Below are positions 1 to 64,000 of a DNA stretch of 64,000 nucleotides, piece by piece. A program made the position numbers and the translations under genes. The DNA is from Anisus vortex (Eukaryota; Mollusca; Gastropoda; Planorbidae), in NCBI GenBank assembly GCA_949126835.1, contig OX421500.1, positions 29,305,991-29,369,990 of the forward strand, read 5' to 3'. The notes under the pieces are model-generated. The model was not told the DNA's origin. It did not search any database and saw only the letters and a list, made by a program, of their open reading frames with translations. Position 1 is the stretch's first letter. Every line of letters starts with the position of its first letter.

Positions 1-467
1 CAACTCGCCTCTGCTGTACTCTCTGCACTGGCTCCCTATTCAAAATAGGATTTCATATAAACTGGCATATCTATGCTATAAATGCCTCAATAACTCTGCC
101 CCGGACTACCTAATTTCCTGTCTGGAAATCTATACAAAACCACGCCCACTTCGATCGGCTGCGGACAAACTCAATTTGATGATCCCGCGGACAAAACTCG
201 TGACAGCTGGTCAGCGGGCCTTCACCTACTCCGGCCCCTCCGCATGGAACACCCTGCCACTCCAGCTGCGACAAAGCTCGAACTTTAACATCTTCAAGAC
301 CGGACTCAAGACTCACCTGTTTCTTATGGACTCCTAGCCCACTCACATTTTTTAAATATTTGCCTGTTATTGTTATCATCGTTTGTAATTGTTAAGCGCA
401 TAGAACTGATTGCGGGATATGCGCTATGTAAGCTTCATTTATTATTATTATTTATTATTATTATTAT
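1..467 (+). mobile_element. 3' end of a non-LTR (LINE) retrotransposon
   Basis: The window opens inside a LINE. A reverse-transcriptase C-terminal reading frame (2-337) is followed by about 100 bp of 3' UTR and an ATT-repeat tail (about 436-467). The segment GCGCTATGTAA just before the tail resembles GCGCTATATAAATA before the ATT tail of the SINE at 31183-31461, as expected when a SINE borrows a LINE 3' end. The 5' part lies outside the window, so no target-site duplication can be checked. Confidence 0.75.
2..337 (+). CDS. LINE ORF2 C-terminal tail (5' partial)
   Basis: An open frame of 111 codons enters from the left edge and stops at 335-337 (TAG). It contains LHWLPI near its start, then a Y-K rich helix, PDYL, and the pattern R-SAWNTLP near residues 75-85, followed by FKTGLKTHLF. 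This is the conserved region after the polymerase domain that ends many CR1/L2-like LINE proteins. In the family the protein reverse-transcribes its own RNA at a nicked genomic site. The frame is intact as far as it can be seen. The clade is uncertain from the tail alone. Confidence 0.7.
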   Translation, partial: NSPLLYSLHWLPIQNRISYKLAYLCYKCLNNSAPDYLISCLEIYTKPRPLRSAADKLNLMIPRTKLVTAGQRAFTYSGPSAWNTLPLQLRQSSNFNIFKTGLKTHLFLMDS

Positions 468-719
468 CTTAATATCTTGACAAAATTAATAGAACTTTGT
501 CAAAAAAAGCCTCGCTATTACTTTTCTCCACAATTACCGGACATTTTTAAGACTATATCTTAGATAAATATTATGCCGCACAATAAGATAATTAATACTT
601 TTTATCTCACCCATTAGTACACCGTTATTTTGGCGGGTATTATAAGTCAACTATAAGTAAGTAATTCATTTATTTTGGTGCTTGCTTTTAGAAGACCTTC
701 TTAAGAAAGGAAACCCTTT
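468..719. other. no recognised feature
   Basis: AT-rich sequence between the LINE tail and the duplicated CUB-exon segment. I see no coding frame or repeat here. Confidence 0.5.
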
Positions 720-903
720 ATAGAAGTGGTCAATAAAATGCTTAAGTTAGCTTTATTAGCTTGAAAAATCTTTATATGGTCTAAAAATGGTTACTTTACT
801 AGTTTTAGGTTATAAATGGCTTTTAAAAAAAACGAATACGATCAACAAGAAATCAAATGATAAAACGTGTTTTGGTTCTTTTTGAAAGTACGTATATAGC
901 TTT

Positions 904-1105
904 TTTGGACGACTTAGACAAGTTGAGAAAATGGAAAGCTCTAAAGCGAGTCTTGACCTGATGAAATAGAAAAACACAACGTTGGACGATGATGTAATTG
1001 TGGTAGTTGGTGGGCAGCATGTCATTGGAAACTTGCGTCCCGCTGGTGAATCCCCATCATGCAGCCCCAACATAGTCATAACCACAATCAAAACTGTAAG
1101 CTGTA
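904..1105 (-). pseudogene. broken duplicate of the terminal CUB exon
   Basis: The minus strand reads CUB-like residues matching the intact exon at 6057-6264: a YDYV block, then HDGD, KFPMT, and ITSSSNVVFFYF. It is broken in several ways. One extra base near 1050-1056 shifts the frame between YDYVG and HDGD, the acceptor CTTCAG-G of the intact copy is changed, the final GFRAVY block is lost, and the AATAAA signal is absent. It is a non-functional partial duplicate, not a separate gene. Confidence 0.75.
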
Positions 1106-1387
1106 AAGGGCGTTTGTTATACATAGTTTAATTATTAAACATAATTTGACATCGCTTATAAACAAGAGAATGTAGCATCTATGGGTTTGTGGGAATATAG
1201 TCTTGAAAGCTTTAGCTAAGGATTTCTGTGTTATATTTGCCACAATAATAAAACAAAACGCGGAAAAGGTTCAATACAAATTGAAATAAACGTTTCATCA
1301 CTATTAAGAATAACACCCATAAATGGTTTAAAACTGGTTTATTTTTTAAATAAAGAGAAGCTTAAGGTTTTGGTTGAAGACTATGAT

Positions 1388-1605
1388 GGCACACAATGGC
1401 TGAGCCGCTGCACTAGCGTATCGAAGGTCCTAGGTTCGAATCTTGATGAAGTTTAGGGTTTTTTCCTGGTATGCAGAAATCCATAAAACTACGCAGCTAT
1501 GAGCTATTAACCTTAAATTAGTTCGGGCGGTCAGGCATTGTTCTGGCCACACAATCCCGTAGTATGTCTCAACATGAAATTTTTACGGTTGCCTGTAGAT
1601 GCATG
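1388..1605 (+). mobile_element. SINE with tRNA-like head and conserved central domain (old copy)
   Basis: The head has TGGCTGAGCCG (box A-like, about 1396) and GGTTCGAATC (box B, about 1433-1442). The body has a CCTGGTATG...AAACTACGCAGCT block and TTCTGGCCACACAATC. The same central block occurs at 6421-6605 and 56545-56815. It is a degraded member of a metazoan SINE superfamily with a shared central domain. The exact ends are uncertain. Confidence 0.6.
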
Positions 1606-1734
1606 GCCTTACTTTCTTGATCCCATTATATGTCTATGTTGTAACAGTCGAAATAGCATCGAAGTGTTGGGAGCAGATGCCGTCAGACAGGGAGCGTGAA
1701 CTTTACCTTGACATTGCTTGCCGTCCCATCTAAT

Positions 1735-1969
1735 CATTTGCTGGTGTATGCAACCAACCAAACCATTTGCTGGTGTATGCACCCAACCAAACCATTTGCT
1801 GGTGTATGCAACCAACCAAACCATTTGCTGGTGTATGCAATTAACCAAACCATTTGCTGGTGTATGCAACCAACCAAACCATTTGCTGGTGTATGCAACC
1901 AACCAAACCATTTGCTGGTGTATGCAACCAACCAAACCATTTGCTGGTGTATGCACCCAACCCAATCCT
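1735..1969. repeat. 29-bp minisatellite, about 8 copies
   Basis: The motif CTGGTGTATGCAACCAACC starts at 1741, 1770, 1799, 1828, 1857, 1886, 1915 and 1944, a strict 29-bp period with few changes (CACCC for CAACC, ATTAA for CCAA). Because 29 is not a multiple of three, the open frames over it rotate through the same short peptides and are not genes. Confidence 0.95.
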
Positions 1970-4900
1970 CTGGATAGATTAGTAGATAGAACAGAGTTCA
2001 AAAGTGAGATAGACTGTAACCAAGAAGGCCATGTGAAAATGTCAACTGTAGTTTACTAATACTTTAAAAGAAAATAATCTTGTCTAAATTTGTCCCAATT
2101 AGTTTATTAGTATGATAGACTAAAACACTTGACAAAAAAAATCCCTGCACATTTATTACTTTAATCAGTATTAAATTTGGTGATTTAAATAATTAGTATG
2201 ATATCTTCATAGTAATCATTTAAAAGGCAACAGAAAATTGCGAAACAATGGGCTGTATAGGGCGTTTGCAATCACGTGCCAAAAATCACATGTTTTTTGT
2301 TTACTTTGTGTAATGGTGTACAATGGCCGCTGTATTAATATAGTTTCATATAGGCTAAAGCTTTTTTAATTGATATTTTGTGTTTAAAATGATGAATAAT
2401 GTATTAATATGGATTTTATTAATTCTATATTAGATTAGAAGACCTATCACAAGAAGATTCTTACATTAAAAATGTTATATTACTATTGAACGATAAGGCC
2501 TACAATGAAAATAACGAATGACTCCAATAATTCACTTCTATAAATCCATTTAAATGCAACACTTACCGGCCAGATATTAAGATGATGAATTGAGCTTAAA
2601 ATGTTGAAATTCGTTGTTAAAATACCATGTCAGTCTTTCGCTTGCACTAGTAAGATAATCTACGACGATTTATCTAATGATTTGTGCGTAGGATAGCCAA
2701 TATTCAGATGTGAATTTGGCATGATAAAGAAGTACATCACCATTTTTGTACACCAAGTGGCTTCTATTTACACAAATACGTCACTAAAAAACCTAAGCCA
2801 CGCCCATTGCGAACACTCTATAGAAAAAATGTCACGAGAAAAGGGTAGTTTGTGCACGGATGGACAGTAACAAAAACATTGATATTAATTGTAAATGTCA
2901 AACTCTTTGTTTTACTTTTTTCTTCAATGAATCGTTAACAATGCTTTGTGTATAGTGACCTGAACACTTGAAAGGTGATTGTATTTCTTCACAAGAATTT
3001 TTGATGGAATTCCCAAATAGCATCCAATTGTTTTTCTATCTTTTAACACCACAATTCCTTCGGTGTATTCCCAGAACATGTGAAAATTGTATAGAGTGTA
3101 ATGTTGAACAAAGCTATTTTAATGATTGGCTTCTAGTTTTGAATGGTTCTTAATTTATGTACTACAGTCAACACAAGAACGGTTATATTGTTGACGAGGT
3201 TTCTATAAAAGTTTCTCGGAGAGTAAAAGTTCTTTAAAGTTCAACAAAATATGAAATAATTTTCTTGTTTAAAGATTTGTACAAAAAAGGAGTCGAAATA
3301 GGAGACGAAACAGAAATAAAAAAAGGCGACGAAATAGGAGACGATATAGAAGACGAAATAGGAGACGAAATATAAAAAAAAATGTGTTAAGAATTGATTA
3401 TTCTTTTGTTTTATAATTTTACAGTTGTTTTATAACTTTATTTCTTCATATAAATTGTTAACATTATATATAAATATGTCATTTTTAATAAAAATTTCCC
3501 CCAAAAAATGAAAGAATAATGCTGACACAGATAACAATTTATTTGTATTTATGTTTAACATTTGTAAAAATTGTTTTATATAATGGCAATATTTCAAACA
3601 AACGTATGGGCTCTCCAGATACAATAGTCCTGCCAGTTCTAGCTCATTACTTCCAAATCTAATTAAGTTCGTGAATAAACTTTTCTATACAAAAAAATGC
3701 TAGATCTAAACGTGTGTTTCCAAGTTTGTTTGTTTTTTGAAACCTTAACAAAATATCTGATTTTGATAAATGTGTTGTTTTATTTTGTTTGTTTATTGTT
3801 TTTTGTTGATTTTGTTTTTGTAGCGGAGACAGTAATGCGATTTCTAGTTTGAGTTTGGAGAATTTCATTTTTATTGACGAACGGTTGCCAGTGACCGATG
3901 GCTGGTGACCGGCAGCCAGTAGTAAACAGTAGTCAGAGTCTTTAAATGGAACGAAAGGTTAGGGTTTTGTCGAGATGGCCTTAGTGTGGGTTTGGTCGTG
4001 ACGACATTTCGCTGTCTGAGTGTTACGACAATAGTAAGTCAGTAGTGAGTAAGTTTTGCGTTAGTGGGTTGTAAAAAGCACAAAGCAAGTGGAGTCAGGA
4101 TGAAAGTTAGGGTCAATCTTAGCTCTACATATTATTTGGTCTTTCTTTTGATAAAAACGTATTATGTTTCAATAACCTATAGAGTATCCTAATCAATAAT
4201 CTTCTTTATAGAAGGAGCATCTGTAATGTATAAGATAATCTAATAGCACATTCTTATCTATTTAACGTGATTTAACTTCATCTCTCAGTTGTAAGTTTGT
4301 TGTGTTTACTAATTAAAGTTCAACAAGAGATCGGCGTTGCGCCCGTTTGCCTCGCAATTTCAGCTTCAAAAATTGTGTTGAACAATATGAAGCCTAAAAT
4401 GTATTTTATCTCCATATACTCTACTCCGTTTTTCTAGACGTGTTGATAATGTTTAGGACTCACATCCATTTGAATAATGAGCTATTCGGGCAATTATTAT
4501 GGTTGAGATCTATGTTTTTGAAATATTATTTTATTTATTTATTTCTTCTCCTGCTCCCATTTTCATTGTGGTATTTGAAGCCATTATCTAAATACATTGG
4601 CTTATCTTTACCATCAGGATTGAAATGTGTTTCTGATTTTGTGCCAGAAGAATAGGAAGGTGGTTTTTATATTGTGCATGTGTCCTGTATTCTTTGTCAA
4701 GTTATCTTGCAAACCTATTCACCACTTCTATAGCCAATGCTTATAAAATACTAATAATCATAGTAATGTTGTCATGAATTAAGAAATTTTCTCACTAATT
4801 TGCCTTCTTTAGGAAAAAGATCTTTTGCTAAGATGCTTTACAGGGTCAACTAGTTCTTTTCCACTGCCATCATGTATGTCCAGATACAAATCAACTTTTT

Positions 4901-5224
4901 AAATGGCCAAATAGCAGCATGTTGCCCGGATTACAAATGAAGACACCTATCCATGTCCCATTATCTAAGTATTTTGAATAAATTAGTTACATAAAATATT
5001 AATCATGTCAATTCGCCTTTAATGGACGAAAACAATGTCTTTTTTGTGGTATTTTTTATATCAACAAGAAACTAAGCAACTTGTTGTTGCCTATAGATTA
5101 GGGCATTCGTTTTCTGGCTAGTACATGTATGTATAAAGTAAAAGTGCGTCATTATTTAAAGCCGATTAACTAGTAGGTGCTCGCTTCCATTGTTTACAAA
5201 AATCCCTAACATTCCATTCAAACT
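1970..5224. other. non-genic stretch
   Basis: No convincing gene. Small features inside it: a run of imperfect GACGAAATAGGA repeats at about 3293-3373, and a LINE/SINE tail at 4196-4250 (listed separately). The short open frames here have no recognisable motif and no supporting signals. Confidence 0.5.
4196..4250 (+). repeat. orphan LINE/SINE 3' tail
   Basis: The sequence ATCTTCTTTATAGAAGGAG followed by CATCTGTAATGTATAAGATA matches the 3' tail of the LINE fragment at 52745-53036 and the tails of the SINEs at 35790-35905 and 47170-47332. No head or coding part is visible next to it, so this is a 5'-truncated copy. Confidence 0.65.
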
Positions 5225-5262
5225 AGGGATGTTTAACGAAAACCTGAATTACGATCTAGTAA
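5225..5262 (+). repeat. lone Ac-like hAT terminus
   Basis: TAGGGATGTTTAACGAAAAC matches the terminal sequence seen at 7746 (TAGGGATGTCAAACGAAAAC) and, inverted, at 16274 and 30917. I cannot find a matching second end close by, so this is probably a fragment. Confidence 0.4.
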
Positions 5263-6011
5263 CAGATTTCTGCCTGAAGATTATATTAAGCTATTGAAAA
5301 GGTTTTTTAACGTTTTTCACTACGATGATATACAAGGGCAATGTGTAGCCAATGCATGTGTTACGTTACCTTTTCAATTGGACATTTATGATTGTAGGGC
5401 CTATGTGTTGTATACTCTGTCTAGGACCTTGTACATTATAATAATAAACTCAAGCCACTCGATGGGTCAAAGAAGAATTTAATGCTTAAATGTATATAAA
5501 ATATAAACATTTAACTTCACTGGTAAATAATAAGTAACATTAATCTGTGTATACTATTTGTCTTTCTTGTCCAACTACCTCCCACTATTTATAACGTTTT
5601 AGCACCCCCCCCCCCGTCCATCCTTAACAAAACCACTAAAATACTTTGCCAGTTGATTATAAAGATGTATAATTGTGTTAAAGGGTCACGACTATTTCGG
5701 CAATGTGTAAAATCTTAATTCTGAAGTCCTAAGTCTTTCTCCAAGTATAGGGTAGGGGGTAACCCTAAACTAAAGAACGCTGGTGATTACTTAACATTGC
5801 TTGGTAGCAATGTAGATGTTGTTAGGCGTTGTTCTGGTCAGACCATCACCTTAATTGGTGTGATCAATAAAATGGTGAAGTGAGTTTTATTTGACCTATA
5901 AACCAACATATGGACTAAAATGGGTTACCTCAATAAGTTTTAGCTTAAAAATGTCTTTAAAAAAAACGAATAAGATAACAATACGATCAACAAGAAATCA
6001 AGTGATAAAAG

Positions 6012-6017
6012 TTTATT
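6012..6017 (-). promoter_or_regulatory. polyadenylation signal AATAAA of the PAN-CUB gene
   Basis: TTTATT on the plus strand reads AATAAA on the minus strand, about 40 bp past the stop codon at 6057-6059. This position fits the 3' end of the minus-strand gene. The duplicate at 0.9 kb lacks it. Confidence 0.6.
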
Positions 6018-6056
6018 TTTGATTCCTTTGGCTGTATGTATATAGTTTTAAAACAC

Positions 6057-6264
6057 TTAGATGTGTTCAGTACAATAGACCGCTCTAAAGCCAGTATGCA
6101 ATTTAGAATGGTCTGTGTAGAAATTGAAAAAAACAACGTTGGACGAGGATGTAAATGTGGTGTTTGGTGGTTCCCATGTCAATGGAAACTTGGATGCCGA
6201 TATTGTGTCCCCATCATACAGTTGAACATAGTCCCAAAAGCATTCAAAATCGTACGCTGTAAAC
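6057..6264 (-). CDS. terminal exon: second half of a CUB domain
   Basis: Minus-strand exon of 208 bp. It follows acceptor CTTCAG (AG at 6266-6265) and starts with one base that completes a lysine codon from exon 6999-7125. It encodes the CUB core with the YDFECFWDYVQLYDGD block, an SSSNVVFFNFYTD strand and a final GFRAVYC. The cysteine in FEC and the cysteine after AVY fit the CUB disulfide pattern. Translation ends at 6057-6059 (TAA), so CUB is the last domain. A broken duplicate lies at 904-1105. CUB modules are extracellular beta-sandwich interaction domains. Confidence 0.8.
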
Positions 6265-6420
6265 CTGAAGTACACAAATATATTTTTAGGTAGTTGTTAT
6301 ACATAGTTTAATTATTGGACATAATTTAAAAATGTTCATATCCAAGCATGGGTTTTTTGGGAACCGAAACATGAAAAAATAAGGTTTCGCTCTCATATTT
6401 GCCCATTAGAAGGAAAAAGG

Positions 6421-6605
6421 GAGACTAGGTTTGTTCCCGGGTATGGAGAATGTCTCTGAAACTACCCAGCTCAGATGGGTATCTGACATAGTATGGGGCA
6501 AAGTTAAGGCAAAATTGCATTGTGTTGGCCACACATTCCACTAGTTTGCCGTGTCTGCATAAACTGGTGAACGCTGCTTCATTGGCCTATTCGGATCAAT
6601 ATGGG
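6421..6605 (+). mobile_element. SINE with conserved central domain
   Basis: TTTGTTCCCGGGTATGGAG, then GAAACTACCCAGCTCAGAT, GGGTATCTGACAT, GTTGGCCACACATTCC, and a final CTATTCGGATCAATATGGG. These blocks recur in the same order at 56545-56815 and 1388-1605. The tRNA-like head is not clear in this copy. Confidence 0.6.
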
Positions 6606-6998
6606 CCGACGGTATTACTTACTCTATAATTTACTTAACCCTTACAGTCCCGGGCGCGTATATAGCGGAATTGAAGGCAGCATAGATAGAAGTAGGTCGG
6701 TACGGAAAGGGTTAAGACTACTTTTATGTTCAGTCTTGGGTAATATAGTGTGCATGGATTCAGGTTTAGTATTGAATGTATTTTTTTTTTATTAGTAGCC
6801 TACGTCGGTATGTTTGTTGGAGAAAAACTAAATATTTTTTACGTTTTTGCAAACACTGTAACCAATAAGCGTTTTTTTGAGCTATAAATGGGTAACTCTT
6901 TATACATTGCTAATTGTATTTAACATTTTTTTTTTTTAGCCTCTGTCTGCATCCTACTAGATCTATCAGAATTTTTAGATTAAACTCAGTAAACTAAC

Positions 6999-7125
6999 TT
7001 GATGTTCAAAATGTAGCCAGTTGGTGCTTGCACTGTCCATGTACACCTTTGATTGTTGCCATACAATCCAGGATGGCCGGGACTTTTGATGACACCTTTG
7101 CACACTGTTAACAGTTCAAAGGTAT
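6999..7125 (-). CDS. exon: first half of a CUB domain
   Basis: Minus-strand exon of 127 bp between acceptor TTTATGTGTCAG and donor GTTAGT. It encodes TFELLTVCKGVIKSPGHPG, then LYGNNQRCTWTVQAP and TGYILNIK. The C-x-G-x-I-x-SPGHP start, the YGNN...C-W pair and the following hydrophobic strand are hallmarks of a CUB domain. It begins with two bases of a split codon, matching the phase-1 end of exon 37079-37213. It continues into 6057-6264 through a 734-bp intron. The donor GTTAGT is weaker than the usual GTAAGT. Confidence 0.8.
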
Positions 7126-8085
7126 CTGACACATAAAGAAAAATACTCGAATAAAGTTTTCCATTTAAAAATGTTAGCATACTTTAACTAGTTTCTTATA
7201 GTTACAAGTTACAATAACTAAGATGGACAAATGTACAGACATTCAGATATTTAGCTACTTTATGCCTGGCCTCATATGCAAGTAGGTAGATAGGTAGGAA
7301 GATAGATGGGCTTGTAGGTAGGTGGGTTGTTATGTGGGTAGTTATATTGGTAGGAAGGTAGGTTGGCTGGGTTTAGGTTTGATTCGGCTTGTAGGTATAG
7401 AAGGAGCGAGGGAAGGAAGCGGTTAGTGTAATGGTTATGTAGATAATTATATAGGACAATGGGATTTCGGTTACGGCCTTGGTTTATAAACCGAAAATAA
7501 TTAAATGGTAATTTTCGGTGTAGTTTCGGTTTCGGCCAAATAAAAAACTTAGGTTTCGGTTTGCTTACGGTTTCGGCCGAAAGTGACATTGACTTTTTAT
7601 TCCACTGCCGAATATCTATTTTAACTTTCAATTTTAAGACTGCATCGATAGTGCTGCTTCTATTACTCTTCTTATAGATAATTTTGAATGACATTATACA
7701 TAATACATCTATATAAAACTATATATGTGGCTTACATTTTCTATGTAGGGATGTCAAACGAAAACCGGATTCCAATTTTCGGAATTAGGGCGGAAATCAT
7801 TTTCAATATGGTGAATTTTTTTTTCTCTGAGACGTATTTTAAAACCATGTTTGATTTGTACGAAACTATTCTTTAACATTAAATACTTGCAAACACTAAT
7901 TAGTCAAAGGCGACAAAGAGGCCGATAGACGTAGCTTTGCCAAAACTTATTTAGCTAGAATCTCGCCCCATTGCCCTCGTCTAGTTACACTACTGGTGAG
8001 AACTGACTATTGTAAAGGTTGTGTGATATTGGAATATGGTGACGTTTTAAGTTTTTGTAGGTCTCTGAAGCTTTCTCTCTCGAGA

Positions 8086-8274
8086 GAGGTAGAGAGAGAG
8101 GAGTAGTGAGAGAGAGGTAGAGATAGAGAGAAAGAGAGATGTAGAGAGTGAGGAGTAGTGAGAGGTAGAGATAGAGAGAAAGAGAGAGGTAGAGAGTGAG
8201 GAGTAGTGAGAGGTAGAGATAGAGAGAAAGAGAGAGGTAGAGAGTGAGGAGTAGTGAGAGGTAGAGATAGAGAG
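8086..8274. repeat. AG-rich minisatellite, left part
   Basis: Repeats of GGTAGAGATAGAGAGAAAGA and close variants, with a subrepeat of about 59 bp (8150-8274). The array is cut by the gypsy element at 8275-15223 and resumes at 15224. Open frames on the minus strand rich in YLSLSLYL come from this repeat and are not genes. Confidence 0.9.
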
Positions 8275-8943
8275 TGTCATGTATATTGTTTTTCCAAGAA
8301 TTGGAACACGCAATGTTTATTCCCCTCTCTCTCTCTTTTCTTACTACACACAATATTAGGACGTTTAGTAGGAAAACAAAAGGTTCTAGGTAATGTTGGG
8401 ATTCTGTGTTGATCTCAAATTCTCAGGGTCTTATCTTTTATTTAATAGGGGAAGTTCCTATCGTTTTGTTATGAGTTTTGTAATGTTACCATGATTTTCA
8501 CCCCTACTGGTAGTGGGTCTGTCCCTTGCACCACTCGGATAGTATTTAATGATTTGTTTTGTCTGAAAGACGGAGAGTTTCAAAATATGTTCCTTTGAGA
8601 ACGTTTGTGTTTGCACTATTTTATTCTAACTGTACATAATAGATATATTGTATATATTGAACATACCACCTGAAATAAACTATCAACAACAGTTACACTG
8701 AAGCTTCCTTGTCAAGTTACTATCCTATTGTGTTGTATACATTACTATAAGACTTATCTACTACCATAATGTACAAGAAAGGAAATGTTGGAATACAAAT
8801 ACTGAATTTGTGCCCAGGACTATAAGAAGAGTTCGTGTAATACTGAAACATAAATACTAATAATTAAAGTCTCCCCTAGGACTAACGGGAATTATCAGCA
8901 AGATCTACACAGCTCTGGCCACAAGGGGATTGTGGACGTAACA
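8275..8943 (+). repeat. 5' LTR, 669 bp
   Basis: Starts TGTCATG and ends GTAACA. It contains AATAAA at 8674-8679. It aligns to 14549-15223, which is 6 bp longer because of a replaced segment near 8424-8440. A diverged relative occurs at 42152-42857. Confidence 0.9.
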
Positions 8944-9117
8944 AAATTTGGGGGGCTCGTCCGGGATATTTGAGTTCTACTTTTCCTGACCTAGGATTAA
9001 CAAAATTTAGTGGCCTCGTTCGATATATTTGAGTTCTACTTTTCCTGATCTAGGATTGGAAAAAAATTTGTTTATCTCGTCTGGAAAATTTGAGTTATAT
9101 TTTTCCTGACCTAGAAA
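8939..9117 (+). repeat. three direct repeats of about 60 bp over the primer site region
   Basis: Three successive units share AAAATTT, a CTCGT core, TTTGAGTT, and TTTTTCCTGACCTAG: about 8939-8998, 8999-9057 and 9058-9117. Only the first keeps a good tRNA-Pro match. The second reads CTCGTTCGATAT and the third CTCGTCTGGAAA at the same position. Confidence 0.8.
8949..8967 (+). promoter_or_regulatory. tRNA-Pro-type primer binding site
   Basis: Just inside the 5' LTR the sequence reads TGGGGGGCTCGTCCGGGAT. It equals the classic proline-tRNA primer site with one extra G. In the family this site pairs with the tRNA 3' end to prime minus-strand DNA synthesis. Confidence 0.8.
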
Positions 9118-9364
9118 TATTTTGTGACATTAGTAGTACTGAGAGCGGCATATTTGTGTTTCGTTTTCTAGGACTGTGAAACTATTCTTTTTTAAAAAGA
9201 GGAGAGAACTGGTTTGCGCATTTATTCCTTGGGAAGTGTGAAGATTCCACGAAGTGTTTAATATTATATTGTGCAAATTTCTGGACAAATCGTAAGTTGG
9301 AACTTTATATTTTATTATACAATATATAATACTCTACTATCACAAATATTTCGAACGCTATACT

Positions 9365-10228
9365 ATGGCTTCGAATATATCAAGTGAGGAACTTAAGGCC
9401 ATGTCATTTGCTGAACTAAAAGAATTAGCTGAGTCCTTTGGGATTGAGGCAGGACAGGCAAGACCTAATCGTAATCGTTTGATCAAAGAAATTATGACAT
9501 GTTTGAACGGGCAGAATGCCATGAACACTGTTAATGTAGTTGAAGTGGGACAGAACGATATCAATGAAGGTTATGTAGCTCCCAGTGGGGGCGAGGTAAT
9601 TGCCCACGGAGACGAGGTAAGAAATATGTCATCTAGATCATCAAACAATGATGAAGATGAAGGGTTGAGTGAAAACCTAAAATTCCAATTAGCTATGAAG
9701 AGAATGGAATTAGAAAGTATGGAAAGGAGAGAATTGGAAAGAATTAGGATAGAAACTGAAAGGAAAAATGAAAGAATTAGGATTGAAACTGAAAGGGAAA
9801 ATGAAAGAATTAGGATTGAAATTGAAAGGGAAAATGAAAGAATTAGGATTGAAAGCAGAGAAAGGATAGAGATGGCACGCATGAACAGACCTGACCATCG
9901 TAGGGACAGCAATGGTATGGATATTAGCGCAATGAAGCAACACTTGCCTATATTCAGAGAAGAAGATGTTCAAGATTTCTTTTTGCTTTTTGAGAGGATA
10001 GCTGTAGATTATCAGTTCCCTGATGATAAGATGGCTTTATTGTTAAGGTCAACTCTCAACAAAGGAAAAGCATTGGACGTAGTGTTGAGTTTAACAACCG
10101 AGGAAATAAATGACTATGAAGTGATCAAAGATAGGGTGCTAAAAAGTTATTCCCTGACACCAGAAAAATATAGAAAGCTATTTAGAGACAGAAAGAAGGC
10201 ATATGATCAAACTCATGTAGACTTTTAG
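9365..10228 (+). CDS. gypsy Gag, N-terminal part (broken)
   Basis: Starts at ATG 9365; 287 codons to a stop at 10226-10228. Residues about 12-45 (MSFAELKELAESFGIEAG...) resemble a SAP-like helix-turn-helix. Residues about 110-175 are a charged coiled coil made of an 11-residue repeat (ERIRIETEREN), encoded by 33-bp DNA repeats. The capsid region starts at about residue 195 (PIFREEDVQDFFLLFERIA). Reading continues in another frame at 10228, so the stop results from a one-base frameshift. Gag would form the particle that packages element RNA. Confidence 0.8.
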   Translation: MASNISSEELKAMSFAELKELAESFGIEAGQARPNRNRLIKEIMTCLNGQNAMNTVNVVEVGQNDINEGYVAPSGGEVIAHGDEVRNMSSRSSNNDEDEGLSENLKFQLAMKRMELESMERRELERIRIETERKNERIRIETERENERIRIEIERENERIRIESRERIEMARMNRPDHRRDSNGMDISAMKQHLPIFREEDVQDFFLLFERIAVDYQFPDDKMALLLRSTLNKGKALDVVLSLTTEEINDYEVIKDRVLKSYSLTPEKYRKLFRDRKKAYDQTHVDF

Positions 10229-13200
10229 AAACAAAGGAAAAAATGTTAGAACAGTGGCTAAGGTCACAGAATGTAAGTGAGTTTGATAAACTCTAGAACC
10301 TAATATTGTTTGAGGAATTCAATGATTGTATTCGAGTGGATATTAAAACCCACATCTCAGACCGAGGGGTTGAAGATGTGCATGAAGCTGCTAGATTGGC
10401 AGATAACTATGCCATAATTCAAGCCAGCATAAAGCCATATTATGCTGACAAACCCAAAGTGCACAAACCAGAGCCCAAGGAGGCTAGTAAACCAAAAGAG
10501 ACAAGTGAAAACAATAATAAGAACAGTGGTGTAAATAATAATAGTAACTTAGTTCATTTCAGGAAGCAGACAGATGTAAATAAAGCAAAGGTGGTATGTT
10601 TTAATTGCAAGAAAGAGGGCCACATGAAGAAAGATTGTTGGATCCTTACCAAGAAGCAAGGTGCTATTCTACACTGTGCCAGAGTGCAGAAAGACAGCAA
10701 GCAGACAGAAGAAGTGTGCAACACAGGGTCAAGAAACTCAAAAGAAATGCGGCCGGCGTCACCCATAGTTGTGGAGTCGATGGTTTTTGAGAACAGTCTA
10801 TCTAAGGTAAAAGAGAATAGCTGTACTCAATATATTATGCTTTCAGAAGGCCGTGAGGAACAGATGGTTCCTGAAGTCCCGGAAGAGGACGACCTATCCG
10901 ATTTTCGACCCTTTGTCTACGAGGGGACAGTGTCGACAGAAGTCGATGTACTCAGCAAGAAGAAAATACAGATATTACGTGACACGGGTTCTGCTGTCAG
11001 CGTGATCCTGGAGGGCAGTGTGCCGTTAACAGATGCCACCAGTACCGGTGAGTCTGTTGTGCTGAGAGGTGCTAGTATGGAGGCTGTGGAAGCTCCACTG
11101 CACAGAATAAAACTCGAGTCGGATATTTTTACAGGTAACATCGTAGTGGGAGTGTGGCGCGCACTACCCGTCAAAGACGTTTCCATGATATTAGAAAATG
11201 ACATTATGGGCGGCAGAGTCACTGTCGAGCCCATGGTTAAAGTGTTGGAGACAAAGATGGCGGAGGACAAAAACCTACGTCCTGCCAATGAACGCCCAAC
11301 ATGTGCACTGACAAGAGCAATGCAGAAAAAGAAGTCGGTAAAGACTCCTGCTACGCCGTGTAGTGCAACGAAAGATGTGTTTGTCTGTTCTGAAGAAACA
11401 CATGCGAATGAAACAGTGATAACAGAAACACCTGACATCGATTTAAGTGCTACGTTCTTTGCTGAACTAACAACTGGTGATGCAACAGAGAACGATAACA
11501 TTTTGTCACCAAAGCAGAAATTGGTGAAAGAACAATTGAATGACAAAGTAATAATGCAACTCAGAATGAAAGCTGTTGATGAAAAGACTGCAGATGCAAT
11601 GGCGGAATGTTTTTACATGAAAGATGAAGTGTTGATGAGAAAGTCGAAACCGCTAAACTCAGGTACAAACGAGTGGGACAGTATTCACCAGATTGTAATA
11701 CCTAAGTGCTATCGTCAAGATATACTGCGTATGGCGCATGATCTTCCTTTCGCTGGTCACATAGGAGTCCGAAAAACGCACCACCGTATCCTCCCTTACT
11801 TCTACTGGCCAGGACTGAGAAGAGATGTCGAACAATACTGCAAGACTTGCCACGTATGCCGAATGGTAGGACGTCCTAACCAACGAATTCCTGTCGCTCC
11901 ACTCCAGCCGATACCAGCGTTCGACGAACCATTCAGTCATATACTCATTGATTGCGTGGGCCCGTTGCCGAAAACAAAAGCCGGTTTTCAATACCTGCTC
12001 ACAATCATGTGTTCATCCACTCGCTTCCCGGAAGCCATTCCGTTGCGGAACATAACAACAGTGAAGGTGGTAGACGCTCTGACAAATTTATTCACACGTT
12101 ATGGCCTACCGAAGACAGTACAGTCCGACCAGGGGACTAACTTTACTTCGAACATTTTCAAACAAGTCATGGAACAATTAGGGATAAGCCATAGGCTATC
12201 AAGTGCCTATCATCCTGAGAGCCAGGGAGCTCTGGAAAGGTTTCATCAGACATTAAAATCGATGCTTAAAAAGTACTGTTATGAAAACGAGAAAGACTGG
12301 GATAAGGGTGTGCCTTATGTACTGTTCGCTGCAAGGGAGGCCACTCAGGAATCCCTGGGGTTTAGCCCATTCGAACTTGTGTATGGACACTCAGTCAGAG
12401 GTCCGTTGAAACTTCTACATGAAACTTGGCTAACGGACAGTGAACCGATTGGACTTTTGTCATATGTAGATAAATTTAAAAATAGGCTTTATCATGCTTT
12501 TAACCATGTGAAGATTCATTTTCCACAGATGCAGGAGCGTATGAGACAGAACTATGACCGTAAAGCTACAGCTAGAACTTTTGCACCAGGTGACAAAGTT
12601 CTTGTGTTTCTACCTTTGCAAAATCAGCCTTTAAGTGCAAAGTTTAGTGGACCCTATGAGATAGAGTCAAAGCTTGGCGAGGTCAATTATTTGATAAAGA
12701 CTCCTGACCGGAGACAAAAACAGAGGGAATGCCATATTAATTTACTTAAGCCCTATGTTTCCAGGGAAAAGAGTAAACCACGGGAGGTCCCCATGATTTC
12801 ATTAGCTAGAGTCCCGACGGATTTATCTAGGATAGAATATAAGTTTGCAGAAAGTAAACTTAATAATACAGATGCCCTTAAGAGTTTAGATACAAGGCTA
12901 GAACATCTTCCGGTAGAAGATAAGGAGAAGATTATTGAGCTGGTACATGAAAATAAGTCAATGTTTACAAATGTTCCCAGTAGGACACATGTCATAGAGC
13001 ACGATGTAGTGTTAACCGAGGGTGCCAGGTCTATTAAACAGCATCCATTTGACCCCATCAGACCTGAGCATATTAAATTAAATGTAAAGTATATGTTAGA
13101 AGATGACATAGGAGGAAAATGTGATCGCAAATGGTCTACACCCTGTGTGATGGTACCAAAAGCCGACCACACACTGCAGTTTTATAGAGACTTTGGGAAA

Positions 13201-13304
13201 TTAAGTAATTTGACAAAGACCGACTGGTATCCCATTCCCCGTATCATCGACAAGATAGAGACAAGGTCCTAGCTGATACTCTATCTCGGGTGCTACATGA
13301 TTGA
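10228..13304 (+). pseudogene. gypsy Gag C-terminus, protease, integrase and RT/RNase H remnants
   Basis: After the frameshift a TAG interrupts Gag at 10294-10296; an open frame then runs from 10297 to 13272. In order: a SCAN-like capsid helix region, a CCHC knuckle (CFNCKKEGHMKKDC, about 10596-10637), protease with RDTGSAVS (10975-10998), integrase zinc finger with CKTCHVC, the integrase core with SDQGTNFT and a glutamate 36 residues later (D-35-E spacing kept), and a GPY/F-type SAKFSGPYEI block (about 12628). From about 12990 it reads the start of RT, ending at WYPIPRI. At about 13250 it jumps, out of frame, to the RNase H tail (ADTLSRV) that ends at 13302-13304. The RT core and most of RNase H are deleted. 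Confidence 0.85.
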
Positions 13305-14534
13305 CTGAATAACCCTATACTTCTTTTTCAGATCATCTCACTTATTCATTAAGAATGTGTCATGATAACCTATCATTCGTTTGAATTTTGATTATGGAAT
13401 ACCTATAGAATACTTGTATCATACAGAAGTCAAGTCTTTTGAAAGTATTAATAATTCTTATAATCATGTATAATATTGATGTTCTTATATATTTTAAATT
13501 CATTTGATTATGGAAAAGAAATTCTATTTAAATGTTGATGCATGAGGCAATAAATATATAATATGCACGTATTTACTTGATATGGATGGATAAAAGTAAT
13601 TGTCATCACATGCATATAAGTGGGAAAACTTTGAGCTAGTTGATTTATTATCTTGTTTTATTTTAGTTAATGAATGGAACTAAATAATAATATGTACAAT
13701 TTTTATCTTAGAAAGAGATGTAATATCAATTGGTATAAATTAATAGATAATATTGGAAATCTATTGCTAAATTGTTATATCATGGTAATAGAATGGGAAA
13801 AACTAGTGGATATTCACTATGTTGTATATAGGTTGTTATATATTCCATATATCCGGGAATGGAGGGAAACAAAGGTACCTAAAGGTGTGCACTCATTCAA
13901 CCCTGAACAATCTTTTATATTAAACTTTTAAATTTGCCATAAACGCATAATAGTGGATTACATTTTAATATTTAGATTACTGTAGTAATCGTAACTAGAG
14001 TTTATTTTCTCCGCATATTTGAGAAAAGGGGAAGTATCATCATCTTAGGTATGAACCCTGTTAATGTCAAGTTGACACTGTAATTTAAAGGGGAAGTAAC
14101 CTATAGTTTGATTCGAGTTACGTATTACTTATCTTTTGGTTTGTATATTAGAAGTAACCTGTTGAAAATTGACAGAGTTTGAGCAATGTTATATTTGTTT
14201 AAATAGATTAAGACTTTTTGAAAATTTTTGGTGGAAATCCACACAACTGTACATAGTTAAAATAAGAATGACTAGAATATTTTTGAATTATTTGTACTTG
14301 TTGAGACATTAGTTAATATTAATACTAACGGGGAAATATTTGTCCATCACGTTATAATCACAATTACCATTGGGTAGTGACACTTTTTATAATTTAGTTG
14401 TGCCAGTGAGCCATGTTTGCTTAAATTGTCTTATAATCTTCCATTGATTGTTGGTTATTAAAACGATAGTGTTAAGTACGAAAAATGTACCATGTTGAGT
14501 ATTACTTAGGTAATTATGGTACATTATTTCTTTC
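13305..14534 (+). other. 3' noncoding region of the gypsy element
   Basis: AT-rich, no convincing coding frame. It aligns with 40909-42140 of the deleted relative, so it is part of the family. The open frame at 13674-13931 is not conserved there and I do not call it. Confidence 0.6.
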
Positions 14535-14548
14535 ATTGGGTGGGGGCG
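14535..14548 (+). promoter_or_regulatory. polypurine tract
   Basis: CATTGGGTGGGGGCG immediately precedes the 3' LTR. The relative at 38931-42857 has CATCGGGTGGGGGCG at the same place. This would prime plus-strand synthesis. Confidence 0.7.
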
Positions 14549-15223
14549 TGTCATGTATATTGTTTTTCCAAGAATTGGAACACGCAATGTTTATTCCCCT
14601 CTCTCTCTCTTTTCTTACTACACACAATATTAGGACGTTTAGAAGGAAAACAAAAGGTTCTAGGTAATGTTGGGATTCTGTGTTGATCTCAAATTCTCAG
14701 GGTCTGGGAACGACTCATTATTTAATAGGGGAAGTTCCTATCGTTTTGTTATGAGTTTTGTAATGTTACCATGATTTTTACCCCTACTGGTAGTGGGTCT
14801 GTCCCTTGCACCACTTGGATAGTATTTAATGATTTGTTTTGTCTGAAAGACGGAGAATTTCAAAATATGTTCCTTTGAGAACGTTTGTGTTTGCACTATT
14901 TTATTCTAACTGTACATAATAGATATATTGTATATATTGAACATACCACCTGAAATAAACTATCAACAACAGTTACACTGAAGCTTCCTTGTCAAGTTAC
15001 TATCCTATTGTGTTGTATACATTACTATAAGACTTATCTACTACCATAATGTACAAGAAAGGAAATGTTTGAATACAAATACTAAATTTGTGCCCAGGAC
15101 TATAAGAAGAGTTCGTGTAATACTGAAACATAAATACTAATAATTAAAGTCTCCCCTAGGACTAACGAGAATTATCAGCAAGATCTACACAGCTCTGGCC
15201 ACAAGGGGATTGTGGACGTAACA
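14549..15223 (+). repeat. 3' LTR, 675 bp
   Basis: Aligns to 8275-8943, starting TGTCATG and ending GTGGACGTAACA. It is followed by the AG minisatellite, which shows that the element inserted into that repeat. Confidence 0.9.
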
Positions 15224-16145
15224 AGAGAAAGAGAGAGGTAGAGAGAGGAAGAAAGAAAGAGAAGTAGAGAGAGAGGTAGAGAGAGAGGTAGAGAGAGAGG
15301 TAGAGAGAGAGGTAGAGAGAGATGTATAAAGAGGTAGAGAGAGAGGTAGAAAGAGGGTAGAGAGAGAGTGAGAGAGAAAGAAAGCTAGAGAGAGAGAGAG
15401 TGGTAGCTAGAGTGAAGTTAGAGAGAGGGAGAGATAGGGGTAGAGAGAGAGAGAGAGGTAGAGAGATATGTAGAGAGAAAGAGGAAGGTAGAGAAAGGTA
15501 AAGAGAGTGAGGTAGAGAGAGGGGTAGAGAGAGAGAGGTAGAGAGAGCGGTAAAGAGAGCGGTAGAGAGGGAGAGGTAGATAGAAAGATAGAGATAGAGA
15601 GAGGTAGAGAGAGGGAGGTAGACAGAGTAGAGAGAGAGGTAGAGATTGAGGTAGAGAGAGAGATAGAGAGAGAGGTAAAGAGAGCGGTAGAGAGAGAGGT
15701 AAAGAGAGAGGTAGATAGAAAGATAGAGATAGAGAGAGGTAGAGAGAGGGAGGTAGACAGAGTAGAGAGAGAGGTAGAGAGAGAGGTAGAGAGAGAGGTA
15801 GAGAGAGAGGTAGAGAGAGAGATAGAGAGAGAGGTAGAGAGAGGGGTAGAGAGAGAGATAGAGAGAGAGGTAAAGAGAGCGGTAGAGAGAGAGGTAGAGA
15901 GAGAGGTAAATAGAAAGATAGAGATAGAGAGAGGTAGAGAGAGGGAGGTAGACAGAGTAGAGAGAGAGGTAGAGAGAGAGGTATAGAGAGAGGTAGAGAG
16001 AGAGGTAGAGAGAGAGGTAGATAGAAAGATAGAGATAGAGAGGTAGAGAGAGGGAGGTAGACAGAGTAGAGAGAGAGGTAGAGAGAGAGGTAGAGAGAGA
16101 GGTAGATAGAAAGATAGAGATAGAGAGGTAGAGAGAGGGAAAGAG
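15224..16145. repeat. AG-rich minisatellite, right part
   Basis: About 0.9 kb of GGTAGAGAGA repeats with larger repeated blocks of roughly 150-200 bp (for example GGGAGGTAGACAGAGTAGAG at about 15615, 15747, 15944 and 16048). The 348-codon and 249-codon minus-strand frames of repeating YLSLYLSL and STSLS are translations of this repeat and have no gene signal. Confidence 0.9.
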
Positions 16146-16676
16146 AAAGAGAACACTAAAATTGATAAACTCGTGGGACGCCATGTTTGGATACAAAACT
16201 TCCAACAAAATCGAAAATTGATTTTAAGTTTTAGAACCGAAAATCGGAAATCCGGATTTCGTTTAGCATCTCTAGTTTAAACACACTTGTGATGTTATGT
16301 TCGTTTGCTGTGTTACTGAAGCTTCTATAAACGCTTTTGCATTTTGAAATGCGACGGGTGGCAATAATTACATGAACACTTTTTTATTTCTTAACCTTTT
16401 TGTCTTCAGGATAGGCGGTCTTGATCTACCCAATGACATGTTCTACCCATGCTAGTTTGAAAGCTATGCCTCCCAACACAGTCTAAGCAATTACAAGTAC
16501 CCGACCTCAAATTAAGGCACGTCTAATATTAACCATAGTTGTGATGGCCCGGGCGTGGGTCACATATAACTATTGAGCCGATAAAGAGAATGAATAACAT
16601 GTTTTTTTTCGAATATTCGACTGCTCAGTATTATGGGCAGAACAGTTTTTTTTTTCAATTCAGTAATTTTGTTACT

Positions 16677-19600
16677 AAAAGTGATGGGTAGTAAAAATGT
16701 AAGTAGTGTATAGGTGGATTGATGGGTAGTAAAGAATGTAAGTAGTGTATAGGTGGATTGATGGGTAGTAAAGAATGTAAGTAGTGTATAGGTGGATTGA
16801 TGGGTAGTAAAGAATGTAAGTGAATAATATGTGGATTGATGGGTAGTAAAGAATGTAAGTGAATAATATGTGGATTGATGGGTAGTAAAGAATGTAAGTG
16901 AATAATATGTGGATTGATGGGTAGTAAAGAAAGTAAGTGGTGTATATGTGGATTGATTGGTAGTAAAGAATGTAAGTAAATAATATGTGGATTGATGGGT
17001 AGTAAAGAATGTAAGTGAATAATATGTGGATTGATGGGTAGTAAAGAATGTAAGTGAATAATATGTGGAATGATGGGTAGTAAAGAATGTAAGTGAATAA
17101 TATGTGGATTGATGGGTAGTAAAGAAAGTAAGTGGTGTATAGGTGGATTGATGGGTAGTAAAGAATGTAAGTGAATAATATGTGGATTGATGGGTAGTAA
17201 AGAAAGTAAGTGGTGTATATGTGGATTGATTGGTAGTAAAGAATGTAAGTAAATAATATGTTTATTGATGGGTAGTAAAGAATGTAAGTGAATAATATGT
17301 GGATTGATGGGTAGTAAAGAATGTAAGTGAATAATATGTGGATTGATGGGTAGTAAAGAATGTAAGTGAATAATATGTGGATTGATGGGAAGTAAAGAAT
17401 GTAAGTGAATAATATGTGGATTGATGGGTAGTAAAGAAAGTAAGTGGTGTATTGGTGGATTGATGGGTAGTAAAGAATGTAAGTGAATAATATGTGGATT
17501 GATGGGTAGTAAAGAATGTAAGTGAATAATATGTGGATTGATGGGTAGTAAAGAAAGTATACGGTGTATATGTGGATTGATTGGTAGTAAAGAATGTAAG
17601 TGAATAATATGTGGATTGATGGGTAGTAAAGAATGTAAGTGAATAATATGTGGATTGATGGGTAGTAAAGAATGTAAGTGAATAATATGTGGATTGATGG
17701 GTAGTAAAGAATGTCAGTGAATAATATGTGGATTGATGGGTAGTAAAGAATGTAAGTGAATAATATGTGGATTGATGGGTAGTAAAGAAAGTAAGTGGTG
17801 TATTGGTGGATTGATGGGTAGTAAAGAATGTAAGTGAATAATATGTGCATTGATGGTTAGTAAAGAATGTAAGTGAATATTATGTGGATTGATGGGTAGT
17901 AAAGAAAGTAAGTGGTGTATAGGTGGATTGATGGGTAGTAAAGAATGTAAGTGAATAATATGTGGATTGATGGGTAGTAAAGAATGTAAGTAGTGTATAG
18001 GTTGATTGATGGGTAGTAATGAATGTAAGTAGTGTATAGGTTGATTGATGGGTAGTAAAGAAAGTAAGTGGTGTATAAGTGGATTGATGGGTAGTAATGA
18101 ATGTAAGTAGTGTATATGTTGATTGATGGGTAGTAAAGAAAGTAAGTGGTGTATAAGTGGATTGATGGGTAGTAAAGAAGATAAGTAGTGGTTAGGTGGA
18201 TTGATGGGTAGTAAGGAATGTAAGTAGTGTATAGGTGGATTGATGGGTAGTAAAGAATGTAAGTGAATAATATGTGGATTGATGGGTAGTAAAGAATGTA
18301 AGTTAATAATATGTGGATTGATGGGTAGTAAAGAAAGTAAGTGGTGTATATGTGGATTGATTGGTAGTAAAGAATGTAAGTAAATAATATGTGGATTGAT
18401 GGGTAGTAAAGAATGTAAGTGAATAATATGTGGATTGATGGGTAGTAAAGAATGTAAGTGAATAATATGTGGATTGATGGGTAGTAAAGAAAGTAAGTAG
18501 TGTATAGGTGGATTGATGGGTAGTAAAGAATGTAAGTGAATAATATGTGGATTGATGGGTAGTAAAGAAAGTAAGTGGTGTATATGTGGATTGATTGGTA
18601 GTAAAGAATGTAAGTAAATAATATGTTTATTGATGGGTAGTAAAGAATGTAAGTGAATAATATGTGGATTGATGGGTATTAAAGAATGTAAGTGAATAAT
18701 ATGTGGATTGATGGGTAGTAAAGAATGTAAGTGAATAATATGTGGATTGATGGGAAGTAAAGAATGTAAGTGAATAATATGTGGATTGATGGGTAGTAAA
18801 GAAAGTAAGTGGTGTATTGGTGGATTGATGGGTAGTAAAGAATGTAAGTGAATAATATGTGGATTGATGGGTAGTAAAGAATGTAAGTGAATAATATGTG
18901 GATTGATGGGTAGTAAAAAAAGTATATGGTGTATATGTGGATTGATTGGTAGTAAAGAATGTAAGTGAATAATATGTGGATTGATAAGTAGTAAAGAATG
19001 TAAGTGAATAATATGTGGATTGATGGGTAGTAAAGAATGTAAGTGAATAATATGTGGATTGATGGGTAGTAAAGAATGTAAGTGAATAATATGTGGATTG
19101 ATGGGTAGTAAAGAAAGTAAGTGGTGTATTGGTGGATTGATGGGTAGTGAAGAATGTAAGTGAATAATATGTGCATTGATGGGTAGTAAAGAATGTAAGT
19201 GAATATTATGTGGATTGATGGGTAGTAAAGAAAGTAAGTGGTGTATAGGTGGATTGATGGGTAGTAAAGAATGTAAGTGAATAATATGTGGATTGATGGG
19301 TAGTAAAGAATGTAAGTAGTGTATAGGTTGATTGATGGGTAGTAATGAATGTAAGTAGTGTATAGGTTGATTGATGGGTAGTAAAGAAAGTAAGTGGTGT
19401 ATAAGTGGATTGATGGGTAGTAATGAATGTAAGTAGTGTATAGGTTGATTGATGGGTAGTAAAGAAAGTAAGTGGTGTATAAGTGGATTGATGGGTAGTA
19501 AAGAAGATAAGTAGCTGTTAGGTGGATTGATGGGTAGTAAGGAATGTAAGTAGTGTATAGGTGGATTGATGGGTAGTAAAGAATGTAAGTGAATAATATG

Positions 19601-20122
19601 TGGATTGATGGGTAGTAAAAAAAGTAAGTAGTGTATAGGTGGATTGATGTGTAGTAAAGAATGTAAGTGAATAATATGTAGATTGATGGGTAGTAAAGAA
19701 AGTAAGTGGTGTATAGGTGGATTGATGGGTAGTAAAGAATGTAAGTAGTGTATATGTGGATTGATGGGTAGTAAAGAAAGTAAGTGGTGTATATGTGGAT
19801 TGATGGGTAGTAAAGAAAGTAAGTGGTGTATAGTAGGATTGATGGGTAGTAAAGAATGTAAGTAGTGTATAGGTTGATTGATGGGTAGTGAAGAATATAA
19901 GTAGTGTATAGGTTGATTGATGGGTAGTAAAGAATGTAAGTAGTGTATAGGTTGATTGATGGGTAGTAAAGAATGTAAGTGAATAATATGTAGATTGATG
20001 GGTAGTAAAGAAAGTAAGTGGTGTATAGGTGGATTGATGGGTAGTAAAGAAAGTAAGTGGTGTATAGGTTGATTGATGGGTAGTAAAGAAAGTAAGTAGT
20101 GTATAGGTTGATTGATGGGTAG
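16677..20122. repeat. 39-bp satellite array, about 88 copies
   Basis: Unit: GGATTGATGGGTAGTAAAGA, then either ATGTAAGTGAATAATATGT, AAGTAAGTGGTGTATAGGT or ATGTAAGTAGTGTATAGGT. The period is 39 bp. Rare variants recur at fixed spacing: TTTATTGATG at 17261 and 18626, and GGGAAGTAAAG at 17387 and 18752, both 1365 bp (35 units) apart. This shows higher-order duplication. A 13-codon period keeps long frames open (391 codons and others); these are not genes. The array is split by the gypsy element at 20123. Confidence 0.95.
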
Positions 20123-20483
20123 TGTGAGGATTTAAAATATAGATAGTTGTTTTATGGGACAATTTTTATAATCTCTAACCCGGTGTTAATGTATGGAATA
20201 AACGAGTGACGTTTTACGATAGAAACAATGACGTAGGAGTTAGATTGAACGTAGCGTAGATTTGGTAGTAAAGACAGACGACCTAAGAATTTGGTGGTGG
20301 AAAGACGTGTTTTAGACTAGGCTATAGAAACTGTGGAGTATTTGAATTCATCTTGTACATAAATTGCATTAAATATTGAGTTCTCAGTTTTACTACAAGC
20401 CGGCAGTTTGTTCATTGATTATTAATATATAATGTGATCTCCCTGAGAGTTTTATACATAGTAATTACAAAATAACGGTCACA
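20123..20483 (+). repeat. 5' LTR, 361 bp
   Basis: Starts TGTGAGGATTTAAAATA and ends AACGGTCACA. AATAAA occurs at 20197-20202. It differs from the 3' LTR near 20311-20316 (CGTGTTTTAGAC versus CGTTTTTCAGAC). Confidence 0.95.
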
Positions 20484-20488
20484 TTATT

Positions 20489-20499
20489 TGGCGCCCAAC
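20489..20499 (+). promoter_or_regulatory. probable primer binding site
   Basis: TGGCGCCCAAC lies five bases inside the 5' LTR. The TGGCGCCC start is common in gypsy and lentiviral-type primer sites for lysine tRNA, but only about eight bases can be assigned, so the tRNA is not certain. It differs from the tRNA-Pro site of the 8275 element. Confidence 0.55.
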
Positions 20500-21630
20500 T
20501 AAAATTCGGAAGCTCAAGGTGAATTCGGAAGCCCAATGTGGAATATTGAAAATCAACGGAGAATGTTGAAGGAGAATCAAGGTGAATATTATTGAAAATC
20601 AATTTGAAAGAAAGCCTACAATATATTGTGAAGCACAGCTTAAAGAATACCGCAAATGAACGTTTCTTACGACTAAAAGAAGACTAAAATTCAATGTCAA
20701 GAAATATCGACGAGAAAGAAAATTTGACGGTTTAACAGTATAGCCTAGCACGTCTTGGAATTAAGCGCTACCAGTACATAACGGTGTACATGAAGATAGA
20801 AACGGAAGTTTATGTATGTTACCAAGCAAGTCGGTTAAAAAGGCCACTGGAAGTTGAAAGGCGTCTCGGATACATTTTAAAAGTATCGAAAGTGGTAACA
20901 ATTATTGAAACAATAGTAAAGCTGTGGTTAATAGGACAAGCTAAGTTTGTCAAGTGAAGAGATTAAAAAAGAATCTCCGTAGAACTAGTAAATGGTTCGA
21001 GAAAAGAAGAATACTTCAGAATAGTCACAGAACTAGAAGTCAGTTCAGTACAGTAGCAGAAGTCAAGTGAAATTGGAAGTAAAAAGAAACTTCAACAAAG
21101 TGAAAGGATTGTAATTCTTATGAATTAACGAACACACGAAGACTTTGGGCTGAAATAACCTGTGTGGTGGAGGATCATTTCGAGTTTGGAACCTCGGATT
21201 CGGAGACGGAAGGAAAAGGAACGCGTTTTTTAAGATAAGTAAACTGGTGTATACGTTATATTGTAGTATAGTATATGCCTAGATTTTTCTTGTGAAATCA
21301 CTGGCATGTATTAGTTTCTTTTAGGAATTTTGTGTATACACTTATTGAAAAGTCCCTGTAAGTCAGGTTAGTTGAAAAAGACTTTTCATAAGTGTATATT
21401 ACATAATATATGTTAGATTGTATAGTCTTGTATGCACAGTGTTATCATATTGTTTATATATTTGTCATAGTAAATTTTTTGTGAATCTCGAGTCTCATCT
21501 ACTATCTGTGGTGTTCTTATTTTTATATATATATTGATTATTATATTGATATTTATTTTATGAATATTGTAATATTGATTACATTTTAATTTATATTAGT
21601 TTGTTGTAGGTATATATTTATTAATTGAAA
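20500..21630 (+). other. 5' leader of the RT-less element
   Basis: About 1.1 kb without a long reading frame. It is AG-rich in its first half, then AT-rich before the ATG at 21631. It may hold packaging signals, but none can be recognised from sequence alone. Confidence 0.5.
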
Positions 21631-24600
21631 ATGGAGGGGTCCTCAGTGGACATATTAGCAAATTATATAAGTTGTGGTAAGGAGTTGGGATATGCTGGTA
21701 AGGAATTGGATGAGTGGGCGGAGAGAAAATATAAAGAGCATTTAGAAAGAGTAGAAAGGGCTAAAGATAAGGCTAAAGAAAGAGAAGATAAAGATAAAGA
21801 AAGAGAAGATAAGGTTAGAGCTGATGAGATGGAACTAAAGAGATTAGAGAGGGAGGAAAAGGAGAAAGATAGAATTTTTCAGCTAAAAAAGTTAGAATTA
21901 GAAGCTAAAAATAACACTGCAAATGTAAACATTGGAGTCACTAGACCTATTGTTGACCAGGAAATGGCTATTAGAAATAACATGTGCAGATTTACTTTCC
22001 AATTATTTAACGAAAAGGATGGTTCTATTGGTACATTTCTAAAAAAATTTGAAATGGAAATGGAGAGACAAAATTTTTCTTCATGTTATTGGTCTGGACT
22101 ACTGGGAAAATCCTTTACAGGAGATATTCCATCAAAAATTTGTATGGAACAATCAGATTATGCATCTGTCAAGGAACAATTGTTAAGACATTTTGGAAGT
22201 ACAGATGAGGCTTATAGAAAGAAATTTTTTGAAATGACTTTATCAAAGGAAGAAGATCCAAAAAGTTATTTTGACTCATTGACAAGTGCTATGGACAAAT
22301 GGTTAAAATGTGCTAAAATAGAAAAATCATTTGAGGAACTGAAGAATTTTATTATTAGAGATAAGGCAATATATTCACTCGATAAGACTCTCAAAGCATT
22401 CATTCAGGAGAGATCTCCCAAGACTATAGAGGAAATAGTTGACCTGATTAGGAACTATAAATTAGCTCATCCCATGGCACCTACTTCTAAAGGAGAGGAT
22501 TACCAGGATATAATATGCTTTGCTAAAGGCAATGAGAATTTTCAAAGAGGAAGACAATTATCAAGGAGCAAGATGAAGTGTGGTAATTGTGGAAGAAATA
22601 ACCATGTTACTAAGGATTGTAGAGATAAGAGAGATAACACATTGACATGTTTTATATGTAAAAAGAAAGGACATATAGCAAGAAATTGCTTCAGAAGGTC
22701 AAGTTCTGCTGGAAACAATAATAATAATAATAATAGATCTCAGGGATATACACAACAAAGAGATCACAACTCCAGATTTAATCAGAACAGGAATCATTGT
22801 GGAGCTGTGTTATCAAGAAGCAAAGGAATAAAGTTTTTTCCAGGATATGTGGGATTAATACCAGTTTTCGCAGTTCGTGACACGGGAGCCTCTGTCATTG
22901 CAATAAACAGCAAATATGTTCAGTCAAATCAATATACTGGTGAGGTAGCAGATTGTACATCATTTGATGGAAGAGTGATTAAATTAAGGTTGGCCTACAT
23001 TGATATTAGGACACCATATATTACAGGTAGAGTACTGGCTCATGTTATAAATGATGCACCAATAGATTTAATTATTGGAAATGTTGAATCAGTTAAAGAA
23101 TGTACTAGAGAGGAAATAGAAGCATGGGAATTTAATAATAAGCAAGCACAATGTAATGTGATTAATGAATGTAAAGCAAGCAATACTGAAGAAAGTCAGA
23201 CAATGGTGAATAATGAAAAAGACACATCAGTTGATAGTGAATCATTACTGAATGAAAACTTTAATTTGGAAAAATTCAAAAAGGAACAAAGAGAGGATAC
23301 TACATTGGATAGATTATTCAAATCTACAGAGAAAGGAACTACTAATAAGAATAGTGTATGCAAGGTGAAAAATGATACACAACTATTAGTCAGAGAGATA
23401 CTCATAAATGGCAGACAAGTGGAACAAATAGTTGTACCATATAAATATAGAACAGAAATAATGACTAATGCTCATTCTATACCATTGGCTGGTCATATGG
23501 GAGTTGGCAAAACCAAAAACAGAATAATACAACATTACTTTTGGCCTAAAATTTCCAAAGATGTGAAAAGATTTGTTAAACAATGCAAAGTGTGTCAGAT
23601 GAAAGGATCTGGAAGTAATTTTACCAAAGCACCAATACAAACAGGAGTGACTGCAACTAGACCATTTCAGAAGGTAGCCATAGATATCATTGGTTTGATG
23701 CCTATTATGTCTAACAGAGGACATAGATATATTCTTACATTGATTGATATATGTTCAAGGTATGCAGAGGCAGTACCATTAAAGAAAATTGAATCTACAG
23801 ATATAGTGCAAGCATTATATTTAATATTTACTAGAATTGGATTTCCTGAAGAGATAATATCAGATAGAGGAACTCAATTTACATCAAAATTGACTAAGGA
23901 ATTTATGGAAACATTTGGAATAAAGCAGAAATTTACAACACCCTATCATCCACAATGTAATGGAATGTGTGAGAGATTTAACAAAACTCTGAAGGAAATG
24001 TTGTCAAAAGTTAGTAATGAGGATCTAAAGAATTGGGATTTGGCAATTCCATCAATTTTATTTGCATATAGAGAAACTACTCATGATAGTACAGGTTTTT
24101 CACCCTTTGAACTAATATATAGAGGTAATTCAAGAGGTCAGCTTGAGAGAATTGATGCAAAAATAAAATGTCATAGACATAAGAATGAGACAGAAAAAGA
24201 ATTTTGGAAGGATTATTTTTCTAATGATAAATCTGTGGTAGATTGGAAATTGGACATAATTAATCTTGAGAGAAAAGAAGAGGAAAGAGAAAAAAATTGT
24301 CAATTAAATAAAATGAATCTAGGGATGAAAATCATGGAGTTAAATAATGAAGATAGCTTATGTGATAATGTTGTTGATGTAATTAAGAAGGATGATATAG
24401 AAAATGAAAAATCAAAAATCTTAAGTGGAGAACTTAAAGTCATATTGGAAGAACCTAATAGCTTAAATGAAGATTCTATTTGTAGGAGTATATTGGATGA
24501 ATCAAGGATTGTTATTGAAGAGCTAAAGGAGATAGTTGAAGAAGAACAGGTCATATTTGAAACATTAGACTTAAAGGTCATAAGAGAAGTTAGGATACAA

Positions 24601-25317
24601 ATAAAAGAGTCAGAGATCATTAGTAAAGAGTCAGTGATTACAATGAAAGAGTCATTGGAAGTGATAGATAAGAATATAGTTCATGCAATGATTGAGAAAG
24701 AGAAACACTTAGAAATGAGTGATGTGCATAATGAATTTAATGATAAGTGTTTATTGGATAAGGTTGATACAAGAGTATTAAATGGTAAGTCAGTACAAGA
24801 CAGTGTACTAAAGGAGTGTCAGAAGGACCATATGGGAATTGATGATTGTCAGATGGGAGAAATGGCAATTATAGATAATCAGGATATGTTATGTGAAGAT
24901 TGTGAAGAGGAGAAGATAAAGGGGTCTGATATGTTGATTGAAGATTGTCATAAGGAGAAAGATGATTTTAAGTTGTTGTGTAGAGAGTGTTTTGAGAAAA
25001 ATGAAGTGAAGTTTGTGGTGATGGAAACAAATGAAAAAGAGAAAGTGATGGAAATAGCTAAAGGTGAAGAAAACATATACTGTGAATTAGTTTTATTACA
25101 AAGAGAAAAAGATGTAAGTGGTGTGATGGAAAGTAATTGTGGGAGTTTGATTAAGATTATGTCAGAGAAGGGTTGTAGAAGAATGAAGGTGAGTCAGGAA
25201 CTGGTAAGGTTTACATCTTGTAGTATCAGTAAAAATACTAAAGGAGTTGGTGAGGAGTATTTGTTTAAATCTGATAGACCTAATGTTTTTGTAAGAAAAA
25301 AAAATGGTAATTTTTGA
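21631..25317 (+). CDS. Gag-protease-integrase polyprotein with acidic C-terminal tail, no RT
   Basis: Intact frame of 1228 codons from ATG 21631. Residues about 25-95 are a K/E coiled coil; about 120-290 a capsid-like region; CCHC knuckles at about 316-329 (CGNCGRNNHVTKDC) and 338-351 (CFICKKKGHIARNC); an N-rich linker; protease with RDTGASV at about 416. The integrase has a zinc finger (H...H, CKVCQMK at about 652) and a core with SDRGTQFT and E with D-35-E spacing, ending at about 830 (GFSPFELIY). Residues about 845-1228 are an acidic, helix-prone tail with cysteine pairs (LCEDCEEEK, LLCRECFEK) and no RT or RNase H motif. A typical gypsy polyprotein would carry RT-RNase H of roughly 450 residues. 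The tail's function is unknown. Confidence 0.9.
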   Translation: MEGSSVDILANYISCGKELGYAGKELDEWAERKYKEHLERVERAKDKAKEREDKDKEREDKVRADEMELKRLEREEKEKDRIFQLKKLELEAKNNTANVNIGVTRPIVDQEMAIRNNMCRFTFQLFNEKDGSIGTFLKKFEMEMERQNFSSCYWSGLLGKSFTGDIPSKICMEQSDYASVKEQLLRHFGSTDEAYRKKFFEMTLSKEEDPKSYFDSLTSAMDKWLKCAKIEKSFEELKNFIIRDKAIYSLDKTLKAFIQERSPKTIEEIVDLIRNYKLAHPMAPTSKGEDYQDIICFAKGNENFQRGRQLSRSKMKCGNCGRNNHVTKDCRDKRDNTLTCFICKKKGHIARNCFRRSSSAGNNNNNNNRSQGYTQQRDHNSRFNQNRNHCGAVLSRSKGIKFFPGYVGLIPVFAVRDTGASVIAINSKYVQSNQYTGEVADCTSFDGRVIKLRLAYIDIRTPYITGRVLAHVINDAPIDLIIGNVESVKECTREEIEAWEFNNKQAQCNVINECKASNTEESQTMVNNEKDTSVDSESLLNENFNLEKFKKEQREDTTLDRLFKSTEKGTTNKNSVCKVKNDTQLLVREILINGRQVEQIVVPYKYRTEIMTNAHSIPLAGHMGVGKTKNRIIQHYFWPKISKDVKRFVKQCKVCQMKGSGSNFTKAPIQTGVTATRPFQKVAIDIIGLMPIMSNRGHRYILTLIDICSRYAEAVPLKKIESTDIVQALYLIFTRIGFPEEIISDRGTQFTSKLTKEFMETFGIKQKFTTPYHPQCNGMCERFNKTLKEMLSKVSNEDLKNWDLAIPSILFAYRETTHDSTGFSPFELIYRGNSRGQLERIDAKIKCHRHKNETEKEFWKDYFSNDKSVVDWKLDIINLERKEEEREKNCQLNKMNLGMKIMELNNEDSLCDNVVDVIKKDDIENEKSKILSGELKVILEEPNSLNEDSICRSILDESRIVIEELKEIVEEEQVIFETLDLKVIREVRIQIKESEIISKESVITMKESLEVIDKNIVHAMIEKEKHLEMSDVHNEFNDKCLLDKVDTRVLNGKSVQDSVLKECQKDHMGIDDCQMGEMAIIDNQDMLCEDCEEEKIKGSDMLIEDCHKEKDDFKLLCRECFEKNEVKFVVMETNEKEKVMEIAKGEENIYCELVLLQREKDVSGVMESNCGSLIKIMSEKGCRRMKVSQELVRFTSCSISKNTKGVGEEYLFKSDRPNVFVRKKNGNF

Positions 25318-26624
25318 ATTATTATTTCAAAGAATTGACTTGGTGTTGACTATGCATAAAAATGGTTTATGGTGAATGGATTTGTGGTATAATTATAACT
25401 TGGGAAAATATATATATTCTGGTTTTGTAGTGGTGAGGAACAAGAATTGAGAATATCTATGATACAATACTATAGATTTGGTATAATAGTATGTAAATAG
25501 TAAATGGAAAACACTCATGGTTATTAAAGTGGTTGAAAAAAAAAGGTGACTAATTTGATGTTTAGATGTGGTGTTTAATGTGTGCTGTTTGATACGTAAT
25601 CACCAGTTTGGAACGCGGTTAAAAAATTATTTTTCATGTAAATATAAAGTATAGATACGGTGTTAATGAAATATTGATTTTTTCCAAAGGTTCTGGACGA
25701 GAAATGGTTCTACAACTGAAGCACGGTGATTCAAGCACAACGTACCATTTGTAAGTGAGAGATGTTCTATCACGTCCTCACATTATCGTGAACGGTTTTT
25801 ATGGACACCATATCAAACGCAAACATGAGGACATCATATGAAGAGTACATTTATGGTGCTAACATGGAATCGAGGTCATGTCATCGCTATATCAAGGTAT
25901 ATTGACATAATCAACATAGAATCAAGGTCATGTCGTTGCATGATTAAGGTACATTTACATTGTCAACGCAGAATGAAGGTCATGTCATCAACATATGGAG
26001 GAATCAACAGATCAACACGTTATTGATAACATTATACATTTTTTTTGGTTTATGACCAATTCAACACTATATTGCTTACAGACAGACAGCTCGTGGTTAA
26101 GTATTCAATGGTAAATTCTTGAGATGTATCTGTGAACAATGCATTGTAATTATTGTTGTGACATTATTGGAACTATTTTATCAAGGTGTTGAAACTCTAC
26201 AGGATGGATAATCTACAAAGGACCTATGAAATATTCAATAAATGTATTGTTGGACGTTCAGAAGAGGAAGGTTGCAATGATATTACATGGACCAGTATGA
26301 ACTGTTGTGTTCGGATTTGATATTTATAATGTTGGTTTGTGTATTTCAGTGATACAGGACAGGATATACTTTGAAACATTATGGACATAGATATTAGTGA
26401 AAGTTATTGGTTAATATATTAATATATTGATGAAATTGTTGGTTTTGTTAAAGGTTATTTGTGTTGCATAAATTATTTTAATATGCATGATAATTATGAT
26501 TATTTATATAATTATATGATTAAAGACAGGGGATTAAGGATATATATATATTTAATTTTATCAAAGTATTTGACGGAGATAGGGATTTTATTTTAAGAAA
26601 TTTGTATGACAAATTTAAAGGGTC
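25318..26624 (+). other. 3' noncoding region of the RT-less element
   Basis: About 1.3 kb, no RT-like frame. A loosely repeated block, GAATCGAGGTCATGTCATCG and AATCAAGGTCATGTCGTTGC and AATGAAGGTCATGTCATCAA, recurs at about 25868, 25920 and 25972 (about 52-bp spacing). Confidence 0.55.
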
Positions 26625-26634
26625 GATGGGGGAA
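26625..26634 (+). promoter_or_regulatory. polypurine tract
   Basis: GATGGGGGAA directly before the 3' LTR, preceded by AAAGGGTC. This is the expected position and composition for plus-strand priming. Confidence 0.65.
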
Positions 26635-26995
26635 TGTGAGGATTTAAAATATAGATAGTTGTTTTATGGGACAATTTTTATAATCTCTAACCCGGTGTTA
26701 ATGTATGGAATAAACGAGTGACGTTTTACGATAGAAACAATGACGTAGGAGTTAGATTGAACGTAGCGTAGATTTGGTAGTAAAGACAGACGACCTAAGA
26801 ATTTGGTGGTGGAAAGACGTTTTTCAGACTAGGCTATAGAAACTGTGGAGTATTTGAATTCATCTTGTACATAAATTGCATTAAATATTGAGTTCTCAGT
26901 TTTACTACAAGCCGGCAGTTTGTTCATTGATTATTAATATATAATGTGATCTCCCTGAGAGTTTTATACATAGTAATTACAAAATAACGGTCACA
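26635..26995 (+). repeat. 3' LTR, 361 bp
   Basis: Same start and end as 20123-20483, two substitutions seen. It is followed by GGTAG and then satellite. Confidence 0.95.
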
Positions 26996-28770
26996 GGTAG
27001 TAAAGAAAGTAAGTGGTGTATAGGTGGATTGATGGGTAGTAAAGAATGTAAGTAGTGTATAGGTTGATTGATGGGTAGTAAAGAATGTAAGTAGTGTATA
27101 GGTTGATTGATGGTAGTAATAAAAGTAAGTAGTGTATAGGTTGATTGATGGGTAGTAAAGAATGTAAGTGAATAATATGTGCTTTGATGGGTAGTAAAGA
27201 AAGTAAGTGGTGTATTGGTGGATTGATGGGTAGTAAAGAATGTAAGTGAATAATATGTGCATTGATGGGTAGTAAAGAATGTAAGTGAATATTATGTGGA
27301 TTGATGGGTAGTAAAGAAAGTAAGTGGTGTATAGGTGGATTGATGGGTAGTAAAGAATGTAAGTGAATAATATGTGGATTGATGGGTAGTAAAGAATGTA
27401 AGTAGTGTATAGGTTGATTGATGGGTAGTAATGAATGTAAGTAGTGTATAGGTTGATTGATGGGTAGTAAAGAAAGTAAGTGGTGTATAAGTGGATTGAT
27501 GGGTAGTAATGAATGTAAGTAGTGTATAGGTTGATTGATGGGTAGTAAAGAAAGTAAGTGGTGTATAAGTGGATTGATGGGTAGTAAAGAAGATAAGTAG
27601 TGGTTAGGTGGATTGATGGGTAGTAAGGAATGTAAGTAGTGTATAGGTAGATTGATGGGTAGTAAAGAATGTAAGTAAATAATATGTGGATTGATGGGTA
27701 GTAAAAAAAGTAAGTAGTGTATAGGTGGATTGATGTATTGTAAAGAATGTAAGTGAATAATATGTAGATTGATGGGTAGTAAAGAAAGTAAGTGGTGTAT
27801 AGGTGGATTGATGGGTAGTAAAGAATGTAAGTAGTGTATATGTGGATTGATGGGTAGTAAAGAAAGTAAGTGGTGTATAGTAGGATTGATGGGTAGTAAA
27901 GAATGTAAGTAGTGTATAGGTTGATTGATGGGTAGTGAAGAATATAAGTAGTGTATAGGTTGATTGATGGGTAGTAAAGAATGTAAGTAGTGTATAGGTT
28001 GATTGATGGGTAGTAAAGAATGTAAGTGAATAATATGTAGATTGATGGGTAGTAAAGAAAGTAAGTGGTGTATAGTTGGATTGATGGGTAGTAAAGAAAG
28101 TAAGTGGTGTATAGGTTGATTGATGGGTAGTAAAGAAAGTAAGTAGTGTATAGGTTGATTGATGGGTAGTAAAGAAAGTAAGTGGTGTATAGGTGGATTG
28201 ATGGGTAGTAAAGAATGTAAGTAGTGTATAGGTTGATTGATGGGTAGTAAAGAATGTAAGTAGTGTATAGGTTGATTGATGGTAGTAATAAAAGTAAGTA
28301 GTGTATAGGTTGATTGATGGGTAGTAAAGAATGTAAGTAGTGTATAGGTCGATTGATGGGTAGTAAAGAATGTAAGTAGTGTATAGGTTGATTGATGGGT
28401 AGTAAAGAATGTAAGTAGTTTATAGGTTGATTGATGGGTAGTAAAGAAAGTAAGTAGTGTATATGTGGATTGATGGGTAGTAAAGAATGTAAGTAGTGTA
28501 TAGGTTGATTGAATGGTAGTAAAGAATGTAAGTAGTGTATAGGTTGATTGATGGGTAGTAAAGAATGTAAGTAGTGTATAGGTTGATTGATGGGTAGTAA
28601 AGAATGTAAGTAGTGTATAGGTTGATTGATGGGTAGTAAAGAATGTAAGTAGTAAGTAGTGGATATGGGGATTGATGAATAATAAAGGAGGTAAGTTGGG
28701 TATAGGTGGATTGATGGGCTGTAAATAATGTAAGTGAATAATATGTGGATTGATGGGTAGTAAAGAAGAT
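26996..28770. repeat. 39-bp satellite array, continued, about 45 copies
   Basis: Continuation of the array after the gypsy insertion. The variant GTGCATTGATGG at 27257 also occurs at 17845 and 19171. After removing the insertion the spacings are about 1326 and 1208 bp, consistent with a repeating block of 31-34 units. The 637-codon and 617-codon minus-strand frames here are repeat artefacts. The array ends where a LINE is inserted at 28771. Confidence 0.95.
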
Positions 28771-29023
28771 GGCAGACAAGGGAACGCTCCCCAGATATGG
28801 AGGGTACCAGGGAAATAAAATACCCGGGGCGTACCAAAAATCAACAGCCACAGTGCACATGACCATGCCTGTGTCCTGTGATAAACTGTAGGAACTGCAT
28901 TCCTTGCATGGACAGACTGGACCTGTCAAAATTCGCGGAAGACTCCCATTTCTAGGTCCAACGGGAATAAAGGCGCGGACAGCAACACACCATGGAGTGT
29001 CAGATAAGGCACAGTGAGGCCAC

Positions 29024-29483
29024 AACAGACCACTGTAGGCCATCCACTGCATCCCAAGCTATCTCTAACAACAGACCACTGTAGGCCAGCCACTGCATCC
29101 CAAGCTACCTCTAACAACAGACCACTGTAGGCCATCCACTGCATCCCAAGCTACCTCTAACAACAGACCACTGTAGGCCATCCACTGCATCCCAAGCTAT
29201 CTCTAACAACAGACCACTGTAGGCTATCCACTGCATCCCAAGCTACCTCTAACAACAGACCACTGTAGGCCATCCACTGCATCCCAAGCTACCTCTAACA
29301 ACAGACCACTGTAGGCCATCCACTGCATCCCAAGCTACCTCTAACAACAGACCACTGTAGGCCATCCACTGCATCCCAAGCTACCTCTAACAACAGACCA
29401 CTGTAGGCCATCCACTGCATCCCAAGCTACCTCTAACAACAGACCACTGTAGGCCATCCACTGCATCCCAAGCTATCTCTAAC
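29024..29483. repeat. 46-bp minisatellite, exactly 10 copies
   Basis: The unit begins AACAGACCACTGTAGGCCAT and ends with a TCTAAC block, starting at 29024 and every 46 bp until 29483. Copies differ by single bases (GCCAGCC, GGCTATC, GCTATCT or GCTACCT). It lies in the 5' region of the LINE. Overlapping open frames are artefacts. Confidence 0.95.
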
Positions 29484-29829
29484 CGTCTGGACATTGTCTT
29501 GCCGTTGGAATGCGATAGACGGGACGAGAGAGTGATGCTGACGACCTGCGCAACTCTCCCTCACTTTAATCAAAATAAAGCGCACGTTACGTCTCCAAAT
29601 GCAATCAAAAGTCCTGTGGCGATGGGCAAGTGGCGAAGCAGCAGGTGAGGATACACTGGAAGATGTAGTCACAAACCTGCACGCAGGCGGCTCAGGGCGT
29701 TGGGTCGCTCTTTGTTGAAACCGAAGCAGCAAAAAAATTCGTCAGCCCCCTGGGTGTCTGAGCAGCCATATTTAGGAATCACTCTGCTCACCTCCATGGA
29801 GGAAAAGGCTAGAAAAGCGCACTTAAAAA

Positions 29830-30010
29830 TAGTCTGCTTCACTTTCCTCGGCCAGCCTACTGCAGCTGGTAAGGATCCCATTTCTGTGGTCGTTAAACAG
29901 TTTCACGATAGCATGATGGCCAAAGTAATGGCAAATGGTGAAGAGTCAAGATCTTTTTCTGTAACAAATGGGGTATAACAAGAATGTGTTCTTGCACCTA
30001 CCCTCTCTAG
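29830..30010 (+). pseudogene. LINE reverse transcriptase fragment, before the hAT insertion
   Basis: The plus strand reads VVKQFHDSMMAKV, then FSVTNGV, a stop (TAA at about 29978), and ECVLAPTLFS. This is the RT region before the catalytic FADD box. Expected upstream RT blocks are missing, so the copy carries internal deletions. It is interrupted at 30010 by the hAT element and resumes at 31875. Confidence 0.7.
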
Positions 30011-30392
30011 CAGGGCTGCGGAGTCGGTAGATAAATGTTCCGACTCCGACTCCTCAGTTTTTTTTTACTTCCGACTCCGACTCCCCGACTCCGACTCCTT
30101 TGTTTTATTATGCGAATGTATTATGTACATTTCTTGAAGTAAAGAAAGGCAACATGCATCTACATGTCATTGCCACAGGTACAATTGGCTGAGATTTACT
30201 GTATTTAATTTTAAATATTCATGGGCCCCCTAAGCTCTTGTTGGCCCTTGTACGGCGTACCGGCTGTACCCCTCTCGTGGGGCCTGATCAGTAGAGGTCA
30301 CGATGGGCGACTCCAATGGGGCAAACGGTTAATCCCTTACCATTCAGAGGCTAGGTTACACATGGGCACTGCGTTCCCTGTAACAGAAGAAC

Positions 30393-30917
30393 TAGTGATG
30401 TTAAAACCGGTTATCTGTTCTATAAAACCGGTTTAAAACCGGATTTTGGTCCCCCCCCTCCCATCACTCCCCGCGCAATGTCACAAGTCACATGCTGGAA
30501 AAGTCAAATGTGCGTAGTTTTGAAGGTATATTTGAAAAATACTTCAAACTTAATTAGTGTTTGCAGGGCATTCAAGGGGTTACTTTGTGTGAATACAATA
30601 TGATTTTGAACACTTTACCATAAAATTCTTTAGAACTAAAAAAAATCTGGGCTAATTGATTAAAACCGATAATAGCTTTCAATTTTTCAATAGTGATAAT
30701 CAAATTACGGATTATCGTTGACCATAATATTAAGAAGCATATGAAGAGGCATATATTTATGGTAACTTGTAAAATAATATGTTGAAAGAGAATTAAAAGA
30801 ATGTGTATTTAATAGTGCCGTTAATAATAAAGCACAGACGCTGTGTTTTGAAAATCAAAACCGGTTTTCGGTTTCCAAACCGGAATCCGGTATTCCAGTT
30901 TTCGTTTAACATCCCTA
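30393..30917. mobile_element. nested Ac-like hAT fragment
   Basis: The left end TAGTGATGTTAAAACCGG and right end, read inverted, TAGGGATGTTAAACGAAAAC are imperfect inverted repeats with AACCGG-rich interiors. They belong to the same group as 5225 and 7746. No coding frame. The duplication at its flanks is unclear. Confidence 0.5.
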
Positions 30918-31182
30918 AGCAGAAAACAACACTATGAAAAGTATAAATATTGCCGCTTCTTATTGTGCATTGCGTGCGTAGCGCATTTATAAGTCGTAAA
31001 GGCGGCATTTTTTGTAGGCCTATTGAACGCAAGAATCATTAAATGTGTACAAGTCTCTCTAGGCCTCTAATAAAGGTATGCATCTACACTAGTAGCTTAA
31101 TATGCTTTTTATTTAGGACCTAAGGCCTAGGCCAATAGTCTACTAGGGCAGTGATGAGCATTCCGAGAAATGCGAAATGTGA

Positions 31183-31430
31183 AGCCGGCTGGCCGTGTGG
31201 TTAGCTCATCGGACTGTCAACCAAAAAACCACCTGACATGTCTCGGGTTCTATCCCCGCCACCGGCAGATCCCTGTCGCCCTACAGCAGTTTTGGGACTA
31301 GATGACGTTAATATTTAGTTTTTATCACGAGCGCTTAACTGGCAGCAGTGAAACCTCTCACAGATTAATAGTCTTCTAGAACGCACTGAGCATGCTAAAA
31401 TAGAATGGATAGAAGCGCTATATAAATAAC

Positions 31431-31461
<31 letters not shown>
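31183..31461 (+). mobile_element. tRNA-derived SINE with ATT tail
   Basis: The head GCCGGCTGGCCGTGTGGTTA with GCTCATCGGACTGTCAACC is tRNA-like (box A), and CTCGGGTTCTATCCCC is a box B. The body follows and the 3' end reads GAAGCGCTATATAAATAACC, then an ATT repeat to about 31461. The 3' end resembles the LINE tail at 400-467. It lies inside the hAT at 30011. Confidence 0.8.
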
Positions 31462-31463
<2 letters not shown>

Positions 31464-31874
31464 AACCGCGCGTACCATGTCATAGCATTTGAAATTATTA
31501 CAAACAATTTTAATGGTAATTAGTAATTTGGGCACTTGTGTAGCGTCATCAATACCGGCGCCGTGCAGTCTATATGACGTTTAGTCAAAAGACGCGTTTT
31601 AAATTAGTTCAATAGACTTTTTTGTGTGTGTCGACCCGCTATAGTATGACAATATGGATAGGAACTTCAGTAAGGATGGGGACTTAGAGGAAGAAACAGA
31701 TACTTTACTTTCTCATATCACTAATGTCTGTAGGCCTATTGATCGGTTGTTTAAAATAAATGAAGCCCGGCCTTTTTGCAATCTAAATTTAGTAGGAGTC
31801 CGAGTCGAAGTCGGTGCATTATTTGCTGACTCCGACTCCAGGTACCCTAAATTTCCTCCGACTCCACAGCCCTG

Positions 31875-32985
31875 CTCTTTAGTATGGAATTTCCGCTATG
31901 CTAACCGATGCCTTCCATGATAGCAACGAGGGCATACATATACACTATTGAAAAGACAGGGGCCTATGTAATCAACAACGCATACATGCGGTTACAAAGG
32001 TGAAACACACCATGGTTCGTGACCTCCTATTTGCGGACGATTGCGCCCTAAATGCCAATTCAGAAAACAAGATGCAATATCTCATGGATTGCCTTTGGTA
32101 ACTTTGGTCTTACCATAAACAAAAGAAAAAAGAGGTTCTGCATCATCCCGTACCAGGGACACTGCAAACATATCCAGAAATCACAGTTAATGGCCAGAAA
32201 CTCTCTCAAGGTTGTCGACAAATTTACCTACCTCGGCAGCACACTAGCGCGCTCTGACAATATAGACGACGAGGTATGCATTAGAATAGCAAAAGCAAGC
32301 ATCACCTTTGAGCGCCTTCAGGAAAACGTCTGGGACAGAAAAGGACTCCGTCTAGACACTAAGCTAAAAGTATACAACGCCACAATACTGCCAACATTGC
32401 TGTATGCGAGCAAAACATGGGCAGTGCATAGCAGGCATGCAAAGCAACTAAATCACTTCCATGTCGGTTGCCTCCGCAAAAAACTAAAAATACGTTGGAA
32501 AGATGGAGTCCCTGACATAGAAGTGCTTCTCAGAGCAGGCAAGTACAGCATCCAAACTGAGCTTATGAAAATCCAAGCGCGATGGGCTGGCCATCTAGTT
32601 AGAATTTCTATTTGTCGAGCTAGCACACGGGGAAAAGAAGAACCGGCAGCCAAAAAAAGAGATTCAAAGACAGTTTGAAAGCAACCTTGAAAGCACTCGA
32701 CGTAGACCTAGATAGATGGGAGGAACTGGCGTCCGATAGAAGCAGGTGGCGCAATGTCGTGTCGTCCAGGGCACAGTTGACAGAATATAGCAGAATCTTC
32801 AGGGCCGAACAAAAACGAGCAGAAAGAAAAGCCAAGCAGATCTGCAAAGCGCTGCCAGACCCCACGAACGCATTTTTTGTTTGCAGAACCAGCAACATAT
32901 CCTTCAGGACCCGCATATGACTGATAGTCCACCAAAGAGGCCACAAAGCAGCCGACAGACGTGGTCATCCTCGGAAATGAGGGAC
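31875..32985 (+). pseudogene. LINE reverse transcriptase C-terminal half
   Basis: Continues the LINE after the hAT. The plus strand reads DAFHDSN, KVKHTMVRDLLFADDCALNA with the RT catalytic FADD box (about 32024-32038), then GLTINKRK, VVDKFTYLGSTLARSDNIDD, RIAKAS, TLLYASKTWAVHSRHAKQL, and RWAGHLVRIS. A frameshift occurs near 32090 and another near 32675. The end carries a degraded zinc finger: C-R-T-S-N...H...H, where the second cysteine is serine. At least three frame breaks make it non-functional. Confidence 0.8.
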
Positions 32986-33002
32986 GAACAACACGAAACA
33001 CA

Positions 33003-33045
33003 GTAAAGAAGATAAGTAGTGGATAGAAGGATTGATGGGTAGTGA
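33003..33045. repeat. satellite remnant between LINE and Mutator-like element
   Basis: GTAAAGAAGATAAGTAGTGG, then ATAGAAGGATTGATGGGTAG: one unit of the 39-bp satellite. It shows that the array once continued across the LINE site and that the Mutator-like element lies at the array edge. Confidence 0.9.
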
Positions 33046-33056
33046 TTCGGGCATCC

Positions 33057-33185
33057 GGGCAAAATAGCGGCTGTCAAAACAGCGACTGTCACTTGAGCGA
33101 CTTCAAAATAGCGACTGTTTCAGAACAGCGACTGTTAAAACAGCGACTGTCATTTGAGCGACTTACACAATAGCGATTGTTTTAA
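33057..33185 (+). repeat. left terminal inverted repeat with CAGCGACTGT subrepeats
   Basis: Six or seven units of (A)AACAGCGACTGTC or AATAGCGACTGT, with the variant CATTTGAGCGACTT. The right end at 36874-36989 carries the inverse units (GACAGTCGCTGTTTT). The repeated short sites could be transposase-binding sites, which is inference. Confidence 0.8.
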
Positions 33186-33239
33186 AACACAACAACAACG
33201 TTAAAAATAAATTTTAAACAAAAAAAAAAAATTGGATTA

Positions 33240-34335
33240 GCTACATAATACATAAATGATTTAAAAACGAAGATTTTAAACAGACTACATGATTTAGAAC
33301 GAAGATTTAAAACAGAATTTATGATTTAAAAAGAAGATTTAAAACAGACTACATGATTTAAAACGAAGATTTAAAACAGAATACATGATTTAAAAAAACG
33401 ATTTAAAAAGACGATTTAAAAAGACTACATGGTTTAAAACGAAGTTTTAAAACAGAATACACGATTTAAAAATAGATGTAAAACAGACTACATGATTTAA
33501 AAAGAAAATTTAAAACAGAATACAGGATTTAAAAAGAAGATCAAAAACAGAATATATGATTTAAAGAGAAGATTTCAAACAGGCTACATGATTTAAAAAG
33601 AAGATTTTAAACATAATACATGATTTAAAAAAAAGATTTTAAAAAATAATATATTATTTTAAAAGAAGAGTAAAGACAGTAAATGATTTAAAACGAAGAT
33701 TTAAAACAGACCACGTGATTTAAAAGGAAGATTTTAAACAGAATACATGATTTAAAAAGACGATTTAAAAAGACTACATGATTTATAACGAAGATTTAAA
33801 ACAGAATACATGACTTAAAAACAAGATTTAAAACAGACGACATGATTTAAAAAGAAGATCTAAAACAGAATATATGATTTAAAAAGAAGATTTAAAAAAG
33901 AATATATGATTTAAAGAGAAGATTTCAAATAGACTACATGATTTATAAAGAATATTTAAAAAAGAATACATGATTTAAAAAGAAGATTAAAAACAGAATA
34001 TATGATTTAAAGAGAAGATTTCAAACAGACTACATGATTTAAAAAGAAGATTTAAAACAGAATACATGATTTAAAAAGAAGATTAAAAAATATATGATTT
34101 AAAAAGAAGAGTTAACACACTAAATGATTTAAAACAGACCACATGATTTAAACGGAAGATTTAAAACAGAATACATGATTTAAAAAGAAGATTTAAAACG
34201 GACTACATGATTTGAAACGAATAATTAAAACAGAATACATGACTTAAAAAGAAGATTTAAAACAGACTACACGATTTAAAAGACGATTTAAAACAGAATA
34301 TATGATTTAAAAAGATGATTTAAAACAGACTAGAA
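33240..34335. repeat. 32-bp A-rich minisatellite, about 33 copies
   Basis: Unit TACATGATTTAAAAAGAAGA then TTTAAAACAGAA, with frequent changes, between the left end and the transposase of the Mutator-like element. No open frame of note. Confidence 0.85.
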
Positions 34336-34344
34336 AAAGACCAA

Positions 34345-35442
34345 GGTTAGTTAAATCATGACATGTTCATTTCTAAATTGTGAGCAAGGGCTCGATGGAA
34401 TTGCAGAAGATCATACTGATCTCTATGTTGCTGTACAGCAGTGATTCCTGTGTTCATCGACACGTATTTTTTTCTTTAGCAGCTGGGTAAGAGTTGTCCG
34501 TTAAAGGGCTTCCTCCCGTCTTAGAGCTTCTATAAATCTGAAGATGGAAGGATGATGAGTTTCAGCTGATCCCTGAAAAGCATTGTGCCAACTTTCGAGC
34601 TGATTATTAGTTCGTGGCAGTCCTGCATCTTGTCGGTTTTTACACTCCACAAATGTACAGGAAATAATAATTGTCTTCTGTCTCCACGACTGTTTCTCCG
34701 CCCCACGTAGTTATCTTCGAAGTATTTTACAAGAGGCATTACTTCTGGGGGTAGTCTGCCACCAGTTCATCAAAGTCATCGCTCACTTCATCCTTATGTA
34801 GAAAGGCAAGAGCAAGGAACATTTTCAAAGCCATTCGAACATTTTCCTCTTGTACATACAACCGTTGTAGTCCGTTTTCATGAATCTTTCTCCAGAGCGA
34901 TTGTCCCAAGTGAAAGTAACAGCCGTAGATGTGTGTTTGAGGAAATGCTTCAATGAGTGTAGCTTTAGAATCTAGTTCATAGTCGATCTGTACACTTCTT
35001 GAAGCGAGTTCAGGTTTCAATGATTTGATTTAGTCCACATTCGAGAGTATGTGACGTGTTGCTTATTTGGGAGCAAAACAAAAACGCAGGGAATCACATT
35101 GTTCCGTATTAAAGCATGCACAGTGTATACTTGATAGAATAGGTTTGGTGATACTTTAAATGTGTCATCATACATTCAATGTTTGTAGTCGTGCAAGGTT
35201 TGAAGAAACTGATCTGTGTTGAAAATAAGCATCCGATTAACATCTCCACGCCCACTGTCATAGAGCAGGAATCTACGCTGGTCTGTTGTTTGTCTCAGTT
35301 GATCAGGTATCAAAAGTTCTCCAACAGTAGCAGGAGCAGGGGGGGGGGGGGGGTTGTTATATGTTGCTTTCCTTTTCCGTCTGATGATCTGACAGCAGAT
35401 TTGTGGAAGAACCAACAGCTGCTGCAACTTCTACATTAACAT
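34345..35442 (-). pseudogene. Mutator-like transposase (degraded)
   Basis: The minus strand reads, in order: RRKRKATYNN and a proline run (35320-35380), RRFLLYDSGRGDVNRMLIF, then after a shift DTFKVSPNLFYQVYTVHAL (about 35080-35150), then IDYELDSKATLIEAFPQTHIYG-C-YFHLGQSLWRKI (about 34860-34990), YFEDNYVGR (about 34710), and PRTNNQLESWHNAFQ (about 34575-34620). These are conserved MULE transposase blocks, including the C...H pair around YFHLGQS. At least three frameshifts or stops separate them. It would have cut and pasted the element. Confidence 0.8.
35339..35353. repeat. 15-base G run
   Basis: An uninterrupted G homopolymer within the transposase remnant, giving the proline run on the minus strand. 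Its length is prone to sequencing and replication error. Confidence 0.8.
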
Positions 35443-35789
35443 AGCTGATTGCATCCTGCACAATTCCTGCTTCAATTCTTTAAAAACTTTGTTTTATTAT
35501 ATATGCATAAAGACTTAAGTATCTACATGTAACTCCGTGGCCACACCTTTCAAAAAACTTGACTATTGTAAAAATAGTTGGGAGTGATAAAAACCAGGGT
35601 CAATCGTAGACAAGATGGTAAGAGAATTGATGATATTTGTTTTATTTAATATGCACACAATATTGTTTTCATCAAATGAAGTTATTAAGTTAATTTGATT
35701 AAATGATGTGATGTGTTTTCAGTCCGTCGCGTCAAAACTGTCGCGCCAAAACGGTCGCGCCAAAACGGCTGCGCCCAAACGTCCTGCTT

Positions 35790-35905
35790 CGCAGTTCTAG
35801 CCCTATTGCTGACCGATCCCTACCGCCCTGCGGGAGTTTTGGGCCTAGTGGACGTAATAATCTTCTATCTAAAAAGGAACGTCTGTAAACGTATAAGATA
35901 ATTGA
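35790..35905 (+). mobile_element. SINE fragment (3' part)
   Basis: GACCGATCCCTACCGCCCTG, then GCGGGAGTTTTGGGCCTAGT, GGACGTAATAATCTTCTATC, and CGTCTGTAAACGTATAAGAT. It matches the SINE at 47170-47332 and shares the tail of the LINE at 52745-53036. Its head is replaced by four GTCGCGCCAAAACG-type repeats (35722-35785), probably from another element. Confidence 0.7.
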
Positions 35906-36873
35906 GCGTTTATAAATGAGAACACTCTTTCCACATTGCCATTCCATTGATTCAGAAAAGAAGTTCACACATTTTTAGTAACTCTGAAAAGCAAATTCCA
36001 TTTGTTCATTCTTGTTTTGTACTAATTACATGAGATTGCAATATTGGTTAAACAATTTCATGGCAAAAAAAATACAAGGAAATTGAATAAACTTCTCAAT
36101 GTATAGCGTAATTATTACCTTCTTAATTAATTAAACCATCTTACTTGTAAACTAGGATACAAGTTTCCCAATATGGCTAAATAGTTCTTGAAATAGGACA
36201 TTTACCTTTACTCTAAAACGTGTATCCTTTGTCTTAATATCATTGTGAGTCACTAACGTATATTATATCGCCTGTTATATTTTGTAACAATAAAGCTTTT
36301 ACATAGGTAAATTTGAATGTATGTTTGCAAGGGGAAGTGAGGTTGGGAAAGAGAAGATCGTTGGACAATTAATCTAACAACACATTAGATAACACAACCG
36401 AATTCATAACCCTTTTACTGCTTAAAACTCCAGTGTTTCGCTTCACCCGTCCGATCCACTTATTGACAGTAAAAAAACAACATAAGAAGTTTAAAAAAAA
36501 AGGATCTTTAAAACCTTTGGCGTACAAAAACCGGACATTTAAAATATTTTTAGCTTTGCCTGCCGGAAGGAGGACACAGGGCTAAAAAGGACGAAATGTC
36601 CTCCTTTTGCCGGACGTCTGGCAGCCCTAGACTAGCATCACATTATATTATATGAGAAAATATATTGCGCATTATCTGGAAAATTCGAAAATAGTGGCGA
36701 TATATAAGGTCTCACAAAAATGTATTTCGTTAATTTCACAAAATATTTCGTTAATTCAATAAAAAAATATAACAAAAAATATTATTTCCTAGTTCGGTTT
36801 GTTAAAAGTACGAAAAGGGAGGGTCTTAATAGTCACAATTTCAACCTGATTACGTCGCCATTGTGTTGTCGCT

Positions 36874-36989
36874 CAAATGAGAGTCGCTGTTTTGACAGTC
36901 GCTGTTTTGACAGTCGCTATTTTGACCAGTCGCTGTTTTGAAGTCGCTGTTTTGACAGTCGCTGTTTTGACAGTCGCTATTTTGCCCCC
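36874..36989 (-). repeat. right terminal inverted repeat of the Mutator-like element
   Basis: Units of GACAGTCGCTGTTTT and GTCGCTATTTTG, ending GCTATTTTGCCCCC. It is the inverse of 33057-33185. Confidence 0.8.
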
Positions 36990-37078
36990 GATCCAGTAAT
37001 TAGGGGTTAGAGATGAATGCAATAGTACATATTATACATTATTTATTAACAAACTTACTTTTAAGGCGATTGACTTAC

Positions 37079-37213
37079 CACTGCATGTTGACTTGACAAT
37101 TACCGCGGAGGTAGCGTAGTTGTTAAAACAAATACAATCGTCAGAATCATATCCTGAGCTGAATAAAACAATGTTCATATCTCTTGGCGTTAGTGAATTC
37201 AAGATCTTCGAAC
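37079..37213 (-). CDS. PAN-CUB gene, middle exon (copy A)
   Basis: Minus-strand exon of 135 bp between acceptor CTTGTTATAG and donor GTAAGT, phase 1 at both ends. It encodes 44 full codons: SKILNSLTPRDMNIVLFSSG, then YDSDDCICFNNYATS and AVIVKSTCS. It follows the CELG end of the PAN exon at 46093 and precedes the TFELL start of the CUB exon at 6999. It probably completes the PAN/apple-like module and links it to CUB. A 135-bp duplicate with the same splice boundaries is at 49850-49984. Confidence 0.7.
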
Positions 37214-38930
37214 CTATAACAAGGATAGACATACGTTTTAGGTTTGAAGAATTTAGATTCAACCATTTGTGAGCTGAGTGCGGATGAGGGAATTTAATGT
37301 GAATCTTGATTTCCTTTAAGACAAGCCAGACGTACATATAAACTTTATTGTTTGTGTTCATCATTTGCTTTTATAACACTAATTAAATTGTTAATGTAGT
37401 TTTTATTCTTTACTTTACATCTAATAATATCAGTGATTTTTTTATATTTTGCATATTTCCATGCTATAGCATTTTGCAAGCAACAATCTGATCTTAGATA
37501 ACAGTCCTTTAAAATTCAGAATCACACATATCAAAGTGTTACGTTCTAGCGGAGACTAACTTGCAACATTCAAATGGCTGTCACACAAAATCTTTAAAAC
37601 AAAGACTAGCGCTGATGAACAAAATCGATGGCTCAGAAAACAATCCATCTTGAAGAAAACATACACCATTTATTTAAGACCTATCTTTAAAAATTACCAT
37701 GGCCTGCGTGCCGCACAAGGTAACACGTGGTTAGTTATCTCATAATAATTGACCTGCCAACCGTAGATTAGGGCTGCACATATAACCTAAAAAATACATT
37801 TACTCACACTTCTTTTGACGACTTAGAAACTTCAAGAAAACAACTAAGCTAAATGGGGTTGTGAACATAATATTACAGACTTTACAGACACATACAAAAT
37901 CTGCATAATGCCATACATAACATCACCCAAAACGAAATCACTTAGAGACTTACATAGACATGACACCCAACTGCAGGAATTTCACACCAGGAGGCCCACT
38001 TTTTTAATGCAGATAGACAAGAAACACAGAACGACATATAGGCCTATATCTAGACTGCAATACAATACAAATGTCCAAAACATCTCTACAAAGTCTTATA
38101 CAAGTCGACAAAGACAAGGAAATTAACATAGGACAAATGATTAATTTAAACAAACTTCCAACAAATAACAACACAAAATAATATAATATCCGATTTCAGA
38201 AACTATCAACATATAAACAACCTATATGGCGAAACTGAATAAACACCAAAAACAAACAGTCAGTCACACAAGAAAATATTAAAACAGAAAAAAGTTTAAA
38301 AAATAATAAATTAAAAACAAACATAAATCATATAAGCATGAACAGACAAGAAGAAGATCCAAGAACATAAGAGTGAAGAGAGATAGAAACCAACCAAACA
38401 GCACCGTTCATTTTTGCTTACATCCTGTTTGTATGTTTTGAAATGTCAAAATACATTATTTTATTGCTGTTGTCATAATGATAATGTATTAAATGCAATG
38501 AAATTTAAAAAAAAAACAACGCAATTTAACAAATTGAAAAGGAGTGGAAATGGGAGTGAAGAAAACCGAGGATGGGTGGAGGGCAAAGGTGACCCCATAG
38601 GCCTGCTGATGTCATGAGGTTTTCTTCCTCCCCCTACCTTCTTTAACAAGAAAAAAATTGCTCGTTCATTTTCCATTTAACAAAAGACACTTTAGTAGTT
38701 TTTTTTATTTATGTGACTTGGTTTACTAGCAGGACTTTGACGATTTCCCGTTGTTACGCAGATGGATGTTTGTTTAGTTAAATGTCATTGTACAGACCAT
38801 TGTTAATTATTCATTGATGTATAGTGGTTACTTGAGTCAAGATGCACGAGACATTTAATGTTATTGTTTAACGATAACCGTTGATAGAAATTTAGCATTC
38901 TAGCCAGTCCGCAAATACAGCCATATATAT
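37214..38930. other. intronic sequence of copy A
   Basis: Parts align to copy B (37485-37690, 37719-37830, 38690-38930). The stretch from about 37850 to 38400 is A-rich, has no match in copy B and no recognised coding content. No gene is supported. Confidence 0.5.
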
Positions 38931-39434
38931 TGTCATGTATATAAGTTTCCAAGTATTAAAACACACAATGTTTATCCCCCCCTCTCTTTTTCTCTCTAAA
39001 CACAATTTTGTGGGCGGGGCTTAGTCTTTCCAATTGCTGACTTTTAGTAAGAAGGCGAAAGATTCTTGGTAATTTCGGTATTCTGTGTTGACCTCAAATT
39101 CTCAGAGTGTCTGGGAACGGCTTATTATTTCTGAATAGGGAGTTCTTATCGTTTTTGTTATGAGTTTTTAGATGATACCATTATTTTCCCCCCTACTAGT
39201 AATAGGTCTGTCCCTTGCACCACTTGAATAGGTTTTTGATGATTTGTTTGTCTGAAAGGCAGTGAGTTTTGAGATAATTTCTTTTTTAAGACGCTTGTGT
39301 TTGCACTATTTTATTATAACTGTACAAAATCCTTCTATTGTATATATAATTGAACATATCACTTGAATTTAATTATCAACAACATTTACAGTGAAGATTC
39401 CTCGTCAAGTTACTATTCTACTGTGTTGTTTACA
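38931..39434 (+). repeat. 5' LTR, truncated
   Basis: About 504 bp aligning with the start of 42152-42857. It breaks off at GTGTTGTTTACAA, where it joins internal sequence equivalent to about 11371 of the 8275 element. Confidence 0.85.
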
Positions 39435-40908
39435 AGATGTGTTTGTCTGTACTGAAGACACACATGCGAATGAAACAGTGGTAACAGAGACACCCGACAT
39501 CGATTTAAGTGCTGCGTTCTTTGCTGAACTAACAACTGGTAAAGCAACAGAGAACGATAACGTTTTGTCACCAAAGCAGAAATTGTAGGAAGAACAATTG
39601 AATAAAGAAGTAATAATGCAACTCAGAATGGAAGCTGTTGATGAAAAGACTGCAAATGCAACGGCGGAATGCTTCTACAGGAAAGATGAAGTGTTAATGA
39701 GAAAGTCGAAACCGCTAAACTCAGGTACAAACGAGTGGGACAGTATTCACCAGATTGTAATACCTAAGTGCTATCGTCAAGATATACTGCGTATGGCGCA
39801 TGATCTTCTTTTCCCTGGTCACATGGGAGTCCAAAAAACGCACCACCGTATCCTCCCTTACTTCTACTGGCCAGGACTGAGAAGAGATGTGGAACAATAC
39901 TGCAAGATTTGCCACGTATGCCAAATGGTAGGACGACCTAACCAACGAATTCCTGTCTCTCCACTCCAGCCGATACCAGCGTTCGACGAACCATTCAGTC
40001 ATATACTCATTGATTGTGTGGGCCCGTTGCCGAAAACAAAAGCCGGTTTTCAATACCTACTCACAGTCATGTGTTCATCCACTCGCTTCCCTGAAGCCAT
40101 TCCGTTGCGGACATAACAACAGTGAAAGTGGGAGACGCCCTGACAAAATTCTTCTCACGTTATGGCCTACCGAAGACAGTACAGACCGACCAGGGGACTA
40201 ACTTTACTTCGAACATTTTCAAACAAGTCATCGAACAATTAGAGATAAGCCATAGGCTATCAAGTGCCTATTATCCCGAGAGCCAGAGAGCTCTGGAAAG
40301 GTTTCATCAGACATTAAAATCGATGCTTAAAAAGTACTGTTATGAAAACGAGAAAGACTGGGATAAAAATGTGCCTTATGTACTGTTCGCTGCAAGCGAG
40401 GCCACTCAGGAATCCTTAGTGTTTAGCCCGTTCGAACGTGTGTATGGACACTCAGTCAGAGATCCATTGAAACTTCCACATGAAACTTGGCTAACGGACA
40501 GTAAACCGATTTGACTTTTGTCATATGTAGATAAATTTAAAAATAGGCTTTATCATGCTTTTAACCATGTAAAGACTCATTTTCCACAGATGTAGGAGCG
40601 CATGAGACATAATTATGACTGGAAAGCTACAGCTAGAAGTTTTGCACCAGGTGACAAAGTTATTGTATTTCTACCTTTGACAAATCAGTCTTTTAGTGCA
40701 AAGTTTGGTGGCCCCTATGAGATAGAGTCAAAGCTTAGCGAGGTCAATTATTTCATAAAGACTCCCGACTTTTATCTCCAGGGTCAAGCAAAACCAGAGG
40801 CTTGTTAGATGGAGCTTATTCCTCCAAGCCTATGACTTAAACATAAAACACCTTAAGGGTAGGGACAACGTCACAGCTGATACTCTATCTAGGGTGCTAC
40901 ATGATTGA
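39435..40908 (+). pseudogene. gypsy integrase and RNase H tail remnants
   Basis: Begins inside the protease-integrase linker. It reads the integrase zinc finger (CKICHVC) and core (TDQGTNFTS) closely matching the 8275 element, but with stops near 39587, 40115 and 40512, and changes of usually conserved residues (YYPESQRALE for YHPESQGALE). After the SAKFGGPYEI block (about 40693) it jumps at about 40768 to the end of RNase H: VRWSLFLQAYDLNIKHLKG and ADTLSRV, stopping at 40906-40908. RT is entirely absent. Confidence 0.85.
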
Positions 40909-42151
40909 CTGAATAACCCAATGCTTCTTTTTCAGATCATCTCACTGGTTCATTAAAAATGTGTCATGATAACCTATCATTCGTTTGAAATTTGATTATG
41001 GAATACCTATAGAATATTTATATCAGACAGAAGTCAAGTCTTTTGAAAGTATTAATCATTTTCTTAATCATGCACTAGATAAAAGTATTATATTTCCTTA
41101 TTGATGTTCTGAGATATTTTAAATTCATTTGATTCATTTTATTATGGAAAAGAAATTCCATTTAAATTCTGATGCATTATGCAATAAATATATATGTATG
41201 TTTTTACTTGATATGGATGGATAAAAGTAATTGTCATTACAAGCAATTAAGTGGGGAAACTTTGACCTAGTTGATTTATTATCTTGTTTCATTTTAGTTA
41301 ATGAATAAAACTAAATAATAATATTATGTCCTATTTTTTTTATCTCAGAAAGAGATGTAAAAGCAATTGGTATAAATTATTAGATACTATTGGAAATCTA
41401 TTGCTAAATTGTTATATCTTGGTAATAGAATTGGAAAAACTAGTGGATACTATCCCTATGTTGTATATTCCATATATCCGGGAATAAAGGGAAATAAAGG
41501 TATTTAAACTGTTAAATTTGCCAAAAACGTATAATGGTAGATTATATTTTAATATTTAGATTGCTGTAGTAATTGTAACTTGAGCGTATTTCTCCTCATA
41601 TTTGAGAAAATGGGAAGTAGCCTAATAATCATCTTAAGTATGAACCCTCTAATAGATATTAGTTAATATCAAGTTGACACTGTAATTTAAAGGGGAAGTA
41701 AGCTATAGTTTGGTTAAAGTGATGAATTACTTATCTTTTAGTTTGTATATTGGAGGTAAACTGTTGAAAATTGCCAGACTGTGAGCAATGTTATATTTGT
41801 TTAAATAGATTAAAACTTTTTGAAAATTTTTGGTGGAAATCCACACAACTGTACATAGTTAAAATAGGAATGACTAGAAAATGTTGGAATTATTTGTACT
41901 TGTTGAGACATTAGTTAATTTTAATGTTAACAGGGAGATATTTGTCCATCACGTTATAATCACAATTACTATTAAGTAATGACACTTTTTATAATGTAAT
42001 TATGCCAATGAGCCATTTTTTGCTTAAATTGTCTTATGATCTTCCATTTATTGATGGTTGTTAACACGATAGTGTAAGGTACAAAAAATGTACCATGTTT
42101 GGTAGTACTATGGTAATTATGGTACATTATTTCTTTCATCGGGTGGGGGCG

Positions 42152-42857
42152 TGTCTTGTATATTAGTTTCCAAGTATTGGAAAACACAATGTTTATCCCC
42201 CCCTCTCTTTTTCTCTCTACACACGATTTTGTGGGCGGAGCTTAGTCTTTCCAATTGCTGACTATTAGTAAGAAGGCGAGACATTCTTGGTAATTTTGGT
42301 ATTCTGTGTTGACCTCAAATTCTCGGAGTGTCTGGGAACGGCTTATTATTTCTGAAAAGGCGTGTTCCTATCGTTTTTGTTATGAGCTTTGTAATGATAC
42401 CATTATTTTCACCCCTACTAGTAATAGGTCTGTCCCTTGCACCACTTGAATATTTTTTAATGATTTGTTTGTCTGAAAGGCAGTAAGTTTCAAGATAATT
42501 TCTTTTTTAAGACGCTTGTGTTTGCACTATTTTATTCTAACTGTACATAATCCTTCTATTGTATATATAATTAAACATTTCAGCTGAATTAAAGTATCAA
42601 CAACATTTACACTGAAGCTTCCTCGTCAAGTTACTATTCTATTGTGTTGTTTACAATACTTTAATATTTATTTACTACTCTAACGTCAAGGAAAGGAACT
42701 GTTAGAATGCAAATCCTGAATTTGTGCGCAGGACTATAAGAAGATTTCGTGTAATACTGAAACATAAATAATAATAACTAAAGTCTACCCTAGGACCAAC
42801 GAGAATTATCAACAATATCTACTTGACTCTAGCCACAAGGGGATTGTGGACGTAACA
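42152..42857 (+). repeat. 3' LTR, 706 bp
   Basis: Starts TGTCTTGTATATTAG and ends GGATTGTGGACGTAACA. It is preceded by the polypurine tract GGGTGGGGGCG. Confidence 0.9.
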
Positions 42858-43233
42858 ATATATAGATATACAGGCCAATAGATATCAATAATTGTAAACT
42901 TTTCTTACAATTCAACTACCCTGTCATTAAAACTACCGTTATTATATTTGGTACTAGGTCAGGCTGATAAAAAAAAAGAAGAAACTTTTTTGCTGTTTAT
43001 AATATTGTTAAACAATGTTGTAAAATAATCTTTATGATGTCAGTAATAAAAGAAACATTGCAAGATAACGATAATATATTAAATGTATGATATGAAAGCA
43101 GAAAATTGCGAAAAATAATCACCTTTCAACCAACTCTCAGCCCATTATAAGTATAAATATTTTAACCTATATCATGCTGAGGTCTTATTTTTTCTTGATT
43201 TTTGCCTATGTTATAGAAAGTTATAGTGTAATA
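42858..43233. other. no recognised feature
   Basis: AT-rich intronic sequence between the gypsy relative and the hAT element. It ends with the GTGTAATA duplication (43226-43233). Confidence 0.5.
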
Positions 43234-43610
43234 CAGTGGCGTAGCTAGGGATTTGGGAGCCCGTGGGGCTAGGGACCTCTGCATTTTGACATCATGACAT
43301 GAGATAATGTACATAATATATATATATAAGTAAAGGATAAATTCAAATTCAAATTGGTAAATTATATCAGTAAAGTGCAAAAAAAATAAATAATAAAAGT
43401 ATCTTTTAATGAATAATACCGTTGTTTATTGGCGAGATAATGCACAAATGATAAATCTCACTTTATATAGCTCCACGTTGTGCTTTCTGTGCAGCAAAGA
43501 CATTTATAACATCATCTAGATCATAGGTTCTCAACCTTTTTCGGCTCACCACCCCCCTTTAAAAAAAAAATTCCGCTTACCGTCCCTTACCCCCGAACTT
43601 TCTTTTATCG

Positions 43611-44025
43611 CCCAGTTGGAATTTTTCAGAAGTACATCGAAGCACTCAAAGTGGAGTTTTCTAATCAAAGGCAAGTCTTTCAAATTGATGGACACATTTT
43701 TTCATAAAACATCAAACCTAACTGGTTTGATCTTTCTACAACCTTCTTAGATGTAGATATCTTTTTTTTTTATTGGAGGAATATTGGCAATTTTAAAATG
43801 GAGCAATTTGAATTTTAAACATTTAAAAAAGGCATCCAAATGTGCCCATTTGCGGAAAAAAATCTGTAAGGAAGCTTCTTAGGAAAGTCATTTACTATTC
43901 TCAACTGCTTGGCATTTGCTCACTTACTTTCAGCTTTTGGTTCAACTTACACTTGTAAACAGACGTTATCGCACATCAAAGCTGTTGTAAGCATACAAAG
44001 AGGTCACCTACACTTGACCAATCAG
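43611..44025 (+). pseudogene. hAT transposase C-terminal remnant
   Basis: The plus strand reads YIEALKVEFSN, then after breaks FGSTYTCKQTLSHIKAVVS, a block that resembles the C-terminal dimerisation region of ZBED/GTF2I-repeat-like hAT proteins. Several stops and frame changes interrupt it. The N-terminal catalytic part is missing. Confidence 0.55.
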
Positions 44026-44980
44026 TAATTGATACATACTAATTTCATTTAAACGAGTTCATCTTCTTTAATTAAACATAAATAAAATTAATTATAAAAC
44101 AAATTTATTTGTAGTATTAATTTAGAAATATAAGAGACGTATTTAATAGCACTATATTAAGTAATTTCTTTAATTATTCATGTTTAAAATATGAACTCCT
44201 TATATCGACAAACAATTGGAGCAGTCAATGTTTATTTACAGCTGTTTATTTTAATTTTTTTAAATATTCTAATAATTAAATCTTGTTATGGATACCATAA
44301 TGTTAAATGTATATAAAGAAATAATAATAATCAGTAATATTTGTTACATTACAAAACAAAACTTGTTCGACATCACAATTGAATTAAATGTGGAAATTTT
44401 TTTTTTAATTAAATGGAGATAATTATCCCGTTTCATTTGAGCTAATATTTCTAATATTTTTTATTTTATAAGAAATTTAATGGCGTTGAAATGTATAACG
44501 TTGAAATGATCAAACTGTAAAAAATATTTGAAAATTAGATAAATATTATATGACTAAAGAATTTATATTTTTAAGTATTACAATAACTACCCAGTTTTTA
44601 TGATTCCTTTGTACCTATACCGATTAACGATAGCATAGTAATGTTATTTAATTTTAGGTTTCAAACATGTTAAGGATATCTAGGTAAAACTGATATCAAA
44701 ATATCATTAACATTAGCAGATGTTAGGGCGACAGTTATCCACAGGACCAACAGGCTGCACACCACAAGCTTATTTACCAATACTGACCCTTACTTCATCG
44801 AAAAGTCATTGCGATTCCTATCAAATTTTTCATTGGAAAAAGGATTGCAAGGAAGGGACAATTGATTGCAAGGTGGAAAAATTGATCTAAAAACCCTATA
44901 GGCCTATATACGAACTATCACCCTTCTATTTATGTCTATGGACAGATGGATTATAGCATGGACATAAAATAGAAGATACC

Positions 44981-45262
44981 CAGGGCCGTGTTTAGGATTG
45001 TGGGGGCCCTGTTCCCAAATTTATGTGGGGCCCCTCCTGGCCTCATCTCTGCCTTTCACATACATCAGAAGAAAAGTGACGTTAATTCATGTTACATTGT
45101 GTAAAATCATAAATAAATTGTATGTCTCGCTCAGCTTGGTTGGACTGGAATGCTTAAAATTGCATTTTGTTTGAAATTTTCAACAAAAGAATGGGGATGT
45201 CACTAAAAAAAATATTTTTGGGATGTGTGGGGGGGCCCCTTTTGTGTGGGGGCCCCTGTTCT
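44981..45262 (+). mobile_element. nested hAT MITE relative (truncated)
   Basis: Starts CAGGGCCGTGTTTAGGATTG followed by GGGCCCTGTTCCCAAATTT. The segment GTGTGGGGGGGCCCCTTTTG near 45230 matches the inverse of the MITE at 50498-50768. The far end and a duplication are not found. Confidence 0.6.
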
Positions 45263-46092
45263 AATGGAATTCTAATGTTTTACAAAAACCGGAGTTATGT
45301 ATTGACAGTTTTTAGTAAACATTTTACCACTTTTTACATGCGTGTTTATATACGTAATTTTGAAATCCTTAATATGTGTGGAATACATGCAACAGGGTCA
45401 CTAACGTATATAACAACGTGAATAGCAAGATTAGATGGCTGCGGCGTAATATTTAATATTTAATGTAAAAAAAAAAATTCGGACACTCCTTTGGGGGTCC
45501 CCCTCAAGTGGGGGCCCGAGGGGATTTTCAAATTTGGACCCCCTTCCTCCCCTACCCTAGCTACGCCACTGGTGTAATACACAAATGAAAGTTGTTGTTT
45601 TTTCTTTATATTTTTAATTTTAGGTCACGGTATTATTTGTTGGAAAGATAGTTTTAACACCTCTGTGTAATTATTATTATTGTTTTAAACTAAGTATTTA
45701 TGTTTATGTCTTCTAAGAACATTAATTAACAAAGTTACGTTTAAAGCTTAAGTCAATATGCAAGCAGAAAATGTTCATAAAAAAAAAAGTTTCACTTTTT
45801 CAGACTTGACTTTTTTTCCGCAATTTTATCAAACTCGCGACATAATTTTTTTTTAGACTAAAAAAATAAAAAGAGTAGTCAAATTAAGATAATAATTAGA
45901 TAGATCAGTATAGTTTCTTAATATTCAATGAAAAAATTGCAAACTATTAATTTAAATTGGTTTGAAAAATATATTTACAAAGCGAGTGCATTTTTCCATA
46001 TGTCAAAAACATATGTAGAGCTCTTGAAATATAAAGTGACTTACATTTATTCTTTAAGATAAAGTAAAGAAATTGACAAATTAAATACTTAC

Positions 46093-46275
46093 CTAATTCA
46101 CAGTAAGAATTTGACTTTTGTAACATAAAACTGAAACATTGTCCACTCAACTGCGTACAGCGTGCAGCACACGAGACTTGTGTCGATCTGCTAAAGTTGA
46201 TATTGAGTGATCTGAACTCTGTTAGCTCTGATGTCACTTTCGTAAATGTGTTGGTCAATATTGCAGACTCGCTTT
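46093..46275 (-). CDS. PAN-CUB gene, PAN/apple-like exon
   Basis: Minus-strand exon of 183 bp between acceptor TTTCAG and donor GTAAGT, phase 1 at both ends, 60 full codons. It encodes TEFRSLNINFSRSTQVSC, then AARCTQLSGQCFSFMLQ and NSYCELG. The C-x3-C...C-x-F-x-F...C spacing is that of PAN/apple domains, which mediate protein or carbohydrate contacts outside the cell. It joins in frame to 37079-37213. Upstream exons were not identified. Confidence 0.7.
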
Positions 46276-47169
46276 CTGAAACTGAAATTTGCTTACAATA
46301 AAACTAAACACATGGCGTTTTATATATAGGCTAGATGTTTACTTGGAGTAAAAATTATTTTATTAATTGTCCATTCACTTTAACAGTACCTTAAAGTATT
46401 ATGTATTTTCCGTGCATAAAAGAAATATAAGATTATAAGTATAATATTATTGTACTTAAAGTTATTATTAAATAATAAAAATAAACATAAAAAATACATA
46501 AAAGTATCGCGGTATCATGTAATTCTAACGTGGATGAATTCATAAAACATTGGAATAAAGCATAGTTTACATTTAAACAAAGATAAACATAAAACTAATA
46601 TTCTAAAAAACAATTATAAACATCTAAGCCTTATCTGTCTGATATATATACACTAAACAAAATATTACAAACAACTAGAAATGTTTATCACACTTCAATA
46701 TTTTCACCAAACAAACGTAACGCCATTACTAAAATATTTCAATTTATCATCACTAAATAAGGTTAACATAATATTATAAGATTAGCTAATATTAATTTGT
46801 ATTTTCATTATCGTCCTAAATATTTTTGCTAATGTTGTAGATAAAATCAATCTAAATTCAAGCGTTCAACTATAGTTTATATATATTTATTATTTCTAAA
46901 AATAATGTCCACGTTACAAGCTAAAATTGAAATCATCAAGAGCAATAACATTTCCAATAAATAAGTTGACACATTAGAAAATAACAGTCAGTTTGGTCTC
47001 GGGCAACACATAAGCTATGAACACTGTTCTGTAAATGTTTACTTTATGGCGGTTTCAAACAAGTAAAGTATTGACGTCTGATGTATCGTAACACTGTCAT
47101 TGCTTTGTGCGAATGGGGCATTTACGCAGTAAAGAAAATCATTACTAATGCATATCAAGAAAACATTAG
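46276..47169. other. no recognised feature
   Basis: AT-rich intronic or intergenic sequence; no gene or repeat recognised. Confidence 0.5.
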
Positions 47170-47332
47170 AGGTCGGTTGGTCCTGCGGTTAGTTCACTGT
47201 GCTTTCAAGCGAAACGTCACGGGCTCTATCCCTGCCGCCTACCGATCTCTGCCGCCCTGCAGGAGTTTTGTCCTAGTAGACGTAATAATCTTCTATTTAG
47301 AAGAAACGTCTGTAAAATTTATAAGATACGAT
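47170..47332 (+). mobile_element. tRNA-derived SINE
   Basis: The head GAGGTCGGTTGGTCCTGCGG with TTAGTTCACTGTGC is tRNA-like and GGGCTCTATCCC is a weak box B. The body CCGATCTCTGCCGCCCTGCA continues to the tail AATCTTCTATTTAGAAGAAA, CGTCTGTAAAATTTATAAG. The tail is shared with the LINE fragment at 52745-53036. Confidence 0.75.
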
Positions 47333-47496
47333 ATTAGAGACAAGTCAGACAAACAAACACAATGTCTAAAATAAAAACTAGGCTTATTCAACTCCACTGA
47401 ACTTTGTATAGATCTATCTAAAAACTAATAACCCCAACATTGCCAGCAATATAGATTAACAGCCATGTTATGTAAAACAAATAATATCGTTACTAA

Positions 47497-47532
47497 TATA
47501 TATATATATATATATATTATATTATATTATAT
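47497..47532. repeat. TA microsatellite with TATTA run
   Basis: (TA)n followed by ATATTATATTATATTATAT. Confidence 0.85.
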
Positions 47533-48035
47533 GGCACCCGTCCGTCTTCAAAGGACGACAATGTAGTCTCTACTGTCTCTGCCCTTCGCCTTTCTCATAT
47601 ATCTCCTTTATTCATTCTTTTGACTCATAGCTCTCTTCTCTTCATTATTTTGTCTCGTGTCATATGACTAAGACACACGCATAATTCATGAAAAGACACG
47701 AACGAAGGCTCCTCAATAGAATACGTAGCTTCTTTAATCCTTAGTCACTATAACATAGGATACAATGGCCATCACAACAATACACTCTGTTCTTGACTGA
47801 TACAGGTCGTATTCCACTCCCAACTTGGACGAGAGCTGATATCATATACGACTTGTTCATGAGCAGTGACAGAACCAACTCCAGTATATTTAGAATTCAT
47901 CGTTGCTATATCATTCATACTCTCTGCACTTCCCTTTCATACCACAGTGCAATCTCGTACATAATAATAACATGCACACCTTGTTTATTCCTCATCTGAC
48001 ATCACGCGTACTTTCTATATTATATAATGATATAG
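47533..48035 (-). repeat. possible solo or truncated LTR
   Basis: On the minus strand it would start TGTCACTATATC, preceded by purine-rich ATATGGGTGGATGG, and end GACGGGTGCCA. Internal AATAAA-like sites fit an LTR. No matching second copy, primer site or duplication is seen, so this is a weak call. The open frames 47793-48106 are not convincing genes. Confidence 0.3.
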
Positions 48036-49523
48036 TGACACCATCCACCCATATTTTAAAATTGTATAACATAAAATATCATATATATATACTTATGCTG
48101 TATTAAACGGTTATAATTAAATACTTCTTTTATAACAACAATAACTAATCATTATCAATTATCACTTATCAATTCTAATGTAATAGGTAAGCTGGTGGTT
48201 ATGTGTGTAGTTATATATGTATAATAAGTGGATAAGTAGACAGGTGTTTATGTGGGTAGTTATATAGGTAGGAAGGTAGGTTGGCTAGGTTTAGGTTTGA
48301 TATGGCTTGTAGATAGATATTTAGGTATAGAAGAACGGAGGGAAGGAAGCAGTCAGTGAGATAATTATATAGATAATTAAGTGGGAGGGTGGGATTTGGT
48401 TGGGATGGTGGTTCTGGTCATCGTTGGGTCTTAATCTATTACATAAATCGTTCTTTACATACTTATGTATTTCGTAAAGTAATTCATTTACTAACAAAAA
48501 AATAATTAATGACTCCGTAATTTATGTATTATACCTTAGTTGTTAACGTCAATCTCTTGTTCAAATTATTTAGTTGGAATATTGTCATTAAAACACAGTC
48601 CGTTACCGCTACGGTGCACATTATGTCAAGTATCAATCACAGGTAATCAATCTATCTGTGTTATTGTGTGTTTGTATAACGTGAAGACGAGTAATGTATC
48701 TTGAGCAATCTCGTCAGGATTGTGGCTAAAATGTGACCACTATCTAAAATGTTAGCTTTCATGTATTAGTAAGTAAATGTGTGTAATGTGATGAAATAGT
48801 ATTTTTCTAAAATGGACGTTATAGTTCAAAACAAAAAAAAAAAATATTTATCAGTTAATTTTGATCTAAAAACAAATTTAAACTTTTCTCTATGGTGCCT
48901 ATCCAAACTACGGGGCGTCGGCCGACCGCCCCCTTTGTCCTCATGTTGTTACGCTACTAGTGAGAACTGACTATTGTAAAGTCTGTGTGGTATTGGAATA
49001 TGTTGACGTTGTAGTTTGTTTGTCTTTCAAATTTTGAGGAAAAAAACTCTTGGGACACCTTTTTTTAATGATGTCTCTATCAAACTTCCAACAAAAAAAC
49101 GAAAATCGGTCTTTAGTTTGAAAAAACGGTTTTCGATTTTAAAACCGAAAATCAGAAATCCGGTTTTTGGTTTTAGAATCGATAGTTTAAACACCCTGGT
49201 GATGTGATGTTCGTTTGTTTTCTTATTTGGGCTTTTGGAAACGATTTTGCCATTTGAGATGCTTTAGCCATTTGAGATGCGAGATCTGTTTGTCTTCAGA
49301 CTAGGCGGTCTTGATCTGACATATGTCATATTTTACCCATGCTAGTTTGAAAGCTCAGCCTCCCTCCACAATCTAAGCAGTTACAAAAAACCATACCTCT
49401 AATTAAGACACGTCTCATTTTAATTATGGTTGTGATTGTCACCCGGGCATATAGCGGTTGAGTAGTGAAAGAGATTGACCGCAGAACACTTTTTCACTTC
49501 AGTAATTTGTTGTCTAATATTAA

Positions 49524-49562
49524 TGGGTTGATTGATGGGTAGTAAAGAAGTTAAGTGGTGGA
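49524..49562. repeat. single satellite-like unit in copy B
   Basis: GGGTTGATTGATGGGTAGTA then AAGAAGTTAAGTGG is one unit of the 39-bp satellite, at the position where copy A has the whole array. Confidence 0.85.
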
Positions 49563-49849
49563 TGTGAGAGAAGCGTTGGGAAAGGTGGACAAAAGCTAAA
49601 TGTGTGTGTACGTGTGACTTGACGGGTAGGTGTTTGAGTGTATTGATGCTTCCGAACGTTAACCGAAACATTCGACGACATAAAAATATAGCTTGGTAAG
49701 TGGAACTATATAGAAAATTAATTATTTGCATCTGAAGCTAATAGTTCCTTATTATTATTATTTTTACAAGTTGGGGATGAATGCAATAGTACATATTATA
49801 CATTATTTACTAACAAACTATAAAACGTATTTTAAGGCGATTGACTCAC

Positions 49850-49984
49850 CACAGCATGTTGACTTGACAGTCACCACGGAGGTAGCGTAGTTGTTGAGAA
49901 AAGTACAATCGTCAGAATCACATCCTGAACTGAATAAAACAATGTTCACATCTCTTGGCTTCATCGAATCCAGGACATCTGAAC
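49850..49984 (-). CDS. PAN-CUB gene paralogue, middle exon (copy B)
   Basis: Minus-strand exon of 135 bp with the same ends as 37079-37213: acceptor CTTGTTGAAG, donor GTGAGT, phase 1 at both ends, no stop. It encodes SDVLDSMKPRDVNIVLFSSG, then CDSDDCTFLNNYATS and VVTVKSTCC. Most differences from copy A are conservative, and the frame is kept. The next minus-strand exon I can see is the PAN exon at 46275, so this exon may belong to a tandem paralogue or act as an extra module. Confidence 0.55.
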
Positions 49985-50497
49985 CTTCAACAAGGATAGA
50001 CAATAAAGTTACATACGTTTGGAAGCGTTTATATTTGTGGGGTGAGGGCGGATCAGATAATTCAATGTGTGTCTTAATCTTCTTTAACAAATTCCAGGCG
50101 AACATAGACATTTTATTGTTTATGTGCATGCTATTGTTTATGCTCAACATTTGCTTTTATAACACTAATTGAATTGTTGTTATAGTTTTAATTCTTAACT
50201 TCAATTCTAAAAATAACAATAATTATTTATATTGTGCATCTTTCCATGCTAGTACATTTTACAAGTGTTTTGATTGATCAAAGGGTATGTTGTCAGGCCT
50301 GGATTAACCATTAGGCACACAAGGCACGAGCCTAGAGCACCAAGCGTTTCGGGAGCACCACAAGGCCTCAAGAACAATGTGTATATTATTGTAAAAGTTA
50401 AGAGCAGAAAATTAACGAATTCTATAGTTTCAGTTAAGCAACAGGTGGAACAGGAATTTACTTATACCATCAATCCTCTTGATAAGTCTACTATAGG

Positions 50498-50768
50498 CAG
50501 AGGCTATTTAGGCATGTTTCACATGTTCCTTTGGAACAGGGGCCCCCACACAAAAGGGGCCCACACAAATTCCAAAATAAAAAAATTAGTATTTTCTTTC
50601 GGCAAATAGAACAGTGCTGTTGTAGAAGCGCACAATGAAGAAATACTGTGAATGGGAAATCACATAATTTGATTGTTAAGTGACACGGCAGGGTCGAGTC
50701 CACGAGGGGGCCCCCACATAAATTTGGCCCTTTGGAACAGGGCCCCCACAATCCTAAATACGGGCCTC
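50498..50768. mobile_element. hAT MITE nested in the larger hAT
   Basis: CAGAGGCTATTTAGGCATG at the left and, inverted, GAGGCCCGTATTTAGGATT at the right. ACTATAGG flanks it (50490-50497 and 50769-50776). The interior has runs of GGGGCCCCC and matches 44981-45262 in inverse. Confidence 0.75.
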
Positions 50769-52744
50769 ACTATAGGCTGTTCTGCAAATCCAGACACTGC
50801 ATTAGTGCTTAAAAATGAAATTTGTTGAGACCCATTTCAGTCTGCTGAAGGTGATGATAAAGATGAAGATGATAAAGATGAAGATGATAAAATAAATCAA
50901 GCAGTAGATCCAGGACTGTGGATTGACGTTTAGGCTGATGTTGTGGCTTACTGGGTCGATTGTGGGCCCACTAACTGTCAGCATCATTATGGTCCCTTTG
51001 ATAAATCTTGCGTATTTATGCTGGAGGAAAAATAAAACGATATAGTTCTCAAAAACTCTTCTATGGCACAAAAGCAAATGGTGAGAAGTACATGAGAGAA
51101 TGGTTATTGTATTCACCATCCACGGGATCTGTGTGCTGCTTTGTTTGTAAACTTTTTGCGTCTAAAGGTTCCACAAGTTTGGCTGATAAAAATGGGTTAA
51201 GTGACTGGAAAAATAACATTCAAGTTGATAATCATGAACAAAGTCTACTCATATGACTGCATGTTATATACATAGCTCTTCGACTACAAAAGCTACAAAA
51301 GCAAATAAATGAAGAGTACAGTTACTGAGAACATGTTTAGAGACGAGCAGTAGCCGTTATTTGTACTATAGATGAGCTTGGTCTGGCTTTTAGAGGGACA
51401 AATGAAAAATTCGGATCTTTACAAAATTGAAAATATCTAGGGTTGCTGGAGTTGGTCGGTCAGTTTGATCCATTTTTAGCATCACATATTACGAAATATG
51501 GAAATTCTGGAAAAGGAAATCCTTTTTATTTATCCAAAACTATATGTGAAGAACTGATTGAAATTATGTCCCAAAAAGTCCATGAAGTAATTGTAGATGA
51601 CGTAAAGGCATCCGGTTATTTCAGCTTGTTGGTAGACTCAACACCCGATATTTCACATATAGATCAGTTATGTGTTGTTCTTCGATATGTGGTAGACGGA
51701 TAGCCCATTGAGCGCTTTTTTACTTCTTGGCCCTGCAAAGTCACACCGGTGAAGGTATGGATGAAGTGTTGCAGTATTTACGTAAAGTTTGCAATATTGA
51801 TTTTGCGAAATGCAAAGGTCAATCATACGATAACGCAGCTAATATGTCTGTGTGCTACAAAGGCATGCAAAAAAAAATTCTAGAAAAAAAATGAGTTTTC
51901 TTTATAAATACCCTGTGCTTCCCATTCACTAAATCTGGTAGGCAGAAGTGCCAATGACTCTTGTTTATAGGCAGTAAACTTCCAGATTGAAGATTCTGAA
52001 AGGATGCCTTGTGAATGAAACACTGGTAAAGTCTCATTCCAATACCAGATGGAAAGCACATGCTGTTGCAACTGAAGCTATTCTAAAGTTTCATCTTCAT
52101 ATTATAGAAGCGTTAGATGTTTACAAGAAGACCAGTCACAGAAGGGGGACTCCTAAAGAGGAGCAGAAAACATTGAAAAGAAGATGCAATAATTAGAATT
52201 TGCTATCATGCTTGTCTTTTGGGGAAAAGTGTTACAACATTTTCACAGGGTCAGTCAAGCTCTACAAAATGAGCACGTGAACTTGAAAACGTGAGCTGAT
52301 TTATATTCTTCACTAGCAGATCACTTGCATGAAGTAGGAATAAATTTGAAAGATTTGAAGAAGCTGCAAAAGAAATAACACCAGGTTTGGATTATAAGTC
52401 AACGAAAGTCAACAGTAAACTAGAGACAGTGGTCATTGGTGGTAATGCCCCTGAGGTATCTCTGAATGCCAAAGACAAATTTCTTATATCTGCTTTCTAC
52501 GCCATTGTTGACAAACTTGAGACAGAGATAAGTAGACGAGGAAAGGTAAACAATGATATAGCAGTTCGATTTTCTGGTTTGGTCGATGTATCACAATCAT
52601 CTCAGTGTTGTGAAAGACAAATAAATGCTTATCCTGAAGATCTGAACAATAATTTATATACTGAACTACAACATTCCCACTCATATATTCGCCACAAGTT
52701 TGGTGCATCAAAATCTGAAAACAACACGCTCAGTCATGCAGAAT

Positions 52745-53036
52745 TATGCTACCCAATAACAACCTGTTGCAAAGTTCAGATAAACATAAAGACAAAAACA
52801 CTTTCCTTATCCTATATGCGAGAGAAAATGCATTTAAGTACTATTTCTTCCCTAGTGGCATTCGGGCATGGAATGTGTTGCCTGAACAAACCAGGAAAAC
52901 CAGTAAATTAAAATCATTTAAAACATTAATAAAAATGCAAGACTAGACTCGGACCACAGATGAGCGTAGGACACAATTATCTTCTTTATAGAAGGAGCGT
53001 CTGTAATGTATAGGCCTAAGATAAGATAAGATAATA
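52745..53036 (+). mobile_element. LINE 3' fragment inserted in the hAT
   Basis: The plus strand encodes ARENAFKYYFFPSGIRAWN, LPEQTRKTSKLKSFKTLI and a stop at 52944-52946. This is the last part of a LINE ORF2. The 3' UTR ends ATCTTCTTTATAGAAGGAGC, GTCTGTAATGTATAGG and a GATAA repeat. The same tail is found in the SINEs at 35790 and 47170 and at 4196. Confidence 0.75.
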
Positions 53037-53212
53037 GTTAGAGACAACATCGAGTGTGCTTTTCCAAATGTAGAAATTGCCTTGCACATATTTTTTTACA
53101 TTAATGGCTACAAACTGTTCAACTGAGTGCTCTTTTTCTCAGTTGAAACGTACAAAAAATCCAAGTAGATCAACAATGAAACAAGAAAGGCTTGATTCCT
53201 TATCTCTGCTGA

Positions 53213-53531
53213 CAGGACCGGCTCTAGGGTTTTTGACGCCCTAGGCGAAAACAAATTCCGCGCCCTCATTAAAGTGCCTACGGCGGGAAGAAACTGAGTA
53301 GGTCTAGTGTCATACTTTCCTATTTACTAAGACAACTTAAATAAAATACTCTTCGCCTTTCACTACCTAGATCAAGTAATTTGTCTGCTTATGCTAGTAC
53401 TAAACTTTAATTTAGTTTATATTTTTACATCCCCAACTAAAAAAAAAACTCTCAATTATGCGCCCCCCCTCCTACCTATTTTTGCGCCCTAGGCGGCTGC
53501 CTAGGTTGCCTATATGCATAAGCCGGCACTG
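53213..53531. mobile_element. hAT MITE, 319 bp
   Basis: Ends CAGGACCGGCTCTAGG and, inverted, CAGTGCCGGCTTAT. A perfect 8-bp duplication TCTGCTGA lies at 53205-53212 and 53532-53539. It interrupts the dimerisation domain of the host hAT. Confidence 0.9.
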
Positions 53532-53933
53532 TCTGCTGATGATTGAGGCAGACTTGTTGCGCAAAATTAACTTTGATTATGTACTCAAAAAGTTTGCCAG
53601 ATCTTAATCTCGAAAAAAGAACTTTAAAATGTAAATTAACGATCTCTCTGATTATCTCATCTATTAAAAAAGTTACAGTATTTTTTTGTATTATTATTAC
53701 AAAATTAATTAACTATGAATTTTAATACAGAAATACAGAAATACCTTATTGTAGGTTTTATATGTGTGATAGTAGTACAAACATATGTGTTAGGTTTTTC
53801 TTTGTTAAATTTTTTGCATAATATTGAACATACCAGCGGTCAGTGGAGGATTGGGGACCCGGGGAAGAAGGGGGCACCCATGTGGGTTTTTGCCTAGGGC
53901 ACCAAGATGGCTTAATCAGGCCCTGTATGTTGT

Positions 53934-55606
53934 CTTTATTTTTCGGGTCCTTACTGTACTAAGCATATAACCAAGTCAACTCAGATGTTTAGAAAATTTA
54001 GTAGAAAACACCCTTTATTTGTAGAAAAGAACGGACGAACACCACATAATAAAAGACGTCTGACATGTACAGCAACTAAACACAAAGTCTCTCAGGTGAA
54101 CACATAACACAGTCACACGCTGGCCCCCAACCAATGAAAAATCAGGGTTATACAAATATCGTTTAACAGAGAGTAGAGATGATCTACGTAACACGTAACA
54201 CAAACAACAAACTGACCTTAGATAAAAGTCCTTTAAAAAAAACAACTAAAATCCCATATATCAATGCGTTATGTTCGACCTGAGACTAATATTCAAAATT
54301 CAAAGGGCTATCACATAAAAATGGTCAAAACAAAGACTAGCGCTGATGAACAAAATAGACTAGGGTGCTAATCATTCCATCCTGAAGAAAACATACACCA
54401 GTTATTTAAGACATATCTCATAAAATATGGAGCTACAGTATGAGGCTTGGCAGCCAAATGGAGCTTCCGAAAAAAAGACAAAGTTCAGAATCTTGGGCTT
54501 TGAATCATGGCAGAAACAATGAAAACTAGACTAGAATACCCTAGTCAGATCAAAGGTGGACGTAGCTACAATAAGATATATGGATAATAGACGAGAAACG
54601 GAAATTCTAACAAATTTCACCAAACTAGAAGCAACAGGACATCACCCTCTAAAACCGACACAACCAAAGACTATAAAGATCCAATGCTAAACAAGACACT
54701 TAACATCTAAAATATATCTAGGGAATTGAAAAAAAATGCCTTTGAAGATACACAACATTACTGCCACTTCCCAGTCTGGGAGTCAAGTTCACCTCCAAAA
54801 ATCAGAGACAACGAGGACAATCTTAGTACGCACCAGAAATACTAAAAGTAAAAAACATCAATGGAGAACAATACACAAAATAAAATTCCTTGATTAGAGC
54901 CAGATGACTGAATAGAAAGAAGAATGAAAATAGAGAAGCCGGCATACTCCTTCATAGACTGGCCCAAAGGAGAACATCTCTAAAAACCATTGCCACAGGC
55001 AGCATCCCAAACAGTAGTAGAGCTGAAAGAAAAGCAATAGAGCTCGATAAAAATATACTGGCAAGCCACACCCACTTTTGCTAAAGTGAATAACATGTAC
55101 AGGAAGTCAATTAGTCTGCGAATTATTCATTTATCAATTACAATAGCCTTACACATTTAAAGTCATATAGGTCGAGATCATCCGAGCGTAATGAACTATC
55201 GCTAACCGCTCCTTGTTTATTTAGATAAACGACAATAAAACTTTGGACATGGGCGATGATCCCGTTGACAGTCCACAATGGGCTATGTAGATAAAAGGGT
55301 AGAATGGATTAGTTCGATTTATCTTGTGTCAACAAAATCCGTTGTAGTGTAAGATTATGACGTGCCTAGATCTAGCACTTCTTTGTACTCTGAGCAGAAC
55401 GCCGTCCATCAAGGTAAGATGCATCGTAGGCCTACTGGACCACACATTGGGACGAAGATTTCACTTCGGCTTATCAACGGGCGGTCGACTGGGAAATCAA
55501 ACTTGGATAGTTCGACCTAACAACTTAAACAAAGTGGCGCACCCTTAGCTGATCCATCTCCGAGGGGCCTGCGTGCCGGACAAGGTACCACGTGATTAGT
55601 TATATC
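53934..55606. other. copy B intron with possible LINE remnant
   Basis: 54215-54430 matches copy A. 54430-55560 has no match in copy A. Around 54930-55060 it loosely resembles a LINE RNase H region (HRLAQRRTSLKTIATGSIP) but is too broken to call. No gene is supported. Confidence 0.35.
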
Positions 55607-56544
55607 CAGTGCTTTTTTTGTAAAAAAAAATAGGTGCCGGTACTCAGTGATGGATTGCCTAACTTTTAAAGCAGTTTCGCATTTTATTTTTTAATTTTTA
55701 TTGCGCGCAATTGTAAAATAATTCAATTTTAACAAAATTAATAATATAATCATCAATCATCAATATATATAACTAGAAATAGCCCGTGGGGAAACCACGG
55801 GGTTAAAGAATTTTGTTTTACGTGTTTTTATTATTTTTTGAATTGTGTTTGTATATTTGTTTTGCTTTTTCATAAGTCTGGAAACAGGAGCTGGAAGTAA
55901 AGTAGCCCTAATTCATGGTTTTACATTTAAGAAAAGACTTTTCTAATTGGTGATATTTACATTTTTATCGAATTACTGAGATAAATAAAACATAAACATG
56001 GTTTGATTTAACTTAATTTTTTTGTGCAATAAATTCAGATGAAACCTTTCCTTAAAAGCAACATTAAATGTATTTTGTTGGTCTCCATATGTAGGGCCTA
56101 GTTGTCCGTTGAGTGTTATTTTCTACATGTTTGGGACTTTTCGACTTAAAAAGCGACAAAAGTTGACCTTAGATGAAAACTTTGACTTGTTCGAATGTCT
56201 GTGTTTAAACTTTGTTAATTGCTATCACAAAAGCAGAATTATTGGAAATTGTTGACGTTATAGATATTAGAGTAGTGTTTAGTGTTGAGGAACAAAGTTG
56301 ATAAATTTGGATTCAAAAGCGTTCAGCTTTGCTGCATTCTGAGAAGGTTTGTGAAGTGTCTAAATTGCGATATATTTCCTTTGCAATGAATTAATAGCCG
56401 TTGCAAAGACAATCTTTGGATTGATGCTTCTCAAAATCATAATGATTACATTATCATTATTGCTGTCACCTTTGGTGTGATACATTATTACCATTGGTGT
56501 CATATTTATCACAATTAGTTTGATACCAGACATTATCAAAACTG

Positions 56545-56815
56545 TGAGCTCGAGCGTTCGGCTGACGTACCCAAGTTTATAAGTATGAATCCTGAAAAAA
56601 AGGCTAGGGTTTGTTCCCGGCTCTAAGCCTACCGAGCTCTGATGGGTACCTGATATTCATTAGGGTAAAGTGAAAGAGACCGGACGTTGTGGGCTTTGTG
56701 CTGGTCACACAATCTCCTAGTATGCCATGGCCACAGTAACTTTTGAACACTACTTTACGATCCCTATTGATCAAATTGGTCTAACCGGGATACTTTACCA
56801 CTACTCACTTGAGGC
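56545..56815 (+). mobile_element. SINE with conserved central domain (best copy)
   Basis: Head GTGAGCTCGAGCGTTCGGCT; then TTTGTTCCCGGCTCTAAGCC, TACCGAGCTCTGATGGGTAC, TGCTGGTCACACAATCTCC, GTATGCCATGGCCACAGTA and CCCTATTGATCAAATTGGTC. It shares the central domain with 1388-1605 and 6421-6605. Confidence 0.7.
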
Positions 56816-58880
56816 CAGTCATTATAAACATAGAGAAATGGGTGGGTGTAAGTTTCTGGATCGTAACTGTTCAACACTTTTGCTACCAATCTCTTCGAGG
56901 CGTTCACAAACTCAATTAACTCTCCAGAAACAGCAAAAATATAAGTTTATTTACACTCATAATAATATCCTCACAAATTACCAGAAAATCCATTTGAATG
57001 CTTAAGCATGTAGCAATAAATTATAATCACTCAATTACGTTGCAATTTACAATAGATTCACTGATATCCCCAATACTATCTCCATTACAAAAATCCACAC
57101 AAAAACTCTAGCTCCTACTATCACAAGAGCTAGTTGCACACTACTTAGCCAAGGTCGAGTCTCGCCCGGAACCTTCTCAACATATCCTCTCACATTTCTC
57201 AATCAACACGTGAACTAACGAAAATCACTATACTGACCAACAACTATCGTCCGCTATTGTCATATAGTAACTGTCCTTTATACTATAGTCTGTTTCTGCT
57301 ATCTAAGGTCATTCTTTACTCTTCTTTTCATTGGTTATGTCTCTTTGACCATAGACAAATTATTATGCTCTGTTTCAATCACTGACAGTGGGGTGGTGGG
57401 GGGGGGGGGAACTAGACTAATATATGCCGTTGGCTAAAATTTGTACATGAACAACAATATTCATTTTTATAACAAGTTATTATTGTTCCTAAACTGTTGT
57501 GTTTCCCTTTTAAATGTTTTGAATATATGTACTATTCATCTAATAAACCCCCCTTTATTTCAAAATCATTTTTCATTCCATGTAGGGAAAATGGGGAATA
57601 GGGTATAATAATTTGATAATTCTAAAGACAGTTGTAAAGCTATCATATATTATTACTCTTTCTAAATACTTTGTACTACAAAATTAGAAAACCTAAATGT
57701 TTTAAGGTTTTAATTTATGTACACAAATTTCAAAGAATGATCAAAGTTTATGGAGAAAAGATTGGGTGAAAGGAACAATTAGAAATTCACTATATAAAGA
57801 CCTACATGTATTAATAAATAAGGCTGCTATTTATATATTTGCCAAATTGATAGATAACAGAGAAGATAAAGTATAGAGTTAGGGATCGAATTTTAGAGAT
57901 TTTATTAATAATAGACGTTTTAAATTTTCTAAAAAGTATGTTTTGTTCTAATCTTGCATATATGTTTGTATGTTTGCGTTTGTTTGTGTGTATGTATGTG
58001 TAAGTGAGGCAGACAGACAGAAACGAAGATGATTTATTTAGGCAGAGACCTATTTAAAATGCTAAGGTTGAACGTCATCTGGTTTAATTTTTCAAAGCAG
58101 GATTTACATACTCTTAAAACCTAATAGCTATGCAATTAAAAAAAAAATTAAGGTAAAACAGCCAAATTTAGGGACCTTATACACAAAAATGTAGACATGC
58201 ACACGTATGCCCTCAGGGCATATTTAGGCCTATATAGTTTAGATATTTGCAAAGACTGTAATAAGATGGACAGCTTGCTTTCATATTTCTGCTATTTGAT
58301 GACTCGTAAACTTCTGTTTCGGAATTTACGATCACAAACGGAATTATAGACCTAGCGTTTATTAATTCCCTTTGATTTTATGAACGGAAATCAATAAACT
58401 ATACGCTTATCCCTGTTGCCAGTTATTGTCGGAGAATTTAAAGGAATATTAGAGACGTAAAATGCCGATGAATAGATACTAATTAAAACTATTAAATAAA
58501 TGTACTCGTTTCATTATTTCTCATGTAGGTATTGTGGAATATTACTTTAAAGAAGGGTCGCCTGTTATATATATAAGATTAAAACAGAAAGTTAAGATTA
58601 AAAAAGAAAATAGCATCCAGCGGAAGTCTTGACGATATTTTATGCCCACCGAAAACACCATTCTTGAGTTTTAAACTTGGCATACAGCAGAAGTATTTGC
58701 ATCACGCTTTATTTGCTGCGCAACAAAAAAACACGATTCATTGAGCTCTAAAAATAGCGCAAGCGGTCATCTTATTATAGTCTTTGATATTGTGTCATCT
58801 GTCTATACTCTCAAAACCAAGTCGCTAAGCGTTCCGATATTCACACAGATTTCTCTGAGCTTTTATTATAAAGACTATTG
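56816..58880. other. non-genic interior of the hAT
   Basis: AT-rich sequence with a G run at about 57400. The open frame at 56727-57005 overlaps the SINE and has no domain. No gene is supported. Confidence 0.5.
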
Positions 58881-60880
58881 GTTATGCCCGTCAAAATGAC
58901 GGAGAAACAAATGACTACAATATGTTTTGTTAAGAGAGAAAGAAAAGAGACTATTACAATAAAAACTTCAATGAGAACGTTTCTTTTCGGTATTTAGCTT
59001 TCGCTCTTTTTACTTGTTTCTGGTCGCCCTGGCCCACTACTGTACCCATGCGCCTCAAATACTCGCGTAGTGTGTAAACAGCCGATACATTCCCATTAAG
59101 AATACACCGTCGGGCGAACGTGTGGGCGACAGCCCCCGCAGCGGGTCTGAGATCCATTGCACTGCCAAGAAGCCACGGGATCTCGGTGGTGAGGAAGCAA
59201 TGGACGCTGCATTCCCGTCTCGAGAACCACCCGGTGCCTGGATGCCTGTACTTATAGTATAGGATTTGCGCTACCGGGTGACAGTTCAGGAAAACGGGCG
59301 AGCCACCGCGATAATGATCCTTAGGGGAAGCGCAGTGAACGGTTGCTGGTCTGAGGAAAGCTTCCCTGTTACAAGGCGCGCCGTGGGGTGTCGTGGGGTG
59401 GCTGGAGCCCGGACAGAGTTCACTCAATCCTAAACGTTACGCCCTGGACACAAGAGCCGAAAGGCTCGTCCAGGTTTTCTAAGAGACTTTTTAATTCGGT
59501 CGCTCTGACCCTGGCATATGCATAAGAATTGTTGCTGTCAAGCTTCTGGTATTAAAACGTAGCAAACAGTTGTGTTGACTTGACTTGTTATTAATAATAT
59601 TAAATTAACAATTAATATACTTTCTAAAAGAAAAAAACAACAACTCAAAAACCAAACAATAAAAAGGTATATAATAAAAAAAAAACATAGAAAAAAATAT
59701 TTCAATACAATAAAAACTTAAAAGTGAGAACGATTTATTCGGTATTGAATTTTTGTTTTTGCTTATTGTATCATTAAAACAGTGTTGATAATGTTTATTT
59801 CGGTATTTAGTTTTAGTTATTTTATATTGTGCTCGGGCGTCCTGACACTGGCACATGCATAAAAAGTGTTGTTGTCAGGCTTCTGTTATTTAAAAGTAAT
59901 CATTTATAACTTGTCCTTTATAATTAGTATAATTTTTTTATAGAGTATAGAAAGTCGCCTATTAAATGATGTTCTCAATAGCGACGTGAATCCATTAAAT
60001 AATTAAAACATGTGGCTACTTTTACTTAAAAGCTAATGCAAACATCTATAATGAAAAAAAGAAATGATTTGATAGACATTACGTCATACGCTAGTATTTT
60101 TTTTAAAGTAGCCTACACCATTCAAACTCTCCAAGCCAAATTGCGGGTGCGTAATTTTTAAAAAAGGTCTCGCTACATTAAAAAAACAACAGCAGAATTA
60201 AGAAAAACCCGATAAGACCCTCGCGTTCAACATACAAAATATCGCGTTCAACATAGTAATTGATTAGAAATGGCTATTTGCTAAGTACGGCTTTATTTAT
60301 TTGCATAGTTGGATCTAAAATTTTGGATTTTTTAAATCAACACATTCATGATAATAAGTCATACAATAAAATTCTCTATTGGAGGACGTTTCCAATTTAT
60401 ACATTTAACTTTTGACCCTGTTAGTCAAACGGCTTAGGCGCCTATAGAGGACAAACATATATATATATACATATATATATAAATTAACAAACACACTCAC
60501 CGTAATCAATATATATAAAGTTTATTATTAATTTACTAGTGGTTAAAATACAAGAAACAAAAAAATTTTCCCCACATTGAAAAAGGTGCCGGTACGCCGT
60601 AGCGTTCGCCCACCGTTTTATTCTTTATGGGAATGTATCGGCTATTTACACACTACGTCAGTCTTTGAGGCCCATGGGTACAGTAGAACCAGAAGTTTGA
60701 CAGCAACAATTCTTATACATATGCCAGGGTCAGGGCAACCAGAAGCAATGAAAAAGAACAAAAACTTAATACCGAAAAGAACGTTCTCACGCCAGTGGTA
60801 TTGTAATAGTCTTTTTGCTTTCTCTCTTAACAAAGCACATTGTAGTCTTTCGTTTATCCGTCATTTTGACGGGCATAACC
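58880..60880. repeat. diverged inverted repeat pair with GTCAAAATGAC palindrome
   Basis: 58880-59130 (GGTTATGCCCGTCAAAATGA...) is repeated in inverse at 60605-60880 (…TCATTTTGACGGGCATAACC). Shared internal blocks include TTTTGTTAAGAGAGAAAG, GAGAACGTT, TTTTCGGTATT, TACTGTACCCATG and GTGTGTAAAC. A partial third copy (GCATAAAAAGTGTTGTTGTC) is at about 59850. Direct repeats with CCGGTACGCCGTAGCG flank the right arm (60584-60604 and 60948-60966). Confidence 0.7.
58954..59427 (-). CDS. hypothetical 157-codon frame in a GC-rich island
   Basis: Open minus-strand frame in a stretch (about 59100-59450) far richer in G and C than its surroundings. It starts at ATG 59427. It has no motif I recognise; it contains GWFSRRECSVHCFLTTEIP and a basic C-terminus (KQVKRAKAKYRKE). 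It lies inside a hAT element and overlaps an inverted-repeat arm, so it could be captured sequence or a chance frame. No neighbour supports a function. Confidence 0.2.
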   Translation of the reverse strand: MSELCPGSSHPTTPHGAPCNREAFLRPATVHCASPKDHYRGGSPVFLNCHPVAQILYYKYRHPGTGWFSRRECSVHCFLTTEIPWLLGSAMDLRPAAGAVAHTFARRCILNGNVSAVYTLREYLRRMGTVVGQGDQKQVKRAKAKYRKETFSLKFLL

Positions 60881-60991
60881 ACTAGTAAATTAATAATAAA
60901 CGTTAAAATACAAGAAAAAAAATATTTTTCCCCACATTGAAACAGGTACCGGTACGCCGTAGCGGTGCGTACCGTGACAAAAAAAGCACTC

Positions 60992-62195
60992 ATTATATCA
61001 TACAACGTGTAAACCGTAGATTAGAGTTGCACATATAAGCCAAACCAATATAAATACTCACACTTTTCTTTGACGACTTAGAAACCTCAACAAAACTTCG
61101 TTAAATTTCTATTTAATTTTCTTTTTTTAAAAATAATATGTTTTCTGTACTTTTAGGAAGGGCCTAAACTGTTTAAATATAAAACATATACACAATTTAT
61201 GCCTGTCTTCTATCCCTTTGGTTTTATTTGAAAAAAACTGAAATAAAAATTTCTTCTACCTCATTCCTTCACCTTAATGGCAAAGGTTGTAACCTTCTCT
61301 ATAATTTGATATAATTTGTTAAGTAAATGTCATAAGTTAGTAATTTCATATATTAATAAGATTACTTTCTATACGCACAATAAAGGGACAAAACTATATA
61401 AATATAATGTTCACGTATTTCTTTTGCTTTCTTCTACCCCTTTGGTTTCGTTTTAGTAAACGTAAAAATAATGTCTTCTATCATTTCTCTAAATGTACAT
61501 ATTCGGATTTTTTTATTGTAAATTATGATACATATGTGAAACGACATTAATTGTAAATGAACATTCATTAATAAACTTTGTTTTTACAAAAATATAGACT
61601 ATGTACTTTAACTTTTCGTAGTTTTGGAATTATGTGACTCTGTTTACTATGAGGACTTTCACGATTCCCGGTGAAATAGATGCATGAGCCATTTAATGCT
61701 ATTGTCTATCGATAACCGTTGGTAGCACTTGAGCATTATAGCTAGGGCGCAAATACAGATATATGTATAGATCTTCATGCTTAAAAAGAGATTTATTTAT
61801 TTCACCAAAATGAGATTGTTGAGTGCGTTATTGTTTGTGTTCATCCTGGAAAAGTGAAGAAAGCAGTATATATCTTTGGAATTAAAATATCATGCCAATC
61901 TATATTCGACTACAAAGTAAACGTTCAAGCCATCATATTTCTAAATAGATAATGAGGTGAATGGCTGCGGGATTATACACTTACCGAGGCACGCATCCTT
62001 TTAATAGACGCGCAAACAATTGAGCACTCTACTGGCCACACTACCCCATCAACACACCAATTTAAAAACCGACAGTCTCTCAAAAATACAAACACCGAAA
62101 ATAAACCAACTCACTCAAAATATAATTACTAAGACTAGAAAGGCAAAAAAATAAAAATAAGAATAAAACAACTGGTATTCCAATGGATTCCTGAC
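60992..62195. other. copy B intron and right flank
   Basis: 61000-61090 and 61610-61780 match copy A. The rest is AT-rich with no gene supported. Confidence 0.5.
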
Positions 62196-62586
62196 TGTTA
62201 CGTCTTGTCTTCTCTATTTAACTTGTAATATCATATAGAGGTATTCTTCTATCAAAACTCGGCAAGCTCTCTTTCTCTCAGGGTGCGTAACAGTAAATCA
62301 GATGAGAACACGCAATATGTAGTAAACAACAAATGAAGCTTTAATCAACGAATAATATACAAGGATGTATATAATATTACTACTAACGGCCACACCATTA
62401 AACTCTTAAGATCGCTCTATGTCTAAGCACAACCTGCCTCAACAAGCTACCAGCCTCTTCTCTCTACCGTTGTTATCTCTCATAACCCAAAACATGTGTT
62501 CCCACAAAACACCTGACGTCATCAATATTGCGTTCACAATGTGCAGTCTTTTGCGCACCAATTACTATATCCACATTTACGCTACA
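62196..62586 (-). repeat. probable 3' LTR, 391 bp
   Basis: On the minus strand it starts TGTAGCGTAAATGTGG directly after a polypurine tract and ends GAAGACAAGACGTAACA. The 5' LTR is beyond the window, so this rests on position and the TG...CA ends. The plus-strand open frame 62419-62769 overlaps it and is not a gene. Confidence 0.6.
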
Positions 62587-62606
62587 TTATCCCCTTCACC
62601 CCCTAA
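62587..62606 (-). promoter_or_regulatory. polypurine tract
   Basis: On the minus strand, TAGGGGGTGAAGGGGATAA immediately precedes the LTR. Confidence 0.65.
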
Positions 62607-63424
62607 AAAAAATTGTTTACAACTTTTTTCATATTTCTATTATATACAATTTTCTGTATTTCATACACAAAATACTACCCAATCTACCACATATATAATC
62701 AAATATATATATAATCAAAATTCATACTCAAAATCATTTAAATTCAATATTAAACAATTATTATATTAAATAATAAGCTTAATTAATCCAATTAACAACA
62801 ATGTTCATTATAGCGAGTCTGTTATGATGACGTTGTTTGAAAAATCACAACACTAATCAACATTGTCAATTTGGTCCATTTATTTCAAGCACAAGTGAAT
62901 CCAGTCCTATTCAAGTTTATTAAAAAACGCCATTTAGTTCCAGTTCTTCTGTACCACTTAGTTATAATTGTCTTATAGTTCATAAACCTGTAGTTCCACT
63001 GTACCCATTAATTCATATTGTAATCTGAAGAACACACATCCATAAGCCATGTCATTTCACCTGCATGTATAGTTATATAGTTTCAATTCCTTAGTGAGAA
63101 TCAGTCCTTTGACATCACGATTCAAATCCCAAACGAATAACGTACGGTGGTGACGTACCAGGATGGCTTGAAGATGCGCTTTCCAGTATTAAGCAGTTTT
63201 TTTTATAGGTGTTTTATGACAAACGAACCATACTAAGCGACAACTGAAGACACTTCCGGATCATCCGAACCCGTCCTCTCACAGACCAAGCTATGAAAAA
63301 AACAAAATGTAACCCATTATGGTAACTGAACAAACATTTTAATACACTAAACGCGTAACGCGAAAAAGAATTCTGGTGTAAATGTTAAAACATACGATAA
63401 ACACCAATACAACTATAAATATAA
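62607..63424 (-). other. 3' noncoding region of the third gypsy element
   Basis: No coding frame recognised between the pol stop and the polypurine tract. Confidence 0.5.
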
Positions 63425-64000
63425 CTATGTACATCTAGAAAGACAGTCAGCCACTATATTCTGCTTCCCAGGTATCGTTTGCACAGTAAAGTTATAGTCC
63501 TGTAAAATCAAACTCCACCTATCAACCCTTCCATTCTTTAATTTCTTTGAAATAATAAATGCTAAAGGAGCATGATCAGTACACAGTGTAAAATGTACCC
63601 CCAATAAATATCTATCAAATTTAATTATGCTCCAAACAATTGCAAGTCCCTCTTTCTCCACCGTAGCATACCTAAGTTCCTCTTTTCTAAGTTTCCTGCT
63701 AATATATTGTACAGGGTGTAAAATACCATTATACTCCTGTGCCTAACATCCCGCAACTGCAGTATTTGATGCATCAGTACACAATACAAAAGGTTTGTTC
63801 ACATCAGGAATTCTAAGAATCGGTTTATTTGAAAACACCTTCTGAATTAATTCCAATGCCCTATTGCATTCTTCTGACCATTTGATTTTGTTAGGTTCTC
63901 CCTTTTTAATTAATTTTGTCAATGGATCAGTTATGTTAGCAAAATGTGAAATGAACTTTCTGTAAAAATTACATAAACCTAATAAACTCCTGACTTCCTT
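63425..64000 (-). pseudogene. gypsy reverse transcriptase C-terminus and RNase H (partial)
   Basis: The minus strand from 64000 reads KEVRSLLGLCNFYRKFISHF, the RT thumb/connection; KPFVLCTDASNTAV with the first RNase H aspartate; an in-frame TAG at 63743-63745; then VQYISRKLRKEELRYATVEK, EGLAIVWSIIKFDRYLLG, FTLCTDHAPLAF and PGKQNIVADCLSR. It ends with TAG at 63425-63427. One nonsense change is seen in this part; the rest is off the window. Confidence 0.85.

Follow-up and report, generated by a model that had tools for sequence, protein, structure and literature searches.

Several LTR retrotransposons that lack reverse transcriptase (RT) and retain an open Gag frame are described as using a partner, namely TR-GAG (PMC8704663), RLG_Quinta (PMC11302176), RLG_Sabrina Gag-Pro (PMC9744471) and Athila (PMC2410132); in the available sections of these reports, RLG_Cereba is the partner of RLG_Quinta (PMC11302176) and the transposition of one TR-GAG was observed (PMC8704663). 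In the Gmr1 clade of Gypsy elements, integrase is reported to lie upstream of RT (PMC6238403, in the part available), and a Gmr1-like Gag is given as the source of the SCAN domain (PMC3424704, likewise). A search by title and the beginning of abstracts, a weak one given that most subscription literature lies outside it, found no description of an animal Gag–protease–integrase element with its RT replaced. Here we report a locus, within a window of 64,000 nucleotides (that is, the whole stretch of DNA analysed), that we interpret as a semi-autonomous LTR retrotransposon descended from a Gypsy element with a SCAN-type Gag and with integrase ahead of RT (Gmr1-type order), in which RT–RNase H would have been swapped for an unrelated coding sequence and which would be mobilised in trans (probability roughly 0.6). 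The element is known here from one DNA copy, and has the following parts (residue numbers of motifs are counted from 21625, and are 2 higher than from the ATG).

20118..20122: target-site duplication GGTAG, left copy
20123..20483, plus strand: 5' LTR, 361 bp
20484..21630, plus strand: leader, non-coding by 3-base periodicity (z 0.2)
20489..20499, plus strand: PBS-like TGGCGCCCAAC, seen by eye, starting 5 bases past the 5' LTR
21631..25317, plus strand: single frame of 1228 codons plus stop
22207..22467, plus strand: SCAN-type Gag capsid domain, residues 195–281 (Pfam)
22579..22689, plus strand: two CCHC zinc knuckles, residues 319 and 342 (Pfam, motifs)
22879..23085, plus strand: aspartic protease, DTGAS to LIIGNV (motifs)
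23434..23604, plus strand: integrase H2C2 zinc-binding domain, residues 604–660 (Pfam)
23656..23952, plus strand: integrase rve core, residues 678–776 (extent of the Pfam match)
24109..24144, plus strand: break zone; identity with the relative P0001 stops after TGFSPF (24108), and residues 829–840 are weakly integrase-like
24145..25314, plus strand: 390-codon putative coding tail, no relatives found, in place of the integrase C-terminal domain, RT and RNase H
25318..26634, plus strand: 3' region, non-coding (periodicity z −1.1), with a purine-rich PPT-like run at its end
26635..26995, plus strand: 3' LTR, 361 bp
26996..27000: target-site duplication GGTAG, right copy

The evidence supports a young insertion. 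The two LTRs, which the original prediction had called nearly identical, differ by 2 substitutions in 361 bp, and their borders had to be corrected so that the 5' LTR ends at 20483 and the 3' LTR starts at 26635. The GGTAG duplication noted at the same time is real: joining the flanks with a single GGTAG brings a 39-bp array back into register with a period match of 94.9%, whereas none of 12 other offsets (−6 to +6) exceeds 51.3%, and the restored empty site thus shows that the duplication is not merely an array motif encountered twice. The features of an LTR retrotransposon are present (that is, direct LTRs, a target-site duplication, and PBS-like and PPT-like sites, the last two recognised by eye); we take TGGCGCCCAAC to resemble tRNA-Lys primer sites, and no tRNA genes were found in the 64,000-nt window. 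The matched LTRs and the exact empty site, together with a fusion that stays in frame through approximately 390 codons, make it very improbable that the integrase part was joined to foreign sequence by an assembly artefact.

The frame itself is open throughout, as predicted, running stop-free from 21625 to 25314 with an ATG at 21631 as the first of 1228 codons, which TGA closes. Pfam matches in the element at E ≤ 0.1 comprise SCAN (PF02023, 30.3 bits against a cut-off of 27), CCHC, H2C2 and rve, and the predicted motifs are all in place, with knuckles at residues 319 and 342, DTGAS at residue 419, and D747 spaced by 35 residues from the catalytic E783, which lies just past the rve match. The integrase C-terminal (SH3/GPY-F-type) domain is missing from the frame, however, such that the claim of an intact Gag–protease–integrase stands for the reading frame and falls for the integrase, which is incomplete; without its C-terminal domain, the retained putative core may not be a working enzyme. 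A retained integrase core could point to movement as DNA without RT, as in Ginger, for which RT-less Gypsy-type integrases, TGTNR ends and, in Ginger2, the lack of a GPY/F motif are reported (PMC2836005, in the part available). We consider such movement scarcely credible, given that near-identical direct LTRs, PBS-like and PPT-like sites and a Gag–protease frame indicate reverse transcription, and that in place of the cut-and-paste movement, terminal inverted repeats and single transposase that characterise Ginger, the locus has direct LTRs and a Gag–protease–integrase frame.

The predicted absence of RT and RNase H between the LTRs was upheld by both Pfam (no match in the element at E ≤ 0.1) and tblastn, and is a trait of non-autonomous LTR elements mobilised in trans. 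The RT parts of the relatives P0001 and P0002, searched by tblastn at E ≤ 10, gave within the element a single chance-level match (E 6.4, minus strand), and 120 relatives searched against 24115–26634 gave 29 matches at E ≤ 1, the best of which (E 0.004), to an integrase C-terminal stretch, was not above chance in a shuffle control. In the same kind of search, 107 of the 120 relatives matched element D, another element in the window, at its RNase H end.

The closest protein found, P0001, is a 1448-residue Gag–protease–integrase–RT–RNase H polyprotein from a 6214-bp ena contig. It matches residues 8–840 of the frame at 93% identity under standard settings, with 95–100% identity per 60-residue block over residues 121–780. 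The identity ends after residue 828, and P0001 continues after rve into SH3_Tf2-1 (that is, the integrase C-terminal domain), RVT_1 and RNase H. The replacement begins near residue 829 and not, as first proposed, at residue 845. Among relatives that have a name, the nearest are proteins of Biomphalaria glabrata (36–42% identity), which gives no more than a hint of a molluscan host, and no DNA relatives of the element were confirmed in collections of viral contigs or genome contigs. Of the 120 listed relatives, 107 match both integrase and RT, and all 107 have integrase first. As RT–RNase H is the last module in this order, its loss leaves Gag–protease–integrase, and the integrase was retained because of gene order and not by being singled out. 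The 13 listed relatives without an RT match include none with an unrelated tail (at most 17 residues are unmatched by RT-bearing relatives) and thus no second example of this layout.

What stands in the place of RT behaves as coding sequence of approximately 390 codons, in agreement with the claim that the 3' part was replaced. The tail has no stops, against a mean of 40.5 expected (0 of 2000 Markov resamples were stop-free), and a 3-base periodicity of z 17.6 (10.3 and 7.0 in its halves) versus −1.1 in the 3' region and 0.2 in the leader. Its codon usage, on the other hand, fails to set frame 0 (0.067) apart from another frame (0.066), and base composition describes this usage slightly better than the usage of Gag–protease–integrase does. 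No homologue of the tail appeared at E ≤ 1 in a protein search with the whole frame (4596 candidates of 0.55–1.75 times its length) or at E ≤ 10 with the tail alone (5433 candidates); these searches require shared 5-residue words, and a fast-changing relative could thus be missed. The best Pfam match (E 0.29) lies below the cut-off, and a single-sequence AlphaFold model is mostly helical with a pLDDT of 35.8 and a pTM of 0.17. A faint collinear likeness of the tail to the C-terminal part of the P0008 integrase (E 0.004 by tblastn with 120 queries) was rejected by a shuffle control, in which the real tail reached a best blastp E of 0.72 and 53 of 100 shuffled tails did equally well or better, and a weak run-on of the P0001 alignment into the tail with composition correction off was given no weight. 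Because a coding tail occupies the place of RT, the element is not a simple deletion. A lone deletion derivative had been the outcome to expect if most copies of the family carry RT–RNase H after integrase, as P0001, the sole close relative found, does; the coding tail speaks against plain deletion. Of the claim to an undescribed element type, the part that is weakened is the novelty of kind, the element being a derivative of known SCAN-Gag Gypsy elements with integrase before RT, and the part that holds is the replacement of RT by a coding tail.

Two other elements in the window, A and C, have the same integrase-before-RT order and have each lost RT–RNase H by a deletion of their own, suggesting that RT loss is frequent here. 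With a single known copy and a tail without a match in the protein database, these deletions lend something to the possibility, which we nonetheless regard as doubtful, that a single RNA-level recombination produced a defective chimera that integrated one time with help in trans and did not multiply afterwards. An open tail of this length with coding periodicity would be unusual for a randomly joined piece, whereas a piece of an existing gene would also be open and periodic. Both deletions end at the end of RNase H, which would also suit an origin of the tail from an additional gene lying between pol and the 3' LTR of an autonomous ancestor and fused to integrase when RT–RNase H was deleted; in plant LTR elements, extra genes are reported to lie mostly in that position (PMC7264820, in the part available). 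We consider this origin unlikely, as these relatives are not known to carry a gene of that sort and no minus-strand ORF of at least 80 codons was found 3' of the RNase H of element D (59875–63424), but element D belongs to a P0002-like group (79%). As helpers, element A was rejected for having no complete RT and different LTR ends, and element D for being cut by the window end.

Returning to the semi-autonomous element that we favour, we suggest a recombination just past the integrase catalytic core, in which the C-terminal domain of integrase was lost together with RT and RNase H and the unrelated coding sequence was joined in frame to the core. The chimera would have formed earlier than the present insertion, although the replacement of RT could also have followed insertion. 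Element RNA may have been packaged in particles of its own and partner Gag, with RT–RNase H, and probably a complete integrase too, supplied in trans within the same particle by a P0001-like partner; a role of the tail in the particle, in tethering or as a substitute for the integrase C-terminal function is a guess. Given the young insertion, the retained Gag, protease and integrase core, and no RT, the element most likely moves with the RT of a relative, and the proposed dependence on a partner is probable; an RT-bearing relative with nearly identical Gag–protease–integrase exists in P0001. Tentatively, the locus might further represent a propagating family in which a new, selected domain on the integrase core has taken the place of RT–RNase H and of the C-terminal domain of integrase, with RT provided in trans. 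With similar reserve, one can envision such elements contributing subunits of the particle, protease and integrase to a common system, in which the new domain may steer particle assembly or integration.

More broadly, the order of its genes influences which functions a parasitic element can shed. Where integrase comes first, the polymerase forms a terminal module that can be swapped for other coding sequence without closing the frame of Gag, protease and the integrase core. If a family exists, it would allow one to see in nature which functions of pol can be provided in trans.

Among known systems, P0001 is nearly identical to the element in Gag, protease, integrase zinc finger and core, and differs in going on into the integrase C-terminal domain, RT and RNase H. 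For the sequence transduced by maize Bs1, the donors are known, whereas none was found for the tail here; Bs1 resembles the element as an LTR element carrying transduced host sequence (PMC7264820, in the part available). Gmr1-type Ty3/Gypsy elements share the SCAN-type Gag with the element and the integrase-first order with its relatives (107 of 107 matching both), and the assignment is made by Gag and relatives and not by an RT tree, as the element has no RT. The Athila pol-less families likewise combine the absence of pol with an intact Gag (some with Env) under purifying selection, but are from plants and have lost protease–integrase (PMC2410132). RLG_Sabrina_SA (Gag-Pro; PMC9744471) and TR-GAG (PMC8704663) are RT-less LTR elements with open Gag-Pro and Gag frames, respectively, but have no integrase frame, and the available sections of both reports mention no such tail. 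RLG_Quinta of wheat, likewise without RT, is a non-autonomous derivative of an autonomous family and combines an open Gag frame with a domain of unknown function; it differs in being from a plant, in having Gag and DUF1 only without integrase, and in being described as a population of elements (PMC11302176, in the part available). By its sequence, then, the locus has a known part, as a derivative of the SCAN-Gag, integrase-before-RT Gypsy kind with plant RT-less precedents such as RLG_Quinta, and, if it represents a family, would be a non-plant counterpart of elements that combine Gag with an unknown domain.

Element B, the LTR element at 20123–26995, contains a single frame that is open from 21625 to 25314 (1228 codons from an ATG at 21631; residues are numbered from 21625, and ATG-based numbers are 2 lower), in which Pfam recognizes SCAN, CCHC, H2C2 and rve domains and the integrase residues D747 and E783 are separated by 35 residues. 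No reverse transcriptase (RT) or RNase H domain was detected in the frame (Pfam, E ≤ 0.1). The original prediction was therefore right about the length of the frame, its zinc knuckles (CCHC), its D-35-E integrase and its lack of RT and RNase H. Its description of Gag–protease–integrase as intact holds for the open frame but not for the integrase, the C-terminal domain of which is also missing and was overlooked. In P0001 (an unnamed 1448-aa Gag–protease–integrase–RT–RNase H protein) and P0002 (a further relative), rve is followed by SH3_Tf2-1 and Integrase_p58_C matches (of these, only SH3_Tf2-1 in P0001 passes the cut-off) and then by RVT_1 and RNase H; as none of these was found in B, the loss takes in the integrase C-terminal domain.

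Protein relatives were drawn from 7990 scored candidates, 749 of which passed, and the analysis covers the 120 listed. Among these, P0001 is the closest (93% identity over B residues 8–840), followed by P0002 (49%) and Biomphalaria glabrata proteins (36–42%). In 60-residue blocks, identity to P0001 is 85–90% in the first two (the charged N terminus), 95–100% across 121–780 and 88% in 781–840, the block that holds the breakpoint. Identity stops after TGFSPF, at residue 828; given a faint integrase likeness over the next ~12 residues and matches of three other relatives (P0003–P0005) that reach residue 852, the true breakpoint may be slightly downstream, by a few codons.

The tail beyond (24145–25314) is taken as coding over its whole length, because its frame 0 has no stops in 390 codons (43 and 71 in the other forward frames; mean of 40.5 in order-1 Markov resamples, 0 of 2000 being stop-free) and its base-by-codon-position information is high in both halves (z = 10.3 and 7.0; 17.6 overall versus resamples), compared with 27.9 for Gag–protease–integrase, −1.1 for the 3′ region and 0.2 for the leader. 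Codon usage counts against this reading: a likelihood trained on Gag–protease–integrase does not single out frame 0 (0.067 versus 0.066 in another frame), and base composition fits synonymous usage slightly better than Gag–protease–integrase usage does (−0.8145 versus −0.8338 per codon). C-ending codons are rarer in the tail (7/93 versus 37/202; Fisher P = 0.014). These results are compatible with, but do not prove, a separate origin of the tail. Searches of the protein database and viral contigs found no homologue, Pfam gave no match above the cut-off and a single-sequence AlphaFold model gave no usable fold.

The B insertion carries marks of reverse transcription and integration. Its LTRs (20123–20483 and 26635–26995, 361 bp each) differ at 2 positions, in agreement with their description as nearly identical. 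A 39-bp tandem array lies on both sides (16682–20123 and 26996–28767), and the predicted GGTAG duplication could have been trivial, given about one GGTAG per array unit (51 copies in 2122 bp, or 54.4 units). When the flanks are fused with a single GGTAG, however, the array period returns at 94.9% over the junction, compared with at most 51.3% at 12 alternative offsets (−6 to +6), which confirms the duplication. The plus strand of this array is almost free of C, and its very long minus-strand open frames (up to 805 codons) appear to be a side effect of the repetition. Other tandem arrays lie at 29022–29483 (46-bp unit, 98% matches) and 33252–34332 (32-bp-based unit).

Three further elements lie in the window, A and C being of integrase-first order:

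About 8275–8943 and 14549–15223: LTRs of element A, an LTR element, 97.6% alike
About 38931–42858: element C, of A's family (93.9% over 1337 bp)
63425–64000, minus strand: element D, part of an RNase H (79% like P0002) that runs off the edge of the window

Element A is fairly young, with Gag in two frames, protease, integrase and the start of RT only: a Gag piece (9296–10228) is followed by a frame (10297–13272) running from Gag via integrase into early RT and then, out of frame, by a stretch that corresponds to the final RNase H codons. AG-rich tandem arrays lie on its flanks, and the sequence downstream of its 5′ LTR resembles a tRNA-Pro primer site. Element C has frame breaks, and its integrase C-terminal domain is fused to a segment that matches the final 44 aligned RNase H residues, an RT–RNase H deletion different from that in A; a second deletion starts inside the 5′ LTR and reaches the integrase region. 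A whole RT is thus missing, differently in each, from all three elements with their RT region inside the window (A, B and C). RT loss looks common here, which weakens any special meaning of the loss in B; among the three, only B has a coding replacement.

Of the 120 listed relatives, 107 gave BLAST matches to both the integrase and the RVT_1 segment of P0001, and integrase comes first in all 107. The Gmr1 clade is described as having this order (PMC6238403); the SCAN domain has been traced back to a Gmr1-like Gag (PMC3424704). In the 13 listed relatives without an RT match, no C-terminal tail of unrelated sequence is seen: matches to RT-bearing relatives leave no more than 17 residues uncovered. 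Integrase-first order makes RT–RNase H the last module, which gives a simple explanation of why Gag, protease and the integrase core outlast the loss of that module.

As B codes for no RT, the enzyme would have been supplied from elsewhere, unless the exchange came after insertion, as it may have done given a single copy. A P0001-like partner would be the natural candidate donor, given that its Gag, protease and integrase are expected to co-assemble with those of B. We conclude that B is probably a semi-autonomous LTR element, the layout of which (a Gag–protease–integrase core plus a tail) follows from integrase-first order. Of the proposed undescribed element type, a layout variant with a coding tail remains, but the kind is known. 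Precedents among plants are RT-less LTR elements with open Gag or Gag–Pro frames: TR-GAG, one of which was observed to transpose (PMC8704663); pol-less Athila, which is under purifying selection (PMC2410132); Sabrina, with an open Gag–Pro (PMC9744471); and Quinta, with Gag–DUF1 (PMC11302176).
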